Positions 1 to 64,000 of a stretch of DNA of 64,000 nt are shown here, piece by piece (position 1 is the stretch's first letter; each line of letters opens with the position of its first letter). Both the position numbers and the translations under genes were made by a program. The notes below the pieces were generated by a model. The model was given only the letters and a program-made list of their open reading frames with translations, had not been told where the DNA came from and did not search any database. Origin of the DNA: Thalassotalea psychrophila (GTDB taxonomy: Bacteria > Pseudomonadota > Gammaproteobacteria > Enterobacterales > Alteromonadaceae); assembly GCF_031583595.1 (NCBI RefSeq), contig NZ_CP134145.1:3720001-3784000 (forward strand). The letters run 5' to 3'.

Positions 1-64
1 CTGCTTGCTCTAGTTTAGTTTTAATACCTAAATTTACAGGTCTAATATATTTTTTAAACGCCAT
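1..64 (-). CDS. Partial gene at window edge, unknown
   Basis: An ATG at 64 opens a frame that runs off the window. Only 21 codons are visible (starting MAFKKYIRPVNLG), preceded by a GAAGG-like ribosome binding site about 11 bases upstream. It starts 3 bases after the stop of another short minus-strand frame, as in an operon. I do not recognise the family from so few residues. The clean start, binding site and tight spacing make it plausible, but coding status cannot be settled from this window. Confidence 0.35.
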   Translation of the reverse strand, partial: MAFKKYIRPVNLGIKTKLEQA

Positions 65-67
65 TAA

Positions 68-214
68 TTATGAACCTTCAATTCCTGAAGTAATTATTAA
101 TTCCATGTGCTTATCTACGTCTGCAATTCGCTCAAAGCAGCCTTTAGTATTTGGTTCATTAAAGACAAATACTTCTGACAAAGCGGTCGTAAGAAAAGTC
201 TCTGAGATGATCAC
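68..214 (-). other. Short protein-like frame, 5' end unclear
   Basis: The minus strand is open from about 226 down to a TAA at 68. Its translation looks protein-like, with the segments TTALSEVFVFNEPNTKG and DKHMELIITSGIEGS. There is no ATG near its 5' end; the only usual start codon is a GTG at 214, without a clear ribosome binding site, and an in-frame stop lies just upstream. It may be a truncated gene whose 5' part was lost, or a small gene with a GTG start. It sits 3 bases before the edge gene, which suggests both are the remains of one operon. Confidence 0.3.
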
Positions 215-394
215 TTTGTGCGCATTAGATACATATCTATATTAGAGTTACCTTCTATAGTTAGGTATCTCTAATATAGAGTTGATTACAATCTTATTTG
301 ATATTAACTAATCAAAACATATTTGCTGTTTTTCAAAAGAAGAGCAAAATTTTCACACGCTCAGTGGAATCGTGCTCTTATATCAAACTGTCGA

Positions 395-424
395 AGGCGG
401 TAGTCCTTTTGAGCTCTACCGCCT
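395..424 (-). terminator. Hairpin downstream of the PKD lipoprotein
   Basis: A perfect 9-bp inverted repeat (AGGCGGTAG / CTACCGCCT) has a 12-base loop. It lies 60 bases past the stop of the lipoprotein gene on the minus strand. It lacks a strong U-tract, so termination is inferred from position and stem strength only. Confidence 0.45.
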
Positions 425-484
425 GCCTCATCTATTTAAACGGCTAACATAACTAAGCAAAGAGCTTATATCTATTTCTAGATG

Positions 485-3328
485 TTACTGGTTTTGTATC
501 AATAGACGGTGTCCAGTGAGGTTATCAACCATAAACAGAGCGTCAATTCTTTCATCTGCTACAACAGAAACCTGATCATCTTTAAATAGATCAATGCCAA
601 TAGGTTGTTGCAAATTGATTCCGTTTTCAATGCTTTTCGTACTGACAAATGAACGTTCACCAGTATCTAGATCATAAGCAAAAACCGATTCATGATCTTG
701 TGACGATGCGAGTAAGCGATTGTTATCAATATCAATCACATGCCCCCTGGTGTTGCTAATATCAGGACCACCTTGTACATCTTGAGCAGAAAAAACACGT
801 CGAGCACCAGTAGTTACATCAACAGCCCACAATGTATATGAGGTGCCATAAAAGATAACTTGGTTATTTACTGGGTCAAACGTCATATCGTAGTTGGCAT
901 AAAAGTTATTCTGAGCAACGTTTTCTGGCAGCGTAATATCAACAATCGGTGAAACGTCAGTTAATACTTTTTTCTCAATATCCCATGCTAATAGACTAAA
1001 TCGACCAAAATTTGCTGGTACATCACTGAAATCAATTTGCCTAGCTAAATAAAGTATCTGATTGGCTTCATCCAGCGCCATGGAATCTACATTAAAGTTA
1101 GGGTAAGCAATTGTTGCTTTCTCAGTTGCACCTATAAGTACAGTGTAGTCACCGGTATCAACATCAATTTCAAACACTTCCTCATCCGAGCTACTATCAT
1201 CGTTATAAACAAATAGTGAACTACTCACAGAGTTATAAGTGGCAATTTCAAAAGAAACGGAAGGGTAACTCCCGAGTGTTGTCCAACTATTATTTGCTAA
1301 ATCAAGGCTATGTACTTGTGCTGCGCTCAAACCAGTGTTTTTTCTATCTAGCCAGTACAGTAAATTATCATCTGAATTTATAACCACTTCTCTAGGCGTG
1401 GTTGGTGACAGTGTAGCATCACCAATGGTTAAATCCGGACCTTTAAACTCAGCTGATAGATTAACTGAAGGAAAATTAGCCGCTAATTGATAATGCAACT
1501 GTTGCAAATTGGCTGAACTGCCTGAATCAAAAATAAGTTCATTATCAGCAACATTGAACTGGCTCAAGTTATTTGAAACAGCCCCTAAATCATTAAGCTG
1601 TGGCTCTAAATCACTGATTGTTTGATTGGCAATATCAAGTACACATAATTTAGGGTATTTATAATAAACCACTGAATGACTAGCTTGATGGTAGCCATAT
1701 TTATTATAACTCTCTGTCATTGCCTGACAGCCATCATTAACAGTTGTAACTTGTAATATATTACTAAAGTCACAAGGTGCGACATCACAACTAGCCAACT
1801 CAACCTCTGCGGTATAGGTTTCTTGAGTATCATCTTTTGCAAATAATACAATTAAGGTATTGTCATCTTTATAATCGACGGATCGGTAGAAAGATCGGCT
1901 TGAAGCTGTGATTGTTTGTAAATCGGGAAAGTCCATTTCAATAATACTTTTCAGAGCAATATCGTAAAATATCGGTGGTTCATCTTTCCTATAACGCGTT
2001 AATAGTATTTGTCCCGCTGTGCCTCTACTAGTATCGAGCAGCATATTGGTATCATCGTTAACATCATAATCAATATAACCTGCTGAGTCAGGTCCATATA
2101 ATTCAGTTAATGTGCCCGTGGCGAGCGTTATTGCCATCACTCTAAAGGTATCTTCAAAGTCGTTCCAGTAATACAATAAACTACCATCTTCTGAAAGCAC
2201 CATGCCTTCCGGCGGATCTTCTTTTAGTTCATCACGAAACTCATCATCATTAGGAAAATCCTCGATGCGAAATTGATAAATAGCCGAAGTATTTGTGCCA
2301 TCTGCCGTGCGATGTAAAATACTCTTAGTACCATCGTCATAAATATAATAACTACCATCATCATCATTTTTAGCAATCTGTCTTGTACCTGTAACAGCAA
2401 TGCCTACTCTTTTAACATCAATAGCATCAAGAGTGATATTATCATTACCCGCTGAATACTGAACGTTAAATGCATTTTCACCCATAGCTAAAGGAAGTTC
2501 TACAGTCCAGAACCCCTCAGTTTGGTAGGTAATTCTATCGACATCCGTACCGTTAACACTTAGATTTTCTACATCTTGCCCTTGAGTGCCTCTGATGATT
2601 ATTGAGTCGTTGTCAGTTAGTGAGGAAACTTTAGGGAATACTACATTTACTGAGTAATCAGCATGGTTAACGGTGATAATTACAGAGTCTGTTGCCGTTG
2701 CTCCTTCATTATCAGTTACCGTTAATTGGAAAGTAAGGGTTAATTGAACAAGCGTGCTTGGCGCATCAAATGTAGCAGTTGCGGTATCTGCGCTCGTAAT
2801 AGCTACAGGGTTGCCATCAGTTTGTGTCCAACTATAACTTTCGATAGTTCCATCAGAGTCTGTGCCGCTGCCAGTTAAGGACACAGTTGTCACTTCATTA
2901 ACCGTTTGATCACTACCTGCATTAGTAGAAGGTGCAACATTCACAGGGTTTACCATGATGGCTATGACGTCTGTTGCCGTTGCGCCTTCATTATCAGTTA
3001 CCGTTAATTGGAAAGTAAGGGTTAATTGAACAAGCGTGCTTGGCGCATCAAATGTAGCAGTTGCGGTATTTGCGTTCGTAAGAGTTACAGGATTGCCATC
3101 AGTTTGTGTCCAACTATAACTTTCAATAGTCCCGTCAGAGTCTGTGCCGCTGCCAGTTAAGGATACAGTTGTCACTTCATTAACCGTTTGATCACTACCC
3201 GCATTAGTAGTAGGTGCAACATTAGCAATTGAGGCTTTATTACTATCCTCTTCTCCACCTCCTCCTCCACAGGCAAAAAGTTGAGTAATAAATAACAAAA
3301 CAAACAGCTGTGTTGAAAATCGTTTCAT
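485..3328 (-). CDS. PKD-repeat, beta-propeller-like lipoprotein
   Basis: This 947-residue envelope protein starts with a lipoprotein signal peptide (MKRFSTQLFV...QLFAC, lipidated Cys20) followed by a glycine run. The start at 3328 is preferred over a frame 20 codons longer because it gives a clean signal peptide and has AGGAAG 8 bases upstream. Residues about 36-225 are two nearly identical PKD/cadherin-like domains (VAP.TNAGSDQTVNE ... TDNEGATATD). The rest contains repeated short beta-rich segments that include 'DNNRLLASS' and 'DPVNNQVIFYG', reminiscent of TolB/WD40-like propeller blades. No enzyme motif was seen. A surface-anchored binding or adhesion role is inference. It stands alone, with long non-coding DNA upstream. 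Confidence 0.8.
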   Translation of the reverse strand: MKRFSTQLFVLLFITQLFACGGGGGEEDSNKASIANVAPTTNAGSDQTVNEVTTVSLTGSGTDSDGTIESYSWTQTDGNPVTLTNANTATATFDAPSTLVQLTLTFQLTVTDNEGATATDVIAIMVNPVNVAPSTNAGSDQTVNEVTTVSLTGSGTDSDGTIESYSWTQTDGNPVAITSADTATATFDAPSTLVQLTLTFQLTVTDNEGATATDSVIITVNHADYSVNVVFPKVSSLTDNDSIIIRGTQGQDVENLSVNGTDVDRITYQTEGFWTVELPLAMGENAFNVQYSAGNDNITLDAIDVKRVGIAVTGTRQIAKNDDDGSYYIYDDGTKSILHRTADGTNTSAIYQFRIEDFPNDDEFRDELKEDPPEGMVLSEDGSLLYYWNDFEDTFRVMAITLATGTLTELYGPDSAGYIDYDVNDDTNMLLDTSRGTAGQILLTRYRKDEPPIFYDIALKSIIEMDFPDLQTITASSRSFYRSVDYKDDNTLIVLFAKDDTQETYTAEVELASCDVAPCDFSNILQVTTVNDGCQAMTESYNKYGYHQASHSVVYYKYPKLCVLDIANQTISDLEPQLNDLGAVSNNLSQFNVADNELIFDSGSSANLQQLHYQLAANFPSVNLSAEFKGPDLTIGDATLSPTTPREVVINSDDNLLYWLDRKNTGLSAAQVHSLDLANNSWTTLGSYPSVSFEIATYNSVSSSLFVYNDDSSSDEEVFEIDVDTGDYTVLIGATEKATIAYPNFNVDSMALDEANQILYLARQIDFSDVPANFGRFSLLAWDIEKKVLTDVSPIVDITLPENVAQNNFYANYDMTFDPVNNQVIFYGTSYTLWAVDVTTGARRVFSAQDVQGGPDISNTRGHVIDIDNNRLLASSQDHESVFAYDLDTGERSFVSTKSIENGINLQQPIGIDLFKDDQVSVVADERIDALFMVDNLTGHRLLIQNQ
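2689..3225. repeat. Tandem duplication encoding two PKD domains
   Basis: Two copies of about 255 bp (roughly 2689-2943 and 2971-3225) repeat with a period of 282 bp, which is 94 codons and keeps the frame. Long blocks are identical, for example around 2705-2780 and 2987-3062. The near identity of DNA, not only protein, points to recent duplication or ongoing gene conversion within the lipoprotein gene. Confidence 0.85.
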
Positions 3329-4135
3329 TTTAAAACTTCCTATATCTTGTTTTAGTCTGATAATGATAAAACCATTAATTACAGACAAATTAGAAAAAAA
3401 ACTAGGTAAACGAAGACGAACGCCAAGATAATAAAAAGTGATATATTCAGAGCAGATCTATCAAAACAAACATTATATTTACTCGATTTTTTTTACCAAG
3501 AGTAATCCATTATTTCAATCACTCAAAAGCGTCGAACCATACAATTGACAGCTTTCAAAATAGTAAGCAATAAATTAAATTAATAGTTTGTATTCGTTAT
3601 TTTCTGAGATATGAAAGTAAAGGAGAATAACAATCAGGTGAGCCTTTTTTATTATTATTATTTTATCTTTGTAATTACAACATCTACAGATGATTTACAA
3701 TACAGTATATCAAGCATTGTTGTCTATATGCGATATTAAAGGCTCTCTCCCTTTTGGGTAGCATTCAGTAAACCCTTGATATTACTCAGACTATTTATAG
3801 CTCCAAGAGCTAAGGAACAATACTCTCTCAGTGGGGGGGAAGTTATTCAAAACAAACGTAGAGTTTACTGGACAAAATATTTCACAGTATAAAACTCTAA
3901 TACTTACTTGTTACACTTATGCCAAGTCTGAAGGAGGCCCCTCATCTCGTTCCACTTCTGGGGATGGCGAAGTATTTTTCTAATATGGTATATCTGTTCA
4001 TGACATAGTCAAAGCCATTAAATAAATATAATACCAAGTCCATTAATTATCTGCCTTGTTTTTATCCGTTTGTCCTCACTAAAAAGTAGATCTCATCATT
4101 AATGGAATTGGTATAAATCGCCAGTTAGCAGGCAT
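3329..4135. other. Long intergenic stretch, no gene seen
   Basis: About 800 bases between the lipoprotein gene and the lysS terminator hold no convincing reading frame on either strand. The 5' part must contain the lipoprotein promoter, but no clear -35/-10 pair stands out. A poly-TTA tract lies around 3648-3665. The only structured element recognised is the inverted repeat at 4031-4114. Confidence 0.6.
4031..4114. repeat. Imperfect inverted repeat (MITE-like)
   Basis: The left arm ATACCAAGTCCATTAAT (4031-4047) and right arm ATTAATGGAATTGGTAT (4098-4114) are complementary at 16 of 17 positions and bound an 84-bp segment. Similar ATACCAA...ATTAAT strings occur at 10504 and, as a half copy, near 41096. 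This suggests a dispersed intergenic repeat family. No transposase is linked to it. Confidence 0.6.
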
Positions 4136-4163
4136 AAAAAAACCACCTTTAGGTGGTTTTTTT
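4136..4163 (-). terminator. Terminator of lysS
   Basis: The stem AACCACC/GGTGGTT (4141-4147, 4152-4158) with loop TTTA is flanked by A-runs on the left and T-runs on the right. It therefore reads as a rho-independent terminator in both directions. It lies 21 bases past the lysS stop on the minus strand. Confidence 0.85.
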
Positions 4164-4183
4164 CAATTTACTATAACAACAAT

Positions 4184-5722
4184 TTATTCAGCAACTGGAC
4201 GCATATGTGGGAACAAGATCACGTCTTTAATTGTTGGAGAGTCAGTAAATAACATTACTAAACGATCAATACCAATACCTTCACCGGCTGTTGGTGGTAA
4301 ACCATACTCAAGGGCTGTGATGTAGTCTTCATCAAAATGCATAGCTTCATCATCGCCAGCATCTTTTTCTTCAACTTGCTTTTTAAAGCGTGCGGCTTGA
4401 TCTTCAGCATCGTTAAGCTCAGAGAAGCCATTTGCTAATTCACGGCCGCCAACGAAGAACTCGAAGCGGTCAGTTATGAATGAGTTGTCATCGTTACGAC
4501 GAGCTAGTGGTGAAACTTCCCATGGGTATTCTGTAATGAATGTAGGTTGGTCAAGCATATGCTCTGCAACTTCTTCAAAAATTTCACAAAGGTACTTACC
4601 TGGACCCCAAACGTTTTTACCTTCAGGCTCTTTAACGCCAACTTTCTTAGCAATAGCGCGTAGCTCTTCAAAGCGACCTTCTGGATCTTTAATTACGTCA
4701 GCGTCTAAATGTGGCGCATGCTTAATAACTGCATCCATCATTGATATACGCTCAAACGGTTGACCGAAATCGTAGAACTTCTCTTCAGTTACATCGCCGT
4801 CACTATTTTTAACTGTATTACGAATAACTGAGTTACCCATAACATCTACAGCTAAGGTACGTAGCATATCTTCAGTAAGGTTCATTAAGTCATTGTAATC
4901 AGCATACGCTTGGTAGAATTCAATCATAGTGAATTCTGGGTTATGACGAGTTGATAAACCTTCGTTACGGAAGTTACGGTTAATTTCGAATACTTTTTCG
5001 AAACCACCAACCACTAAACGTTTTAAGTAAAGCTCTGGAGCGATACGTAAGTACATGTCAATATCTAAGGCATTATGGAATGTTTCAAATGGCTTAGCTG
5101 TGGCGCCACCAGGAACAACTTGTAGCATTGGCGTTTCAACTTCCATGAAACCACGCTCAGTTAAGAAGTTACGAATACCACTAACTATTTGAGAACGGAC
5201 TTGGAATGTATCACGAGTTTTTTCATTGATGATCAAATCAACGTAGCGTTGACGGTACTTCATTTCTTGATCTGATAAACCGTGGAATTTTTCTGGTAAT
5301 GGGCGTAATGATTTAGTTAATAATGAATACTCTTCCATATTCACGTATAAATCGCCTTTACCTGATTTATGTAAAATACCTTTAACACCAATAATGTCAC
5401 CGATATCTAATAAGCCCCAACGTGCTTTAATGTCTTTTTGTACAGCTTTTTCAGCATAAGCCTGAATTCGGCCAGACATATCTTGTAAAACCAAGAATGG
5501 ACCTCGTTTAGCCATAACACGACCAGCAACAGCATAAGTTACCTGTAATTCTTCAAGCTCTTCTTTGGTTTTTTCACCATGTTCAGCTTGAATATCAGCA
5601 GCGTAATGCTCACGATTAAAATCATTTGGGTGGCCATTAGCTGGGCAGTTTTCACGAATGTTATCTAATTTACCGCGACGTTCAGCGATTAATTTGTTTT
5701 CGTCTTTTGCTTGTTCTGTCAT
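4184..5722 (-). CDS. lysS: Lysyl-tRNA synthetase, class II
   Basis: Charges tRNA-Lys with lysine in the cytoplasm. The 512-residue length fits the bacterial class II enzyme. The N-terminal OB-fold anticodon-binding domain covers about residues 60-165 ([17 protein letters not shown]). The catalytic core shows motif 1 ([12 protein letters not shown]), motif 2 ([20 protein letters not shown]) and motif 3 ([11 protein letters not shown]). It follows prfB by 28 bases on the same strand, the same prfB-lysS order as in Escherichia coli, so co-transcription is likely. It ends in a strong terminator. Nothing unusual is seen. Confidence 0.97.
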
Positions 5723-5750
5723 TTTAATTTCTCAGTATTACGTAAATATT

Positions 5751-6849
5751 TTAAAGGCCAAATTTTAAGCTGGCTTCAATAAATTGATCTAAACCACCGT
5801 CTAGCACTGCTTGTGTATTGCGTGATTCAACGCCGGTTCGTAAATCTTTTATGCGGCTATCATCTAGCACGTAAGAACGAATTTGGCTGCCCCAGCCGAT
5901 ATCAGACTTGCCATCTTCGAGCATTTGCTTATCTTCGTTTTGTTTTTGCATTTCTAGTTCATAAAGCTTAGCTTTTAAAAGCTTCATCGCCGTTGCTCGG
6001 TTTTTATGCTGCGAGCGATCGGCCTGACAACTCACCACGGCATTTGTTGGAATGTGAGTGATACGAATTGCCGAATCGGTTTTGTTTACATGCTGACCAC
6101 CAGCACCAGACGCTCTAAAGGTATCAATGCGTAAATCAGCCGGATTGATATCTATTTCAATATCGTCATCTATTTCAGGATAAATAAACGCTGAAGCAAA
6201 CGATGTATGACGCTTACCACTCGAATCAAACGGCGATTTGCGAACTAAACGATGCACACCGGTTTCGGTTTTTAACCAACCGTAGGCATATTCACCGGTA
6301 AACTTTATAGTACAACCTTTGATGCCTGCAACATCACCATCAGTTTCTTCTATAACTTCAGGCTTATAGCCGTGGGCATCGCCCCAACGTAAAAACATAC
6401 GTTGGATCATTTGCGCCCAATCTTGAGCTTCAGTACCGCCAGAGCCTGATTGAATATCAAGGTAACAATTGTTTGCATCTTGCGGGCCAGAAAACATCCG
6501 GCGGAATTCAAGTTTTGCTAATTGCGTTTCTAAACCATCAATTTCGGCTTGGGCCTCAATTAAGGTTTCTTCGTCTTCTTCTTCAACAGCAAGTTCGATT
6601 AATTCGCTAGCATCTTCACAACCACTATCCATGTCATCGATAGTTTTTACTATCAGCTCTAATGATGAACGTTCTTTACCAAGCGCTTGTGCTCGCTCAG
6701 GTTCGTTCCATACATCAGGAAGCTCTAGTTCACGATTAACTTCAGTTAAGCGTTCAAATTTTTGGTCATAGTCAAAGGTACCCCCGAAGCACATCGGTGC
6801 GTTCGCGAATGTCTTTGATTTGGTTATGTAAAGGATTGACTTCAAACAT
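5751..6849 (-). CDS. prfB: Peptide chain release factor 2 (frameshifted gene)
   Basis: Recognises UGA and UAA stop codons and triggers peptide release. The gene starts at ATG 6849 ([18 protein letters not shown]), runs 25 codons to an in-frame TGA at 6774-6772, and continues in the +1 frame (DYDQKFERL...) to 5751, giving 365 residues, the same as E. coli RF2. The GGQ loop ([10 protein letters not shown]) and the SPF stop-recognition motif ([10 protein letters not shown]) are both present. A frame beginning MKSILYITK in the +1 phase is an artefact of ignoring the shift. The gene lies between recJ and lysS as in enterobacteria. Regulation is autogenous: scarce RF2 favours frameshifting and so more RF2. 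Confidence 0.97.
6771..6786 (-). promoter_or_regulatory. RF2 programmed +1 frameshift site
   Basis: Reading the minus strand, codons CGG GGG TAC CTT are followed by TGA C. The G-rich run acts as an internal Shine-Dalgarno, CTT is the slippery codon and TGA the poorly terminating stop. This matches the classic RF2 recoding site (AGG GGG UAU CUU UGA C in E. coli). Confidence 0.95.
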
Positions 6850-6902
6850 CAATAAAAACTTAGCTCAAAAACTTAGAAAAATAGTCGCGCATTGTAGCGT
6901 AA

Positions 6903-6932
6903 TAACGCTCTACATAAAAGAGTAGAGCGTTA
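6903..6932 (-). terminator. Hairpin between recJ and prfB
   Basis: A perfect 11-bp inverted repeat (TAACGCTCTAC / GTAGAGCGTTA) has an 8-base loop and lies 38 bases past the recJ stop. No strong U-tract follows on the minus strand, so it could be an attenuating or RNA-stabilising hairpin rather than a full terminator. Confidence 0.55.
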
Positions 6933-6969
6933 TCTTTATATTTATTATTCAATAAAATAACAATTGAAT

Positions 6970-8691
6970 TTACACAGCTTCAATATGATCAACCAAAAGC
7001 TGCACTGTTTGTTTGCCTCTAAATTCATTAACGTCGAGTTTATATGCCAAGTGCACCCAGTTGCATTGATTATTAGGCCAGATAGATGTATCAACATTAA
7101 ATGCGATGGCATCTATGGCTAAATCGTCAATTTGTACCATCAGTTTTAAATGTTTTTCACCAACAATGCGTTGTTGAATAATTTTAAAATTATTATCAAA
7201 TACTGGCTCAGGAAAATTTTGTCCCCAAGGACCAGACTCTCTTAATAAACTGGCAAACTCTAAATTGAAAGCGTCTTTTGCTAGTTCGCCATCAGACAAT
7301 ATTTTGCCTTGAAGCATATCCGCACTTAACCATTTCTGGGCATATTCATTAAGTAATTGTTGAAATTTATTAAAGTCTGATTTATTAATAGAAAGCCCTG
7401 CAGCCATCGCATGACCACCAAACTTTAAAATTAAATCTGGGTGTTGAGAGTCAATATGTTCAAGTAAATCACGAATGTGTAAACCGGGAATTGAACGAGC
7501 CGAGCCTTTAATTTCATCGTCATTACCACTGGCAAACACTACCGTTGGCCGATGAAATTTTTCTTTTAATCGCCCTGCAACTATGCCAATAACGCCTTGA
7601 TGCCAATCATCTTGAAATAAAGCTAATGCTGAAGGTAAATTATCTTCACAAAAGTTCAGCTTTATAAGTACGTTTTCAGCTTCAAGCTGCATGCCCTGCT
7701 CTATTTCTCGTCGAGTTTTATTTAAATCATCGAGATCTTTGGCCATTATCCGAGCTTTGTTTAAATCGGTTTCGAGTAAACATTGAATACCCAATCCCAT
7801 ATCATCTAATCGACCTGCAGCATTTAATCGCGGCCCTATGCCAAAACCAAAATCGCTGGCAACCATTTTTTGTTGATTTTTGCCTGCTATTTCAATTAGT
7901 GCCTCAATACCTGGGCGCGTAGCTCCTGCTCTTATTCGCTTTAAACCTTGAGCAACTAAAATTCGGTTATTTTGATCCAGGCTCACCACATCGGCAACCG
8001 TACCTAACGCGACTAGATCAAGAAGCTGTGCCATGTTTGGCTCAGGAATTTGTTTAGTGTTAAACCAATCATTACTACGCATTGTTTGACGAAGCGCTGC
8101 CATTAAATAAAAGGCAACGCCGACACCAGCAAGAGCTTTACTTGGAAAAGTACAGCCATGTTGGTTTGGATTAACAATGGCATCTGCATTTGGCAATGAA
8201 TTGCCTGGTAAATGATGGTCAGTCACTATCACCAAACAGCCTAATTCTTTCGCTTTAGCAACACCGCTAATACAGCTAATCCCGTTATCAACAGTAATAA
8301 TTACTTGTGCGCCTTTAGCCACTGCCATTTCACTAATTTCAGGTGTTAAACCATAGCCATATTCGAACCGATTTGGCACAATAAAGTCATGGTTAACCGA
8401 TCCTAGTAGCCTTAACCCGTCCATCATCAATGCTGTAGAAGTTGCACCATCGGCATCAAAGTCACCTACAACAATAATGCGTTTATTGTCTTTAATTGCA
8501 CTGAACAATAATTCACAGGCAGTATCTAGCCCCATCAACTTAGAAGGCTTGTGCATGCTTGCTGCACTTTGCTCTAATTGGCTTGGTTCAGTAATACCAC
8601 GAGATGCATATATTTGTTTTAGTACAGGATGTAGATGTGCCGGCAATGCCGATGTATCGCAATTCTCTCGGCGACTTATTTGCTTGTCCAT
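6970..8691 (-). CDS. recJ: Single-stranded-DNA exonuclease RecJ
   Basis: A 5'-3' single-strand DNA exonuclease for recombination and mismatch repair. Its 573 residues are close to the usual 577. The DHH phosphoesterase core is visible: VVGDFDADGATSTALM (motif I), ITVDNGISC (motif II) and VTDHHLPG, the DHH triad that binds manganese. The C-terminal half carries the DHHA1 domain with GGHAMAAGLSI, followed by an OB-fold region. It sits between dsbC and prfB as in E. coli. Start ATG 8691 gives a normal N-terminus, although no strong ribosome binding site precedes it. Confidence 0.96.
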   Translation of the reverse strand: MDKQISRRENCDTSALPAHLHPVLKQIYASRGITEPSQLEQSAASMHKPSKLMGLDTACELLFSAIKDNKRIIVVGDFDADGATSTALMMDGLRLLGSVNHDFIVPNRFEYGYGLTPEISEMAVAKGAQVIITVDNGISCISGVAKAKELGCLVIVTDHHLPGNSLPNADAIVNPNQHGCTFPSKALAGVGVAFYLMAALRQTMRSNDWFNTKQIPEPNMAQLLDLVALGTVADVVSLDQNNRILVAQGLKRIRAGATRPGIEALIEIAGKNQQKMVASDFGFGIGPRLNAAGRLDDMGLGIQCLLETDLNKARIMAKDLDDLNKTRREIEQGMQLEAENVLIKLNFCEDNLPSALALFQDDWHQGVIGIVAGRLKEKFHRPTVVFASGNDDEIKGSARSIPGLHIRDLLEHIDSQHPDLILKFGGHAMAAGLSINKSDFNKFQQLLNEYAQKWLSADMLQGKILSDGELAKDAFNLEFASLLRESGPWGQNFPEPVFDNNFKIIQQRIVGEKHLKLMVQIDDLAIDAIAFNVDTSIWPNNQCNWVHLAYKLDVNEFRGKQTVQLLVDHIEAV

Positions 8692-8807
8692 AAGGGGATC
8701 TTTTTAGAGTGGAATTAGTGATAGGTTATCGTATTTAGATAGGTTACGCTCGCTTTTACTTTAACGTCCGATTAAATTCAGACCAACCTACTTTATATTA
8801 GAAATAA

Positions 8808-8830
8808 TTAAGGCGCCAAATAGGCGCCTA
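8808..8830 (-). terminator. Hairpin after dsbC
   Basis: An AGGCGCC / GGCGCCT stem (8811-8817, 8823-8829) with a five-base loop lies 24 bases past the dsbC stop. AT-rich sequence follows on the minus strand. It suggests partial separation of dsbC and recJ transcription. Confidence 0.6.
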
Positions 8831-8853
8831 ATCATAAAATAAACAGAATTACA

Positions 8854-9588
8854 TTACCCTGCTTTTTTCACTGAATAGCTCTGAAATATTTGCTTCATTT
8901 GCTCAGGTGTTTTGTAACCAGGAAGCATCATGCCATCGTCTAACATAATTGCAGGAGTACCGGAAACTCCAATTTTGCGGCCAAAATCGTATTGTTCGCC
9001 CACAGGTAATGAACATACTTTTTGTTCAACCTGAGCGCCGCCTTTAGCATTGGTCATCGCACTTTGTTGATCATCACTACACCATACACTGCGAATGTCG
9101 GTGAAAGATTGGCTCTGTAATCCACCGCGAGGGAATGCCAAGTAACGCACGGTAATACCTAAGTCGTTATAGCTGCCCATTTGATTGTGCAATTTACGAC
9201 AGTAACCACAGGTTAAATCGGTGAACACAGTCATTTGATATTTTTCATCTTTAGCAGGAAAAACAATCATTGAACCTTCGAACTTTTCCATGCCATCAAT
9301 ACGCACTTTAGCTAAACTTTCTTCAGTTAAGCTGCTGATGCCATCTTCAGTAATTTCATATATTTTACCTTGAATTAAAAACTTACCATCAGCGCTGGTA
9401 TAAAACATGCCTTGGTTAGTAAAGGCTTCATATAAATTTTCCATTTTAGAGGGAGCAATAGACTCTACTTGTAAACCTAACTTGGATAAACTTGCTTTTA
9501 TCTGTGCTTCGTTGTTTTCAACAGCTTGACTTGGCAATGTGAACAACATAAATGTTGTAGACACAACTGCAATTAATTTTTTTAACAT
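8854..9588 (-). CDS. dsbC: Thiol:disulfide isomerase DsbC
   Basis: A periplasmic isomerase that reshuffles wrong disulfides. The 244-residue protein has a signal peptide (MLKKLIAVVSTTFMLFTLPSQA), an N-terminal dimerisation domain (about 25-85) and a thioredoxin fold with active site Cys127-Gly-Tyr-Cys130. Cys170 and Cys192 match the structural disulfide of DsbC, and GVSGTPAIML carries the cis-proline. In E. coli xerD lies directly upstream and fldB beyond it; here the 297-base upstream gap leads straight to a divergent fldB. DsbD, needed to keep it reduced, is not in the window. Confidence 0.95.
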   Translation of the reverse strand: MLKKLIAVVSTTFMLFTLPSQAVENNEAQIKASLSKLGLQVESIAPSKMENLYEAFTNQGMFYTSADGKFLIQGKIYEITEDGISSLTEESLAKVRIDGMEKFEGSMIVFPAKDEKYQMTVFTDLTCGYCRKLHNQMGSYNDLGITVRYLAFPRGGLQSQSFTDIRSVWCSDDQQSAMTNAKGGAQVEQKVCSLPVGEQYDFGRKIGVSGTPAIMLDDGMMLPGYKTPEQMKQIFQSYSVKKAG

Positions 9589-9885
9589 AACTTAATTTCC
9601 TAATATGTATTCCGTGTTCAATGCAATTACTAAGGCGCCCTTACAACTAATTAAGAACGCATATAAACATGACCGGATTTAGGTGGGTAAAATTACTTAC
9701 TTATGCCATCAAATGCAAGATAAACCCTTGCTTTTGATAACTGATTTGCCTATTTACACCTAAATTTACCTACTATTAACACATTATAGTTCATTAATGC
9801 CGATATTTACCCGTATTTCACTTTAGCTTATGCTGAATTTTCTGTTAGAATCGCGGGCAAATAAAGTACTGGAAATATCATTATA

Positions 9886-10407
9886 ATGAAAATCGGTTTG
9901 TTCTATGGTTCAACTACTTGCTATACCGAAATGGCGGCTGAAAAAATTCAGCTTGCTATGGGTGCAGATCTTGTTGAAATATTTAACATTAAAGATGTAC
10001 CACTATCTGATTGTTTGCAATACGACATTTTAATATTTGGAATTTCTACATGGGATTTTGGTGAGCTCCAAGAAGATTGGGAGTCGAGCTGGGATGATAT
10101 TACTAGCTTAAATTTACAAGATAAAATTGTAGCAGTATTTGGTTTAGGGGATCAGGTTGGCTATGGTCAATGGTTTCAAGATGCGTTAGGTATGTTGCAT
10201 GATCAAATTATTCCACAGGGAGCCAATATTATTGGTTACTGGCCAAATCAAGGTTATGAATTTGAAGAGTCTAAGGCACTAACATCAGATAAAGAATTTT
10301 TTGTTGGCCTATCTCTTGATGATGAAACTCAATACGATTTAACTGAACAGCGCATTGAGAATTGGACCGAACAAATACTTGAAGAAATGAGTGAGATACT
10401 CGCTTAA
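9886..10407 (+). CDS. fldB: Flavodoxin FldB
   Basis: A long-chain, FMN-binding electron carrier of 173 residues, the same length as E. coli FldB. The phosphate-binding loop is FYGSTTCYTEMAA near the N-terminus; the flavin-stacking loops contain STWDFGELQEDWES and GLGDQVGYGQWF. The TCYTEMAAEKI and GYWPNQGYEF segments are characteristic of FldB rather than FldA. It is divergent from dsbC, preserving the fldB-dsbC neighbourhood without xerD. A short palindrome and srmB follow. Confidence 0.93.
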   Translation: MKIGLFYGSTTCYTEMAAEKIQLAMGADLVEIFNIKDVPLSDCLQYDILIFGISTWDFGELQEDWESSWDDITSLNLQDKIVAVFGLGDQVGYGQWFQDALGMLHDQIIPQGANIIGYWPNQGYEFEESKALTSDKEFFVGLSLDDETQYDLTEQRIENWTEQILEEMSEILA

Positions 10408-10503
10408 ACTTTTATAACCAAATGTAAAAATTCGTATTTTTCAAATACTGTATATAAAATATACTATATAATAAATTTTAAGTTCATAACGAAACAACTC
10501 TTA

Positions 10504-10531
10504 ATACCTAATTGATTAATCAACTTGGTAT
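10504..10531. repeat. 28-bp near-palindrome before srmB
   Basis: ATACCTAATTGATT / AATCAACTTGGTAT is an imperfect palindrome with a single complementary mismatch pair per arm. It shares the ATACC...GGTAT ends with the 4031-4114 element. It lies 27 bases before the srmB start, so it could be a repeat copy or an operator-like site in the srmB leader. Confidence 0.5.
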
Positions 10532-10558
10532 AATAATACTCTAAGGTAAATATAATCC

Positions 10559-11827
10559 ATGTTTAAACAGTTTGATCTTGATGACGAACTTGTTGCCGGC
10601 ACCGCAAAGGCAGGTTTCAAAAAACCAACATCAATCCAAAGTTTAGTTTTGCCAGAAGCTATGGCAGGTAAAGATGTATTAGCATCAGCCCCCACAGGTA
10701 CAGGCAAAACTGCAGCCTTTATTTTACCTTCTGCACAACACTTATTGGATTACCCAAGAACCCAGCCTGGTTTCCCTAGAGTTTTGATCCTTGCACCTAC
10801 ACGTGAATTAGCAACCCAAATATATCAACAAGCACAGCTATTAACTGAGTTTACCGATATTAAAATTGGTTTAATTACCGGCGGTGTAAATTATGGCTCG
10901 CACAAAGAAATATTAACCCAAACCACTGATATGCTGATCGCTACACCTGGTCGCTTAATGGATTACATCGATAACGAACAGTTTGATGCCAGAGACATCG
11001 AGATACTAGTGTTAGATGAAGCTGACCGCATGTTGGATATGGGTTTTTCAGACAGCATTAATCGTATCGCCGGTGAAGCACGGTGGAGAAAACAAACATT
11101 ATTATTGTCTGCCACTTTAGCCGGTGCTGGCATCATTCGTTTTTCTAAAGACTTGTTAAATGAGCCTGTATTTGTTGAATCGGATCCTTCTCGTAAAGAG
11201 AAAGCCAAAACTCATCAGTGGCTACATTTAGCCGATAATAAAGAACATAAATTGAAACTGCTTTGCCATATTCTTAAACAAGAAGATGTTAAACGAGCGG
11301 TAGTATTTGCCAATAAACGCGAAACCGTGCAAATGCTTGCTGGTGTATTGCAAAGTGATGATTTAAGTAATGCTTGGCTTGAAGGTGAAATGCCACAAGA
11401 CAAACGCAATAATGCCGTTGCTCGTGTTAAAAGTGGCAAGGTAAATATTTTAATCGCTACCGATATAGCTGCACGCGGACTAGACATTGATGACATAACT
11501 CACGTGATTAACTTTGATATGCCACGTAAAGCTGATATCTATGTCCACCGCATTGGCCGTACCGGTCGAGCGGGAAAAAAAGGGACAGCTATTTCATTGG
11601 TTGAAGCACACGATATGTTGTCGGTTGGCAAGATTGAGCGCTTTACCGAAGAAATCCTACGTCGCCGTGTTATAGATGAACTGCGCCCTGCTTATAAAGA
11701 AGCACGCACGCCAGTTAAAAAAAATAAGACGAAGAAAGTAGTTAAGAAAAATGCAGGACTTAGTCGAAAGTCTAAGGCTGCTAAAAAGGCAAAAAAAGCT
11801 AAAAAGGCGAGAAAAAAATCAGCTTAA
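10559..11827 (+). CDS. srmB: DEAD-box RNA helicase SrmB
   Basis: An ATP-dependent RNA helicase; in E. coli SrmB acts early in 50S ribosome assembly, especially in the cold. All helicase motifs are visible: Q motif (GFKKPTSIQ), I (APTGTGKTAAF), Ia (PTRELA), II (DEAD), III (SAT), V (ATDIAARGLD) and VI (HRIGRTGRAG). The segments GEARWRKQTLLLSATL and VIDELRP resemble SrmB more than RhlE or DeaD. The last 45 residues are lysine-rich, a likely RNA-binding tail. Length 422 against 444 in E. coli. A strong terminator follows. Confidence 0.9.
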   Translation: MFKQFDLDDELVAGTAKAGFKKPTSIQSLVLPEAMAGKDVLASAPTGTGKTAAFILPSAQHLLDYPRTQPGFPRVLILAPTRELATQIYQQAQLLTEFTDIKIGLITGGVNYGSHKEILTQTTDMLIATPGRLMDYIDNEQFDARDIEILVLDEADRMLDMGFSDSINRIAGEARWRKQTLLLSATLAGAGIIRFSKDLLNEPVFVESDPSRKEKAKTHQWLHLADNKEHKLKLLCHILKQEDVKRAVVFANKRETVQMLAGVLQSDDLSNAWLEGEMPQDKRNNAVARVKSGKVNILIATDIAARGLDIDDITHVINFDMPRKADIYVHRIGRTGRAGKKGTAISLVEAHDMLSVGKIERFTEEILRRRVIDELRPAYKEARTPVKKNKTKKVVKKNAGLSRKSKAAKKAKKAKKARKKSA

Positions 11828-11844
11828 CTTTTCATCTTCTACTT

Positions 11845-11878
11845 AAGGCTTTAAGAGTATTCTTAAAGCCTTTTTTTT
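11845..11878 (+). terminator. Terminator of srmB
   Basis: A perfect 12-bp stem AAGGCTTTAAGA / TCTTAAAGCCTT with loop GTAT is followed by a run of T. It starts 18 bases past the srmB stop, a textbook rho-independent terminator. Confidence 0.95.
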
Positions 11879-11880
11879 AC

Positions 11881-11962
11881 TTCAGGGACGAAGGAATGCC
11901 AACTTAACATGGACCATACTAACGCACCATGTGTTCACAGCATTCATGACTTCCTGTAAACC
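11881..11962. repeat. Dispersed intergenic repeat, copy 1
   Basis: Begins TTCAGGGA directly after the srmB terminator T-run and contains ACGCACCATGTGTTCACAGCAT. The same arrangement (TTCAGGGA..., ACGCATCCATGCGTTCACGGCAT) appears at 17961-18045, also directly after a terminator. It holds no open reading frame. The CCATG...CAT strings give it some dyad character, as in small extragenic palindromic repeats. Confidence 0.6.
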
Positions 11963-12080
11963 TTGTTACTAAAGTTTCCTCTCTTCAGGCTAAACACCAA
12001 TCGGTTAAATGTTAAATATTCCTTTCATTTGTTAATAAACTGCGTACACTCGAATTTTTAGCTCCCAAATTGGAAAACAT

Positions 12081-13109
12081 ATGTTTCGTATTTTTTGTGT
12101 AGGAATTCTTGCTATTTTCTCTTTATCTGCACTGGCAGATGACTCAGTAAAACAACTTTTTAAAAAAGTAAACGATGGTGTTGTTGAACTCCATGTAACC
12201 TCAATTGCCAGCCCTAAACCAGGACAAGTAACTTATAAAGAAACAACGAGTAAGTCTTTAGGCTCAGGCGCATTAATTAGTAATGAAGGTAACATCCTAA
12301 CTGCGGCACATGTTGTTGGCAAAGCAACAAACATTGAAGTGATTTTTACCGATGGTACAAAAACTTCAGGTCATGTCCTTTGGGTTGATAATTTAATCGA
12401 TCTTGCCATGATCCGCGCTAGGAAGGTTCCTAGCAACATTAAACCTCTCAAACTTGCTGATGATGGTGGCTACACTATTGGTGAGCAAGTAATAGCTATT
12501 GGCGCACCTTATGGTGTAAGTCACAGCTTATCCGTTGGTTATTTAAGCGGCGTTCGTGATAGAGAACTCATCCCTGGAACTGACATAGCACCACGATTAT
12601 TGCAAACTGACGCATCTATTAATCAGGGTAATTCTGGCGGTCCTTTATTCAATTTAGATGGCGATATTATTGGTATAGTAAGTCACATACTTTCAAAATC
12701 TGGTGGCAGTAATGGTTTAGGTTTTGTGGTTTCTGTCGATACCATAAAACAAGTTATCGCTTCTGAACCAAGTGCATTTATTGGTCTTATCCCGCACCTG
12801 TTAAATGAGATGGAGTCAAAAGCAATTAATAACCAATACGGTTACGGTATGTTAATTCAGCATGTTGTACCTGCAACGTTGGCTGACAAACTTGGTTTTC
12901 AAGGCGGTTATTTAAATGTAATGATTGGTCGTACTCCGGTTTTATTAGGAGGCGATATCATTATAGAAGTAGATGGTGTTAAGCTTAAAAACTTAAAAAG
13001 TGCTTTGTCACTTCGAGAGCGCTTTTCTAAGTATAAAAAAGGTGACAAAGTTAAATTCGTTTATTTACGTAATGGCGTAAAAAAAGACGTTACTTGGACT
13101 GTTGATTAG
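12081..13109 (+). CDS. Secreted HtrA-like serine protease with PDZ domain
   Basis: A periplasmic trypsin-like protease of 342 residues. The signal peptide MFRIFCVGILAIFSLSALA is followed by an S1C-type protease domain with the triad His77 (TAAHVVG), Asp107 (NLIDLAMIR) and Ser185 (NQGNSGGPL). One C-terminal PDZ domain (about 230-340) contains GGDIIIEVDGVKL. It is shorter than DegP/DegQ, which carry two PDZ domains, and closer to DegS in layout, but has a cleavable-looking signal peptide instead of an anchor. A quality-control or regulated proteolysis role is family inference. Transcribed alone and ends at a bidirectional terminator. Confidence 0.88.
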   Translation: MFRIFCVGILAIFSLSALADDSVKQLFKKVNDGVVELHVTSIASPKPGQVTYKETTSKSLGSGALISNEGNILTAAHVVGKATNIEVIFTDGTKTSGHVLWVDNLIDLAMIRARKVPSNIKPLKLADDGGYTIGEQVIAIGAPYGVSHSLSVGYLSGVRDRELIPGTDIAPRLLQTDASINQGNSGGPLFNLDGDIIGIVSHILSKSGGSNGLGFVVSVDTIKQVIASEPSAFIGLIPHLLNEMESKAINNQYGYGMLIQHVVPATLADKLGFQGGYLNVMIGRTPVLLGGDIIIEVDGVKLKNLKSALSLRERFSKYKKGDKVKFVYLRNGVKKDVTWTVD

Positions 13110-13124
13110 TTATCAGAGTAATTA

Positions 13125-13151
13125 AAAATGGCGCTTATTAAGCGCCATTTT
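13125..13151. terminator. Bidirectional terminator
   Basis: A perfect 12-bp stem AAAATGGCGCTT / AAGCGCCATTTT with a 3-base loop, flanked by A and T runs. It serves the convergent protease (plus) and TIGR03545 (minus) genes. Confidence 0.9.
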
Positions 13152-13176
13152 ACTTTTACAATAACTACCTTAAAAT

Positions 13177-14976
13177 TTAACCGAATAACTTATCCAGTTT
13201 ATCTTTTAGCTTATCTTTAGCCTTATTTTCTAATTCTTTTTTCTTTTGCTTTACCACATCCGATTTCAGTAGTTTATTTAGCGACTTGTCAGTGTTATTC
13301 AGTAATGCGTCTGCATCAGCGAACTCGGCAGCTTCACTATCACTTATTTTTAAAGACTGCGCGACTTTCTGATTTAGGCCCGCTTGTAGTTTCTTTTGGA
13401 AGGTAGAGAGCTTAGCTTTGAGTTGCTGCGAGATAGCCTTGGTAATGATGTTATCTAAATCAGATTTTATGCCATATTTCGGCGAACTTAGCTCACCTTC
13501 TATATCAATGTTCAATGAGAATTCTTTAACACTATCTATAGCTGACAATAACGAGCGACCAACACTCGACGTTGATGCGCCAGTAAATCTACTCTGAGAT
13601 ATTTGAAATTTATTAATACTATTTATTGAACTATCTACTAAATTAAATTGCCCAACTCCGGCAAGATTTGCTGATTGCATTGCCAACGAAAAATTATCTT
13701 TATCGCGCAATTTTGCATCATTAATTGGTACTTGTGAAAATTGCCAATCACCTTTGGTCGTTGTAGCAACATTATCATTAAATACTTCAGTATTTATCAG
13801 GGCGTCACCACCTTTTAATAAATCATCACTACTTACAACTATGATCGTTGGCTTGTTACGATGCCAATGCTCTGCAGTTAATTCAGTAACTTCAAAGTTA
13901 AAGCTGCCTTGTGGTAACTCTACTTGAAATAGTGCTTTCTTAACTAGCCAAGGCGGTAGAGGATTTTCATCCACAAAATGAATAAAGCGGCCATAGGATA
14001 AACTCTTCTCTATTTCAGCCTGCTCTGCTGCTTTTGTTGCTTTATTTGAATCTAAAAAGGGTTTTATGCGAGTGTATAACTGCTCTGCTGATTCGTAATA
14101 ATCTCGAGCTTGTTCTCCAAACAAAATATGGGCAAAATCGGCATTATCAACTTTATCTAGCTGATATTTACTTTTAAGTTGTTGCCAATCAGAGTCAGGA
14201 GCAGCCTTAACGTCTTTTAACGCTTTAGCCAGTAAATTTTTACTTTGTTTAAGTTGTTGTTTCGATTTTTTTACTAAGGCTTTATCTTGTTTAAATTGCT
14301 TTTTAAGGACTTCAAAGTCACTTTTAAGTTTATTAAAATCTTCAATCGATTTTACTTTCGTTTTTGATAATTTTTTAACTTTTGCTTCATAAGATTTTAA
14401 AACATCTTTAGACGGTAAATTTTTTTCTATTTGTTTTAGTTTCTGTTTTTCAGCTTTGTAGGTTTGCTCTAATTGTTTACTGGCTTTAACTGTTAATAAA
14501 TTACTATCGTTGAGAATATCTTTTACATCTGGCAATTGATCTTCAATAGCTGGCATTTGTTTTTCGATAGACTGTCCTGTCGCTGAAACTAATGACGTAT
14601 CGGAATCACGAAATATTTCCCCAACTGAAGCTCGTTCATTATCAAAAGTTAAACCGGTAATAGATAGTTCTTCAATAAGAACTTTGCCAAATAGGTATTG
14701 CCATACATCAACACCTGCACTGGCTGAACCAAAAGCAACAATATTATGAGTTGGCTTTTTGTTGTCGGTAGCTTGTAAGTCGTTAATCGTAACTAATAAT
14801 GGTAAATAATTTAGTTCAACACTGTTAACATTTACTTCTGCACCTAAATACCAACCTCCAGCTTTTTCAATACTTAACTTTAAAATTGAAGGAGCTAAAA
14901 AAAATAATAACGAAAATACCATTGCACAAGTGACAATGAATCCTAGAATACCTTGCCAACGGAAATATTTAGTCAT
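13177..14976 (-). CDS. TIGR03545-family membrane protein
   Basis: A 599-residue protein with one N-terminal membrane segment (about 10-32), an AsmA-like stretch (VNVNSVELNYLPLLVTINDL) and a long lysine-rich coiled coil (about 160-265). A beta-rich region and a basic, alanine- and lysine-rich C-terminal tail follow. The features match the TIGR03545 family of unknown function, which is normally encoded beside TIGR03546, as here, with a 4-base ATGA overlap. AsmA-like proteins are implicated in envelope lipid transport; applying that here is inference. Confidence 0.8.
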   Translation of the reverse strand: MTKYFRWQGILGFIVTCAMVFSLLFFLAPSILKLSIEKAGGWYLGAEVNVNSVELNYLPLLVTINDLQATDNKKPTHNIVAFGSASAGVDVWQYLFGKVLIEELSITGLTFDNERASVGEIFRDSDTSLVSATGQSIEKQMPAIEDQLPDVKDILNDSNLLTVKASKQLEQTYKAEKQKLKQIEKNLPSKDVLKSYEAKVKKLSKTKVKSIEDFNKLKSDFEVLKKQFKQDKALVKKSKQQLKQSKNLLAKALKDVKAAPDSDWQQLKSKYQLDKVDNADFAHILFGEQARDYYESAEQLYTRIKPFLDSNKATKAAEQAEIEKSLSYGRFIHFVDENPLPPWLVKKALFQVELPQGSFNFEVTELTAEHWHRNKPTIIVVSSDDLLKGGDALINTEVFNDNVATTTKGDWQFSQVPINDAKLRDKDNFSLAMQSANLAGVGQFNLVDSSINSINKFQISQSRFTGASTSSVGRSLLSAIDSVKEFSLNIDIEGELSSPKYGIKSDLDNIITKAISQQLKAKLSTFQKKLQAGLNQKVAQSLKISDSEAAEFADADALLNNTDKSLNKLLKSDVVKQKKKELENKAKDKLKDKLDKLFG

Positions 14977-15494
14977 GATGCTACTCCCGTATTGGTTAAG
15001 CTTTGATAAATACGGTAAAAACGAGAGCCTTTTAACGCTTGAATAATTTTGAATTTCTCAATAAACGTTTTTACATGATGACGATAACGAACAATAAAAT
15101 ACTGACTTAGAAACACCATTGGGAAAAATAAAATTAGTGCACTAAAGAGTGAGCCTAAAGTTAAGGTATTATGAAAATGAGCAAGTTTAAGTACATCAGA
15201 CTGATAAAAACTTTGCCATAAATCAGCTAAATTTGGGTTGGTAAGTAAACTCTCACCTACACCAGAAAACGCAGGTGACAATCCTAAAGCCAACACGCTA
15301 AATCCAGCAAATGCGACGAAAAATGCGCTTAAGTTTACCCGGACAATAAAAGCAATTAATAACACGATAAGATTATGCAAACTTAGTGTAGGGCTTAAGC
15401 CTATGATCATCCCTAAAGCTATTGCCAATGCAATTTGCCTTGGCGAACTTTCAGAATTTAACGCTTTAAATAGTTTTGCCAGTAGAGTTAACAC
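14973..15494 (-). CDS. TIGR03546/DUF2062-family membrane protein
   Basis: A 173-residue integral membrane protein with about three to four hydrophobic segments (LAIALGMIIGLSPT, LIVLLIAFIVRVNLSAFFVAF, LFSALILFFPMVFL). The 'SPRQIALAIALGMIIGLSP' start fits the DUF2062-like TIGR03546 family. It overlaps the TIGR03545 gene by four bases, so the two are translationally coupled and probably work together in the inner membrane. Function unknown. Confidence 0.8.
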   Translation of the reverse strand: MLTLLAKLFKALNSESSPRQIALAIALGMIIGLSPTLSLHNLIVLLIAFIVRVNLSAFFVAFAGFSVLALGLSPAFSGVGESLLTNPNLADLWQSFYQSDVLKLAHFHNTLTLGSLFSALILFFPMVFLSQYFIVRYRHHVKTFIEKFKIIQALKGSRFYRIYQSLTNTGVAS

Positions 15495-15573
15495 ATGAGC
15501 TCCTGTTCATCCTTGTAGTGATACCAACTTCTTTTATAAAGCATATACTAAATAAAAAAATTAATGTTCCTAA

Positions 15574-16347
15574 TTACACCTGCTTACGAGTAAATACAGG
15601 CACAGCTTCTGTTGATAACGCTTCATTGTAACCATAACCTGCCACATCAAAAGACTTCAATTGCTCTACATCGTTAATTTGATTTTCAATAATATAACGA
15701 GCCATAAATCCACGAGCTTTCTTGGCAAAAAAGCTGATCATTTTATATTGACCATTTTTCCAGTCTTTAAAAGCAGGAGTAATAACAGTTGCTTTTAGTT
15801 CTTTCTTTTTAATTGATTTAAAATATTCAGTGGAGGCAAGGTTAATTAAAATGTCATCGCCCTGCTCTTTTAATGCCGAATTAATGTTATTGGTAACAAC
15901 ACTGCCCCAGAACTGATATAAATTTGAGCCGCGTGTATTGTCTAACTTAGTACCCATTTCAAGACGATAAGCCTGCATCAAATCAAGTGGTTTTAACACA
16001 CCATATAAACCAGATAAAATTCTTAAATGTTGCTGAGCAAATTTATAATCAGCGGTGCTAAATGATTTTGCATCTAAGCCCGTATAAACGTCGCCATTAA
16101 ATGCGAGTACTGCTGGTCTTGCATTTTCAGGGGTAAAAGGCATTTTCCATTCGGTAAACCTTGCAACATTCAACCCTGCTAACTTATCACTAATTCCCAT
16201 TAATGAAGAAAGATCGGCAGGAGTTAGAGATACACATCGTTTTATAAGCTCTGCACTATGGTCTAATAATTCAGGCTGGCTATACTTATTGGTAGGAAGT
16301 TCAGATTCAAAGTCTAAATTTTTTGCCGGAGACACGACTAATAACAT
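15574..16347 (-). CDS. yaaA: Peroxide stress protein YaaA (DUF328)
   Basis: A cytoplasmic protein of 257 residues (E. coli YaaA is 258). The start [15 protein letters not shown] and the internal segments [25 protein letters not shown] and [11 protein letters not shown] are family hallmarks. In E. coli YaaA is induced by OxyR, binds DNA and limits free iron during peroxide stress. Here it is on the minus strand, head to head with the transaldolase gene across 258 bases, much as yaaA lies near talB in E. coli. No OxyR site was identified. Confidence 0.93.
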
Positions 16348-16605
16348 AATAATTCACAGTTTTATTTAATGACAGTCAAAACTATATCATGTAAATAACC
16401 ATAACTTTAACTAACAAAATTAACTTTTTTGTCAGCATTTAAAAAAATATTGGATTATTTACTCTAAAAAGCAATTTAACTCTTGCCATATCTGGTAATT
16501 TTGTTACAAATAGTCAAGTGAAATCGCTATTTTCGTATTTTCTCAGTGTAACTCTTAGCTTTTATGAAATTTTATTACAACTTAACTCTAATTTAGGTGG
16601 CAACA

Positions 16606-17559
16606 ATGACCTCTCAATTATCTCAACTTAAAGCCATGACAACAGTTGTTGCCGATACCGGTGATGTTGGTGCAATTGCTCAATATCAGCCAGAAGATGC
16701 GACAACAAACCCTTCACTTTTATTAAAAGCAGCAAGCATTGAAAATTATCAACCATTACTTACTCAAGCGGTTGCATGGGCAAAAGCACAATCGAACGAT
16801 AAACAGCAGCAAATTATTGATGCTGGCGATAAGTTATCAGTACTAATTGGTTTAGAAATTTTAAAAGTTATCCCCGGCCGTATTTCAACAGAAGTCGACT
16901 CTCGTTTATCTTTTGATATAGATTCTACAGTTGCAAAAGCCGAAAAATTAATCTCTTTATATAATGATGCGGGCATAGCTACCGATCGAATTTTAATTAA
17001 AATGGCTTCTACATGGGAAGGCATAAAAGCCGCTGAAATATTAGAAAGCAAAGGCATTAACTGTAACTTAACGCTACTATTTAGTTTCAGCCAAGCACAA
17101 GCTTGCGCCGAAGCGGGCGTATTTTTAATTTCACCGTTTGTAGGACGTATTCTTGACTGGTATAAGAAAAGCACTGGTAAAGATAGCTACCCTGCAAATG
17201 AAGACCCCGGCGTTGTTTCTGTAACAAGCATCTTTAATTATTACAAAAAGTTCGAATATAAAACCATTGTAATGGGCGCAAGTTTCAGAAACAAAGAAGA
17301 AATATTAGAGCTTGCTGGCTGTGATCGTTTAACTATTAGTCCACAATTGTTAGAAGAGTTAGAACAAAACAATGGCCCTGTGGCACAAAAGCTTATAGCA
17401 GGTGACGTTTCAAGTATTCGCCCACAAACATTAAGCGAACAAATGTTTCGCTGGCAGATGAATGAAGATGCAATGGCAACTGAAAAGTTAGCCGAAGGGA
17501 TCCGCGGCTTTACTGCCGATCAAATCAAACTTGAAGATAAACTCGCCAGTTTGTTTTAA
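16606..17559 (+). CDS. talB: Transaldolase
   Basis: Transfers a dihydroxyacetone unit between sugar phosphates in the non-oxidative pentose phosphate pathway. The start at ATG 16606 is chosen over a GTG three codons upstream because AGGTGG lies 5 bases before it and the result is 317 residues, the E. coli TalB length. The Schiff-base lysine is Lys132 in [20 protein letters not shown] and GRILDWYKK are class I transaldolase signatures. Two hairpins follow the stop. Confidence 0.95.
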
Positions 17560-17572
17560 TTTAGCTCTACAT

Positions 17573-17635
17573 TTGTTGTTTTAACCATCATAAAACAACA
17601 ATCGGTTAAAAAGTCGCCAAGTGCGACTTTTTTAT
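17573..17635 (+). terminator. Double hairpin terminator after talB
   Basis: First a perfect 11-bp stem TTGTTGTTTTA / TAAAACAACAA (17573-17583, 17591-17601), then a 10-bp stem AAAAAGTCGC / GCGACTTTTT (17608-17617, 17623-17632) ending in a T-run. The second is a standard rho-independent terminator; the first may be an extra RNA-stabilising hairpin. Confidence 0.85.
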
Positions 17636-17728
17636 TATTATTTTGTAACTAAAGTGTTTCATTTTTAAATTTGCTGTGATATTAAGAAGGGGCGTTTTAA
17701 AAAATAATAATAAATAAGGAGCTTTAAC

Positions 17729-17899
17729 ATGGATCCAATTGATGGTTTAATTCAGTTAATCGAAGGTAAATCGAAAGCCAAAACAAAAGCAGCAAAATGC
17801 AAATGGCGTGAGATTGAGCAACTTAAAGAAAAATTAGAACTAGAAAAACAAATAGAATTTTATGACGGCTCTCTAGAGCATCTACTAGAAGAGTATTAA
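17729..17899 (+). CDS. Small DUF3545-like protein
   Basis: A 56-residue frame (MDPIDGLIQLIEGKSK ... HLLEEY) with a strong ribosome binding site, AAGGAG, 7 bases before the ATG and its own terminator 34 bases after the stop. The central KCKWREIEQLKEKLELEKQI segment resembles the conserved KRKWREIEAI core of DUF3545 proteins of marine gammaproteobacteria. It is highly charged and predicted helical, with no signal peptide or membrane segment. Function unknown. The family assignment is from memory of the motif and moderately sure; coding status is well supported. Confidence 0.75.
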   Translation: MDPIDGLIQLIEGKSKAKTKAAKCKWREIEQLKEKLELEKQIEFYDGSLEHLLEEY

Positions 17900-17933
17900 C
17901 ACAAGAAGTTTTCGTTAATAAATTTTATAATTC

Positions 17934-17958
17934 AAAACCCCGTTTTACGGGGTTTTTT
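17934..17958 (+). terminator. Terminator of the DUF3545 gene
   Basis: An AAAACCCCG / CGGGGTTTT stem with loop TTTTA followed by T's; a compact rho-independent terminator. Confidence 0.92.
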
Positions 17959-17960
17959 AA

Positions 17961-18045
17961 TTCAGGGATGAATTAACTTAGAATTGCCAGGGACCGTTCC
18001 TACGCATCCATGCGTTCACGGCATATACAACCTCCATGTTGAAAA
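17961..18045. repeat. Dispersed intergenic repeat, copy 2
   Basis: Begins TTCAGGGA just after the terminator T-run and carries ACGCATCCATGCGTTCACGGCAT, matching copy 1 at 11881-11962. The copies are diverged but have the same order of blocks and the same position relative to a terminator. Confidence 0.6.
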
Positions 18046-18366
18046 CGGCTTGAATTCTGTTAATCCCTCCATATTAGTATTGTATTTTTACCACAGCCAA
18101 AATTCAGCGAACACTCGTACACCTTTATTACCAATTAAATAAAATAACATTAAAATATACGATTAAAAATAGCCAGGCCAACCTACCACAAACAACCTAA
18201 GTGGCTGATAAGTAACAACAACAACATGGTAAAATAATTCAACTGACTAATACAGACTTTCAGTGTACACTTGTTTAACATTTATTTAATTGAATTAACT
18301 TCGCCAACTGGTCATACTAGTCATTCAAAAATTAGTAATAATCGATAAAACAGAAAGCAACGCACT
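18046..18366. other. Intergenic region before the hemolysin-III gene
   Basis: About 320 AT-rich bases with no plausible reading frame. It must hold the promoter of the downstream gene. I see no distinct operator, hairpin or RNA motif. Confidence 0.5.
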
Positions 18367-19020
18367 ATGGCAACACAAGTAATTAAAAATAAAATTTCAC
18401 AAGGTTATTCCTTGATTGAGGAGTTGTTAAACTCTATCACTCACGGTGTAGGCGCACTGTTAAGTGTGGCTGCATTAACGTTAATGATTATTGTTGCTAA
18501 CGATGCCTTAGAACTTACCAGTGCCATTGTATATGGCACAAGTATGATTATCTTGTTTTTAGCATCGACGCTTTATCATAGTGTGACCAACGCATCGGCT
18601 AAAAAGGTTCTGAAACTTTTAGACCATTGCGCTATTTACTTATTGATTGCCGGTACCTACACCCCATTTATGTTAATTAGCATTAAAGGTGCATGGGGCT
18701 ATTCTATTTTGTCAGTGGTGTGGACAATGGCAATAGTAGGAATTTACTTCAAGATTGTTTATAAACAACGCTTCCCTAAAGTATCCCTGTTTACTTATTT
18801 AGCTATGGGTTGGCTAATTGTTATTGCCGCCCCCCAAATGATCGCTAATGTCGCTACTGGCGGCTTAATTTTGCTCGCTTCTGGTGGCGCGGCTTACAGC
18901 TTAGGCGCAATATTTTACGCAATTAAAAAAATTCCATTCAATCACGCTATTTGGCACGTTTTTGTTCTAGCGGGCAGTATTTGCCACTTTTTAGCCATTT
19001 ACCTTTACGTTATAGAATAA
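18367..19020 (+). CDS. trhA: Hemolysin III / PAQR-family membrane protein
   Basis: An integral membrane protein of 217 residues with about seven hydrophobic segments. The conserved family residues are visible: NSITHGVGA near the N-terminus, STLYHSVT, DHCAIYLLIAGTYTPF and, near the C-terminus, HAIWHVFVLAGSICHF. The histidines form the metal site of the PAQR/hemolysin III fold. E. coli YqfA/TrhA is 219 residues and has been linked to membrane energetics; a hemolytic role is not implied. Monocistronic, followed by the FabH-like gene. Confidence 0.88.
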   Translation: MATQVIKNKISQGYSLIEELLNSITHGVGALLSVAALTLMIIVANDALELTSAIVYGTSMIILFLASTLYHSVTNASAKKVLKLLDHCAIYLLIAGTYTPFMLISIKGAWGYSILSVVWTMAIVGIYFKIVYKQRFPKVSLFTYLAMGWLIVIAAPQMIANVATGGLILLASGGAAYSLGAIFYAIKKIPFNHAIWHVFVLAGSICHFLAIYLYVIE

Positions 19021-19141
19021 CGCTACAGATAAAGAAAAATAGACGTTAGAATTTAGATTGGTTTATAACTAGTCGTATCTTGTTAGTTCAAGATAACGTA
19101 TATTTATAACGATAATATATACATCCAAAGTGAATACCTCT

Positions 19142-20218
19142 ATGCAATATGCAGAAATTACTGGTTGGGGAAAATACACTCCTCCAGCAAAATTAACTAA
19201 TGAAGATCTAACCACATTTATGGATACCAGTGACGAATGGATCTCTTCACGTACGGGTATTCAAGAACGCCGCATATCTCATATTAATACCGCTCATATG
19301 TCAGCCCTTGCTGGCAAGCAAGCTATTGCGAGAGCAGGTATAGAAGCTGACGATATAGACCTGATAATAGTAGCAACTTGTACCCCTGATACCTTAGTAC
19401 CAAACACGGCATCCAAAGTACAAAACTTATTAGGCACCAACAATAGTGGTTGCGTTGATTTAAGCTCAGCCTGTACCGGTTTTCTTTATGCATTACAGAC
19501 TGCAACCGCACAAATCCGCACGGGAATGATCAATAAAGCATTGGTTATTGGCGCGGAAAGAATGAGTTGGTTTGTAAACTGGGGCGTGCGTGATACTGCG
19601 GTTTTATTTGGTGACGGTGCAGGTGCTGTGGTCCTTGAAGCAACAGATAATAAATGTGGTTTATTGGAAGCCAAGTTAGGCTGTGATTCAGCATCTCGAG
19701 AGATTTTAAGTATCACTAATTTCGGCACTGATATGGACCGCTATGAAAATCCGCCTGGCCCATTGCAAATTGACTTTTTAGGGCCCGATATTTTTAAACG
19801 TGCCGTACGTGGAATGGGTAAAGCTACTGAAGCAGTTATGAGTAAGGCAAATCTCAAGGCTGAAGATGTTGACTTGCTAGTGCCGCATCAGGCCAATTTA
19901 CGTATCATTGAAACATTACAAAGCAAATTAAAACTTCGTGATGATCAGTGCATGGTTAATATCCAAAAATATGGCAATACTTCAGCAGCAACAGTACCAA
20001 TAGCTCTTTGTGAAGCAGTTGAACAAGGAAAAATAAAACCTGGTGATGACATCATGTCAGCAGCCTTTGGTGCTGGTTTAACTTGGGGTGCAGCATACAT
20101 AAAATGGGGCGATAATATCACTCCTAAAAATGATTACGTACAAGAAGAGCAAACATGCGATAAAACAGCGAAAGAGCTTTTATCTATTGCTATTAAACAT
20201 TGTACCCAAAATACTTAA
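19142..20218 (+). CDS. 3-oxoacyl-ACP synthase III-like protein
   Basis: A FabH-fold condensing enzyme. The start at ATG 19142 ([15 protein letters not shown]) places the N-terminus as in FabH; a GTG four codons upstream is the alternative. The catalytic triad is Cys111 (SSACTGF), His249 (VPHQAN) and Asn279 (KYGNTSA). With 358 residues it is about 40 longer than FabH, and the extra residues form a polar C-terminal tail. It is not in a fab cluster, so it may be a second synthase III acting on a special acyl substrate rather than the housekeeping initiator. Substrate unknown. Confidence 0.85.
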
Positions 20219-20243
20219 CACTTTAATCAACTTACATAAAATT

Positions 20244-20279
20244 AAACGAGTTTACCCTTTTCAGGCTAAACTCGTTTTT
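20244..20279. terminator. Terminator after the FabH-like gene
   Basis: An 11-bp stem AAACGAGTTTA / TAAACTCGTTT with a 12-base loop, followed by T's. It could also serve the ABC exporter operon arriving on the minus strand. Confidence 0.88.
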
Positions 20280-20357
20280 GTTTTATAAATCCAGATTCTT
20301 TAATTGCTATTATACTGATAGTCTTCACACGCCTATGTCCTTTCTAGCTTCTAACTT

Positions 20358-21377
20358 CTACCTATCACTATCCCAACTGAATAATTTAGCACTTAGCAAT
20401 AAACAAATGGCAGTCATCGATAATAAAACAGTAAGTTGATAGCTCACATCCTGTAATGTTGCCCCTTCAGTTATTACACTTCGCGCCGCACTCACCAAGT
20501 GAGTTAAGGGGAACACCTCAGCAATATTTTGCACGAATTGTGGCGCACCTTCTAATGAAAACCACACTCCTGAAAGTAACATCATTGGCCAAGTTGCCAT
20601 ATTTAATAAACCGCCAACCAGCTCTTCTGATTTACTGCGAGTAGATATTAATAAACCAAGGCTTATTAGGCTCATCGCACCAGCAACTGCAATAAGGAAT
20701 AAATTTAAGTAACTGCCAAGCATAATAAAGTCGAAGAATAAATTACAGCCGCTATAAACCACCGACACCATAAACAAAACAATAAATAAGCGTGATAATA
20801 GCTGGGCGGAAATAAACTCTAACGCCGATAGTGGCGTCGCTTTTAAACGTTTTAACACCGAATTTTTACGATAACGTACAATCACATAACCAACGCCAAA
20901 TAAGCAGCTAAACATCATATTCATACCAAAAATACCCGGTAAAACCCAATCAATATAGCGAATTGGTTCACCCGTAGTTACCATACGCGTTAAGCCGTCG
21001 GCATCATGAATAAATATTTTTTCAACCATGTAGCTTTTCGGAGATTGCTCATTAACCCAATAGTGGTTATGAGTTAAATCAATGATCATGTCAATACCAT
21101 GCTGATCCAACTTAGGCATGGCTTTATCTAACTGTTTATATTGTACAAAGTCGATGTATTTTGTTTGCATGAAAGGATTGGGCTTTGCAACTTCTACTAA
21201 ATTTTGCTCTATAACTCCAACTTTATATACCGCTCTACCATCACCTGAAAAGGCAAACGAGAAAATAACCAATAACAACACTGGAAAGAGAATATTCCAT
21301 GCCAACGATGACTTATCTCTAAAGAATTCCAAATTACGAGCTTTAACGACGGCTGCAAACCTTGAAAACTTAAACAT
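20358..21377 (-). CDS. ABC-2 type exporter permease
   Basis: Membrane subunit of an ABC exporter, 339 residues. The start at 21377 (MFKFSRFAAVVKARNLEFFRD) is chosen because a full AGGAGG sits 7 bases upstream; an ATG three codons earlier lacks such spacing. One N-terminal membrane segment (NILFPVLLLVIFSFAF), a large external loop and five C-terminal segments follow the ABC2_membrane pattern (YRKNSVLKRLKATPLSALEF, GLLNMATWPMMLLSGVWF). It overlaps the ATPase gene by 8 bases, so the two are coupled. The exported substrate cannot be told. Confidence 0.85.
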   Translation of the reverse strand: MFKFSRFAAVVKARNLEFFRDKSSLAWNILFPVLLLVIFSFAFSGDGRAVYKVGVIEQNLVEVAKPNPFMQTKYIDFVQYKQLDKAMPKLDQHGIDMIIDLTHNHYWVNEQSPKSYMVEKIFIHDADGLTRMVTTGEPIRYIDWVLPGIFGMNMMFSCLFGVGYVIVRYRKNSVLKRLKATPLSALEFISAQLLSRLFIVLFMVSVVYSGCNLFFDFIMLGSYLNLFLIAVAGAMSLISLGLLISTRSKSEELVGGLLNMATWPMMLLSGVWFSLEGAPQFVQNIAEVFPLTHLVSAARSVITEGATLQDVSYQLTVLLSMTAICLLLSAKLFSWDSDR

Positions 21378-22257
21378 GTCCAGCACCTCCTAATGAATGT
21401 CCTGTAAGCTTTAAAAATAAATCGTCTAAATTCGCTGATTTAATATGTAATCCAGTTAATGGTACTGCTAGCTCAATTAATTCTTTAACTGTTTTTTCAA
21501 CGTTACTGGTCTTAATTTCAACATGGTTTCCGTCAATATTCCATTGCTGTTTTTTGACCCTTTCTTGACTAACATTTTCAATAGGAAGATAAATAAATAC
21601 TTGCTTAAAATGCCTAGTTAACAATTGTTTAGGAGAGCCTTGCTCGATGATTTTACCGTTATCCATGATCACTATATTGTCACAAAGCTGTTCTGCTTCA
21701 TCCATATAATGAGTGGTTAAAATAACGGTTTTTCCTTGCGCTTTAATATTTTTAATCAATTGCCAAAAATGTCGTCTCGATTGAGGATCTAAGCCAGTTG
21801 TGGGTTCATCTAAAAATACAATTTCAGGATCATTAATTAATGCTAAAGCTAACAATAAACGTTGCCTTTGACCACCCGATAACAGCCGGTTATCACGATC
21901 AACAAACTCACTTAAGTCACAAAGTTCTATTAAGGTTTCATTTGATAAGGTTTTTTCATAAAATGAGGAAAATAAATTAAGTGTCTCAGTGACAGTTAAG
22001 AAGTCTTGTAAGGCAGTATTTTGAAATTGAATACCAATTAATTGGCTCACATCAGCATCAGCTTGAGTATTATATTTAACTTTACCCGAGGTTTTATTGA
22101 TGATGCCTTCCATTATCTCAATGGTTGTCGTTTTACCCGCGCCATTTGGTCCTAATAAACCAAAACAATGGCCCTTGATAATATCAAAACTTACATCATC
22201 TACGGCTTTTACATCTTTATAGTGTTTGGTTAAATTCTCTACCGTAATGATCTTCAT
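21370..22257 (-). CDS. ABC exporter ATP-binding protein
   Basis: ATPase partner of the adjoining ABC-2 permease. Walker A is GPNGAGKTTT, the Q-loop GIQFQNTAL, the signature LLSGGQRQRL, Walker B IVFLDEPTTGLD, and the switch histidine lies in LTTHYMDEAEQL. The C-terminal region 225-295 matches the extension typical of drug or lipid exporter ATPases. The start is ATG 22257 (MKIITVENL); an in-frame TTG four codons upstream is possible. It begins 16 bases after the tmcA stop, suggesting one transcript. Confidence 0.88.
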   Translation of the reverse strand: MKIITVENLTKHYKDVKAVDDVSFDIIKGHCFGLLGPNGAGKTTTIEIMEGIINKTSGKVKYNTQADADVSQLIGIQFQNTALQDFLTVTETLNLFSSFYEKTLSNETLIELCDLSEFVDRDNRLLSGGQRQRLLLALALINDPEIVFLDEPTTGLDPQSRRHFWQLIKNIKAQGKTVILTTHYMDEAEQLCDNIVIMDNGKIIEQGSPKQLLTRHFKQVFIYLPIENVSQERVKKQQWNIDGNHVEIKTSNVEKTVKELIELAVPLTGLHIKSANLDDLFLKLTGHSLGGAGHV

Positions 22258-22273
22258 AACTTTACTCAATTAA

Positions 22274-24394
22274 TTATTTTGGGGTTAATTGGTTTAACAG
22301 ATGAGTGCAAAATTGTTGCAGCAATTTCAACACTGCTTTTTTACCCGTTAATTGAAATTCTTCACAAATTTCAGCGAAGCTTTGTTGCTGAATAACTTTA
22401 CGTAGCGCGATAGCTAATCCCAAACGTTCGGCTTGTACTTCATCAGTATTAACGACTAGATAACCAATTAAACAACGTTTAATTGCCGGCGCACAGCATG
22501 AAAAAACTCTATTACCTTGGGCAAAGTCAGCAAGCGCTTGTAAATCTTGCTTAGAGGGTATGCTTAGATTATCAGCATGGGCGAATATTTCAGACATTAA
22601 TTGTGTATCTAAATATTTGTATTCATCACTTTTATAATAATGTAAGTCTCGAAAAAACTGCAGTTTAAGTTGTTTACTTAATGGTTCAGCTTGTTCGGTA
22701 AGCGGCTTTATTACTAAAGCTGAATGCTCACCACTAGCCGCATCTTTGCTAAAACCAATGCGTGCTATATTAAATTGACATCTAAACCAATAAGATAACA
22801 ATTGTTGATTAGCACCAAAACTTGATCCAATAAAATCAAAGCCTCGGTTTTTACTGTCACTTGCACAGTAATTTAGGAGTTTTGTACCTAATCCTTGGTC
22901 CTGTACCTCTGGATGAACTGCAATGCGAACAACACGCTGAAATCGATAATTAAACGCATCTTCAATACCACAATGCACTAATAATGATTGAGGAATAAAG
23001 TGGCCTTTTAGTCGCCTTAACGATTGCTTCACTTTATTGGCTAATTTGCTAGTGACTTCACCTTCAGCAAGCAATAAAGCCACGGCTAAAATTTGTTTAT
23101 TTTGCTGCTGTATAATTACACTGATACTTGGATCATCAAGTAACATTTTTAAATCACTCGGTTTTGTCTGATAGTGAGCCGTCACTAACAAGGAAAACAC
23201 TTGATTTAAAAGAACTTCGTTTTTTACTAAATCTTTACTGCTAAGCACCTGATATTGAATAGCTTCTCTGGCGTTATATTTCGCCTTTGGCAGCTCACTA
23301 TTTAATAATAAGCTAGCAAAAGTAAACTGCTCTAGTGGGTCATTTATCGCCCAACGAATTGGTTCATTGATATGAAAATGTTGACCGCTTGGGCGTGATT
23401 CTTTTAGCATTTTTAAAAACTTGCCGCTAAAGCCTCTTCCTGCGCCTTCATAGCCGTGTATGGTCGACACAAATACTTGGCGGTGATAATTTTTAGATAA
23501 TGATTTCAGTATTGGCAGTGGAATACCTGCCGCTTCATCTACAAGTAATAAATGACAAATTGGTTGCTGTTTTATTATCAAATCCAGCGGAAGAAATTGA
23601 ACCTCAGAATTTTGGTAGCGAATAACTCTACCTGTTTTTATCGCTTCAGGTAAGCTGACTTGTAGCTGTTTAAAAAAGATATTAACCGCATCAGGATGTG
23701 GGGCGGTAATAATAATATTTTTATTACCTTGTTTTAATATTTCACTTGCAGCGATAGCCATGGCACTCGACTTTCCCCGTCCTCTATCAGCAGTAATAAC
23801 TAGAGGTCTATCGCGATGACCGTTAACAACATTAATAATTTTATCTACGGCGCTCTCTTGCTCTTTAGTAATACATCCAAAATTAAGCTGCGATTTATTT
23901 GTATCAAGGCTCTCTGTTACTACAGGAGTATAGGCTTGTATTAAAGGAAGTTTTTTGTCTGATTGTTCGACGCGATAGATTTGCTCAAATTTATCACAAA
24001 ATGTCATTAATCGTTGACTAAAAGGGCTATTTTTGAATTGTGATTTAGACAGCAATAACACGCATTGTCCACCAGCAATTAATGTCCCCGATAAAGCAGC
24101 GAAAGCATCAACATTAAAAGTATCATTAACAGCAAAAATAATATGTTTTTGTTCCGTTCCTAAATACTGACGATAGGTTTTATTATGCACATAAGTGATA
24201 TCTGAAAACTTGCTAAATTTAGGTTCAAATGAAAAAAATAATGCATCAGGTAATGATTCGTTAATCATTGTATTAGTTTGTTGTTCTAGCCACTCGTTTT
24301 CACCTACAAAAATAAACAAACTTCGAGTTCTATTTGCTAATGTTGCCTGTTGAATTTGGGCGAATAACTGCTGATATTTGATTTGACTAACCAT
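22274..24394 (-). CDS. tmcA: tRNA(Met) cytidine acetyltransferase TmcA
   Basis: Makes N4-acetylcytidine at the wobble base of elongator tRNA-Met using acetyl-CoA and ATP. The 706-residue protein has an N-terminal DUF1726-like domain, an RNA-helicase module (Walker A TADRGRGKSSAMA, Walker B LLLVDEAAGIPLPIL) and a GNAT acetyltransferase domain with the acetyl-CoA loop HPEVQDQGLGTKLL. A C-terminal tRNA-binding tail follows. It is about 35 residues longer than E. coli TmcA. Divergent from the nap operon. Confidence 0.93.
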   Translation of the reverse strand: MVSQIKYQQLFAQIQQATLANRTRSLFIFVGENEWLEQQTNTMINESLPDALFFSFEPKFSKFSDITYVHNKTYRQYLGTEQKHIIFAVNDTFNVDAFAALSGTLIAGGQCVLLLSKSQFKNSPFSQRLMTFCDKFEQIYRVEQSDKKLPLIQAYTPVVTESLDTNKSQLNFGCITKEQESAVDKIINVVNGHRDRPLVITADRGRGKSSAMAIAASEILKQGNKNIIITAPHPDAVNIFFKQLQVSLPEAIKTGRVIRYQNSEVQFLPLDLIIKQQPICHLLLVDEAAGIPLPILKSLSKNYHRQVFVSTIHGYEGAGRGFSGKFLKMLKESRPSGQHFHINEPIRWAINDPLEQFTFASLLLNSELPKAKYNAREAIQYQVLSSKDLVKNEVLLNQVFSLLVTAHYQTKPSDLKMLLDDPSISVIIQQQNKQILAVALLLAEGEVTSKLANKVKQSLRRLKGHFIPQSLLVHCGIEDAFNYRFQRVVRIAVHPEVQDQGLGTKLLNYCASDSKNRGFDFIGSSFGANQQLLSYWFRCQFNIARIGFSKDAASGEHSALVIKPLTEQAEPLSKQLKLQFFRDLHYYKSDEYKYLDTQLMSEIFAHADNLSIPSKQDLQALADFAQGNRVFSCCAPAIKRCLIGYLVVNTDEVQAERLGLAIALRKVIQQQSFAEICEEFQLTGKKAVLKLLQQFCTHLLNQLTPK

Positions 24395-24514
24395 TTCATA
24401 TTTATAAATATTTTTATCAGTTTAACAGGTAATAGGAAATTTTTTATATTCCTCAAGCTAATTTATTATATACATGGCAAAAATCATGAAAATTACCACA
24501 AAAAATTACAAAAT

Positions 24515-24528
24515 TTGACTCAAATCAA
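24515..24528 (+). promoter_or_regulatory. FNR-like box upstream of napE
   Basis: TTGACTCAAATCAA matches the FNR consensus TTGAT-N4-ATCAA except at the fifth base. A TATACT hexamer at 24550-24555 would place transcription start near 24563 and the box centre near -41.5, the usual position for class II activation by FNR. This predicts anaerobic induction of nap. Confidence 0.7.
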
Positions 24529-24587
24529 CAACATTTTTTGAAGAGCTACTATACTAATTAAAAAGTTAATGAAAAATTAGAATTATC

Positions 24588-24749
24588 ATGAGTGAAGTAG
24601 TCAATTCAGAGCAACAAAAAAAAGATGAACGCAACACCTTTTTATTCCTTACCGTTTTCCTAGCCCCCATATTAGCAATTGCTATTGTTGGCGGTTTAGG
24701 TTTTGCCATTTGGATCAGCCAATTAATTTTAGGTCCTCCAGGAGTTTAA
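24588..24749 (+). CDS. napE: Periplasmic nitrate reductase component NapE
   Basis: A 53-residue protein (MSEVVNSEQQKKDERNTF...) with a polar N-terminus and a single membrane helix (about 19-46, FLTVFLAPILAIAIVGGLGFAIWI), matching the small NapE subunit in sequence style and position. Its role is not well established; it is often the first gene of nap operons. It lies downstream of the FNR-like box and 9 bases before napF. Confidence 0.85.
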   Translation: MSEVVNSEQQKKDERNTFLFLTVFLAPILAIAIVGGLGFAIWISQLILGPPGV

Positions 24750-24758
24750 GTAAGTTTT

Positions 24759-25268
24759 ATGACAATTAATGTCGATCAATCGCGTCGAAACTTTTTAAGA
24801 GGTAAAAAACCAACTATCGCTCCAGCCTTCAGGCTGCCTTGGATCACGAGTGAAAATGCATTTATAAACGATTGCACAAAGTGTAATGATTGTTTATCGG
24901 CCTGTGAAGAAAACATTATTGTTAAGGGTCCTGATGGCTACCCAAAAATTGATTTTGACCAAGGTGAGTGCACATTTTGTCAAGATTGCATCACTAGTTG
25001 TGAGCAAACATTTTTTAAAGAAGATAAAACAGGGCAAGCTTGGCCGAGTAAATTTAATATAAAAGACAACTGTTTAGCTAAAAATAATGTGTATTGTCAA
25101 AGCTGTAAAGACGCTTGTGAAAGCCGAGCTATATCATTTGCTTATATTGATAGTGCAATTCCACAACCGCAAGTTTCTCAAGATTTATGTACCGGGTGTG
25201 GTGCATGTATCAAACCCTGTCCAACAAACTCAACAGAATTACTCCTTTTCAAGGAACTAAACCAATGA
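24759..25268 (+). CDS. napF: Ferredoxin-type protein NapF
   Basis: A cytoplasmic iron-sulfur protein that helps mature NapA before Tat export. The 169 residues include an N-terminal SRRNFLRGK segment and cysteine clusters at about 39-49 (CTKCNDCLSAC), 71-81 (CTFCQDCITSC), 105-120 (a less regular set ending CQSCKDAC) and 144-154 (CTGCGACIKPC), enough for several 4Fe-4S centres. Its stop overlaps the napD start (ATGA). Confidence 0.92.
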   Translation: MTINVDQSRRNFLRGKKPTIAPAFRLPWITSENAFINDCTKCNDCLSACEENIIVKGPDGYPKIDFDQGECTFCQDCITSCEQTFFKEDKTGQAWPSKFNIKDNCLAKNNVYCQSCKDACESRAISFAYIDSAIPQPQVSQDLCTGCGACIKPCPTNSTELLLFKELNQ

Positions 25269-25516
25269 CCGAAACAACCGAATATCATGTAGCAAGTTTT
25301 ATTGCTCAAGTTGATGTTACTAAAGAAGATGTAGTAAGAAAAAGCATCGAAGCAACACCTGGCGCAGAAATTCATGCCAGTAACGACACCGGAAAAATAG
25401 TATTCACTATAGAGGCTGATAATCAACGTATTATTGGCAACTATGCTGACCAAATCAAAGATCAATCGGGCATTTTTACTCTTGCTCCGGTTTACCACCA
25501 ATATCTAGAAGAATAA
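25265..25516 (+). CDS. napD: NapA chaperone NapD
   Basis: A small (83-residue) cytoplasmic chaperone that binds the NapA twin-arginine signal and delays export until the cofactor is inserted. The start at 25265 (MTETTEYHVASFIAQVD) overlaps the napF stop by 4 bases; a longer frame from 25187 runs inside napF and is rejected. TPGAEIHASNDTGKIVFTIE is typical of NapD. It is followed 15 bases later by napA. Confidence 0.92.
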   Translation: MTETTEYHVASFIAQVDVTKEDVVRKSIEATPGAEIHASNDTGKIVFTIEADNQRIIGNYADQIKDQSGIFTLAPVYHQYLEE

Positions 25517-25531
25517 GTAGGAATAACTGCT

Positions 25532-28033
25532 ATGAAACTTAACCGCAGAGAATTTATAAAAGCGAATGCTGTTGCTGTAGCTGCAACTGCAGCGGGTGTT
25601 GCATTACCTGCATCAGCATCAAATATAATCACCAGTAGCGAAATGACGAAACTAAAATGGGATAAAGCCCCTTGTCGTTTCTGTGGTACAGGTTGTAGTG
25701 TTAATGTTGCCACAATGGACAACAAGGTTGTTGCTACCCATGGTGATATTAATTCACCAGTTAACAAAGGTCTTAATTGTATTAAAGGCTACTTTTTATC
25801 AAAAATCATGTACGGTAAAGACCGTTTAACTAAGCCATTACTTAGAATGAAAGATGGCAAGTATGACAAAAATGGTGACTTCACTCCAATCACTTGGGAC
25901 GCCGCTTTTGACATAATGGCCGAAAAAGCTAAAAAAACTTTAAAAGAAAAAGGTCCTACTGCTGTTGGTATGTTTGGTTCAGGACAATGGACTGTGCAAG
26001 AAGGTTATGCTGCAGTTAAATTGATGAAAGCTGGCTTTAGAACAAACAATATTGATCCAAACGCTCGTCACTGTATGGCTTCTGCTGTGGGTGGTTTTAT
26101 GCGTACATTTGGTATCGATGAGCCTATGGGCTGTTACGATGATTTTGAGCATGCCGATGCGTTTGTATTATGGGGCTCAAACATGGCAGAAATGCACCCT
26201 ATTTTATGGACACGCATTACTGATCGTCGTTTAAGTGCACCACATGTAAAAGTTGCCGTATTATCTACATTTGAACATCGTAGTTTTGATCTTGCAGATA
26301 ACGGTATGATCTTTACTCCACAAACCGATTTAGCAATTTTAAACTTTATTGCAAATTACATTATTAAAACTGACCGAGTTAATAAAGACTTCGTTAATAA
26401 GCATACCAATTTCCGTTTAGGTAACACAGATATAGGTTATGGCTTACGCCCAGAGCATCCGCTTGAGAAAAAAGCCAAAAACAACAGTGCTGCTGATGCA
26501 GGAGGTTCTAAGCCTATTGATTTTGATGAATATGCTAAATTTGTTAGTACTTATACTGCTGAATATGTATCAGAATTATCTACAGTTCCGGTAGATAAAC
26601 TAAACGCTTTAGCTGAGTTATATGCAGATCCAAAAACTAAAGTAACGTCACTTTGGACTATGGGCTTTAACCAGCACACCCGCGGTGTTTGGGCGAACAA
26701 CTTAGTTTATAACATTCACTTATTAACCGGTAAAATTTCAACTCCAGGCAACAGCCCATTTTCATTAACAGGTCAACCATCAGCGTGTGGTACAGCTCGT
26801 GAAGTTGGAACTTTCTCACATCGTTTACCTGCAGATATGGTAGTTGCCAATCCTAAGCATAGAGCGATAGCCGAGAAAATTTGGAAATTACCCGAAGGTA
26901 CAATCCCACCAAAACCTGGTTACCATGCAGTTTTACAAACGCGTAAACTTAAAGATGGCGAATTAAATTTCTACTGGGTGCAATGTAATAACAACATGCA
27001 GGCTGGAGCCAACATTAACGAAGAAGGCATGCCTGGGTATCGTAACCCGAAAAACTTCATCGTTGTATCAGACCCATACCCAACAGTGACTGCTCAAGCT
27101 GCTGATTTAATTTTACCAACAGCAATGTGGGTAGAAAAAGAAGGGGTATATGGTAATGCTGAACGTCGTACGCAATCTTGGTACCAGCAAGTTACCGCAC
27201 CAGAGGGAGCATTCTCTGATTTATGGCAATTGGTTGAGTTCTCTAAACGTTTCCAAATTGAAGATGTATGGCCGGAAGAGTTATTGGCTAAAATGCCTGA
27301 ACATCGTGGTAAATCAATGTTCAGTGTTTTGTATGAAAATGGCAATGTAAATGAATTCCCATTATCAGAAATTCCAGATGATAGATTAAATCAAGAATCT
27401 CGCGATTTTGGTTTCTACATTCAAAAAGGTTTATTTGAAGAGTATGCAGAGTTTGGTCGTGGTCATGCTCATGATTTGGCCCCATATGACAGATACCATA
27501 AAGAACGTGGTTTACGTTGGCCGGTAGTTGACGGTAAAGAAACCAAATGGCGCTTCAAAGAAGGCTCTGATCCTTATGTTAAACCAGGATCAGATTACGA
27601 CTTTTATGGTAAGCCAGACGGTAAAGCAGTAATTTTTGCCTTACCTTATGAACCTGCAGCTGAATTTCCTGATGCTGAATATGACTTATGGCTATCAACC
27701 GGTCGAGTACTAGAACATTGGCATTCAGGTTCAATGACTCAGCGAGTGCCAGAGCTTTATAAAGCGATGCCTGATGCAGTTGTTTATATGAACCCTGATG
27801 ATGCGAAAAAACGTGGTTTACGTCGTGGCGATTTAGTTAAACTTATTTCTCGTCGTGGTGAAGTTGAAACTCGCGTTGAAACGAGAGGACGTAATAAACC
27901 ACCAAGAGGTTTAGTATTTATGCCTTGGTTTGATGCTAGCCGTTTAGTAAATAAAGTCACATTAGATGCAACCGACCCGCTTTCAAAAGAAACGGATTTC
28001 AAAAAATGTGCCATTAAAATAGTTAAAGCTTAA
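25532..28033 (+). CDS. napA: Periplasmic nitrate reductase, catalytic subunit
   Basis: Reduces nitrate to nitrite in the periplasm. The 833 residues start with a twin-arginine signal (NRREFIK, cleavage near ASA29). A 4Fe-4S cluster is bound by Cys48, Cys51, Cys55 and Cys83, and the Mo-bis-MGD ligand is Cys181 in ARHCMASAV. The C-terminal molydopterin-binding domain includes [15 protein letters not shown]. The 828-residue E. coli NapA is very similar in layout. The cofactor is supplied by the moa/mob/mod genes encoded 6 kb downstream. Confidence 0.97.
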
Positions 28034-28044
28034 GGAGAATACCA

Positions 28045-28524
28045 ATGAAAAATTCAATTATGACTTTATTCTCTGTAAGTATTTTACTTTCAACAATTGC
28101 AGCATTTAGCCATGCTGCAGAGGTAGCAACGTTAAGAGATAACACAAGTATTGATACCCAAAAGCAACCAAAAGCTATGCCAAATGTAGAAAATACTGAT
28201 ATTAAGCATCAGCGTAACTACCCGATGCAGCCGCCGATCATTCCACATAAGGTGCGTAATTATCAAATCGATTTAAAAGTGAATAAGTGTATGTCTTGTC
28301 ACTCTCGTAAACGTACTGATGAATCACAAGCACCTATGGTGAGTGTGACCCACTATATGGATAGAGACGGTAACTTTTTAGCGGAAGTGTCACCACGCAG
28401 ATATTTTTGTAGTCAATGTCACGTGCCTCAACTAGATACCGAACCATTAGTTGAAAACACGTTTGTTGACATGGATACTCTGATGAAAGAAAAAGCACAA
28501 AAAGCCAAAGCTGAAAAAGAGTAG
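28045..28524 (+). CDS. napB: Nitrate reductase cytochrome c subunit NapB
   Basis: A periplasmic di-heme cytochrome that passes electrons to NapA. The 159 residues start with a signal peptide ([24 protein letters not shown]); heme motifs are CMSCH (82-86) and CSQCH (122-126). [11 protein letters not shown] upstream of the first heme is typical of NapB. A strong AAGGAG ribosome binding site lies 7 bases before the start, 11 bases after napA. Confidence 0.95.
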
Positions 28525-28532
28525 GTGCAGTT

Positions 28533-29120
28533 ATGAAAAATTTAATCGTAAAAATTTGGAATACACTACGTAAGCCTAGTGTGCACTATAGTTTGGGTTT
28601 TTTAGTGATTGGCGGCTTCATTGCCGGAATTATCTTCTGGGGTGGTTTTAACACCGCATTAGAAATAACCAATACCGAAGAGTTTTGTATTTCATGTCAT
28701 GAAATGGAAGATAACCCTTATGAAGAGTTAAAAACGACAATTCACTTCTCTAACCGTTCGGGTGTGCGTGCTACATGTCCAGATTGTCATGTACCACATA
28801 AATGGACTGATAAAATTGCTCGTAAAATGCAAGCATCTAAAGAGGTTTGGGGCAAATTATTCGGTACTATTAATACTCGCGAAAAATTTGAAGGTAAACG
28901 CCGACACTTAGCTGAAAACGAATGGACAAGGTTAAAAGCTAATGATTCATTAGAATGTCGAAACTGTCATAACTTTGACTACATGGACTTTACAGCACAA
29001 AGTACTCGTGCTGAAGAACAACATTCTACTTCGTTAGCCAGCGGTGAGAAAACCTGTATCGATTGTCATAAAGGTATTGCTCATGAGTTACCTGACATGG
29101 AAGGTGTTGAGGGTTGGTAA
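28533..29120 (+). CDS. napC: Tetraheme quinol dehydrogenase NapC
   Basis: A membrane-anchored NapC/NirT cytochrome that oxidises quinol and feeds NapB/NapA. The 195 residues have one N-terminal membrane helix (about 20-45) and four heme motifs: CISCH, CPDCH, CRNCH and CIDCH. Conserved histidines around [12 protein letters not shown] and [15 protein letters not shown] serve as distal ligands. It is the last gene of the nap operon; napG and napH are absent, so this is a quinol-direct nap system. Confidence 0.95.
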
Positions 29121-29123
29121 GCA

Positions 29124-29158
29124 CTAGGAACTAGGAACTAGGAACTAGGAACTAGGAA
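29124..29158. repeat. Five tandem CTAGGAA heptamers
   Basis: Five perfect copies of CTAGGAA follow the napC stop by 3 bases and precede the terminator. A microsatellite of this kind between coding region and terminator may vary in copy number between strains. Confidence 0.9.
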
Positions 29159-29170
29159 CAGCATTATTTG

Positions 29171-29206
29171 AAAGGGTTAACTTGATAAGTTAACCCTTTT
29201 ATTTTT
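29171..29206. terminator. Terminator of the nap operon
   Basis: A perfect 13-bp stem AAAGGGTTAACTT / AAGTTAACCCTTT with loop GAT, then a T-rich tail. A-rich sequence on the other side lets it also serve the convergent membrane-protein gene. Confidence 0.93.
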
Positions 29207-29982
29207 TAACCAGTTAATTCTACCTTATCAATATTATCTAATTGCTTTTCTTGATTGCTAATAAGCCAATCATAAGATTTTGATAATAAGCACAACTCAA
29301 TTGCAGCAATAATTAACCAAACTAGGCTTATAACGAAATTAAGTACATAATAATCACCAATAACATTTTGAATTCCCGTCAGAGTCAAGTTGGTTATCGT
29401 CGGCAAGATACATAATAAAATGAATAAGCGAAAGCTTTGACCCGTTGAAATTCCCCATGACCAGCCAGAGGAACGATCTTCCCCAACGGCTGCATCAGGG
29501 AGTGAAATCGACAATCTCGCAAGAAAATATGAAACAGGTAAATATAATACAGTTACAAGCAATACATAGGTAAATGGACTGTCAGTAAAATAGTCTCCTT
29601 TGCTGAAAACCCCAAACATGATAAACGCAAACGGTATAGATAAAATACATGCAAACAACCCAAGTTTAATTAGCCTGACTAAAAAATTAGTGTCATTTGA
29701 ATTCCACCTAAACAGTTTTGTTTGCTCTACTTCTTCATCACTAAGTAAAAAGATTCGATGACAATTCACGGCAGTAATCACACTTACCACCATCAGTACC
29801 AACCAATAGGTAAAAACAGCCAAGGTGTTGTGTTGATAAAATTCAACATCAACAAACATCAGCTGACTTATATTTAATAAAATATAAGGCCAGGTTAGTC
29901 TCAGTAAAGCTTTGATGCGATAAAACGGTAAGAGAATACTTGTTAAGAAGATATCTGTTATAGGTAGTTTTTTCTTTTCCAT
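29206..29982 (-). CDS. Multi-pass membrane protein, unknown
   Basis: A 258-residue protein with about six hydrophobic segments, including TYWLVLMVVSVITAV, LFACILSIPFAFIMFGVF, YVLLVTVLYLPVSYFLA, LFILLCILPTITNL and FVISLVWLIIAAIEL. The loop SISLPDAAVGEDRSSGWSW is reminiscent of a conserved turn (LPAxAVG) in poorly described six-helix membrane proteins. No catalytic or transport motif was recognised. It is transcribed toward the nap operon and not obviously part of it. Confidence 0.7.
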   Translation of the reverse strand: MEKKKLPITDIFLTSILLPFYRIKALLRLTWPYILLNISQLMFVDVEFYQHNTLAVFTYWLVLMVVSVITAVNCHRIFLLSDEEVEQTKLFRWNSNDTNFLVRLIKLGLFACILSIPFAFIMFGVFSKGDYFTDSPFTYVLLVTVLYLPVSYFLARLSISLPDAAVGEDRSSGWSWGISTGQSFRLFILLCILPTITNLTLTGIQNVIGDYYVLNFVISLVWLIIAAIELCLLSKSYDWLISNQEKQLDNIDKVELTG

Positions 29983-30100
29983 GAAGGCGAGCTTCCTTGT
30001 GTTGAATGATAATTCATTCAGTAAATTTTTATTATTAGAAATTTAGTTTACTGTTTATCATTTCAAACTCAAGGATTAAAAATTCATGTTAATAAAATAG

Positions 30101-30760
30101 TTAGCACCAGCTAGCTTCGTTACTTGGCCTTTTAAGTCGCTCTTCAACATTAGCTAACAATACGCGATAACCAACATTACCAAATAATGTCTGTCTGCCA
30201 TTATCGATAATATAGGATGGGCTGCCCTTTAAAGATAACTGCTTTGCAGTTTGGTAATTATTCATTAAAGCAGCTAAAGCGCTGCCATCAGATATAGTGT
30301 TATGTATAATTTCAATATCTAAACCAGCTTGCTCCAATAAAGTGTTTAGCACGTTAATGTCAGATATGTCTAAGCCATCAATAAAGAATGCCTGCCTGAA
30401 CTTTAACGCTATCTCTATACTTTTATTTCGATCATAAGCTAACTCAACAGCTTTAAGGTACTGATGTGATGTCGCTGATGTTGTTGGCTTTGAGTGCTGC
30501 CAAATTTCGGTATTTACCGGTGCATTCTCATAATCACTTGCCGCATTAATTACATGCTTAGCAAACCCTTCAAACCTGCCCTTTTCTTGCCACTGAGTAT
30601 TAATTTTATTATGTACATCACCAAAAATATCCATGTAGTGATATCGAATTTCAATACGATCGCCAAGTTGATTATTTAATTCATCAACACGACGCTGAGC
30701 TATCCATGCCCAAACACACAAAATATCAGTGTAGTAGTCAATAATTAGGGGGGATTTCAT
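30101..30760 (-). CDS. DsbA-like thioredoxin-fold oxidoreductase
   Basis: A 219-residue DsbA-family protein without a signal peptide, so cytoplasmic. The active-site position reads Cys15-Val-Trp-Ala18, so the second cysteine of CXXC is missing. The insertion helical domain (about 65-155) and the cis-Pro loop (LKGSPSYIIDNGRQTLFGNVGY) are intact. Such proteins resemble 2-hydroxychromene-2-carboxylate isomerase, FrnE and kappa-class glutathione transferases, some of which work without a CXXC pair. Exact reaction unknown. It ends in Cys219. Confidence 0.75.
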   Translation of the reverse strand: MKSPLIIDYYTDILCVWAWIAQRRVDELNNQLGDRIEIRYHYMDIFGDVHNKINTQWQEKGRFEGFAKHVINAASDYENAPVNTEIWQHSKPTTSATSHQYLKAVELAYDRNKSIEIALKFRQAFFIDGLDISDINVLNTLLEQAGLDIEIIHNTISDGSALAALMNNYQTAKQLSLKGSPSYIIDNGRQTLFGNVGYRVLLANVEERLKRPSNEASWC

Positions 30761-30795
30761 CTTCAGAACACCTTTAATACTTCAATATTGAATGT

Positions 30796-31341
30796 TTATT
30801 TAAAATTTACCGTTTTTGTACTGGGGGTATATGTGCGCACCTCTGGCTCAGTCCATTCATCATTTTTCAAATAAGCAGTAGTTACTTTAATATTACCGTT
30901 AACTAATGTACTAGTAGATTTAACTTTGGTAATGCCATCGTCTGAGCCACTCACATCTTCATAGGCAATAAAGCTGGTTTCATTTACTACTTCAATTGTG
31001 CCTTTGGTATAAAAATCGGCGGTAGTGAAATAATAAAATACCAATGAATTAAGCTCTTTATCCCAAAACATCAGCATTTCACCGCCATACATACCATCAT
31101 TAATAGAATGTAATGATCTTATCGCTTTGCCGTTTAAAGCTCTTTCCCAAACAGCTACATCCACTACGTGTGGATTACCATCCATCATTGCAAAAGTAGA
31201 TTCCCAAGAGCCGATGAACTTGCTAAACATCCTTAAGGGTTCAGCCAAAGTTTTATCTTGCTCATCGGCAACCGAGAAGTTAGATATTAAAAGAAATAAG
31301 CAAACGAAAAGAGAGCTAAACTTTATTAAAGATAATTTCAT
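30796..31341 (-). CDS. Secreted DUF1579-like protein
   Basis: A 181-residue secreted protein. The start at 31341 (MKLSLIKFSSLFVCLFLLISNFSVA) gives a clean signal peptide with GGA-type binding site upstream; a frame four codons longer is less likely. The mature part begins with a FSKFIGSWESTF-like strand and continues as alternating beta strands (YGGEMLMFWDKELNSLVFYYF), resembling lipocalin-like DUF1579 proteins that measure or bind small ligands. Function not known. It lies between the DsbA-like gene and moeA. Confidence 0.65.
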   Translation of the reverse strand: MKLSLIKFSSLFVCLFLLISNFSVADEQDKTLAEPLRMFSKFIGSWESTFAMMDGNPHVVDVAVWERALNGKAIRSLHSINDGMYGGEMLMFWDKELNSLVFYYFTTADFYTKGTIEVVNETSFIAYEDVSGSDDGITKVKSTSTLVNGNIKVTTAYLKNDEWTEPEVRTYTPSTKTVNFK

Positions 31342-31432
31342 TATTGTTTCCAAATATAACCCAACTATTAGTATTTATAGTTTGGCTAAAAAACAACAAA
31401 GTTGCAAAAAAGCTATTTATAACGATGCTAGG

Positions 31433-32677
31433 TTACTGAAACGCAAAAGCAAAAGGTTCAACAAAAACGCTATCCCCTTCAGCCACACTGCCTTGTTCTG
31501 AATCCAAAACAATAAAACAGTTAGCTTTACCTAAACTGGTTAAAATACCAGAGCCCTGAGTTCCTGTGGAGGTAACTTGAGCCACACCTTGCTCATCATA
31601 AGAAAAAATGGCTCGTTGAAAGTCCATACGTCCCGGTGACTTATTTAACTTAGTGGTACTAATGGCAGAAAATTTGGCTGCTGGTTTAAATGGCATTCCT
31701 TGCATTTTTTCTATGCCTGGAATAGCTAATTTATAAAAGGTAACTAATGCAGAAACAGGGTTACCTGGCAAACCAAAAAATACACTGTTAGGCAGCTTAC
31801 CGAATGCAAAAGGCTTGCCTGGTTTCATCGCTATTTTCCAAAAGCCTACTTCACCAAGTTCGGTTAAAATATCTTTGGTATAATCTGCCTCACCAACAGA
31901 AACTCCACCACTAGAAATAACAACATCGGCCTCTTTATCCGCCTTTATAAATGCTTTACGAATCGCTTGTTTATCATCGCGAATAATACCTAAATCAATA
32001 ACGTTAACATTTAAGCGTTGTAATAATGCGTTTAATGCATAGCGATTGCTTTCAAAAATATCTCCGTCACCTAAACGCTCTCCTGGTGTACGAAGTTCAT
32101 CTCCAGTAGATAGCAAAGCAACAGTTACCGGAGTATAAACTTCAATAGTAGACACCCCTAAAGAAGCTAACAAGCCAATATCTATGGCGGCTAGTTTATG
32201 CCCTTGTTCAAACACTTTTTGGCCGTTACTAATATCTTCACCTTTACTGCGTACATTGCTGCAACGTTCGGTTGGCAACTTCGTAAAAGTTAGTTTTCCA
32301 TCAACAACATTAGTATTTTCTTGCATAGCCACAGTATCGCAGCAATCTGGCATTTTAGCGCCAGTCATAATACGAATGCATTGACCAAATTCAGTGCGAC
32401 CAGTAAACGGTTCACCTGCAAAAGAGCGACCTATGATATCTAATTTTGTATTTTCTATTTCATTGATTGATGCAAAAGAAAATGCATAACCATCCATTGC
32501 TGAATTATCATTTGGTGGCACAAAAATTGGGGAAATAATTGTGCTTGCCAACACTCTGTCTAAACAATCTTCAATTGCAATAAATTGCGTTTTGTTAGGG
32601 GCTTGCACGTTTGCAAGTAACTGCGCTAAGGCGTTTTCAAAAGGCATTAACCCTGGAGCAGAGCAACAATCAGACAT
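31433..32677 (-). CDS. moeA: Molybdopterin molybdenumtransferase MoeA
   Basis: Inserts molybdate into adenylylated molybdopterin, the last common step of Moco synthesis. The start ATG 32677 (MSDCCSAPGLMPFENAL) gives 414 residues, close to 411 in E. coli. NSAMDGYA, LLSTGDEL, SSGGVSVGEADYTKD and GLPGNPVSALVTF are MoeA signatures. It is divergent from the porin gene; FNR-like boxes lie in the shared intergenic region. The partner gene moeB lies at the far end of the Moco block. Confidence 0.95.
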   Translation of the reverse strand: MSDCCSAPGLMPFENALAQLLANVQAPNKTQFIAIEDCLDRVLASTIISPIFVPPNDNSAMDGYAFSFASINEIENTKLDIIGRSFAGEPFTGRTEFGQCIRIMTGAKMPDCCDTVAMQENTNVVDGKLTFTKLPTERCSNVRSKGEDISNGQKVFEQGHKLAAIDIGLLASLGVSTIEVYTPVTVALLSTGDELRTPGERLGDGDIFESNRYALNALLQRLNVNVIDLGIIRDDKQAIRKAFIKADKEADVVISSGGVSVGEADYTKDILTELGEVGFWKIAMKPGKPFAFGKLPNSVFFGLPGNPVSALVTFYKLAIPGIEKMQGMPFKPAAKFSAISTTKLNKSPGRMDFQRAIFSYDEQGVAQVTSTGTQGSGILTSLGKANCFIVLDSEQGSVAEGDSVFVEPFAFAFQ

Positions 32678-32779
32678 AAACACATTCTTTTTTTATCGTA
32701 AAATTGTACTTATACTAATTCATAGCTTGCAAAATCGAAAATGATTTTTCACCAACAGGGGCACACAAAGTTACAAAAA

Positions 32780-32793
32780 CTGATTCAAATCAA
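32780..32793 (+). promoter_or_regulatory. FNR-like box 1, moeA/porin intergenic
   Basis: CTGATTCAAATCAA differs from TTGAT-N4-ATCAA at one base. It lies between the divergent moeA and porin genes and could act on either. Confidence 0.55.
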
Positions 32794-32850
32794 GTTTTGT
32801 TTACAAAGCAAGATGGTGATTAACAATGCGATTACAGAAAGCTACAAAAG

Positions 32851-32864
32851 ATGATTTACATCAA
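32851..32864 (+). promoter_or_regulatory. FNR-like box 2, moeA/porin intergenic
   Basis: ATGATTTACATCAA matches FNR half sites TGAT...ATCA with correct spacing. It lies 71 bases downstream of box 1 and 84 bases before the porin ATG. A CRP site is the alternative reading. Confidence 0.5.
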
Positions 32865-32925
32865 AGTTTAAAAATAAGAATTAGAAGAAAATATGCTCAT
32901 TAGATCATTATTAAACATTTAAAGC

Positions 32926-32937
32926 GTAAGCGCTTAC
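32926..32937. promoter_or_regulatory. LacI-type palindrome before the porin
   Basis: GTAAGCGCTTAC, a perfect 12-bp palindrome identical to the core of the operators at 46456 and 46510. It lies 11 bases before the porin ATG, abutting the AGGGG ribosome binding site. A bound repressor there could block transcription or the leader. Confidence 0.6.
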
Positions 32938-32948
32938 CAGGGGAAATC

Positions 32949-34160
32949 ATGAACAAATCAAGTGCATTAAAATTAAGTCTAGTTAGTTTAGGGTTAGCAA
33001 CCGCATTTACAGCTTCAGCAAATATTGGCGATGATATTTCAAAAGCGGTAAAAGAATCTAAAGTTGATGTTTCATTGCGTTATCGAGTAGAAACTGTAGA
33101 CCAAGATGGAATAGATGAAGATGCATTAGCGTCAACACTTAAAAGCCGTGTAACGGTAACTACTGGTAAAGTTTCTAATTTTAGCGCTAAAGTAGAAGTT
33201 GATGATGTAACAGCAATAGGTAATGACAGCTATAACTCAACTGTAAACGGTGAAGGCACTTATCCAACCGTAGCAGATCCTGAAGGAAGCGAAGTTAACC
33301 AAGCCTATTTGCAATACTCTGATGACATGTTTACCGCCACAGCTGGTCGCCAACGCATTGTACTAGATGATCAACGTTTTGTTGGTGGTGTAGCATGGCG
33401 TCAAAATGAACAAACTTACGATGGCTACCGTTTACAAGTAACCCCTACAGATAAATTAACTCTAGATGCTAGTTACGTATATAACGTAAACCGTATCTTT
33501 GGTGAAGACAGTGGAAAATCTGATTTACACGGCGATATTATTTTAGTTAACGCCAAGTATAAATTTAACAAGCAACATGCATTAACCGTTTTCAATTACA
33601 GCTTAGAGTTTGATGGTGCTGCAGCAGGAACTTCTAGCAACACCATGGGCGCAACTTACAATGGTAATTTTGATCTTGGTGGTACTGGCTTAGCGGTTAA
33701 AGCAGGCTTTGCCAATCAAGAAGATGCAGGTGATAACCCTGAAACATTTGAAGCAAGCTACATGGTTCTAGAAGCTATGGCAAAATTCAAAAGCTTTAGC
33801 GTTGGTGGTGGTGTTGAAGTACTAGGTAGTGATGATGGCAATGTAGCCTTTTCTACACCTTTAGCAACTCTACACATGTACCAAGGTTTTGCTGATAAAT
33901 TTTTAGGCACACCTGATGACGGTATTGTTGATACTTACCTAAAAGCTGCAACTAAAGTTGGTCCTATTGGCTTATCAGCTGCGTACCACATTTATGAAGC
34001 AGATGAAGGCAATGCTGAATACGGTGATGAGATCAACATCGCAGCAACTTATAAAGTTAATAAGCAAATATCTACGTTAGTAAAAGCAGCAAGTTATTCT
34101 TCTGATGATTATGCAACTGACACAACAAAATTATGGTTCATGGTAACTGCTAATTTTTAA
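32949..34160 (+). CDS. Outer-membrane porin, alginate-export-like
   Basis: A 403-residue outer-membrane beta-barrel. The signal peptide (MNKSSALKLSLVSLGLATAFTASA) is followed by alternating amphipathic strands (DVSLRYRVETVD, QAYLQYSDDMFTATAGRQRIVLDDQRF) and it ends in the aromatic residue Phe, typical of barrel insertion. The GRQRIVLDDQRFVGGVAWRQNEQTYDG segment is typical of the alginate_exp/porin family found in Alteromonadales. The substrate is not evident. The promoter region carries two FNR-like boxes and a LacI-type palindrome, linking it both to anaerobic respiration and to the sugar locus. Confidence 0.82.
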   Translation: MNKSSALKLSLVSLGLATAFTASANIGDDISKAVKESKVDVSLRYRVETVDQDGIDEDALASTLKSRVTVTTGKVSNFSAKVEVDDVTAIGNDSYNSTVNGEGTYPTVADPEGSEVNQAYLQYSDDMFTATAGRQRIVLDDQRFVGGVAWRQNEQTYDGYRLQVTPTDKLTLDASYVYNVNRIFGEDSGKSDLHGDIILVNAKYKFNKQHALTVFNYSLEFDGAAAGTSSNTMGATYNGNFDLGGTGLAVKAGFANQEDAGDNPETFEASYMVLEAMAKFKSFSVGGGVEVLGSDDGNVAFSTPLATLHMYQGFADKFLGTPDDGIVDTYLKAATKVGPIGLSAAYHIYEADEGNAEYGDEINIAATYKVNKQISTLVKAASYSSDDYATDTTKLWFMVTANF

Positions 34161-34258
34161 TAAAAAGCTACCAAACAGCCATTAAACCAGTAAAAATTTC
34201 AGATAGTGGAATTGATTTTTGGAAGATTTACTCAAAAAGTGGTATTGTTAAGTTAGTT

Positions 34259-34282
34259 AATATCAATAAGTATATTGATATT
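34259..34282. repeat. AT-rich hairpin before the Moco riboswitch
   Basis: A 10-bp perfect stem AATATCAATA / TATTGATATT with loop AGTA, ending 2 bases before the riboswitch. It could be a promoter-proximal operator or part of the leader RNA. Confidence 0.5.
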
Positions 34283-34284
34283 TA

Positions 34285-34408
34285 TCGCCGAGCTCTATGT
34301 TCTGCCCATGCCATGCATGAATGAACATTGAGCCGTGGCACGAATGCAATTAAGTATTTGCCACCAGGGTTAGCAAGGAAACTTTCTAGCCTCCCGACAT
34401 TGGAAAGG
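34285..34408 (+). promoter_or_regulatory. Moco (molybdenum cofactor) riboswitch
   Basis: The leader of moaA carries the conserved blocks of the Moco RNA motif: GCCGAGCTCTATG near the 5' end, GCCACCAGGGTTAGC, AAGGAAAC, and CCTCCCGACATTGG directly before GGAAAGG, the moaA ribosome binding site. The order and spacing match E. coli moaA leader RNA. Cofactor binding is expected to hide the ribosome binding site and reduce moaA-E expression when cofactor is plentiful. Confidence 0.88.
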
Positions 34409-34413
34409 TGAAC

Positions 34414-35385
34414 ATGTTACAAGACAACTTTGGCCGCAGGTTTTATTACCTGAGGCTATCTATAACTGACGTATGCAACTTTCGTTGCAACTATTGCTTA
34501 CCTGATGGTTATGAATGCGATCACGATCGTGATTTTCTTTCGCTTGCAGAAATTAAACGCTTAGCGGCGGGATTTGCCAGTATGGGTACCGAAAAAATTC
34601 GTATCACCGGTGGTGAACCCGCACTGCGCAAAGACTTGCCTGACATTATCCAAGCCTGTAAACAAACTAATGGCATTAATACCGTCGCTATCACTTCTAA
34701 TGGTTTTAAATTAGTAGAGCATTTACCTACTTGGATAGATTCAGGTCTTGATGCACTAAACATTAGTATTGATTCTTTCGACCCTCGCCAGTTTCAAGCA
34801 ATTACCGGAAAAGACAAACTCGATGAAATTTTATCAGGTATTGATAATGGTTTGAGTTCTGGTTTTACCAATATAAAAATCAATACCGTATTGATGCGCG
34901 AATATAACGCCCATGATCTCAATAGTTTTTTTAATTATGTAAAAGATAAGCCAGTCAGCCTACGCTTTATCGAATTGATGCAAACTGGTGATAATAAAGA
35001 CTTTTACCAACAGCAGCACGTAAGTGGTCAGCACATAAAAAATCAGTTGCTAGCAAATGGATGGCTGCCAACTATTCGTAATAAAGCTGCCGGACCAGCT
35101 GAGGTCTATGCTCATCCTGATTATCAAGGAACCATTGGCTTGATAATGCCTTACGCAAAAGACTTTTGTAATACCTGTAATCGTTTACGCGTTAGCTCTT
35201 TAGGTAAACTACATTTATGTTTGTTCGCCGATGAAGGGTTATCGTTAAAAGAACAACTACAGATTGATGATCCTTTACCGCTACAAAGACGAATCATGAG
35301 TTTACTCAATGATAAACAAGCCACTCACTTCTTAAAAGAAGGCTTCACCGGTGCAACTAAACATTTATCAATGTTAGGCGGGTAA
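34414..35385 (+). CDS. moaA: GTP 3',8-cyclase MoaA
   Basis: Radical-SAM enzyme that starts molybdenum cofactor synthesis by rearranging GTP. The radical-SAM cluster is CNFRCNYC near the N-terminus; the C-terminal cluster uses CNTCNRLR and a later Cys in KLHLCLF. The start at ATG 34414 (MLQDNFGRRFYYLRLSIT) has GGAAAGG 5 bases upstream; the GTG two codons earlier overlaps that site. It gives 323 residues, and the C-terminal GG pair is present. First gene of a nine-gene run through moeB, with a Moco riboswitch in its leader. Confidence 0.96.
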   Translation: MLQDNFGRRFYYLRLSITDVCNFRCNYCLPDGYECDHDRDFLSLAEIKRLAAGFASMGTEKIRITGGEPALRKDLPDIIQACKQTNGINTVAITSNGFKLVEHLPTWIDSGLDALNISIDSFDPRQFQAITGKDKLDEILSGIDNGLSSGFTNIKINTVLMREYNAHDLNSFFNYVKDKPVSLRFIELMQTGDNKDFYQQQHVSGQHIKNQLLANGWLPTIRNKAAGPAEVYAHPDYQGTIGLIMPYAKDFCNTCNRLRVSSLGKLHLCLFADEGLSLKEQLQIDDPLPLQRRIMSLLNDKQATHFLKEGFTGATKHLSMLGG

Positions 35386-35393
35386 AAGGAATT

Positions 35394-35990
35394 ATGATGG
35401 ATTGTTTAGGAATTATCTTAGCCGGTGGCCAATCAAGTAGAATGGGTGAGAACAAAGCGTTTTTAACTTTGAAAAATGACACCATGTTAAGCCATTGCCA
35501 ATCACTTTTGCAGCAATGTCATTTAGACAAAATTGAAATTTCAGGTAGCAACAGTGGCGGCATTGCCGACTTAGTTGTACAAGGCGGTCCATTAGCCGGC
35601 ATTCATTCTTTAATTAAAAAATACCAACCACGATCAGTACTTGTTTTACCTATTGATATGCCATTCATTACCGCTCAGCATTTACAAGAGCTGAAACTTA
35701 AAGGCACATTAGCTAATAAGGCTTGTCACTACACAAAATGTTCATTACCCGCTTATATTCCAGTAAATGCTCTGCTGAGCCAGTTTTTAGACGATGAATT
35801 TAGTAGCCCTCGCTTCTTAGCAAGTGGTAAAGGACCATCATTTAAACAGGTATTTAAATTAGCAAGCTCTCTGAGTGTTGATCAATTTGATCGACAAGTG
35901 TTGGTTAATACCAATACCCCAGATGAATGGCAACAAGCTAAAAAACTTATTAACAAAAACATTAAAAGAAAATTAACAAGCAGGATCTAA
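35394..35990 (+). CDS. mobA: Molybdenum cofactor guanylyltransferase
   Basis: Adds GMP to Moco to make the bis-MGD form needed by NapA. The nucleotide-binding motif GIILAGGQSSRMGENKAFL and the metal-binding LPIDMPFI motif are visible in the 198-residue protein. Two adjacent ATG codons (35394 and 35397) are both possible; the second has better spacing from AAGGA. Its place between moaA and moaB differs from E. coli, where mobA is elsewhere, and fits a nap-dedicated cofactor operon. Confidence 0.93.
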   Translation: MMDCLGIILAGGQSSRMGENKAFLTLKNDTMLSHCQSLLQQCHLDKIEISGSNSGGIADLVVQGGPLAGIHSLIKKYQPRSVLVLPIDMPFITAQHLQELKLKGTLANKACHYTKCSLPAYIPVNALLSQFLDDEFSSPRFLASGKGPSFKQVFKLASSLSVDQFDRQVLVNTNTPDEWQQAKKLINKNIKRKLTSRI

Positions 35991-35992
35991 TC

Positions 35993-36532
35993 ATGTCAAA
36001 CCACGGTGGAGCAGCATTTGTTCCGTTAAACATTGCAGTATTAACTGTTTCTGATACCCGCACTGAAGAAAACGATACTTCCGGACAGGCGTTAGTTGAA
36101 CGCTTAATTAAATCAGGTCATAACTTAGCTGATAAAGCGATAGTAATTGATGATGTTTACCAACTGCGGGCAATTATGTCGAAGTGGATTGCTGATGAGC
36201 GTATTCATGCTGTTTTATCTACAGGCGGAACGGGCTTTACTGCTAGAGATAATACACCAGAAGCTATCATGCCACTTTTTGATAAGCAGGTTGAAGGTTT
36301 TGGCGAAGTATTTCGCAGCGTATCTTATGATGAAATTGGCACCTCGACTATCCAATCTCGTGCCTTTGCTGGTATGGCGAATCGAACAGTAATTTGTTGT
36401 GTACCGGGTTCGACCAATGCTTGTAAAACAGCATGGGACAAAGTGATCAAAGAGCAGCTTGATGCTAGCCACAAACCTTGTAATTTTGTGCCACATTTGA
36501 ACTTGGCTGAAACTTGCGAAAGCAGAGACTAG
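35993..36532 (+). CDS. moaB: Molybdopterin biosynthesis protein MoaB
   Basis: A 179-residue MogA/MoaB-family protein proposed to adenylylate molybdopterin. Family motifs include LTVSDTRTEENDTSGQ, STGGTGFTARDNTPEAI and CCVPGSTNACKTAWD. E. coli MoaB is 170 residues and considered of uncertain role; in organisms lacking MogA it may take over its function. No mogA is in the window. It starts 2 bases after the mobA stop. Confidence 0.93.
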   Translation: MSNHGGAAFVPLNIAVLTVSDTRTEENDTSGQALVERLIKSGHNLADKAIVIDDVYQLRAIMSKWIADERIHAVLSTGGTGFTARDNTPEAIMPLFDKQVEGFGEVFRSVSYDEIGTSTIQSRAFAGMANRTVICCVPGSTNACKTAWDKVIKEQLDASHKPCNFVPHLNLAETCESRD

Positions 36533-36535
36533 ATA

Positions 36536-37009
36536 ATGAATAACTTAACCCATTTAAATGCCCAAGGCGAAGCTAACATGGTAGATGTTAGTGCAAAACC
36601 AGCCTCAGTTAGAGTGGCAACTGCGCAAGGTTTTGTTACTATGAGTGCGAAAACATTAGAGTTAATATCTACCGGTAAACATGCAAAAGGCGATGTATTT
36701 GCTGTTGCCCGAATCGCCGGTATTCAGGCAGCTAAAAAATGTAGTGATCTAATCCCATTATGTCACCCACTAATGTTGTCGAAAGTACAAGTAGACTTTG
36801 AAGTTTTAGCGACCAGTAACCAAGTTAAAATTACAAGTATGTGTAAACTTAGCGGTCAAACAGGCGTAGAAATGGAAGCATTAACCGCTGTTAGTGTTGC
36901 GGCTTTAACCTTATTTGATATGTGTAAAGCGGTTGATCCATCAATGGTGATTTCTGATATAAAAGTATTAGAAAAACAAGGTGGTAAAACTGGACACTGG
37001 ACTGCTTAG
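36536..37009 (+). CDS. moaC: Cyclic pyranopterin monophosphate synthase MoaC
   Basis: Converts the MoaA product to cyclic pyranopterin monophosphate. The 157 residues show the family motifs [26 protein letters not shown] (with the active-site His) and [22 protein letters not shown]. The usual length is about 160. It starts 3 bases past moaB and is followed by moaD. Confidence 0.96.
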
Positions 37010-37019
37010 GAAAAAATTT

Positions 37020-37274
37020 ATGAACGTTAATATTATTTTTTTTGCATCAATTCGCGAGCAACTTAATTGTGGTGAATTAACATTAAACCTACCAGATACA
37101 GATAGTTGTATTAGTGATATCAAAGCCTTACTCATGGCTAAAGGTGAGCAATGGCATGCAGTGTTTAGTTCATCAACATTACTTTCGGCATTAAATCAAC
37201 ACATGGTTTTAGATGATGCCGTGCTTAGCAATAACGATACCGTTGCATTTTTCCCTCCGGTAACAGGCGGTTAA
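37020..37274 (+). CDS. moaD: Molybdopterin synthase small subunit MoaD
   Basis: A ubiquitin-fold sulfur carrier of 84 residues; the C-terminal Gly-Gly (FFPPVTGG) is adenylylated by MoeB and then thiocarboxylated. The start at 37020 (MNVNIIFFASIREQL) has AGGA upstream; an earlier in-frame ATG lies inside moaC and is rejected. It sits directly before moaE, with which it forms molybdopterin synthase. Confidence 0.95.
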   Translation: MNVNIIFFASIREQLNCGELTLNLPDTDSCISDIKALLMAKGEQWHAVFSSSTLLSALNQHMVLDDAVLSNNDTVAFFPPVTGG

Positions 37275-37275
37275 A

Positions 37276-37731
37276 ATGACGATTAATAGCATCAAAGTAC
37301 AGCAACAAGACTTTGATTTTGCTGCTGAAGTTGATATCTTAGAAGCGAATAATATTACTGATGGTGCGGTTGTGACATTTGTAGGTAGAGTTAGAAATCA
37401 AAATGATGGCTGTCAGGTTGAACATTTATTTTTAGAGCACTACCCAGGCATGACCGAAAACTGTTTGGAAGATATATCAAAGCAAGCAAGAGAGCGATGG
37501 CAACTTGGTAATATCAGTATTATTCATCGTTACGGGCAACTTGCTCTTGGTGAAAAAATTGTCTTTGTTGGAGTAACGAGTAAACATCGACAAGACGCAT
37601 TTATGGCTGCTGAATTTATTATGGATTATTTAAAAGTAAGCGCACCATTTTGGAAAAAAGAGCTAACCGAACAAGGAGAACGTTGGGTAGAAGCAAAAAC
37701 TAATGATAAAAAAGAGGCTGATAAGTGGTAA
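37276..37731 (+). CDS. moaE: Molybdopterin synthase large subunit MoaE
   Basis: Catalytic subunit that transfers two sulfurs from MoaD to cyclic pyranopterin. The 151 residues include GAVVTFVGRVRNQNDG, LEHYPGMTE and SKHRQDAFMAAEFIMDYLK with conserved Arg and Lys of the active site (APFWKKE). It begins one base after the moaD stop and its end overlaps the modA start by 7 bases. Confidence 0.96.
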   Translation: MTINSIKVQQQDFDFAAEVDILEANNITDGAVVTFVGRVRNQNDGCQVEHLFLEHYPGMTENCLEDISKQARERWQLGNISIIHRYGQLALGEKIVFVGVTSKHRQDAFMAAEFIMDYLKVSAPFWKKELTEQGERWVEAKTNDKKEADKW

Positions 37732-38549
37732 CAGCGCGGGTTCTCCTTTCTTGCTTGATATTAAGTTGTGCAACATACTCAGCTCATGCTGAAAAGCTCA
37801 GGATTGCAGTTTCTGCCAACTTTGCTCTTCCTGTTGAAGTGTTAGTTAAAGAATTCAAAAAAACACACCCTTTTACCGAACAAATTTCTGTTGCTTCTAC
37901 CGGAGTGTTGTACCAGCAAATTCGTCATGGCGCGCCGTTTGATATATTTTTAGCTGCTGACCTTCGCCGGCCGCAACTATTAGAAGAACAAGGTCTCATT
38001 TTTGATAAATACCGAAAGACTTATGCTATCGGCCAGTTAGCATTATGGTCAGCAACAAGTGAACAAAATATAAGCTTAGATAATTTAAAAAACTACGATG
38101 GTCGAATTGCAGCTGCGGGACCGCATATTGCGCCTTATGGATTAGCGGCAAAAGAAACATTAATGTCTCTGAATTTATGGACCAAATATCATCAGAAATT
38201 AATTGTTGGCAACAACATCAACCAAACCTACCAGCAAATACATAGCGGTGCTGTAACCTACGGTTTTATTTCTTACAGCCAATTATTAAACTCTAAGATT
38301 GGTCATGGTGTACTCGTTGACGACTCTTTACATCATGCGTTAGAGCAGCAAATGGTTGTTTTAAAACATGCAGAAAATGTTAACTTAGCAACGCAGTTTT
38401 TCGAGTTTTTATTATCTAATACAGCGCAAAAAATTATTAGTCAAACTGGTTACTTACCAGCGATTACCATACCAGAACAAGATGAATCAGAATCAACGCC
38501 AAAAAATGGCAAGGACAACACTACCGAAATAGCAGTAGCGAGCATTTAG
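37725..38549 (+). CDS. modA: Molybdate-binding protein ModA
   Basis: Periplasmic molybdate receptor of the ModABC importer, 274 residues. It starts with GTG at 37725 with GAGG 8 bases upstream and overlaps moaE. The signal peptide is VTARVLLSCLILSCATYSAHA. ISVASTGVLYQQIRHGAPFD and FLAADLRRPQLLEE are typical of this family's oxyanion site. The C-terminus has a polar extra tail (ESTPKNGKDNTTE). No mod-box or ModE was seen; regulation appears to come from the upstream riboswitch and operon promoter. Confidence 0.92.
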   Translation: MVTARVLLSCLILSCATYSAHAEKLRIAVSANFALPVEVLVKEFKKTHPFTEQISVASTGVLYQQIRHGAPFDIFLAADLRRPQLLEEQGLIFDKYRKTYAIGQLALWSATSEQNISLDNLKNYDGRIAAAGPHIAPYGLAAKETLMSLNLWTKYHQKLIVGNNINQTYQQIHSGAVTYGFISYSQLLNSKIGHGVLVDDSLHHALEQQMVVLKHAENVNLATQFFEFLLSNTAQKIISQTGYLPAITIPEQDESESTPKNGKDNTTEIAVASI

Positions 38550-38550
38550 C

Positions 38551-39243
38551 ATGGAAAACATTAATGAATGGCTAGCACTTGCTACCACTTTAAAGCTTGC
38601 GACACTGACAACTATAATACTATTGATAATTGGCACACCTTTGGCTTGGTATTTAAGTAAGCTTACCACTCGCTTTAAAGTTTTTATCGAAGCAATCGTT
38701 GCTTTGCCACTTGTATTGCCCCCAACAGTGCTTGGGTTTTACTTATTAATATTATTTTCACCTACCAGTGGCCCCGGAAAGTTCATTCATGATCTTACAG
38801 GAGCATCTCTTGCGTTTAGCTTTACTGGCATATTGATTGGCTCAGTAATTTATTCCCTTCCCTTTGTAGTACAACCATTACAAAAAGCATTTGAGCAGCT
38901 TGGAGACAGCCTAGATGAAGCGGGTGCCATGCTGAGTGCGGGCCCTTTTGATCGTTTTTTCAATATTACCTTTCCGATGACAAAGGCAAGTTTTATTACA
39001 GCCGCCAGCTTAGGTTTTGCTCATACTGTTGGTGAATTTGGTGTGGTATTAATGATTGGTGGAAATATCCCTGGTGAAACCCGTGTATTGTCAATCGCAC
39101 TATTCGATCAAGTTGAAGCGATGAACTACAGCACAGCACATTGGTTAGCGGGAAGCCTTTTAATAGGCTCTATATTGATGCTGGCGCTAATATACCTGCT
39201 TAATTTCAAATCTGAAAAATCAATTAAAATAAGGAGCATGTAA
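38551..39243 (+). CDS. modB: Molybdate ABC transporter permease ModB
   Basis: Inner-membrane permease of 230 residues with five to six membrane helices. The EAA-type cytoplasmic loop that contacts ModC lies around LDEAGAMLSAGPFDRFFNITFP. AHTVGEFGVVLMIGGNIPGETRV is the conserved ModB/CysT-type signature. It follows modA by one base and overlaps modC by one base, indicating tight coupling. Confidence 0.94.
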   Translation: MENINEWLALATTLKLATLTTIILLIIGTPLAWYLSKLTTRFKVFIEAIVALPLVLPPTVLGFYLLILFSPTSGPGKFIHDLTGASLAFSFTGILIGSVIYSLPFVVQPLQKAFEQLGDSLDEAGAMLSAGPFDRFFNITFPMTKASFITAASLGFAHTVGEFGVVLMIGGNIPGETRVLSIALFDQVEAMNYSTAHWLAGSLLIGSILMLALIYLLNFKSEKSIKIRSM

Positions 39244-40328
39244 TGAGCATTGCCCTTAATATCCATTTGGAATATGATAATTTCAGTTTAATAAGCGAAG
39301 AGGAAATACCACTCAAAGGTATTACCGGTATTTTAGGACATTCTGGCTCAGGAAAAACCAGTTTATTACGTGTTATTGCCGGATTAAACTCGAATGCAAT
39401 AGGTACTGTAGAATATGGCGATATTATTCTACAAAACACCGATAGAAACACATTCATTAAAAGCGAACTACGTAATATTGGTTTTGTTTTTCAAGATGCA
39501 CGATTATTCCCTCATTTGGATGTATTAGGCAACTTGGATTTTGCCGTCAAACGTTGTCAGTCTAGTAGCATGACAATCGATGAAGTGATCTGCTTAACCC
39601 AAATAGAACATTTGAAAAAACGACATGTAGGGCAACTTTCTGCCGGTGAAAAGCAGCGCGTTGCTCTCGCTCGAGCAATTTTAGCAGAGCCAAAATTATT
39701 ATTATTAGATGAGCCGTTAAGTGCATTAGATAATAAAGCTCGAGGCGAAATGGTTGAACTGTTACGTAATATCCATCAACGTTTAGACTTGCCAATGATT
39801 TACGTAAGTCACTCAGTCATTGAGATACAACAACTAGCAGATAATGTTCTGGTGATGGAAAATGGCAAAGTGATTCAACGAGGGCATGTACATCAGGTAA
39901 TTAACCAATTGCATGAAAGCGTAACACACGGTCAAACAATCCAAACATCTCTAAGCTTAAAGATACAGCAACACTTACCCAATTTTGGCTTAACTCAACT
40001 CGATTTTATTGATGCACAGCCAGGTAACTCTCGTTTATACACCAATGTTGTTGATAAAAAAATTAATAGCCATTTACGTTGCTATATTCTTGCTACGGAT
40101 ATAAGTATTACTTTACAACAACCGCAAGACACATCGGTGATAAATAATTTACAAGGTGTGATCAATAATATTCAGCGACTGAGTCGTAATTCAGCCCAAA
40201 TAACGGTTAATGCCTGTGCGCAAGATTTTTTGGTTAAGTTAACTCGCTACTCTGTAGAAAAACTAAAACTAGAAATAGGCCAAACTGTTTATATTCAGTT
40301 TAAAGCCAATGCTATTCGCAGCTACTGA
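39243..40328 (+). CDS. modC: Molybdate ABC transporter ATPase ModC
   Basis: ATP-binding subunit of the molybdate importer. Walker A is GHSGSGKTSLL, the signature LSAGEKQRVALARA, Walker B LLLLDEPLSALD, and the switch His is in YVSHSVIEIQQL. The C-terminal 70 residues form a Mop/TOBE molybdate-binding domain. 361 residues against 352 in E. coli. Start overlaps the modB stop (TAATG). Confidence 0.94.
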   Translation: MSIALNIHLEYDNFSLISEEEIPLKGITGILGHSGSGKTSLLRVIAGLNSNAIGTVEYGDIILQNTDRNTFIKSELRNIGFVFQDARLFPHLDVLGNLDFAVKRCQSSSMTIDEVICLTQIEHLKKRHVGQLSAGEKQRVALARAILAEPKLLLLDEPLSALDNKARGEMVELLRNIHQRLDLPMIYVSHSVIEIQQLADNVLVMENGKVIQRGHVHQVINQLHESVTHGQTIQTSLSLKIQQHLPNFGLTQLDFIDAQPGNSRLYTNVVDKKINSHLRCYILATDISITLQQPQDTSVINNLQGVINNIQRLSRNSAQITVNACAQDFLVKLTRYSVEKLKLEIGQTVYIQFKANAIRSY

Positions 40329-40345
40329 TAAATCGGACAACAATC

Positions 40346-41089
40346 ATGTTATCTAATCAAGAACAACTAAGATATTCACGTCAACTTTTGCTAAATGGGT
40401 TCAATGAGAAACAGCAGTTAGCTTTGAAGAATTCGAATGTTTTAATAATTGGTGCTGGTGGTTTAGGTAATCCTGCGGCTTTATATTTAGCGGGTGCAGG
40501 AGTTGGTAAAATAATTATTGCCGATGGGGACACCATCGACGTAAGCAACTTGCAACGCCAAGTAATTTACCAGCAAAAAAATGTTGGCAAAAATAAAGCA
40601 GAAGTTATTTGTGAGCATTTAAAAGGATTAAACCAAGAAATTGATGTAGAAGCTATTGATGAGATGATTGATGGAGAAAGCCTAGATTATTACTTACCTG
40701 AAGTCGACTTAGTTCTAGATTGTAGCGATAACCTGAGTACTCGTTATTTAATTAATGCAAAATGCATTGAGCATAAAACACCTTTGTTAAGCGCTGCAGC
40801 AATCCGTTTTGAAGGCCAGTTAATGTTTATTAACCCAAACGAACTCGACTTTTGTTGTTATGAATGCTTTTATCCAAAAAGCAAAGGCGAGCCAAGTATA
40901 AATTGTTCTACCGCTGGCGTATTAGGCCCTATTCTAGGTGTTATTGGTAGCATGCAATCTTTGCAGGCTATTAAATATTTGATCGGTAAAAATGTTAATA
41001 GCAATCAAGTCATGCTTTTTGATGGTCTAGCTATGCAATGGCAAACGTTTAAAATATCAAAAAGCCTGCAATGTGGCTGCAAGCATTAA
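40346..41089 (+). CDS. moeB: MoaD adenylyltransferase MoeB
   Basis: E1-like enzyme that adenylylates the C-terminus of MoaD. The 247 residues show the ATP-binding IIGAGGLGNPAALYLAGAG motif, DVSNLQRQVIYQ, and a zinc site from CxxC pairs (CYEC and the terminal CGC). A ThiF/HesA protein for thiamin is the alternative, but the place at the end of a Moco/molybdate operon supports MoeB. A terminator hairpin follows. Confidence 0.9.
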   Translation: MLSNQEQLRYSRQLLLNGFNEKQQLALKNSNVLIIGAGGLGNPAALYLAGAGVGKIIIADGDTIDVSNLQRQVIYQQKNVGKNKAEVICEHLKGLNQEIDVEAIDEMIDGESLDYYLPEVDLVLDCSDNLSTRYLINAKCIEHKTPLLSAAAIRFEGQLMFINPNELDFCCYECFYPKSKGEPSINCSTAGVLGPILGVIGSMQSLQAIKYLIGKNVNSNQVMLFDGLAMQWQTFKISKSLQCGCKH

Positions 41090-41166
41090 CATTAATACCA
41101 GTTTCATTAAGTTCGTGATCTTGCTGTGCGAAGTAAAAATGAATATATATTCACAAATAACGATAA

Positions 41167-41196
41167 ACGCGCATTATTTATATAGATAATGCGCGT
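41167..41196. terminator. Terminator between moeB and rmf
   Basis: A perfect 11-bp stem ACGCGCATTAT / ATAATGCGCGT with an 8-base loop, located between convergent moeB and rmf. Confidence 0.8.
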
Positions 41197-41236
41197 CTAG
41201 TTTTCTGATAAATGTGAATTGATTAATTTTAATTAG

Positions 41237-41410
41237 TTATTTAAACAGTCCGGTACTTCTGTCGGTCATGGCCTCTCGCCAACCACCGAGCCATTCAGAC
41301 TTTGCATCAACATTTTGATAGGGACAATTTTCTTTATTTTTACCGCTTAAACCGGCTTGATAGCCATTAGTGTGTGCTCTTCCTAAACGATCGCGTTTTT
41401 GTCTTTTCAT
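41237..41410 (-). CDS. rmf: Ribosome modulation factor
   Basis: A 57-residue protein that dimerises 70S ribosomes to inactive 100S particles in stationary phase. The start at 41410 (MKRQKRDRLGRAHTNGYQAG) matches E. coli RMF almost residue for residue; CPYQ and WLGGWREAM are conserved. GAGGAG lies about 10 bases upstream. A longer frame starting 24 codons earlier is not supported. Monocistronic, on the strand opposite moeB. Confidence 0.95.
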   Translation of the reverse strand: MKRQKRDRLGRAHTNGYQAGLSGKNKENCPYQNVDAKSEWLGGWREAMTDRSTGLFK

Positions 41411-41806
41411 AGATAGTGACTCCTCTAGATTATTATAATGGTCAGTACGAAACTGAACCTTGAGGTGGTCGAGAAACTTCATGTCGACATCTAATTTAAG
41501 ATCAATTTTAGCTTGCTTGCAACTGCTTTTTTGTAATTCAAACAGTGGAGACTTCTGTCAAAGCAACAATAACTATTTATGCAAATAGATTAAAAAATCT
41601 GTTTTATTTTTTGATTATTTTTTAAACGATTGTTCAATTAAATTAAATTGTAATAAAAACATCATCTTAATTTTTACAGACAAAATACTGAGTTCGCGCC
41701 ATTAAAAATAGTGTTTATTTTTTAATCAAAAAATAAAATTAAGAACATATAAATCAATCGAAAAAAAGATTGGTGTAATGTTAAAGATAAAAACAGCTTA
41801 AGTTTT
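41411..41806. other. rmf upstream region
   Basis: About 395 very AT-rich bases between rmf and the DUF3820 gene. It contains the rmf promoter and an A/T stem (TTTATTTTTT / AAAAAATAAA at 41714-41723 and 41728-41737). No reading frame of note. Confidence 0.5.
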
Positions 41807-42022
41807 TTATTCATCTATTAATAAAGGCATCAGCATCGACTCTAAGCCATTAAGTTTTACTTCATAGATTAATGCCAATTGTTCACCCAATTTTCCTTGT
41901 GGAAACCCTTTACCATGAAACCATACTAAATAAGGTTCAGGTAATAATAATAATTTTCTTCCTGCGTATTTACCAAAAGGCATAATTTGATTAATAGCAG
42001 AGAGTAAAGCTTTGTGATCCAT
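41807..42022 (-). CDS. DUF3820 family protein
   Basis: A 71-residue cytoplasmic protein with the family motif MPFGKYAGRKLLLLPEPYL and KGFPQGKLGEQLALIYE. DUF3820 domains are found alone or beside nucleases; the function is unknown. It is head to head with msrA, 110 bases apart. Family recognition is firm from the motif; a specific role is not claimed. Confidence 0.85.
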   Translation of the reverse strand: MDHKALLSAINQIMPFGKYAGRKLLLLPEPYLVWFHGKGFPQGKLGEQLALIYEVKLNGLESMLMPLLIDE

Positions 42023-42132
42023 AAGATAATTAGGGCCAGATCTAAATTGATTTTGTCAGCCATAAATATTAGCTTGAATGGTTTATGAAAGGAACCTAAT
42101 CTTAAAAGTAATATATTTGGATCTAATTATTT

Positions 42133-42678
42133 ATGAATAATACAAAAAACATACAACAGGCCATTGTTGCAGGTGGTTGCTTTTGGTGTATTGAAGCACC
42201 AATGCAGCGATTAAAGGGGGTTAATTCTGCAACTTCAGGCTATATGGGGGGTAAAATTAACAACCCAAGTTATCAACAAATTTGTACTGGCACTACCGGC
42301 CATGCAGAAGTGGTCATTATAACTTTTGATGCAACCCTTATTAGTTACCAGCAAATACTACAGGTCTTTTTTGCTTTACATGACCCTACTATGCTAAATC
42401 AGCAAGGAAATGATAGAGGCACTCAATATCGTTCTGCGATATTTTACCAAAATGAACAACAGCTAAAGTTAGCCAAACAAGAGATAACAGGTCAAACCGA
42501 AAGTGGCGAATATAGCGCGGCTATTGTAACCACCTTAGAGCCTGAGCAAGAATTTTACATTGCCGATGAAGTCCATCAACACTATTACGATAAAAACCCT
42601 TACCAGCCTTATTGCCAAATTATGATCGCACCCAAGTTGGCTAAGTTGGAAAGTTTATTTAGGGATAAGGTTAAGTAA
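42133..42678 (+). CDS. msrA: Peptide methionine sulfoxide reductase MsrA
   Basis: Reduces the S-form of methionine sulfoxide in proteins. The 181 residues contain the catalytic GGCFWCIE (Cys16), SGYMGG, TGHAEVV and the substrate-binding DRGTQYRSAIFY. No signal peptide, so cytoplasmic. It stands alone, before a short repeat and a convergent cnoX. Confidence 0.95.
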   Translation: MNNTKNIQQAIVAGGCFWCIEAPMQRLKGVNSATSGYMGGKINNPSYQQICTGTTGHAEVVIITFDATLISYQQILQVFFALHDPTMLNQQGNDRGTQYRSAIFYQNEQQLKLAKQEITGQTESGEYSAAIVTTLEPEQEFYIADEVHQHYYDKNPYQPYCQIMIAPKLAKLESLFRDKVK

Positions 42679-42712
42679 GGCGACAAGCTGCAAGGCTGCA
42701 TGGCCCTTAAGC

Positions 42713-42740
42713 CCTATATCCCTAAAGTCCTATATCCCTA
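42713..42740. repeat. 12-bp direct repeat after msrA
   Basis: CCTATATCCCTA occurs at 42713-42724 and 42729-42740, spaced by 4 bases, in the short gap between convergent msrA and cnoX. Probably a slippage product. Confidence 0.7.
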
Positions 42741-42743
42741 CTA

Positions 42744-43592
42744 TTAATACATCATCGCAAAAAGTTTACGACGATATTGCGCCGCCAATTTATCGCCATC
42801 AGGCAAGGCAGAAAGAATATCGAGTAGTAACTTTTTGCTTTCACTATCGCCGGCATCAACAAGCAATAATTTATACAGTAAACTAAGCGCTTCATCGACA
42901 CGGTTTACTTGACTATATTGCACCGCTAACTGGCGACTTAAATCAATATCGTCAGGACTAGCAGTTAATTGCTGCTCTAAAGCTTGTATTTCAGGAGAGT
43001 TACTTGCCTCTTGCGCAAGTTCTAATTTAGCGATTAACGATTGATAATAAGAGTCTTGGTCAACCATCGTGATACTTGCTAACAACGGCTCTGCTTCAGT
43101 TATTTTACCAAGATGTAAATAAACATCTGCCAGTGCTTTTTTAATATCAGCACGTTCACCATCAATTGCGTAGGCTTGTTGTAATAGTGGCAATGCTTCA
43201 TTTACTTGTTGCTGCTGTAATAAATCTAGACCTTGAGCTAAAAGAGTATCTTCAGGTTTAGGCAAATATTTACCTAAAAATTCATCAATAGCTTGGTCAG
43301 GTTGAGGACCTGAAATACCATCAATGGGCTGACCATCTTTCACCATTACCGAGGTAGGTAAAGCTTGCACACCAAACTGTTGTGCGATTGCTTGCTGAGC
43401 TGCACAATCAACTGTTGCTAAAATCATAAAGCTACCTGCACCGGCAACTCTTGCTGCCAACTTGTCTCTTAACTCTACGCTTTCAGGTATTTGCTCTGCC
43501 CAAAAATGTACTAAGATAAGTTTAGTTTTTGATTCTTCTAAAATAACTTGTTGGAAGTTTTCAGGGCTAATGGCAATGATATTGTCTGACAT
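42744..43592 (-). CDS. cnoX: Thioredoxin-fold/TPR co-chaperone CnoX (YbbN)
   Basis: A 282-residue protein close in length and layout to E. coli CnoX (284). An N-terminal thioredoxin-like domain (about 1-110, QFGVQALPTSVMVKDGQP) is followed by a TPR-like helical domain to the end (YRRKLFAMMY). The usual WCxxC site reads WAEQIPES, with no cysteine, so it cannot do thiol-disulfide exchange there. In E. coli CnoX protects proteins from chlorine stress as a holdase and passes them to GroEL. It is convergent with msrA, another oxidative-repair gene. Confidence 0.88.
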   Translation of the reverse strand: MSDNIIAISPENFQQVILEESKTKLILVHFWAEQIPESVELRDKLAARVAGAGSFMILATVDCAAQQAIAQQFGVQALPTSVMVKDGQPIDGISGPQPDQAIDEFLGKYLPKPEDTLLAQGLDLLQQQQVNEALPLLQQAYAIDGERADIKKALADVYLHLGKITEAEPLLASITMVDQDSYYQSLIAKLELAQEASNSPEIQALEQQLTASPDDIDLSRQLAVQYSQVNRVDEALSLLYKLLLVDAGDSESKKLLLDILSALPDGDKLAAQYRRKLFAMMY

Positions 43593-43695
43593 TTAACGGC
43601 TGTCCTAAATAATAATATTGTTATGCTTAGGTTATATGGGTAGAAGCTCAAAAATCAAGAGATGCAAGCTAGTAATGACAAGTTATTAATGCTTT

Positions 43696-44190
43696 TTATG
43701 ATGAGTTGTTATCACTGCCATGATGAACAGCATCTATTACGATTAAAATACATAAGGCGAGTTCGTTTAACTCATCATTTTCAACATTAAGCCCATAAGT
43801 ATCACTAAATGAAAACCATTTTTTACTCACTTCTGCTACAGCAACTCCTGCTTCAGAAAACTGATATTCATGGGATAAAAAGTTACCTGTTGCAGTAATT
43901 TCACGCCCCTCAAACTTGATCGCAAAGCGACTTTTAAAAATTGGCAAAAATGTTTTTACTACTTTAGCTTGCTGACCATTTTTAAAATTAATATAAAATG
44001 TAGGACGAAGAGAGATCACCTTTTGCTTTATTTCTGCGAGCTCGTTTGCATTAGAATCTTTTAAATGAAATGTTTTGCCGATACTAAAAAATTTACCATC
44101 AACAAAGTAAACAATTTCGTCTTGCTCATTTTTAATTTCAAACTTTTCGGTTAATGATAAAAAGCGCTGTTTTAATTGAAATTTTGCCAT
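43696..44190 (-). CDS. LURP-one-related (YxjI-like) protein
   Basis: A 164-residue protein starting MAKFQLKQRFLSLTEKFEI with repeated beta strands (GKFFSIGKTFHLKD, LRPTFYINFKNGQQ). It matches the LOR/YxjI family, a tubby-like beta barrel around a helix. These proteins may bind lipid or membranes, but the bacterial role is undefined. It has a hydrophobic C-terminal helix (LALCILIVIDAVHH). It lies 8 bases downstream of the lipoprotein gene on the same strand, hence one operon. Confidence 0.75.
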   Translation of the reverse strand: MAKFQLKQRFLSLTEKFEIKNEQDEIVYFVDGKFFSIGKTFHLKDSNANELAEIKQKVISLRPTFYINFKNGQQAKVVKTFLPIFKSRFAIKFEGREITATGNFLSHEYQFSEAGVAVAEVSKKWFSFSDTYGLNVENDELNELALCILIVIDAVHHGSDNNSS

Positions 44191-44198
44191 TAAGTATT

Positions 44199-44525
44199 TT
44201 AACCCTGTCCTGTTGTTTTTATTTTTTCGTCAACATAGTCACACCAATCATCACTATTTCTGTCAGGAACTTCAGCATTCCCTCTTACATTTAATTTAAA
44301 TTCAATCACCGACTTCCACTCATCGGAGCCTAAATCAGGACCATGTCCTTGCCCATCTGATGATACTAGTCGGTCTTCAACAAAAACCATCCAAGCCTTT
44401 GAGCAAGGCTTTAACGCATTTGTCGCCTTCAGCTCAGCCATTTCAATATCAGGATCTGATGCTGACGTATCCATACAGCCACTCGTTAATAAAACAAAAA
44501 GGAAAATAAAAACAGTTTTACTCAT
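44199..44525 (-). CDS. Small lipoprotein, unknown
   Basis: A 108-residue protein with a lipoprotein signal (MSKTVFIFLFVLLTSGC), lipidated at the Cys of the LTSGC lipobox. The mature part is acidic, with KPCSKAWMVFVEDRL and DSDDWCDYVDEKI-like segments and two cysteines that could pair. Start ATG 44525 chosen; a GTG three codons upstream would also keep the signal. No family recognised. Co-oriented with the LURP-one gene. Confidence 0.65.
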   Translation of the reverse strand: MSKTVFIFLFVLLTSGCMDTSASDPDIEMAELKATNALKPCSKAWMVFVEDRLVSSDGQGHGPDLGSDEWKSVIEFKLNVRGNAEVPDRNSDDWCDYVDEKIKTTGQG

Positions 44526-44659
44526 GTTATGCACTAAATGTTAAAAGTCATGAATTAACTTTAGCAAAAAATGCTAAATATTCATTATTTCAATTAAAAA
44601 CAAAACTTTACTAATTGAAGTGTTAAAATAGATACAATAATATTTAATTAGGAATTTCG

Positions 44660-45010
44660 ATGTCTGATAATTTACAAAATTTTTCAACATTTGTTGATAC
44701 AGTAAATGAAGAAGAGCAATTATTTGCTTTACAAAACGAATCTGGTGATTGGGTTGTTTGTGACTCAGCTGAATTCGAAAGCGCTGATGTTATGCCTGTA
44801 TGGGCAAATAGCGAAACGGCTCAACAATTTTGTTGTGATGAATGGCAAGACTATAAGGTTGCCAGCATTCATTTAGAACAGTTTTTAGAAGAATGGATAA
44901 GTGATCTTAACGAAGATGGCGTATTAGTTGGTGTTGACTGGCAAATAGATGCTGAAGGTACAGAACTAGATGCAATTGAATTTGCAAAACTTTTGGTTAA
45001 AGCTCTTTAA
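44660..45010 (+). CDS. DUF2750 family protein
   Basis: A 116-residue acidic cytoplasmic protein. The segments ALQNESGDWVVCDS, VMPVWANSETAQQFC, DEWQDYKVASIHLEQFLEEWI and EDGVLVGVDWQ fit DUF2750, a small family of unknown function found in immunity-like and stand-alone proteins. Monocistronic with its own terminator; divergent from the lipoprotein gene. Confidence 0.8.
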   Translation: MSDNLQNFSTFVDTVNEEEQLFALQNESGDWVVCDSAEFESADVMPVWANSETAQQFCCDEWQDYKVASIHLEQFLEEWISDLNEDGVLVGVDWQIDAEGTELDAIEFAKLLVKAL

Positions 45011-45034
45011 TTCAACCAAAAATATTGTGAGTTG

Positions 45035-45072
45035 GTGTTTATACAATTCAGTATAAACACTGTCTTATTTTT
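45035..45072 (+). terminator. Terminator of the DUF2750 gene
   Basis: A perfect 10-bp stem GTGTTTATAC / GTATAAACAC with a 6-base loop, followed by a T-rich tail. Confidence 0.85.
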
Positions 45073-45197
45073 TCCTAAAATTAATCTAAATCAATTGTAT
45101 GTTCAATTTCTTTAATTGGTTACAGTTGATTACAGTTCTTTTTCCCCGCAGCGTTAATATAAATCAATTTAATTTCCTGATTTATTGAGAGCTGGCA

Positions 45198-46148
45198 ATG
45201 ACAAAAACACAACCGAACAAACCCAATTTATCTTCTACAGTTGCAGAAGTTAATTTTGCTAGTTATATCCTAAATGCCTCCGGCCCTCGTTGTACCACCG
45301 AAGCGGAATTACATAACTTAGGTCAATCTGAATCTGCAGCAATAATGACAAAATCATGTACATTGCTTGCCCGAGAAGGTAATCCAGAGCCTCGTTATAA
45401 AGCGTTACCTCAAGGTTCAATTCAGTCTATGGGTTTGCCAAATTTAGGCTACAAAGCTTATCTTGATATGCTGCCTAGATTAACTCAATACAATAAACCA
45501 CTTATCGTTAGCATTTCAGGATTATCTATTAATGATAATGTTGAAATGGTCAGCGCTTTTCAAAAGTCAGCGGCAGATTTGTTAGAAGTAAACTTTTCTT
45601 GTCCAAATGTTCCTGGTAAGCCCCAGCTTGGCTATGACTTTGAGCAAACCGACAAAGCACTTGCAGCAATCACCAAATTTGGAGATAAGCCTCTTGGTAT
45701 AAAACTACCTGCTTATTTTGATTTTAATCATTTTGAAACGGTTGCCAACATATTAAAAAAATACCCCGTTAAATTTATTAGTTCAATTAACTCTATTGGC
45801 AACACCTTAGTTATTGATCCTGAAACCGAAAGCCCGGTAATTAAACCTAAAGCTGGTTTTGGCGGCTTATGCGGTAGCTACATAAAGCCAATAGGCTTAG
45901 CAAACGTGAATGCATTTAGACAATTACTGCCAAAAGAAATCAGTATTTTTGGTGTTGGTGGTATTTATAGTGGCAGCGATGCATTTGAATATTTATTGGC
46001 AGGTGCTGACGCGGTACAAGTCGCAACTTGTTATCAAGAGCAAGGAACAGAATGCTTTAGTCGAATTAGTAACGAACTTAGCCAAATACTTAGCCGTAAA
46101 AACTATCAAGATATAAATGATGCTAAAGGTGCGTTGAAACTTCTATAA
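45198..46148 (+). CDS. pyrDA: Dihydroorotate dehydrogenase, class 1A
   Basis: Oxidises dihydroorotate to orotate in pyrimidine synthesis. The 316-residue protein closely follows the soluble, fumarate-using class 1A pattern (Lactococcus PyrDA, yeast URA1): MNASG-like start, TKSCTL, SIQSMGLPNLG, catalytic-Cys loop NFSCPNVPGKPQLGYDFE, GIKLPAYFD and GFGGLCGSYIKP. It lacks the N-terminal membrane helix of the class 2 PyrD usual in gammaproteobacteria. Monocistronic. Horizontal acquisition is possible but not shown. Confidence 0.88.
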   Translation: MTKTQPNKPNLSSTVAEVNFASYILNASGPRCTTEAELHNLGQSESAAIMTKSCTLLAREGNPEPRYKALPQGSIQSMGLPNLGYKAYLDMLPRLTQYNKPLIVSISGLSINDNVEMVSAFQKSAADLLEVNFSCPNVPGKPQLGYDFEQTDKALAAITKFGDKPLGIKLPAYFDFNHFETVANILKKYPVKFISSINSIGNTLVIDPETESPVIKPKAGFGGLCGSYIKPIGLANVNAFRQLLPKEISIFGVGGIYSGSDAFEYLLAGADAVQVATCYQEQGTECFSRISNELSQILSRKNYQDINDAKGALKLL

Positions 46149-46188
46149 CAAGTATAACCTGTAACTTTTAACTTCAATATCACAGTAT

Positions 46189-46211
46189 AATGGCCAAGTA
46201 TTGTGGCCATT
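46189..46211 (+). terminator. Hairpin after pyrDA
   Basis: AATGGCCA / TGGCCATT, an 8-bp stem with a 7-base loop, 40 bases past pyrDA. Little U-tract follows, so a modest call. Confidence 0.5.
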
Positions 46212-46455
46212 TCAAACTAGATCCCCTTAGCTCAATACAAATCACTTTCATCATATTCCTTATAAGCAGATCATACCTTAAAAAGCTATTATCTTTACTC
46301 CGACCGAAATTTAATAAAATATTAACCAATCATCATCACAACAATAAGTTATTGATTTTTATAAAATTAAACAGGCTTGCTTTCATAAAAAAGTAAATAA
46401 AAAGTAAAATAAACGTTAAAAGTTATTGACGAAATGAAAATATTAAATTAGTTTA

Positions 46456-46469
46456 TGTAAGCGCTTACA
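46456..46469. promoter_or_regulatory. LacI-type operator 1 (TonB receptor)
   Basis: TGTAAGCGCTTACA, a perfect 14-bp palindrome with the central GCGC typical of LacI/GalR operators, 54 bases from operator 2. Confidence 0.8.
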
Positions 46470-46509
46470 AAAAATTACAATTTGTTAAGCCTGTTTTTTT
46501 AAATAGAAA

Positions 46510-46523
46510 TGTAAGCGCTTACA
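46510..46523. promoter_or_regulatory. LacI-type operator 2 (TonB receptor)
   Basis: A second identical TGTAAGCGCTTACA, 57 bases before the receptor start. Two sites about five helical turns apart could allow DNA looping by a tetrameric regulator. Confidence 0.8.
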
Positions 46524-46580
46524 AAATTAGTTACACAGAAATTCACTAAAAATAAAATAAAGCACTCTGGGGAGAGTAAA

Positions 46581-49562
46581 GTGAAAACAAGAACATTTAA
46601 CAAAACTAAACTAGCAACGAGTTTGTCGTTAATATTAGGAGCTTCAGTTATAACTACCACTTATGCGGCTGAAGAAGTTACCGCTGGTGATGATGTAGAA
46701 ATAATAGAAGTTACCGGTATTCGTGGCAGTTTGACGAAGTCGGTTGACATTAAACGCTCTTCAAGAGGTGTTGTAGATGCAATTTCAGCAGAAGATATAG
46801 GTAAGTTTCCAGATACAAACTTAGCCGAATCTCTGCAACGTATTTCAGGTGTATCAATTGATCGTGATAATGGTGAAGGTAGCAAAGTAACTGTTCGTGG
46901 TTTTGGTCCTGACTATAACTTGGTAACGCTAAATGGCCGTCAAATGCCAACTGCGAATATCAATGATACTAGTGCTTCTGATTCTCGTTCATTCGACTTT
47001 GGTAACTTAGCATCTGAAGGTGTAAGTGCTGTTGAAGTATACAAAACCGGCCGAGCAGACGTTGCAACAGGTGGTATCGGTTCTACGATTAACTTAGTAA
47101 CAATAAAGCCATTAAATGCAGGGAAACAAGCAGCGGTTAGCGTTAAAGGTGTGCATGATACATCAAGTGAAGATGGCGATAGCTTAACCCCTGAATTATC
47201 AGGTTTATATAGTGACACATTCGCAGATGGTAAATTTGGTGTTGCAATTACAGGTTCATACCAAAATCGTCAAAGTGGTTCAGCGCGTGCTGGTGTTGAT
47301 AACGGCTGGCGCCCGCAAACAGGTGGCGTTGGTGACTGGGGTTCAGTTGGTGAAGGCCCAAATAACATTAATGTGCCAGCTGATGGCGTAACATATGCTG
47401 TTCCTCATAACGTATTATATGGTTTCAGTGAAGTAGACCGTACACGTACTAATGGTCAATTAACGTTTCAATATCGCCCTGTTGAAAACTTAACAGCAAC
47501 ACTAGATTATACTTACTCAAAATTAGAAGAAGAGTTAAATCAAAACATTCACTCTGTGTGGATGAGCTTGAACTATGCTGGCGGCTCAGAGTGGACAGAT
47601 CCGGATGGCGACAATGTTTCTGCGCCAATGATGATCCATGATATTGATGGCCCTTCTGATTTAGTGAGTCAAGTAGAGCAAAGTGCAAAAGTTAATGAAA
47701 ACGATTCCATCGGTTTAAATTTAGAGTACTTGGTAAATGACAACTTATCTTTTGCCCTTGATTTTCATAGCTCTTCAGCAGAAGCAAAACCTGACAGCAT
47801 TTATGGTAACAGTAATACTATTCAAATGGCGACTTGGACTCGTGCAGAGACAAAAGTAGACTTCACTTCAGACTTCCCTGTCGTAGAAGTTGCATTCCCT
47901 GACGGTACAAACGGTTTAACGCCAGATGACGTTAGAACGACTGGTACAAGTTTCAGAAACAGCTACATGAAATCTGAAATAGAGCAAGTTCAATTAGATG
48001 GTACATATGTATTTGATCAAGGCGTTGTTGAAAGTATCGATTTTGGTGTTGGCTTTAACAAAGTAGAGAACCGCAATGCCTTTGCAGTTGCAGAACGCCC
48101 TAACTGGGGTGGTACTGGCTCTGCAGACGATATTGACGATCAAATGTTACTTGATAGCAAAGATACCATGAAAGATCGCTTTGATAACATGCCGGGTAAT
48201 AAATCAAATATGATCAATGAGTTTTGGGCTGTAGATTTTAAAACAATTGCTGATTTAGTTGGCGATTTATATTCAGACCCTAGCGATACTCAAGCCTGGC
48301 CATGTGGCACAACTATTTGTGCACCGTCTGAATATACAACAGACAGACGTACAGAAGAAGAATCAACAAGCGCATATTTACAAGCTAATTTAGCGTTTGA
48401 AATAGGTGAAATGCCTGCGGCGTTAACCATAGGTATTCGTTATGAGCAAACGGATGTTACTTCAACCACTCTTTTACCAGATGTAGTGAATCTAGGCTGG
48501 GTATCTACTAACGAGTTTGAAATTGTACGTGCAGATGATGCGGTATTCTTTAATGGCGAAGGCGATTATGACTATGTTCTTCCTAACATAGATTTTAACA
48601 TTGAACCTTTAGAAGATGTCATTGTAAGAGCCTCATACAGTGAAACAATTACTCGTCCTGCGTACGGTAATTTAACTGCGGGTAGCCGTTTAAATGAAGT
48701 TCGAAATGGTGGTGCAACGGGTTCTCGTGGTAATCCAGGGTTACTACCTGTTGAATCAGAGAATATCGACCTTTCGCTTGAGTACTATTACGGTGAAGCC
48801 AGTTATGTATCTTTAGGTTACTTCCAAAAAGATGTTGAACAGGTTGTTGGTAATAAAATAATCAATGAATCTCCTTACGATGTAACTGACCCAGCCTCAG
48901 GGGCCCGCTTTGATGCTGCTGTTGCAGCTACTGGTGGCGATTCATCAAATAGTGAAGCAATTCGTGAGAATATAGAACTATCAAACCCAGGTGACCAATA
49001 CATCATTCCTGCTGCAGGCGGAGCAATGACTCAAATTTGGGGTCATCCAACAGAAAATGGCATCTTAGATGTCGATTTTACTCAACCAGTTAACCAAGGT
49101 AGCAATAAAGTAGACGGTTTCGAGTTTGCTATACAGCACTTCTTTGGTGATTCAGGTTTTGGAGCTATGGCCAACCTAACAGTTGTAGATAGTGACATTG
49201 ATTATGATGATGGTGATTTCTCAGGAAATCAAATTACACCGTTACTTGGCGTAAGTGATTCATACAACATTGTTGCCTTCTATGAAAAATATGGTTTTCA
49301 AGTTCGTGTTGCTTACAACTGGCGCGATGACTTCCTACAAGGAACTCATGATGGTCAAGGTCTAAACCCTGTATATGTAGAAGACTACGGTCAACTAGAT
49401 GCAAACATTAGCTATGAATTTAACGAAAACCTTGCTGTATTTGCTGAAGGTATTAACTTAACAGATGAAATCACTCGCAGTTACGGTCGTCATCAGTTAA
49501 TGGTTAAGAACATCGAGCAATCAGGACCGCGTTATAATATTGGTATGCGATATAAGTTTTAA
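46581..49562 (+). CDS. TonB-dependent receptor
   Basis: An outer-membrane active transporter of 993 residues. It starts with GTG with GGGGAGAG 6 bases upstream. After a signal peptide (to about Ala30) come a probable TonB box (EIIEVTGIRGSL), a plug domain (ISAEDIGKFPDTNLAESLQRISGVSI, VTVRGFGPDYNLVTLNGRQMP) and a 22-strand barrel ending SGPRYNIGMRYKF. The pattern fits the TIGR01782 subfamily common in carbohydrate-scavenging marine and xanthomonad bacteria. Imported substrate is probably a beta-glucan oligosaccharide, judged from the nearby GH1/GH3 genes and shared LacI operators. It ends in a strong terminator. Confidence 0.93.
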   Translation: MKTRTFNKTKLATSLSLILGASVITTTYAAEEVTAGDDVEIIEVTGIRGSLTKSVDIKRSSRGVVDAISAEDIGKFPDTNLAESLQRISGVSIDRDNGEGSKVTVRGFGPDYNLVTLNGRQMPTANINDTSASDSRSFDFGNLASEGVSAVEVYKTGRADVATGGIGSTINLVTIKPLNAGKQAAVSVKGVHDTSSEDGDSLTPELSGLYSDTFADGKFGVAITGSYQNRQSGSARAGVDNGWRPQTGGVGDWGSVGEGPNNINVPADGVTYAVPHNVLYGFSEVDRTRTNGQLTFQYRPVENLTATLDYTYSKLEEELNQNIHSVWMSLNYAGGSEWTDPDGDNVSAPMMIHDIDGPSDLVSQVEQSAKVNENDSIGLNLEYLVNDNLSFALDFHSSSAEAKPDSIYGNSNTIQMATWTRAETKVDFTSDFPVVEVAFPDGTNGLTPDDVRTTGTSFRNSYMKSEIEQVQLDGTYVFDQGVVESIDFGVGFNKVENRNAFAVAERPNWGGTGSADDIDDQMLLDSKDTMKDRFDNMPGNKSNMINEFWAVDFKTIADLVGDLYSDPSDTQAWPCGTTICAPSEYTTDRRTEEESTSAYLQANLAFEIGEMPAALTIGIRYEQTDVTSTTLLPDVVNLGWVSTNEFEIVRADDAVFFNGEGDYDYVLPNIDFNIEPLEDVIVRASYSETITRPAYGNLTAGSRLNEVRNGGATGSRGNPGLLPVESENIDLSLEYYYGEASYVSLGYFQKDVEQVVGNKIINESPYDVTDPASGARFDAAVAATGGDSSNSEAIRENIELSNPGDQYIIPAAGGAMTQIWGHPTENGILDVDFTQPVNQGSNKVDGFEFAIQHFFGDSGFGAMANLTVVDSDIDYDDGDFSGNQITPLLGVSDSYNIVAFYEKYGFQVRVAYNWRDDFLQGTHDGQGLNPVYVEDYGQLDANISYEFNENLAVFAEGINLTDEITRSYGRHQLMVKNIEQSGPRYNIGMRYKF

Positions 49563-49584
49563 TATTTAACATATATCAACTAAC

Positions 49585-49610
49585 AAAGCCGCTGCATGCA
49601 GCGGCTTTTA
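49585..49610 (+). terminator. Terminator of the TonB receptor gene
   Basis: A 24-bp perfect palindrome AAAGCCGCTGCA / TGCAGCGGCTTT followed by T's, 22 bases after the stop. It separates the receptor transcript from the halogenase operon. Confidence 0.9.
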
Positions 49611-49615
49611 TACTC

Positions 49616-49671
49616 ATGTGAATAGTTATTTTTGTTTAAATCACATAAATAATTTAAATGGTTATTCACAT
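49616..49671. repeat. Spaced inverted repeat before the halogenase operon
   Basis: ATGTGAATA (49616-49624) and TATTCACAT (49663-49671) are exact inverted copies spaced by 38 bases in the promoter region of the halogenase operon. It could be a regulator site or chance; TTTAAAT/ATTTAAA lies between the arms. Confidence 0.4.
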
Positions 49672-49782
49672 TAGTATTATCTTTACTTACAAGCTCAACT
49701 AAAAGATAGTAGTTAATCTCTAGAAAGTTATAAATAAAAACAAAACGTTAATTAAGTTTTTGGTCTAATTAATGGTATTGAT

Positions 49783-51345
49783 ATGAACAACCCCCTTAAA
49801 AAAATTGTAATTGTTGGTGGTGGTACCGCAGGTTGGCTAACAGCCGGCATACTTGCTGCTGAGCACAATGCACATCGCGCTGATGGTTTAGAAATCACCC
49901 TAATCGAATCGCCTGATCTTAAACCTATCGGGGTTGGTGAAGGTACCTGGCCAACAATGAGAGATACCATCCAATCTATCGGTATTTCTGAATATGATTT
50001 TATCAGCTGTTGTGACGTGTCCTTTAAACAAGGTTCACAATTTGTTGGCTGGTGTGACGATACATCTGCCGATAGTTACTATCACCCATTTGTAGCACCA
50101 CACGGTTTTGGTCAATCAAATTTAACCAAACACTGGCAGCAATCAAAAAACTCAACATCTTTTGCTCATACGGTGAGCTTTCAACCGCATTTATGTGACT
50201 ATGGCTGTGCACCTAAGCAAAAACAAACGCCTGAATATGCCGCTGTTGCTAATTATGCATATCACCTAAATGCTACAAAATTTGCACAACTGCTGCAAAA
50301 ACACTGTACTGAAAAACTCAAAGTGAAGCATATCAAGGACCATGTCACTGGCGTGAATGGCAACATTGATGACAATATCCAGTCTATTAGCACCAAACAA
50401 CATGGCAACTTAACTGCTGAGTTATTTGTTGATTGCTCAGGAAGTTCGGCTATTTTATTAGCTCAACATTACAAAATACCTTTTATCAACAAAAAAGACG
50501 TGCTGTTTAATGACACCGCACTAGCAGTACAAGTACCCTATGCCAATGCGAATGAAAAAATTGCATCACATACTATTTCTACAGCACACGATGCTGGCTG
50601 GATTTGGGATATAGGCCTGCCAACTCGTCGTGGTGTAGGCTGTGTTTATGCCAGTGACTATATGACTGACGATGCAGCAGAAGCACAGCTTCGAGCTTAT
50701 TTATCTAAAACACTGCCACAAAATATAATAAAAGAAGCCAAGATTAGAAAGCTGTCTTTTACTCCTGGTTATAGAGAGAAGTTCTGGCACAAAAACTGTG
50801 TGGCTGTTGGAATGGCATCAGGCTTTCTTGAGCCACTGGAAGCATCTGCACTGGCATTAGTAGAATTATCCGCCAAAATGATCGCCAAAGAACTGCCCGC
50901 TGAGCAATCAATCATGCCAATTACTGCCGAGCGATTTAATCGTCGTTTCCATTATCGCTGGCAACGTATCATTGAATTTTTAAAGCTGCATTATGTGCTT
51001 AGCAAGCGCAGCGCAAAATACTGGCAAGACAACAAAGCTACAAACACCATACCTGATCGTTTACAGCAACTGTTGGCTTTATGGCAATACCAAGAGCCAA
51101 CCTTTAATGACTTTACCGAAATTGAAGAAATCTTTCCGGCTGCCAGCTATCAATACATTCTTTATGGTATGGGATTTAAAACCCAAGTTAGAGCAACATC
51201 AAGGCGAATTGATAACGAATTGCTTAGTGAAAAGCTTATAACCGAAAACCAACAGTTATGCCAAAAGTATTTGGCAGGCTTACCGACAAATCGTGAACTA
51301 ATTGACCATATCATTCATCTTCAAATGAATAAAAAGGTATGCTAA
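49783..51345 (+). CDS. Flavin-dependent tryptophan halogenase-like protein 1
   Basis: A 520-residue member of the flavin-dependent halogenase family (Trp_halogenase). The FAD loop is VGGGTAGWL (11-19), followed by VGEGTWPT. Lys82 (VSFKQGSQF) aligns with the chlorinating Lys79 of RebH/PrnA, and GFLEPLEASAL (347-357) holds the conserved glutamate. The usual WxWxIP motif reads W273-I-W275-D-I-G, so its proline is missing. The enzyme would need FADH2 from a flavin reductase, not seen nearby. First gene of an operon with SapC, an oxygenase, a second halogenase and a deacetylase, next to a TonB receptor. Natural substrate unknown; free indole, peptide Trp or a non-halogenating role are all possible. 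Confidence 0.85.
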   Translation: MNNPLKKIVIVGGGTAGWLTAGILAAEHNAHRADGLEITLIESPDLKPIGVGEGTWPTMRDTIQSIGISEYDFISCCDVSFKQGSQFVGWCDDTSADSYYHPFVAPHGFGQSNLTKHWQQSKNSTSFAHTVSFQPHLCDYGCAPKQKQTPEYAAVANYAYHLNATKFAQLLQKHCTEKLKVKHIKDHVTGVNGNIDDNIQSISTKQHGNLTAELFVDCSGSSAILLAQHYKIPFINKKDVLFNDTALAVQVPYANANEKIASHTISTAHDAGWIWDIGLPTRRGVGCVYASDYMTDDAAEAQLRAYLSKTLPQNIIKEAKIRKLSFTPGYREKFWHKNCVAVGMASGFLEPLEASALALVELSAKMIAKELPAEQSIMPITAERFNRRFHYRWQRIIEFLKLHYVLSKRSAKYWQDNKATNTIPDRLQQLLALWQYQEPTFNDFTEIEEIFPAASYQYILYGMGFKTQVRATSRRIDNELLSEKLITENQQLCQKYLAGLPTNRELIDHIIHLQMNKKVC

Positions 51346-51372
51346 TTAATAATTATAAAAACAGGAGTTTCC

Positions 51373-52104
51373 ATGGCGAATCACGCTTTTTTAAATAACG
51401 TTGACCATCAAGACCTAAAAATTATTACTGAAAAATCAGAAAAATATGGCAATAATAAAATGTACAGTGCCATATACCCATTTGAGTTTAAAAATGCCCA
51501 GGCTGACTACCCTATCTTTTTCTATAAAGATCAAGAGAACAATGCTTATACTGCTCTGGCATTGTTTGGCTTTGAAGGTAAGGAAAATCTATATCTTGAA
51601 AATGATAAATGGAATGCCAGTTATATTCCATTAATGGTGGAAAGAGAGCCTTTTTTAATCGGTAAACAAACCGTTGTTGAAAATGGCGAAAGCACAGAAA
51701 ACCCTGTCATTCATATTGACCTGGATAACCCAAGAGTAAATAAAGACCAAGGCGAGAAAATTTTCTTATCGCATGGTGGTAATAGTGAATACATCAATAA
51801 AATCAGTACCACCTTAAAAGCACTACATGACAGTAAAGAGTCTACCGACTTGTTTTTCAGTACCCTTTCAGAGCTAGACCTTATTGAGCCTTTTAATTTA
51901 GATATTCAGTTACAAGATGGCTCAAATCATCGTTTAGCTGGCTTTCATACCATCAATGAAGAAAAACTGACCGGACTATCTGGTGAGCAGCTTGAACAAT
52001 TAAACAAGTCTGGATTATTGATGCTTATTTACATGGTCATAGCCTCTCAGTCTAATATCGGCGGCTTAATCCAGAAGAAACAAGATAAAGTACAACCAAA
52101 GTAA
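51373..52104 (+). CDS. SapC family protein
   Basis: A 243-residue protein with the SapC pattern: an N-terminal MYSAIYPFEFKNAQADYPIFF segment, ALALFGFEGKENLYL, WNASYIPLMVEREPFLI and a C-terminal domain ending LMLIYMVIASQSNIGGL. SapC was first linked to S-layer or peptide-resistance functions, but this version is cytoplasmic-looking (no signal peptide) and is often found beside TonB receptors and tryptophan halogenases. The start has AGGAG 5 bases upstream, 27 bases after halogenase 1. The following oxygenase frame continues in the same phase directly after its TAA. Confidence 0.82.
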   Translation: MANHAFLNNVDHQDLKIITEKSEKYGNNKMYSAIYPFEFKNAQADYPIFFYKDQENNAYTALALFGFEGKENLYLENDKWNASYIPLMVEREPFLIGKQTVVENGESTENPVIHIDLDNPRVNKDQGEKIFLSHGGNSEYINKISTTLKALHDSKESTDLFFSTLSELDLIEPFNLDIQLQDGSNHRLAGFHTINEEKLTGLSGEQLEQLNKSGLLMLIYMVIASQSNIGGLIQKKQDKVQPK

Positions 52105-52233
52105 ATAGTAACTTTTGATGAGGCAGTTGTTATCAGCGATATATTTAGTCAGATAAAACCAGTTGAGCAGGTATCAAGCTGTAGTGCTGAAAATATTCCT
52201 GCCAAGGTTTTATCATCAACACAACCTATCATT

Positions 52234-53154
52234 TTGAAAGGACTGGTAAAGCATTGGCCTATTGTTTGTGCTGCGAATGAATCAAACGAATCAGCGGTGA
52301 ATTACTTACAACAGTTTTACCAAGGGATGCCGGTAGGAGCAGGCTTTGGTGAAAGTAAGGATAATGGCCGTTTATTTTACAATGATGATTTATCAGGTTT
52401 TAATTTTGACCGCAAAACCATTGCCTTAGATGCTTTCTTAACAGAACTGCTAAAACCTGATCAGCAGCCATCCGCAGCAAAATATGTTGGCTCTACTGAC
52501 ATCAATAAGTTGCTGCCAAGTTTTCGAGAGCACAATGATTTACCGGCGTTAAGTGAATTTAAGCCATTAGCGAGCATTTGGTTAAGTAATCGCTCTCGTA
52601 TTGCTGCTCATCATGATACACCTAATAACATTGCCTGCTGTGTAGCCGGCAAAAGACGCTTTACCTTATTTCCTCCTGAGGAAGTTAAAAATTTATATAT
52701 TGGTCCGCTAGACCATACACCTGCGGGGCAAGCAATTAGCTTAGTAGACTTTTATGAACCTGACTTTGATCGTTTCCCAAAATTTAAACAGGCATTGGCA
52801 AATGCGCAAGTGGCGGAACTAGAACCAGGCGATTGTTTGTTTTTACCCAGTATGTGGTGGCACCATGTTGAAGGCTTAGATAATTTTAATATATTAATAA
52901 ATTATTGGTGGCAAACAACCAATTTACAGATGGGTGCAGGTATGGATGCGCTTTATCATGCTTTGCTCAACATTAAAGATTTACCTGAGCAACAAAAGCT
53001 TGCCTGGCAGGCAATGTTTGAACATTATATTTTTAACGTTGATGAAAATGCCTTAGCTCATATCCCTGAAGATAAACTTGGTATTCTTGATTCAAATTCA
53101 GATATGGCTGCTAGAAAAATACGAGCCATGTTATTAAACAAACTTAATCGTTAA
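52234..53154 (+). CDS. Cupin/JmjC-like Fe(II) oxygenase
   Basis: A cupin_8/JmjC-like dioxygenase. From the TTG at 52234 it has 306 residues; HxD metal ligands are His126 and Asp128 (IAAHHDTPNN) and the distal His lies in MWWHHVEGL (210-211). AGKRRFTLFPPEEV and EPGDCLFLP are typical. The frame is open back to 52105, right after the SapC stop, and those 43 extra codons (FDEAVVISDIFSQI ... QPIIL) look like the missing N-terminus, yet contain no ATG, GTG or TTG. The true start is therefore unresolved: rare start codon, readthrough of SapC TAA, or a mutated start. Such enzymes hydroxylate protein or small-molecule side chains with 2-oxoglutarate. Confidence 0.8.
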   Translation: MKGLVKHWPIVCAANESNESAVNYLQQFYQGMPVGAGFGESKDNGRLFYNDDLSGFNFDRKTIALDAFLTELLKPDQQPSAAKYVGSTDINKLLPSFREHNDLPALSEFKPLASIWLSNRSRIAAHHDTPNNIACCVAGKRRFTLFPPEEVKNLYIGPLDHTPAGQAISLVDFYEPDFDRFPKFKQALANAQVAELEPGDCLFLPSMWWHHVEGLDNFNILINYWWQTTNLQMGAGMDALYHALLNIKDLPEQQKLAWQAMFEHYIFNVDENALAHIPEDKLGILDSNSDMAARKIRAMLLNKLNR

Positions 53155-53180
53155 TCACAACAGTAAACATAGGTGATACA

Positions 53181-54665
53181 GTGCAAGATAAAAGAATAAA
53201 AAAGGTTGTCATTGCTGGTGGTGGAACTGCTGGTTGGATGGCCGCAGCGGCATTATCGAAGCTACTAGGCAAGAACCTTGATATTACCCTGGTAGAATCG
53301 GATGAAATCGCAACCGTAGGTGTTGGGGAAGCAACGATACCAACGCTGCAATATTTTCATAAATTATTGAACATTAATGAAGCCGAGTTTTTAAAAGAAA
53401 CTCATGGCACGTTTAAGTTAGGTATTAAGTTTGAAAACTGGCGTGCTAAAAATGAAGATTACCTGCACGCCTTTGGCGTAACAGGTCAAGATTGTTGGGC
53501 TGCTGGCTTTCAGCATTTTTGGCTAAAAGGTCGCCAGCAAGGTATTGCCAGTGATTTTGGTGATTATTGCTTGGAACAAGTAAGCGCGGTAAGCGAAAAA
53601 TTTGCACACTTACCAAATAACGGCCTTAACTATGCCTATCATATTGATGCAACACGTTATGGACAATACCTTAGAAAAATGAGCGAAGCTCATGGCGTTA
53701 CGCGTGTTGAAGGAAAAATAGAACAAGTAAAACAAAATCATGAAACAGGCTTTATTGAGTCTTTAAGTTTAGCCAATGGCAAAGTAGTTGAAGGCGATTT
53801 ATTTATCGACTGTACCGGTCAGCGCGCATTGTTAATTGAAGGTGCATTACACACTGGTTTTGAAGACTGGTCGCATTGGCTACCTTGTGACTCTGCCATT
53901 GCAGTGCAAACTAAGTCGGTTGCTGAAGCAATTCCATATACCCGCTCCATTGCTCATGACTTTGGTTGGCAGTGGCGCATCCCATTACAGCACCGAGTTG
54001 GTAATGGTATGGTGTATTGCAGTAAATTTGTCAGCGATGAACAAGCCAAAGCTGTACTTGAAGAAAACCTGGTCGGTGAAAAAATTACCGAGCCACGAGT
54101 AATTAAGTATCGAACTGGTACAAGGCGTAAACATTGGAACAAAAACTGTGTTGCGGTTGGCCTTTCAAGTGGATTTTTAGAACCTCTAGAGTCCACCAGC
54201 ATTCACCTTATTCAACAATCAATTGTACGTTTAATGCGGATGTTTCCTCACACTGGAATTAAGCAAACTGATATTGATGAATTTAATTTGCAAACCAAGT
54301 TTGATACCGAAACAACCAGAGACTTTATCATTTTACATTATTGCCAGCACAATCGAAGCGATACAGAATTTTGGCGTCATTGTCGCAATATGCCGATCCC
54401 TGAGCGATTATCTCATCGTATTGAACTGTTTAAAGAAACAGGGCGAGTATTTCGCAAAAACAATGAATTATTTGATGATTCATGGATGCAGGTGATGATT
54501 GGTCAAGGTTTAATTCCTGAAAGTTACCACCCTATTGTAGATAATATGAGTGATGATGAATTAATTCGCTTTTTAGATCATATAAAATCCAATATTAAAG
54601 GCACTGTAAGTCAGTTGCCAAATCATCAAGCTTTTATAAAACAGTATTGCAATTCCGGCGATTAA
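53181..54665 (+). CDS. Flavin-dependent tryptophan halogenase-like protein 2
   Basis: A 494-residue paralogue of halogenase 1 with more canonical motifs: AGGGTAGWM (12-20), VGVGEATIPTL, Lys79 in GTFKLGIKF (the same position number as RebH and PrnA), the WQWRIPL motif, and GFLEPLESTSI with the catalytic Glu. GTG start with AGGTGA just upstream, 26 bases after the oxygenase. It is more likely than halogenase 1 to be a true halogenase. Whether it and halogenase 1 act in sequence or as a complex is unknown. Confidence 0.87.
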   Translation: MQDKRIKKVVIAGGGTAGWMAAAALSKLLGKNLDITLVESDEIATVGVGEATIPTLQYFHKLLNINEAEFLKETHGTFKLGIKFENWRAKNEDYLHAFGVTGQDCWAAGFQHFWLKGRQQGIASDFGDYCLEQVSAVSEKFAHLPNNGLNYAYHIDATRYGQYLRKMSEAHGVTRVEGKIEQVKQNHETGFIESLSLANGKVVEGDLFIDCTGQRALLIEGALHTGFEDWSHWLPCDSAIAVQTKSVAEAIPYTRSIAHDFGWQWRIPLQHRVGNGMVYCSKFVSDEQAKAVLEENLVGEKITEPRVIKYRTGTRRKHWNKNCVAVGLSSGFLEPLESTSIHLIQQSIVRLMRMFPHTGIKQTDIDEFNLQTKFDTETTRDFIILHYCQHNRSDTEFWRHCRNMPIPERLSHRIELFKETGRVFRKNNELFDDSWMQVMIGQGLIPESYHPIVDNMSDDELIRFLDHIKSNIKGTVSQLPNHQAFIKQYCNSGD

Positions 54666-54671
54666 ATTTAA

Positions 54672-55487
54672 ATGATGCAAATAAATAGCTCTAAGTTGTA
54701 TGTTTTAATGTTTGTTGCTTCAGCAATGGCATTACCCACATTTGCTACGGAGCAATTTATTTGGCCTAATAATACCAAAGCCGCCATAAGTCTTTCTTAT
54801 GATGATGCCTTAAATAGCCAGTTAGATAACGCAATCCCTGCGCTTAATAGCTTAAACTTAAAAGGCTCATTTTATTTAACCCTCAATTCGCCAACAGTAG
54901 ATGAACGTTTAGAAGAGTGGCGAAAAGCCGCTAAGCAAGGACACGAACTCGGCAACCATTCAATTAATCATGCCTGTAGTGGCTCTTTACCTGGCAGAGA
55001 TTGGGTTGCGAGTCACAACGACCTTGATAACAAAACCTTTAAAGAGATAATCCAAGAAATTAAAACGGCAAATAGCTTTTTAAAAGCCATTGATGGGGAA
55101 AGTATCAGAACGTTTACTGTACCTTGTACAGATCAGCAGGTAGAAAATAAAAATTACGTGCATGCCCTTAAAGATACTTTTGTTGGTATTAAATCTCAGG
55201 TTGGTAACATCCCTGAAAATATTAATGCATTTGATGTCATGGATGCGCCGGTATGGGCCCCTACCGGCAATTCAGGAGCTGAACTGATTGCTTATGCAAA
55301 GCAAGCAGTTACACACGGCACAATTGCAAATTTTACCTTTCACGGAATTGGTGGCGATCACTTATCTGTATCGACAAAAGCGCATCAAGAGTTATTAAGT
55401 TATTTGGCAGATAATCAAGATATCTACTGGGTAGATACTTATCGTAATATTAGCCTACATATCAAACAACATTCATTGCACAAATAA
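54672..55487 (+). CDS. Secreted polysaccharide deacetylase-like protein
   Basis: A 271-residue NodB/CE4-fold protein with a signal peptide (to about Ala25). Motif 1 has Asp44-Asp45 (SLSYDDA) and motif 2 gives metal ligands His96 and His100 (GNHSINH). Motif 3, usually RxPY/G, reads FTVPC, so it is divergent. The C-terminal TFHGIGG loop could carry the conserved His. Located 6 bases after halogenase 2, the last gene of that operon. It may remove acetyl groups from imported or surface glycans. Two adjacent ATG starts are possible. Confidence 0.82.
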   Translation: MMQINSSKLYVLMFVASAMALPTFATEQFIWPNNTKAAISLSYDDALNSQLDNAIPALNSLNLKGSFYLTLNSPTVDERLEEWRKAAKQGHELGNHSINHACSGSLPGRDWVASHNDLDNKTFKEIIQEIKTANSFLKAIDGESIRTFTVPCTDQQVENKNYVHALKDTFVGIKSQVGNIPENINAFDVMDAPVWAPTGNSGAELIAYAKQAVTHGTIANFTFHGIGGDHLSVSTKAHQELLSYLADNQDIYWVDTYRNISLHIKQHSLHK

Positions 55488-55568
55488 TTAATAAACTGGT
55501 AATAATACCCTGATATAACTCTACCTAGTGAGTACATCAGAGCAATTATTCACCCGCAAATTTCAACA

Positions 55569-58121
55569 TTACTGACAGTTTATCACTGCCCTATCGGCTT
55601 TATTTATCTCAAGCTTAATATTAGCAAATGACAATGTTACTTCATCTTCACTAGACATAACAAAAGACTGATTAATTCTTGCCATATTGGCGCCATTTTG
55701 AATAAAGCAATTCAAATCAACACTAAGCTTTTGCCAACTGTTTATCGGCATAGAGCCAATATATTCACTAATATCGACTTTACCCAAACAGTCTTTTTCA
55801 CAATGCATTTCTAGCATTACTCTCGCAGAAGATATTTGTTCTTTACGCAATTCAAAGGTAATTGCGGCACTCCTTTCAGCATATGAACGGAAGTCTTCAA
55901 CAAAATTGCTTCGTAAGCTTACAGAGCCCTTACCTTCTCCAGTAAAGGTAATCGTACGAGCGTCTTCCTGAATATCTTTATCCATAGTTTTAAGTTTGAT
56001 CGCAGGTAATTCAACAATTGAACTTGTTACTTGTTCTGTGTGTTCACCAGAAGATAAATTAATTTCCCATGGTGCTTTTACTGCTTGTTGAAATAATATC
56101 AACTCCTGCTTAATCTCACCTTTAGTGACAATCTCATTAAGATCATCAGTTAACACATTATCATCACCATATTTTAAGCCAAAACCATACGGTAATAATG
56201 GATCATAATTTTCATCATTGCGGTTAACCACAGTTTGAACCGCTGATTTCGGCCAAGAAAAAGATAATTTTCCTTTAAAGTCATAATTAACAGAACCATC
56301 GGGGTTTGAAAATAACACTTCACTTACGCCTTCACCTTCACTGCCCGGTAACCAAGTAGCAACAAAAGCATCTGAGGCATTTAATTCAGCATTTACCCAC
56401 ATCGGTCGGCCAGATATAAACACCGAAACTACAGGGACTCCCTGTGCTTTTAATTTTTGTAATAATGCTAAGTCTGCTTTATTGCCCCGCTGATAATCTA
56501 GGTTATCAATATCACCGGTACCTTCTGCATACGGCTCTTCACCAAATACCACTATGGCAACATCAGGTTTAGTTTTAAAGTTACCGTCAACAGCTAATTC
56601 AATATTACCACCAGCAGTACTTACAACGTTTTCAAAACCTGCGTAAATAGAACTTCCCCCCGGAAAGTCTGAATTTTCATTACCAGTTCCCTGCCATGTT
56701 ATAGACCACCCCCCTGATTGCTTGCCGATATTATCGGCTCCATCGCCGGCAACCAAAATATTCGCATTAGGGTTTAGTGGTAATATATTGCCTTTATTCT
56801 TCAGTAAAACTAACGATTCCCTTACCGCCTGGCGAGCAACATCTCTATGTTCTTGTGCACCAATCAATTCCACTTTACCTGATACGGCACGATTAGCAGG
56901 GCTTGGCTTGTCGAATATGCCGGCACGAAGTTTAACTCTTAATATACGACTTACCGCATCATCAATACGTGCTTGTGGTATCTCACCCGCTTTAACTTGC
57001 GAAATAGTGTTTTCATATAATGGTTTCCAAGCATCTGTTGGTACCATGAATATATCTAAACCCGCATTAATGGTTTGACTGCAGTTGTCATTAGTACATC
57101 CTGGGATTTGACCATGGCCATTCCAATCACCAACAACAAAACCATCGAAGCCCATTTTGTCTTTTAATACAGTGGTTAATAGATATTTATTGCCGTGATT
57201 TTTTTCACCATGCCAACTATTAAAAGATGCCATAACTGACTGTGCACCAGCCGTTAAACCGCCGACATAACCTTGACCATGAATATCAAATAACTCTTGC
57301 TCGCTGGCAATATTGTTGCCTTGATCATCGCCGCCTTCAGTGCCGCCATCTCCCAAGAAATGCTTAACCGTTGATATTACGCGACTATCGCCTAAAAAGT
57401 CTTTATCTGGATGTCCTTGTAGACCTTTCACTATCGCAGATGAATATTCTCGAACAATCTCAGGATCTTCCGAGTACCCCTCATAGGTACGTCCCCAACG
57501 ATCATCTCTAACAACGGCAACTGTAGGAGCAAAGACCCAATCAATACCAGTAACCATCACTTCTGTTGCTGTAATTGCGGCAATTTTTTCAATTAATTCA
57601 GGATTATTTGCTGCCCCTAAACCAATGTTATGTGGAAACAACGTAGCACCAATAACATTGTTATGACCATGCACGGCATCTGTGCCCCAAATGGTTGGGA
57701 TACTATTGCCATCAATCGAGTCGTCGATTGAAGCTTGATACATATCTTCTGCTAATTTGATCCAATCACTTGGGGTTGCATGTTTGTCGTTATTAGGAAA
57801 TGCTCCACCACCATTTAAGTAAGAACCAAAGCCGTAGGTGCGCATATCTTCTACCGTTATATCGCGAATTTCCGGTTGGATCATCTGTGCGACTTTTTGC
57901 TCAAGTGTCATTGTTGACAATATATCTTTTATTTTTTTCTCAAGCACAACATCTTGTTTAACGGGTATATCGAGCATTGGCCAAATATCAATATTATACT
58001 GAAGTTTAACTCCAGCATCAGCGGTTTTCTCTACATAGCTTTCTTCTGATTGCTCCTTAGAACAACCAACTACAGTAATAAAAAGAGTAGATAGTAATAA
58101 TTTAATTTGTACATTTTTCAT
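55569..58121 (-). CDS. GH3 beta-glucosidase/exo-beta-glucanase lipoprotein
   Basis: An 850-residue glycoside hydrolase family 3 enzyme. The lipoprotein signal (VVGC, Cys20) anchors it in the envelope. The TIM-barrel domain includes WGTDAVHGHNNV, KHFLGDGGTEGGDDQGNN and the nucleophile Asp332 in VVGDWNGHG; the second GH3 domain follows (VVFGEEPYAEG), and a C-terminal jelly-roll-like region ends the protein. The layout resembles the marine exo-1,3/1,4-beta-glucanase ExoP of Pseudoalteromonas. It hydrolyses beta-glucan oligomers, releasing glucose for the adjacent transporter gene, 12 bases upstream in the same operon. Confidence 0.92.
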   Translation of the reverse strand: MKNVQIKLLLSTLFITVVGCSKEQSEESYVEKTADAGVKLQYNIDIWPMLDIPVKQDVVLEKKIKDILSTMTLEQKVAQMIQPEIRDITVEDMRTYGFGSYLNGGGAFPNNDKHATPSDWIKLAEDMYQASIDDSIDGNSIPTIWGTDAVHGHNNVIGATLFPHNIGLGAANNPELIEKIAAITATEVMVTGIDWVFAPTVAVVRDDRWGRTYEGYSEDPEIVREYSSAIVKGLQGHPDKDFLGDSRVISTVKHFLGDGGTEGGDDQGNNIASEQELFDIHGQGYVGGLTAGAQSVMASFNSWHGEKNHGNKYLLTTVLKDKMGFDGFVVGDWNGHGQIPGCTNDNCSQTINAGLDIFMVPTDAWKPLYENTISQVKAGEIPQARIDDAVSRILRVKLRAGIFDKPSPANRAVSGKVELIGAQEHRDVARQAVRESLVLLKNKGNILPLNPNANILVAGDGADNIGKQSGGWSITWQGTGNENSDFPGGSSIYAGFENVVSTAGGNIELAVDGNFKTKPDVAIVVFGEEPYAEGTGDIDNLDYQRGNKADLALLQKLKAQGVPVVSVFISGRPMWVNAELNASDAFVATWLPGSEGEGVSEVLFSNPDGSVNYDFKGKLSFSWPKSAVQTVVNRNDENYDPLLPYGFGLKYGDDNVLTDDLNEIVTKGEIKQELILFQQAVKAPWEINLSSGEHTEQVTSSIVELPAIKLKTMDKDIQEDARTITFTGEGKGSVSLRSNFVEDFRSYAERSAAITFELRKEQISSARVMLEMHCEKDCLGKVDISEYIGSMPINSWQKLSVDLNCFIQNGANMARINQSFVMSSEDEVTLSFANIKLEINKADRAVINCQ

Positions 58122-58133
58122 AATTTAGTTCCG

Positions 58134-59402
58134 CTATTTTGCGATTAATTTTGTTACTGGTTTTGACCCAACCAAACCATAATAAACAATGAATACATAA
58201 CAAATAATTGGTAGAAAAAAAGACGCTTGTAAGCCAATTAAATCTGCAAAAACGCCCTGTAGAACAGGTACCAGTGCACCACCAACAATTGCCATACATA
58301 AAATTCCTGAGCCTTGTGATGTGTGTTTACCTAAACCGATAACAGCAAGGCTGAAGATTGTCGGGAACATAATTGAGTTTGCTAAACCCACCGATAAAAT
58401 AGCCCACATTGCCAAAGCACCAGATCCCATCATTGCCACAACCAGCAATACACAAGCCACGATTGCATTAAATGCCAACACCTTTCCGGCAGATATTTTT
58501 TGCATTACTGCCGCACCAATAAAACGACCGACCATCGCCCCCCCCCAGTAATACGCTATATATTTCGCCGCTTCTGACTCCTCAAGGCTGGCTATATTTG
58601 GGTCAGCAAAAAAGCTAACTAAAAAACTACCAATAGAAACTTCTGCACCAACATAAACAAAAATACCTACCGCGCCTAACACTAAATGAGAATATTGCCA
58701 CGCACTACCGGTAACATTTGAACTTTCATCATGCGCTTGCTCATCTTCAATGTGAGGCAACTTGAGCCATGCGAAGACTGCAGCCAAAATCAATAACATA
58801 GCGGCTAGAAACACATATGGCATTTGTACAGCCGCGGCTTTGTCTTGAGCACTTGCTAGTGCACCCGCAGCTTCATTTAAGATTAAATAAGCCCCAAAAA
58901 ATGGTGCAACCGTTGTACCTAAAGAATTAAACGCCTGAGTTAGTGTTAAGCGTGAAGAAGCTGTTTCTGCTTTACCTAAACAGCTTACATAAGGGTTGGC
59001 TGAAACTTGTAAAAGCGTAATACCTGAAGCCAAAATGAATAGTGCCAATAAAAACACAGGATAACTGTGCATTGAGGCTGCCGGATAAAATGCCAAGCAA
59101 CCGACAGCAGCTATGATCAAACCAGTGACGATACCTCGTTGATATCCATACTGTTTAACTAACTTACCGGCTGGTAATGAAACGATAAAATAAGCGCCAA
59201 AAAAGCAAAACTGCACCAACATTGCTTGCGCATAAGATAAATCAAATACCCCCTTTAAATGTGGAATTAAAATATCATTTAAACAGGTAATAAAACCCCA
59301 CATAAAAAATAATGATGTTAGGGATACTAAGGCAAAATTGTAGTCGCCTGTAGATTGAGATGAGATTTTATTTTCCGTTGACGGAATCGTTGCACCAGCC
59401 AT
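58134..59402 (-). CDS. FucP-type sugar:H+ symporter
   Basis: A 422-residue MFS transporter with about twelve membrane helices, resembling the glucose/galactose or fucose permease (FucP/GluP) family: [34 protein letters not shown] and [11 protein letters not shown] near the N-terminal half. It probably brings glucose released by the GH3 lipoprotein into the cell. First gene of the minus-strand operon; its promoter lies beside two LacI-type operators shared with the GH1 operon. Confidence 0.87.
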
Positions 59403-59526
59403 AATGTTTCCTCTGTAACCTCTGCTTGGGTTTCAAATATATGGTAAAAAAGATGTTTACCTAGTTTTTAGCGATTGTTTGCGGTTAAATGTTGACCTTT
59501 TGTTATTTTAGCGTTAACCTCAAACA

Positions 59527-59540
59527 TGTAAGCGCTTTCA
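59527..59540. promoter_or_regulatory. LacI-type operator 3 (divergent promoter)
   Basis: TGTAAGCGCTTTCA, a one-base variant of the receptor operators. It lies between the divergent FucP-type and GH1 genes. Confidence 0.78.
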
Positions 59541-59586
59541 TTTATACCACAAAATTGCTCAAAAGCAATTTTTTTTAACAATTCAA

Positions 59587-59600
59587 TGTAAGCGCTTTCA
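59587..59600. promoter_or_regulatory. LacI-type operator 4 (divergent promoter)
   Basis: A second TGTAAGCGCTTTCA, 60 bases from operator 3, the same paired layout as before the TonB receptor. Confidence 0.78.
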
Positions 59601-59768
59601 TCTGGATTATAAAAATAATAATAGTAACAACAATAATAAACTTACGTACTGAGCTAGCATATCCCTAGCTTACTATTGAGCCGTAAGACGCTAATATTCC
59701 TAGACTGTTTAAGGTTTGATGGTCTAGGAATAATTTATAATAAATTAAAACAGGACTTGTCGTCTGCT

Positions 59769-61100
59769 ATGAAGATCTCATTACCACAACGCTCAAAAAT
59801 GCTAAGCAAAAATTTTCTCTATGGTGTTGCTACAGCATCTTTTCAGATAGAAGGAGGCATTAATTCTCGGTTGCCATGTATTTGGGACACCTTCTGCAAA
59901 AAAGAAGGCACAATTTCTGACAAAAGTGATGGCAGCATTGCTTGTGATCATTACAATTTATGGCAACAAGATGTAGAGCTTATTGACCAACTAGGAGTCG
60001 ATGCTTATCGATTATCTATTTCTTGGCCAAGAGTTATGAATCAAGATGGTAGCGCTAATCAACAAGGCTTAGATTTTTACATTAAATTATTAGATGTCCT
60101 TAATGCCAAAGGCATTAAACCTTTCGTAACGCTTTATCATTGGGATTTACCGCAATATTTAGAAGATACCGGTGGTTGGCTAAACAGAGAAACAGCCTAT
60201 AAGTTTGCTGAGTATGCCAAGTTGGTAACAACAGCATTAGGTAAAAGAGTTCATTCCTACGCGACGTTTAACGAACCATTTTGTAGTGCATATTTAGGTT
60301 ATGAAGTTGGTATTCATGCACCGGGAAAAGTAGGTAAAGAGTATGGGCGCAAGGCCGCTCATCATATTTTACTTGCTCATGGTTTAGCCATGGATGTGCT
60401 CAATAAATATAGCCCAAACAGCATGAATGGTATTGTTTTAAACTTTACTCCCGCTTATCCAGCTACTGACTCTCCAGAAGATCTAGCGGCAACTAAATTT
60501 GCTGACGATTATAACAATCAATGGTATATCAAGCCGTTATTTGATGGCTGTTACCCTGATACTATTGATTTACTAAACGATGCTCATAAGCCTGACATAG
60601 TTGATGGAGATATGGACATCATTTGTAAAAAAATGGACTTCTTAGGCGTCAACTTTTATACCAGAGAAGTTTTTAAAGCAGATGCAGTTGAACCATTTAT
60701 GGTTATTCCACCAGAGAATGTTCCGCTTACAGATATGGGCTGGGAAATCTACCCGCAAGCCTTTACTGACTTGCTAACCAGTTTGAATGAAAAATATCAG
60801 CTGCCACCTGTTTATATCACTGAAAATGGTTGTGCTATGCCTGACACCATTGAAAACAACCTGGTCGATGATCAAAACCGCATTGGCTATTATCAACAAC
60901 ATTTAAATGCATTGCATGATGCCATAGAACAAGGCGTTAACGTAAAAGGTTATTTTGCCTGGAGTTTAATGGACAATTTTGAATGGGCACTAGGGTATAG
61001 CAAACGATTTGGTATAGTCTATGTAGATTATGAAACCCAACAACGCACTATAAAAGCAAGTGGCAAAGCTTACAGCGAGCTACTTGCACAAAGAACTTAA
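59769..61100 (+). CDS. GH1 beta-glucosidase
   Basis: A cytoplasmic glycoside hydrolase family 1 enzyme that cleaves beta-glucosides such as cellobiose or laminaribiose. From ATG 59769 (MKISLPQRSK) it has 443 residues, the usual GH1 size; another ATG ten codons on is possible, while a TTG at 59676 gives an atypical extension. The acid/base is Glu169 (TFNEPF) and the nucleophile Glu352 (YITENG); the N-terminal FLYGVATASFQIEGG is a family signature. It forms an operon with the GPH symporter and lacI regulator. Confidence 0.93.
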   Translation: MKISLPQRSKMLSKNFLYGVATASFQIEGGINSRLPCIWDTFCKKEGTISDKSDGSIACDHYNLWQQDVELIDQLGVDAYRLSISWPRVMNQDGSANQQGLDFYIKLLDVLNAKGIKPFVTLYHWDLPQYLEDTGGWLNRETAYKFAEYAKLVTTALGKRVHSYATFNEPFCSAYLGYEVGIHAPGKVGKEYGRKAAHHILLAHGLAMDVLNKYSPNSMNGIVLNFTPAYPATDSPEDLAATKFADDYNNQWYIKPLFDGCYPDTIDLLNDAHKPDIVDGDMDIICKKMDFLGVNFYTREVFKADAVEPFMVIPPENVPLTDMGWEIYPQAFTDLLTSLNEKYQLPPVYITENGCAMPDTIENNLVDDQNRIGYYQQHLNALHDAIEQGVNVKGYFAWSLMDNFEWALGYSKRFGIVYVDYETQQRTIKASGKAYSELLAQRT

Positions 61101-61141
61101 TACACCAGAATAATTATAATTATAAATAGAAAGGGTCTGTA

Positions 61142-62470
61142 ATGCTTTCAGTTAAAGAAAAAATGTCATATGGCTTAGGCGATACTGCCAGTAATATCAT
61201 TTGGCAAACAGTGATGATGTTTTTGTTGGTATATTATACCGATGTTGTTGGTTTAGCTCCTGCCGCCGTTGGTACTATGTTTTTACTAGTACGTGTCGTC
61301 GATGCGATCACTGATCCTCTTATGGGGGCAGTAGCGGATAGAACTCGAACTAAATATGGCCAATTTCGCCCTTACTTAGTATGGCTGGCACTGCCGTTTG
61401 GCTTAATTAGTGTACTAGCTTTCACTACACCTGATTTTTCTGAAAGTGGTCGTTTAATCTATGCATTTGTAACTTACACATTGCTGATGATGGTTTATAC
61501 CGCAATTAATATACCTTACTCTGCTCTTGGTGGTGTTATTACTGCAGATCCAAAAGAACGTGTAACGGTACAAACTTATCGTTTTATTTTTGCCATGCTC
61601 GGCGGCGCCTTTATAGCCGCCTGTACTATGCCTATGGTGGAATATTTTGGTAATGGCGACAACGCCAAAGGCTATCAATACACCATGATAGTGATGAGTA
61701 TCATGGGCGTTATTATGTTTTTGCTATGCTTTGCTGGTACTAAAGAGCGAGTAGTCACCCCTGTTTCACAAAAATCTAGTTTTAAAGATGACTTCAAATC
61801 ACTTTGGAAAAATGATCAATGGCGTATTTTATGTTTAGCGGCTGTATCATTACTTACCGGACAAATATTACGTTTTTCTTTATCCGTTTATTACGTGAAA
61901 TATTTCCTTGGCCGTGAAGATCTGGTTTCAGCGTTTATTACCCTAGGCATGATTGGCAGTATTGCAGGTGTTGCTTTAGCTCAGCCGTTAGCGAAAAAAG
62001 TCTGTAAAATTAAAGCCTATATATCGTTACAAACAATAGCCGCAATTATTTGTGCGTTAAGTTACTTTATTGGTAGCGAACAACTTACTTTAGCATTTGT
62101 TGTGTTCTTCTTATGGCGCTTCTTCCTTGAAATGGCAACACCATTACTTTGGGCAAAAATGGCTGATACCATCGATTATGGTCATTGGAAAACCGGTGTT
62201 AGAATTACTGGTATCGTATATTCATCGGTAGTATTTTTTATTAAATTAGGTCTCGCCTTAGGCGGAGCTTTAGCCGGTTGGTCTCTAGCTTATTACGGTT
62301 ATCAAGCCGATATGGAACAAACTGAAGCTACAAAACAAGGGATTTTATTATCGTTTACCTTGTTTCCAGCAATAGGTTCTTTATTAGTTGCTTTCATTAT
62401 GCGTTGGTACATATTAGATGACAAAAAGGTCGCTGACATACACCAACAACTTAATCAGGCTACTGGTTAA
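61142..62470 (+). CDS. GPH-family sugar:cation symporter
   Basis: A 442-residue MelB-like glycoside-pentoside-hexuronide symporter with about twelve helices. The motifs MSYGLGDTASNIIW at the start and VVDAITDPLMGAVADRTRTKYGQFRPYL between helices are family hallmarks. It likely imports beta-glucoside disaccharides for the upstream GH1 enzyme, 41 bases before it, complementing the FucP-type monosaccharide uptake on the other strand. Confidence 0.92.
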   Translation: MLSVKEKMSYGLGDTASNIIWQTVMMFLLVYYTDVVGLAPAAVGTMFLLVRVVDAITDPLMGAVADRTRTKYGQFRPYLVWLALPFGLISVLAFTTPDFSESGRLIYAFVTYTLLMMVYTAINIPYSALGGVITADPKERVTVQTYRFIFAMLGGAFIAACTMPMVEYFGNGDNAKGYQYTMIVMSIMGVIMFLLCFAGTKERVVTPVSQKSSFKDDFKSLWKNDQWRILCLAAVSLLTGQILRFSLSVYYVKYFLGREDLVSAFITLGMIGSIAGVALAQPLAKKVCKIKAYISLQTIAAIICALSYFIGSEQLTLAFVVFFLWRFFLEMATPLLWAKMADTIDYGHWKTGVRITGIVYSSVVFFIKLGLALGGALAGWSLAYYGYQADMEQTEATKQGILLSFTLFPAIGSLLVAFIMRWYILDDKKVADIHQQLNQATG

Positions 62471-62562
62471 TTTGGCTGCAATCATGATACAGTGTCACCC
62501 AAAATAAGGTTATAATTTTTCTACTAATTATTTAATTCAATAACTCTAAGGATCAGCGTTAA

Positions 62563-63561
62563 ATGGCCACAATTTATGAAGTGTCGGAATTAGCAGGAGT
62601 ATCTCTTGCAACTGTTTCGCGAGTAATGAATAACAATGCGAAAGTAAGCGACAAAACGCGAACTAAAGTATTGCAGGCCATGGATAAATTAGGATATAAA
62701 CCAAATTCTATTGCGCAATCCTTAGCGTCTAATCGTACCAATAGTGTCGGTGTATTAGTTTCTGAATTACATGGTGGATTCTTTGGTTTTATCATGGACG
62801 GTATTGAAAACGAACTTCGTATAGCCAACAAGCATATTATTATTACCACTGGTCATAGTGATGAAGCGCAAGAAAAAAGCGCTATTGATTTTTTAATTAG
62901 CCGAAAGTGTGATGCGCTAATTTTACTAACAGATTCAGTAGATGATGACTATCTCATTAGTATTTCAAAAACTATCCCGACAGTGCTTGTTAACCGTAAA
63001 ATAAATGGTATTGCCAATAATTGTATTAGCTTGAATAACGAGCAAGGTGGTTACTTAGCAACAAAGGCATTAATAGAAAAGGGCCACGAAGACATAGCTT
63101 ACATTGCAGGACCAGACTGGAAAGTTGATTCTCACGATCGTCTTTTAGGCCATAAAAAAGCCCTTACTGAACATAATTTAGCTTATAAAACCGAGCTTTT
63201 CTTTCAGGGTGATTTTAATGAAGACAGCGGTTTTGACGGATTTAACCAATTAAAGACAGCAGCAACAAAATTTACTGCAATAGCTTGCGGAAATGATGAA
63301 ATGGCATCAGGCGCGATGAAAGCGGCAAGAAAACAAGGCTTAGATTTACCCAAAGATCTATCTATAGTCGGTTTTGATAATAATATGTTTGCCAGTTATT
63401 TATATCCAGAGCTAACTACTGTAGATAACTCTGCATATTTTATGGGTAAAATGGCAACTGACATTATTTTAAAAAGTGTTTATAAACAAGATGATATTAC
63501 TATCCAGAATGTATTTGAACCAAAATTAGTGCAACGTAACTCTATCGCTTCAATATCATAA
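62563..63561 (+). CDS. LacI-family transcriptional regulator
   Basis: A 332-residue LacI/GalR repressor. The N-terminal helix-turn-helix (TIYEVSELAGVSLATVSRVM) and hinge (KPNSIAQSLASNRTNSVG) are followed by a periplasmic-binding-protein-like effector domain. Gene order (GH1, GPH, lacI) makes it the probable reader of the TGTAAGCGCTT(A/T)CA operators in this region, with a beta-glucoside or glucose derivative as inducer. Assignment of operator to regulator is inference. Confidence 0.9.
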   Translation: MATIYEVSELAGVSLATVSRVMNNNAKVSDKTRTKVLQAMDKLGYKPNSIAQSLASNRTNSVGVLVSELHGGFFGFIMDGIENELRIANKHIIITTGHSDEAQEKSAIDFLISRKCDALILLTDSVDDDYLISISKTIPTVLVNRKINGIANNCISLNNEQGGYLATKALIEKGHEDIAYIAGPDWKVDSHDRLLGHKKALTEHNLAYKTELFFQGDFNEDSGFDGFNQLKTAATKFTAIACGNDEMASGAMKAARKQGLDLPKDLSIVGFDNNMFASYLYPELTTVDNSAYFMGKMATDIILKSVYKQDDITIQNVFEPKLVQRNSIASIS

Positions 63562-63589
63562 GCTATTAGGTTTAGTACTGCCGTTGGTA

Positions 63590-64000
63590 TTAGTGCAGTT
63601 TAATTTTTCCAAATACACTAGCATCAATATAGCCTAGATTTTTATCGCCATTTTTAGGTTTTATATCATCTGATCCTATAAAATGTTCACGTTCTTTACT
63701 GCCATCATTATCGCAATAAGCCAACATAAAACCGATAACTTTGCCTTTTGTTAATTTCACGGGTGTATGCTTACCTTTTAGAGTGAAACTATCATCATAC
63801 AATTTTATAGCTAACTCCCAGGTGATCACATTTTCAGGACTAGCATTTCTTTGCCAGCCACTTTGCACATGTTCATTAAGTAAAATAAAATTAGTACTAC
63901 CATCTGAGTTTTTAGGCCCGATATCAGCGACTTGGTTATCTAACGCGACATGATAAGCAAAGGCATTAAAACTAAATTGATGTTTACCTCCTGACGCATC
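63590..64000 (-). CDS. CBM9-like sugar-binding protein, partial
   Basis: An open frame from the window end (64000) down to a stop at 63590; the 5' part is outside, so at least 136 residues of the C-terminus are seen. The segments NVITWELAIKLYDDSF, GKVIGFMLAYCDNDG and EHFIGSDDIKPKNG resemble the family 9 carbohydrate-binding fold of secreted glycan-binding proteins. A shorter frame from a GTG at 63868 is only part of it. Convergent with lacI, and fits the carbohydrate locus. Confidence 0.65.
   Translation of the reverse strand, partial: DASGGKHQFSFNAFAYHVALDNQVADIGPKNSDGSTNFILLNEHVQSGWQRNASPENVITWELAIKLYDDSFTLKGKHTPVKLTKGKVIGFMLAYCDNDGSKEREHFIGSDDIKPKNGDKNLGYIDASVFGKIKLH

Follow-up and report, generated by a model that had tools for sequence, protein, structure and literature searches.

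A conserved cassette of flavin halogenases, SapC and a JmjC oxygenase encoded beside TonB receptors in Proteobacteria

Main

Flavin-dependent halogenases (FDHs) of the ‘tryptophan halogenase’ clade comprise hundreds of genes (at least 489 relatives) and have mostly been treated as part of secondary metabolism. One solved member, 2PYX, is presumably a structural-genomics tryptophan halogenase from Shewanella frigidimarina, and we know of no published function for it. FIH and JMJD5, which belong to the JmjC oxygenases, are protein hydroxylases. Curated regulon collections place genes named ‘tryptophan halogenase’, ‘SapC’ and ‘Pass1’ beside TonB receptors (TBDTs) in sugar regulons, and the co-location of halogenase or SapC genes with TBDTs may already be familiar to specialists. 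According to published accounts, the FDHs BrvH and Xcc4156 reject free tryptophan, their native substrates are unknown and a peptide has been suggested as substrate; BrvH slowly brominates free indole in vitro, and Xcc4156 is reported to be active on indole derivatives. The literature on related enzymes describes QhpG as dihydroxylating peptidyl tryptophan of QhpC in the cytoplasm before export, and ChlH as modifying an internal tryptophan of an unrelated 1054-aa protein.

No paper joining halogenase, TonB and SapC was found in open PMC full text, a collection without subscription papers or preprints, and DUF6445 did not occur among the matches listed from it. Four papers in this collection name a flavin-dependent or tryptophan halogenase together with TonB-dependent proteins. 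Word searches found no TonB or SapC in the texts of the BrvH and Xcc4156 papers or in PMC8269204 and PMC12645471, and no halogenase or SapC in PMC2996990 and PMC1790865. Here we analyse a locus from Thalassotalea psychrophila, contained in a 64,000-nucleotide stretch of DNA (the window), and its relatives in other genomes.

Results

A halogenase cassette behind a TonB receptor

The original prediction described five closely spaced genes in one orientation, placed between a TonB receptor and a GH1/GH3 locus. All five are intact and lie on the plus strand (Table 1). With the cupin start placed at 52132, the gaps from FDH-B to the deacetylase are 27, 27, 26 and 6 bases. The flanks are also as described; the upstream receptor is of the TIGR01782 subfamily, and GH3, MFS, GH1, GPH and LacI genes lie downstream. 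The start codon of the cupin gene is probably the ATC at 52132, as the N termini of homologues align near this position and the earliest ATG, GTG or TTG in the frame is at 52234. The PF04820 matches of both halogenases span their full length. Judged by reading the sequence, the receptor has a signal-peptide-like N terminus and SapC has no evident signal peptide. The name of the SapC family suggests an S-layer protein; such a role seems unlikely given the lack of an evident signal peptide and the cytosolic neighbours.

Table 1 Features of the locus in window coordinates
Feature	Position	Strand	Evidence or remark
Two perfect LacI-family operator-like palindromes, TGTAAGCGCTTACA	46456-46469, 46510-46523		upstream of receptor
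TonB receptor (TBDT), TIGR01782 (TonB-Xanth-Caul) subfamily	46581..49562	+	669.9 bits, cut-off 310, residues 40-993
Perfect hairpin, AAAGCCGCTG-CATG-CAGCGGCTTT	49585..49608		directly 3' of receptor stop
FDH-B, flavin-dependent halogenase	49783..51345	+	PF04820, 384.7 bits vs 21
SapC-family protein	51373..52104	+	PF07277, 233.5 bits vs 28.9, full-length match
Cupin_8/JmjC Fe(II)/2-oxoglutarate oxygenase	52132..53154	+	PF13621, 248.6 bits
FDH-A, flavin-dependent halogenase	53181..54665	+	PF04820, 635.1 bits vs 21
CE4-type polysaccharide deacetylase-like protein, secreted, accessory	54672..55487	+	PF01522, 55.9 bits
GH3 exo-beta-glucosidase-like enzyme with Exop_C domain	55569..58121	-	presumed same regulon
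GluP-like MFS sugar carrier	58134..59402	-	408.7 bits, cut-off 202.55; presumed same regulon
Two LacI-family operator-like sites, TGTAAGCGCTTTCA	59527-59540, 59587-59600		divergent MFS/GH1 spacer
GH1 beta-glucosidase	59676..61100	+	TIGR03356, 605.3 bits, cut-off 478.5
GPH-type (MFS_2) sugar carrier	61142..62470	+	profile match
LacI/GalR-family regulator	62563..63561	+	profile match; the four operator-like sites are its presumed targets

The pattern TGTAAGCGCTTNCA has seven distinct sites in the whole genome, and four of them are the pair upstream of the receptor and the pair in the GH1/MFS spacer. These paired LacI-type operators suggest that the receptor, its cassette and the glucosidase genes form one regulon. 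The hairpin behind the receptor is possibly a partial terminator or a 3' stabilizer between the receptor and the enzymes; a hairpin occurs at the same position in 36 of 69 named loci (see below), compared with 35 of 345 random stretches that were not confined to intergenic DNA.

The conserved unit includes the receptor

Of 39 FDH genes in six whole genomes, 38 (25 of 26 clusters) lie within about 4.1-4.2 kb of a TIGR01782-type TBDT, against a chance expectation of about 2.8%. One of the 39, G122 C30 18143, is a weak halogenase frame; one survey scored at most seven halogenase candidates per genome, and receptor candidates were scored for 49/57 in G126, 49/50 in G015 and 49/50 in G186. The TIGR01782 cut-off was passed by 67 of the 68 receptors, the exception being G186_C1_185309. 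Our computation thus shows a near-obligatory link between halogenase and TBDT, and these co-localization counts place the arrangement far from chance. We also collected 80 named loci, the best 80 of at least 489 relatives, with four FDH-A proteins from loci containing SapC and cupin as the query, which biases this set towards full cassettes. All four enzyme genes are present in 54 of the 69 readable loci, and all 54 keep the order TBDT > FDH-B > SapC > cupin > FDH-A, which is preserved across genera of Gamma-, Beta- and Alphaproteobacteria. On the three plasmids examined, out of 45 matched records, the RefSeq annotation has TBDT, SapC and halogenase genes adjacent, with the cupin in one. The natural unit is therefore TBDT > halogenase-B > SapC > JmjC/Cupin_8 > halogenase-A, often with DUF6445 added elsewhere, and the cassette itself is well supported. 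The co-occurrence with TonB receptors that had been proposed as a check is thus borne out. Of the predicted members, both halogenases, SapC and the cupin stand; the CE4 deacetylase, found in 7 of the 80 named loci with a three-sequence profile that may miss distant members, falls outside the conserved set, and the TBDT belongs in its place.

Looser arrangements also occur. In favour of the link, an FDH-less cupin was found directly 3' of a TBDT. On the other side, one FDH-SapC-DUF6445 set has no TBDT in its 20-kb region, though it adjoins an ECF sigma/FecR pair, and no TBDT was found near five further FDHs from a wider sample. SapC is widespread without TBDTs: among 40 SapC regions chosen as lacking an FDH, a TBDT lay within 5 kb in two, although one of the 40, L088, did contain an FDH. 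The control genome, that of C. vibrioides, has matches to PF04820, PF07277 and TIGR01782. FDH and TBDT distances are correlated (Mantel r 0.51 and 0.61); such linkage and correlated trees are expected from any co-inherited operon. In one pair of closely related receptors (G186_C1_1502602 and G126_C8_287892), one has the enzymes and the other does not, so modification of the receptor would be optional at best.

The compactness of the cassette bears on the idea of a hidden RiPP pathway, in which a short peptide encoded in or near the cassette would be the substrate and be exported or used at the surface. MibH, SrpI and ChlH are described as RiPP halogenases and give this idea a precedent. The median gaps within the cassette are 28, 47 and 29 bases, which are overestimates since each was measured up to where the profile match begins, and TBDT and FDH-B are separated by just 10-11 bases in two loci. 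Gaps of this size make a precursor gene inside the cassette unlikely; for the wider locus, the neighbour clustering described below covered ORFs of at least 110 aa. We regard a RiPP pathway as very remote.

The enzymes accompany receptors in many kinds of nutrient loci

FDH-linked TBDTs adjoin genes for GH1/GH3, GH20, GH13/GH97, GH36, GH95, agarase and GH16 enzymes and, at one locus, saccharopine dehydrogenase (L007). The neighbouring functions concern the use of beta-glucosides, GlcNAc, starch, alpha-galactosides, fucosides or agar and, in one case, the catabolism of lysine. No single sugar is therefore the shared substrate. The cassette had originally been tied to glycan uptake; the link is instead to one broad TBDT subfamily, for which beta-glucosides, and even glycans, are too narrow. 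We also considered the aromatic aglycone of beta-glucosides as the substrate and dropped it, because GH20 loci and loci for starch, alpha-galactosides and agar have the same enzymes.

It is also conceivable that the enzymes make a small halogenated or hydroxylated aromatic compound, perhaps an indolic or phenolic signal or a substance used in defence, that is coupled to uptake, with the TBDT co-regulated or importing the product. The bromination of free indole by BrvH fits this explanation, as do papers that treat such genes as secondary-metabolite or organohalide genes (PMC11337851 among them). Clustering of unlabelled same-strand neighbours (ORFs of at least 110 aa) gave no recurrent biosynthetic family, however, and a single metabolite would not explain genome G186, whose 17 FDH genes form 12 clusters with a TBDT never more than 2.3 kb away. 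The relationship of the oxygenases to protein hydroxylases, described below, also argues against a small molecule, which we consider unlikely.

Halogenases, oxygenases and SapC

FDH-A belongs to the group of Xcc4156 (6Y1W; 636.3 bits) and BrvH (6FRL; 478.9 bits), matching both over nearly its full length, and FDH-B to that of 2PYX (583 bits over 511 aa), its nearest solved relative. Among other solved structures, 9LTB and 9LU2 are near FDH-B and 9LUQ is near FDH-A. With RebH K79 as the reference, and RebH E346 taken to be the counterpart of the catalytic glutamate, Lys79 and Glu337 of FDH-A are each kept in 67 of 69 rows and Lys82 and Glu353 of FDH-B in 56 of 56. FDH-A has WQWRIP, in agreement with the WxWxIP consensus, whereas FDH-B has WIWDIG, with a changed last residue that 2PYX shares. 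The latter deviation raises the question of whether the flavoenzymes act on receptor side chains as peptidyl hydroxylases or as monooxygenases of another kind, much as QhpG does on QhpC. QhpG (NF049967) is the top NCBIfam match of both proteins, yet they score 37.5 and 39.3 bits, far below the cut-off of 240. The halogenase Lys/Glu pair is kept in both, and the reported activities of BrvH on indole and of Xcc4156 on indole derivatives also speak for halogenation. We infer that the reaction is halogenation rather than hydroxylation, which would be a very unlikely activity for these enzymes.

The HxD...H iron triad of the cupin (His160, Asp162 and His244) is kept in 62 of 62 rows, and its nearest solved relatives are FIH (E 4e-19 over 104 residues) and JMJD5. 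The predicted model of DUF6445 is nearest OGFOD1, lysyl hydroxylases, Tpa1 and PHD2. By these computed similarities both oxygenase families appear akin to protein hydroxylases, and the cupin would act on a protein side chain. SapC, for which a confident structure model was obtained (pLDDT 96.5), is proposed to be a substrate-binding adaptor or chaperone.

Search for a modified residue in the receptor

To look for a target residue, we ran a per-column enrichment test on 68 receptors labelled by FDH-A, FDH-B, cupin and SapC. No tryptophan column cleanly separated FDH-linked from FDH-free receptors in this set. The best column for FDH-A had tryptophan in 6/18 versus 1/50 receptors, and Trp327 gave 9/14 versus 10/54 for FDH-B and 9/10 versus 10/58 for SapC, all confounded by kinship. 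Trp253 was found in 54 of 57 receptors of full cassettes and 1 of 42 without cassette enzymes, and Trp640 in 56 of 57 and 4 of 42, enrichments for which orthology alone is a sufficient explanation. Receptor tryptophan content did not differ (1.39 vs 1.25%, p 0.46), and in independent pairs on the receptor tree, residues 243 and 914 showed too few differences for significance.

We also followed residue loss at loci missing FDH-B or the cupin. The 12 receptors at loci without FDH-B, one of which (L246) has two FDHs both above the A threshold and may not lack B, all kept Trp327, Trp509, Trp640 and Trp914, and three lacked Trp253 (p 0.06, uncorrected). Position 338 is tryptophan in 47 of 57 full-cassette receptors and 6 of these 12 (p 0.025, uncorrected), which makes it the sole, weak lead for a target residue; its link with FDH-B found no confirmation in the six genomes (3/14 vs 5/54).

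The lack of a clear site leaves room for another protein target, such as a surface lipoprotein, a TonB/ExbB component, a glycoside hydrolase or SapC, whose Trp80 is nearly invariant in the cassette (62/63). Among stand-alone SapC proteins, however, 29 of 39 have Trp80 as well, and many FDH-TBDT pairs do without SapC (14 of 25 FDH-linked receptors have neither SapC nor cupin). No other profiled family was equally constant beside FDHs, whether in the six genomes or at the named loci, and we consider another protein target quite improbable. That the target is a protein, possibly the receptor, had been predicted, and this part gains support from the receptor being the most constant partner, from the hydroxylase-like oxygenases and from the rejection of free tryptophan by tested members of this halogenase clade. 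For the further proposal that a receptor tryptophan is modified, the sequence tests yielded no clear candidate.

Discussion

We infer that the substrate is a protein, namely the TBDT, and that the modification is of benefit. In this model, a LacI regulator would turn on the TonB receptor along with a few cytosolic enzymes, and SapC would hold or present the still-unfolded receptor precursor in the cytoplasm. The two flavin halogenases would then add bromine or chlorine to aromatic side chains, most likely tryptophan, and the JmjC oxygenase, elsewhere together with DUF6445, would hydroxylate a different side chain. The modified precursor would leave through Sec and fold in the outer membrane, where the altered residues could tune ligand binding or stability. 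We see the chances as evenly balanced that the receptor-linked cassette modifies the TBDT precursor by cytosolic halogenation and hydroxylation before export. The broader statement, that many Proteobacteria treat TBDT side chains in this way with enzymes encoded beside each receptor, is a more doubtful and tentative one.

If correct, outer-membrane receptors would contain brominated or chlorinated tryptophan, along with hydroxylated residues, and these would adjust how ligands are bound, an unseen layer of receptor maturation and a new means for bacteria to adjust uptake. A large class of orphan flavin halogenases would gain its native role, and glycan and other nutrient receptors would bear chemistry that genome-based prediction of specificity ignores. 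Several of the solved enzymes lack a known substrate, and the near-obligatory link to a TonB receptor offers a testable native partner.

Among known systems, FIH and JMJD5 are of the JmjC type and OGFOD1, PHD2 and LH3 of the P4H type, and the cupin and DUF6445 are nearest to these, respectively. The five have eukaryotic targets, and we know of no outer-membrane target. MibH, SrpI and ChlH resemble the cassette enzymes in being FDHs, and they are described as acting on tryptophan in peptides; they differ in that their natural-product clusters include a short precursor peptide, whereas no such peptide was seen in the cassette here. BrvH (from Brevundimonas) and Xcc4156 are orphan indole-accepting FDHs of the same clade as FDH-A and share Lys79/Glu337, and a second FDH gene adjoins that of BrvH, as here; they differ in being known solely as in vitro biocatalysts. 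By analogy, the closest working model is QhpG, the peptidyl-tryptophan dihydroxylase of the qhp operon. QhpG differs from the enzymes described here in that it hydroxylates and acts on a small subunit located in the periplasm, and FDH-A and FDH-B score below its family cut-off; it resembles them as a halogenase-related flavoenzyme that modifies a protein tryptophan in the cytoplasm before export and is encoded beside its target.

A conserved unit that begins at the receptor

The five genes of the original prediction are genuine, intact and all in one direction. Both halogenases are members of PF04820; the closest solved structure is Xcc4156 for FDH-A (636 bits) and 2PYX for FDH-B (583 bits). 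SapC (PF07277) and a Cupin_8/JmjC oxygenase (cupin) sit between them, and a CE4-like deacetylase is the final gene. Immediately 5' of the five lies a TonB-dependent receptor (TBDT) of the TIGR01782 subfamily, and 3' of them a beta-glucoside locus (GH3/MFS and GH1/GPH/LacI). No ATG, GTG or TTG was found in the cupin gene near the point where its homologues start. The frame is open from an ATC preceded by GATGAGG. Among named relatives the closest is Colwellia psychrerythraea ND2E, which also has ATC at this point; judged from sequence, ATC seems to be the start codon in both. Both halogenases also matched a phage family annotated as 'tryptophan halogenase', PHROG 2928. Phages use TBDTs as receptors.

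Positions of the features discussed
Feature	Source	Position
TBDT (TIGR01782)	window	46581-49562
Five-gene set	window	49783-55487
FDH-B (PHROG 2928 match)	window	49783-51345
Cupin ATC	window	52132-52134
FDH-A (PHROG 2928 match)	window	53181-54665
Cupin ATC, C. psychrerythraea ND2E	L223	8896-8898
TBDT, halogenase and SapC with non-sugar neighbours	L007	8661-17760
FDH-SapC-DUF6445 set	L076	9215-14095
TBDT then cupin	L203	4242-8202
DUF6445 (example)	L242	11564-12283
DUF6445 (example)	L244	11495-12208
Weak DUF6445 match	own genome (G000:C1)	3320347-3320949
TBDT-like match	own genome	3317626-3318171

Scanning genomes with an FDH-A alignment gave at least 489 confirmed relatives, of which the best 80 (the named loci) were searched for gene families anywhere in the stretch, some stretches ending at contig ends. 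As the query was drawn from loci with SapC and cupin, this sample is biased towards full cassettes. Among these best 80 of at least 489, the TBDT was found in 71, cupin in 72, SapC in 69, GH3 in 50, GPH in 33, LacI in 31 and GH1 in 29. The deacetylase, originally counted as part of the set, was found in only 7 of the 80 with a CE4 profile built on three sequences. The receptor was readable in 69 loci; FDH-B, SapC, cupin and FDH-A were all present in 54 of these, and the gene order was TBDT > FDH > SapC > cupin > FDH in 54 out of 54. From these counts and the fixed order, the conserved unit begins at the receptor, with CE4 added locally. Genera represented among the 80 loci include Colwellia, Thalassotalea, Alteromonas, Shewanella, Rheinheimera, Microbulbifer, Lysobacter, Massilia, Paucibacter, Aquisalinus and Sphingomonas.

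Halogenases are linked to receptors

The enzyme families had been expected to co-occur with TonB receptors elsewhere, and they do, both in the named loci and in six whole genomes for which we listed halogenases and TIGR01782-type receptors (a few receptor candidates being unscored) and fetched their surroundings. A receptor lay within 4.1 kb of 38 of 39 halogenase genes, on the same strand for 37 of 39; the sole exception was on contig C5 of genome G126. Receptor density predicts such proximity for approximately 2.8% of halogenase genes, although a binomial figure overstates the significance because halogenase genes are clustered; counted by cluster, 25 of 26 were receptor-linked. A wider draw of 40 regions from 15 genomes, picked for halogenase matches and overlapping the six, placed a TBDT within 5 kb of 52 of 62 halogenase genes and at 5.8-7.1 kb from another 4, with none in the examined stretch for 6. 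In the T. psychrophila genome, where only eight receptors exceed the TIGR01782 cut-off, all five halogenases fall in three loci, each with SapC and one such receptor.

In the six genomes, a halogenase lay behind 25 of 68 receptors. This label switches about ten times on the receptor tree, eight of the switches being forced by starred branches, so receptors have repeatedly gained or lost the enzymes. A full-length halogenase (>140 bits) was counted in 16 of 200 genomes of the phylum, and SapC in 15 of these 16 versus 57 of the remaining 184. Among 40 regions with SapC apart from receptors (L078-L117), two have a TBDT within 5 kb and one contains an FDH. Core residues are common to cassette and stand-alone SapC, and these regions suggest that the family has a second, different setting away from receptors.

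Clustering of unlabelled neighbours brought out DUF6445 as one further member that recurs: it occurs in 33 of 164 stretches, with a few overlaps between stretches, and in 26 of the 80 best relatives; the table gives two of several examples. It is a predicted P4H-type Fe/2OG oxygenase with HxD...H...R conserved, and was found in 7 of the 200 genomes, all among the 16 bearing halogenases. DUF6445 is absent from the 64-kb window; elsewhere in the same genome there is only a weak match (42 bits), with a TBDT-like match roughly 2 kb away. Two partial sets were also seen. In one, FDH, SapC and DUF6445 stand together and the examined stretch contains no TBDT, but the set adjoins genes for FecR and an ECF sigma factor, which are usual partners in TBDT signalling; at another locus a TBDT is followed directly by cupin, a single enzyme of the set, without a halogenase.

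Ligands and regulation

Glycan-related genes adjoin the cassette at several loci, though not at every one. In the window the ligand side is beta-glucosides. At L006, GH20 (Pfam) lies beside the receptor cassette with neighbours that read as NagA-, kinase- and NagP-like, pointing to a probable chitin/GlcNAc ligand side. Other linked loci have GH13 and GH97, which we take to indicate starch or maltodextrin, GH36 (presumably alpha-galactosides) or GH95 (presumably fucosides), and RefSeq annotation places agarase, GH16 and GH3 at cassette loci on plasmids. L007, by contrast, has no sugar genes beside the cassette but genes for saccharopine dehydrogenase, an alanine-dehydrogenase-like protein and a Na+/H+ antiporter; here three other genes separate receptor from halogenase. 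Scanned neighbours were likewise not carbohydrate genes at L048, L038 (a kinase), L071 (its second gene), L075, L051 and L053 (another TBDT). Receptor and enzymes are the constants, and the ligand side varies widely.

Upstream of the receptor lie two perfect palindromes, TGTAAGCGCTTACA, and the MFS/GH1 spacer holds two more, TGTAAGCGCTTTCA; these are four of the seven distinct sites of this operator-like kind in the whole genome. The looser TGNAANCGNTTNCA with two mismatches occurs over the window at chance level; the exact sites stand out. Of 68 named loci, 34 have an exact site of the TGNAANCGNTTNCA form in the 600 bp preceding the receptor match, against 0.04 predicted from density over all these loci. 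Together, the exact sites and upstream counts indicate that the cassette very probably shares the LacI regulon with the beta-glucosidases. In the window the receptor stop is followed by a perfect hairpin; some hairpin was found at this position in 36 of the 69 named loci versus 35 of 345 random stretches, a contrast inflated to an unknown degree because the control covers more than intergenic DNA. The hairpin may be a brake that holds the enzymes scarcer than the receptor.

Search for a target residue

Among the 68 receptors of the six genomes, no Trp column cleanly marks those linked to halogenases, and Trp content is equal in linked and other receptors. The strongest column, Trp327 (numbered as in the window TBDT), was found with SapC in 9 of 10 versus 10 of 58 and with FDH-B in 9 of 14 versus 10 of 54, associations that are confounded by kinship. 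At loci lacking FDH-B, Trp327, 509, 640 and 914 were all kept in 12 of 12 receptors, and Trp253 in 9 of 12. Position 338 was Trp in 6 of these 12 (Phe in the other 6) versus 47 of 57 with FDH-B (P = 0.025, uncorrected); it showed no association with FDH-B in the six genomes. Trp338 is thus a weak candidate lead. Receptor and halogenase distances were correlated (Mantel r = 0.51 and 0.61), as expected of any co-inherited operon, and in one receptor pair on short sister branches the enzymes are present in one genome and absent from the other.

Discussion

The analysis shows the anatomy, linkage, operator-like sites and catalytic residues of the set; what the enzymes act on is inference. Overall, a protein substrate is the economical reading, with the receptor precursor, the most constantly present protein, as the likely target; the flavoenzymes would halogenate it, SapC would act as a binding adaptor, and the modification would presumably benefit the cell. 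The suggestion that the receptor is the substrate thus gains from its constancy as a partner, whereas the Trp tests gave no clear residue. Given the lack of a target column, the receptor pair differing in enzymes and the co-inheritance, we consider receptor modification about evenly balanced between true and false.

The families are already known and their neighbourhood is visible in public annotation. Full-text searches of the open PMC literature found no paper treating the set as a system. Two recent papers in which such genes are expressed in Colwellia or Shewanella treat them as antibiotic, virus-host or organohalide genes.

No system is known to us in which outer-membrane receptors are halogenated. 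A working precedent is QhpG, a halogenase-related flavoenzyme that dihydroxylates a protein-bound Trp while the protein is still in the cytoplasm, prior to its export. ChlH shows that internal Trp of large proteins can be modified by a halogenase.
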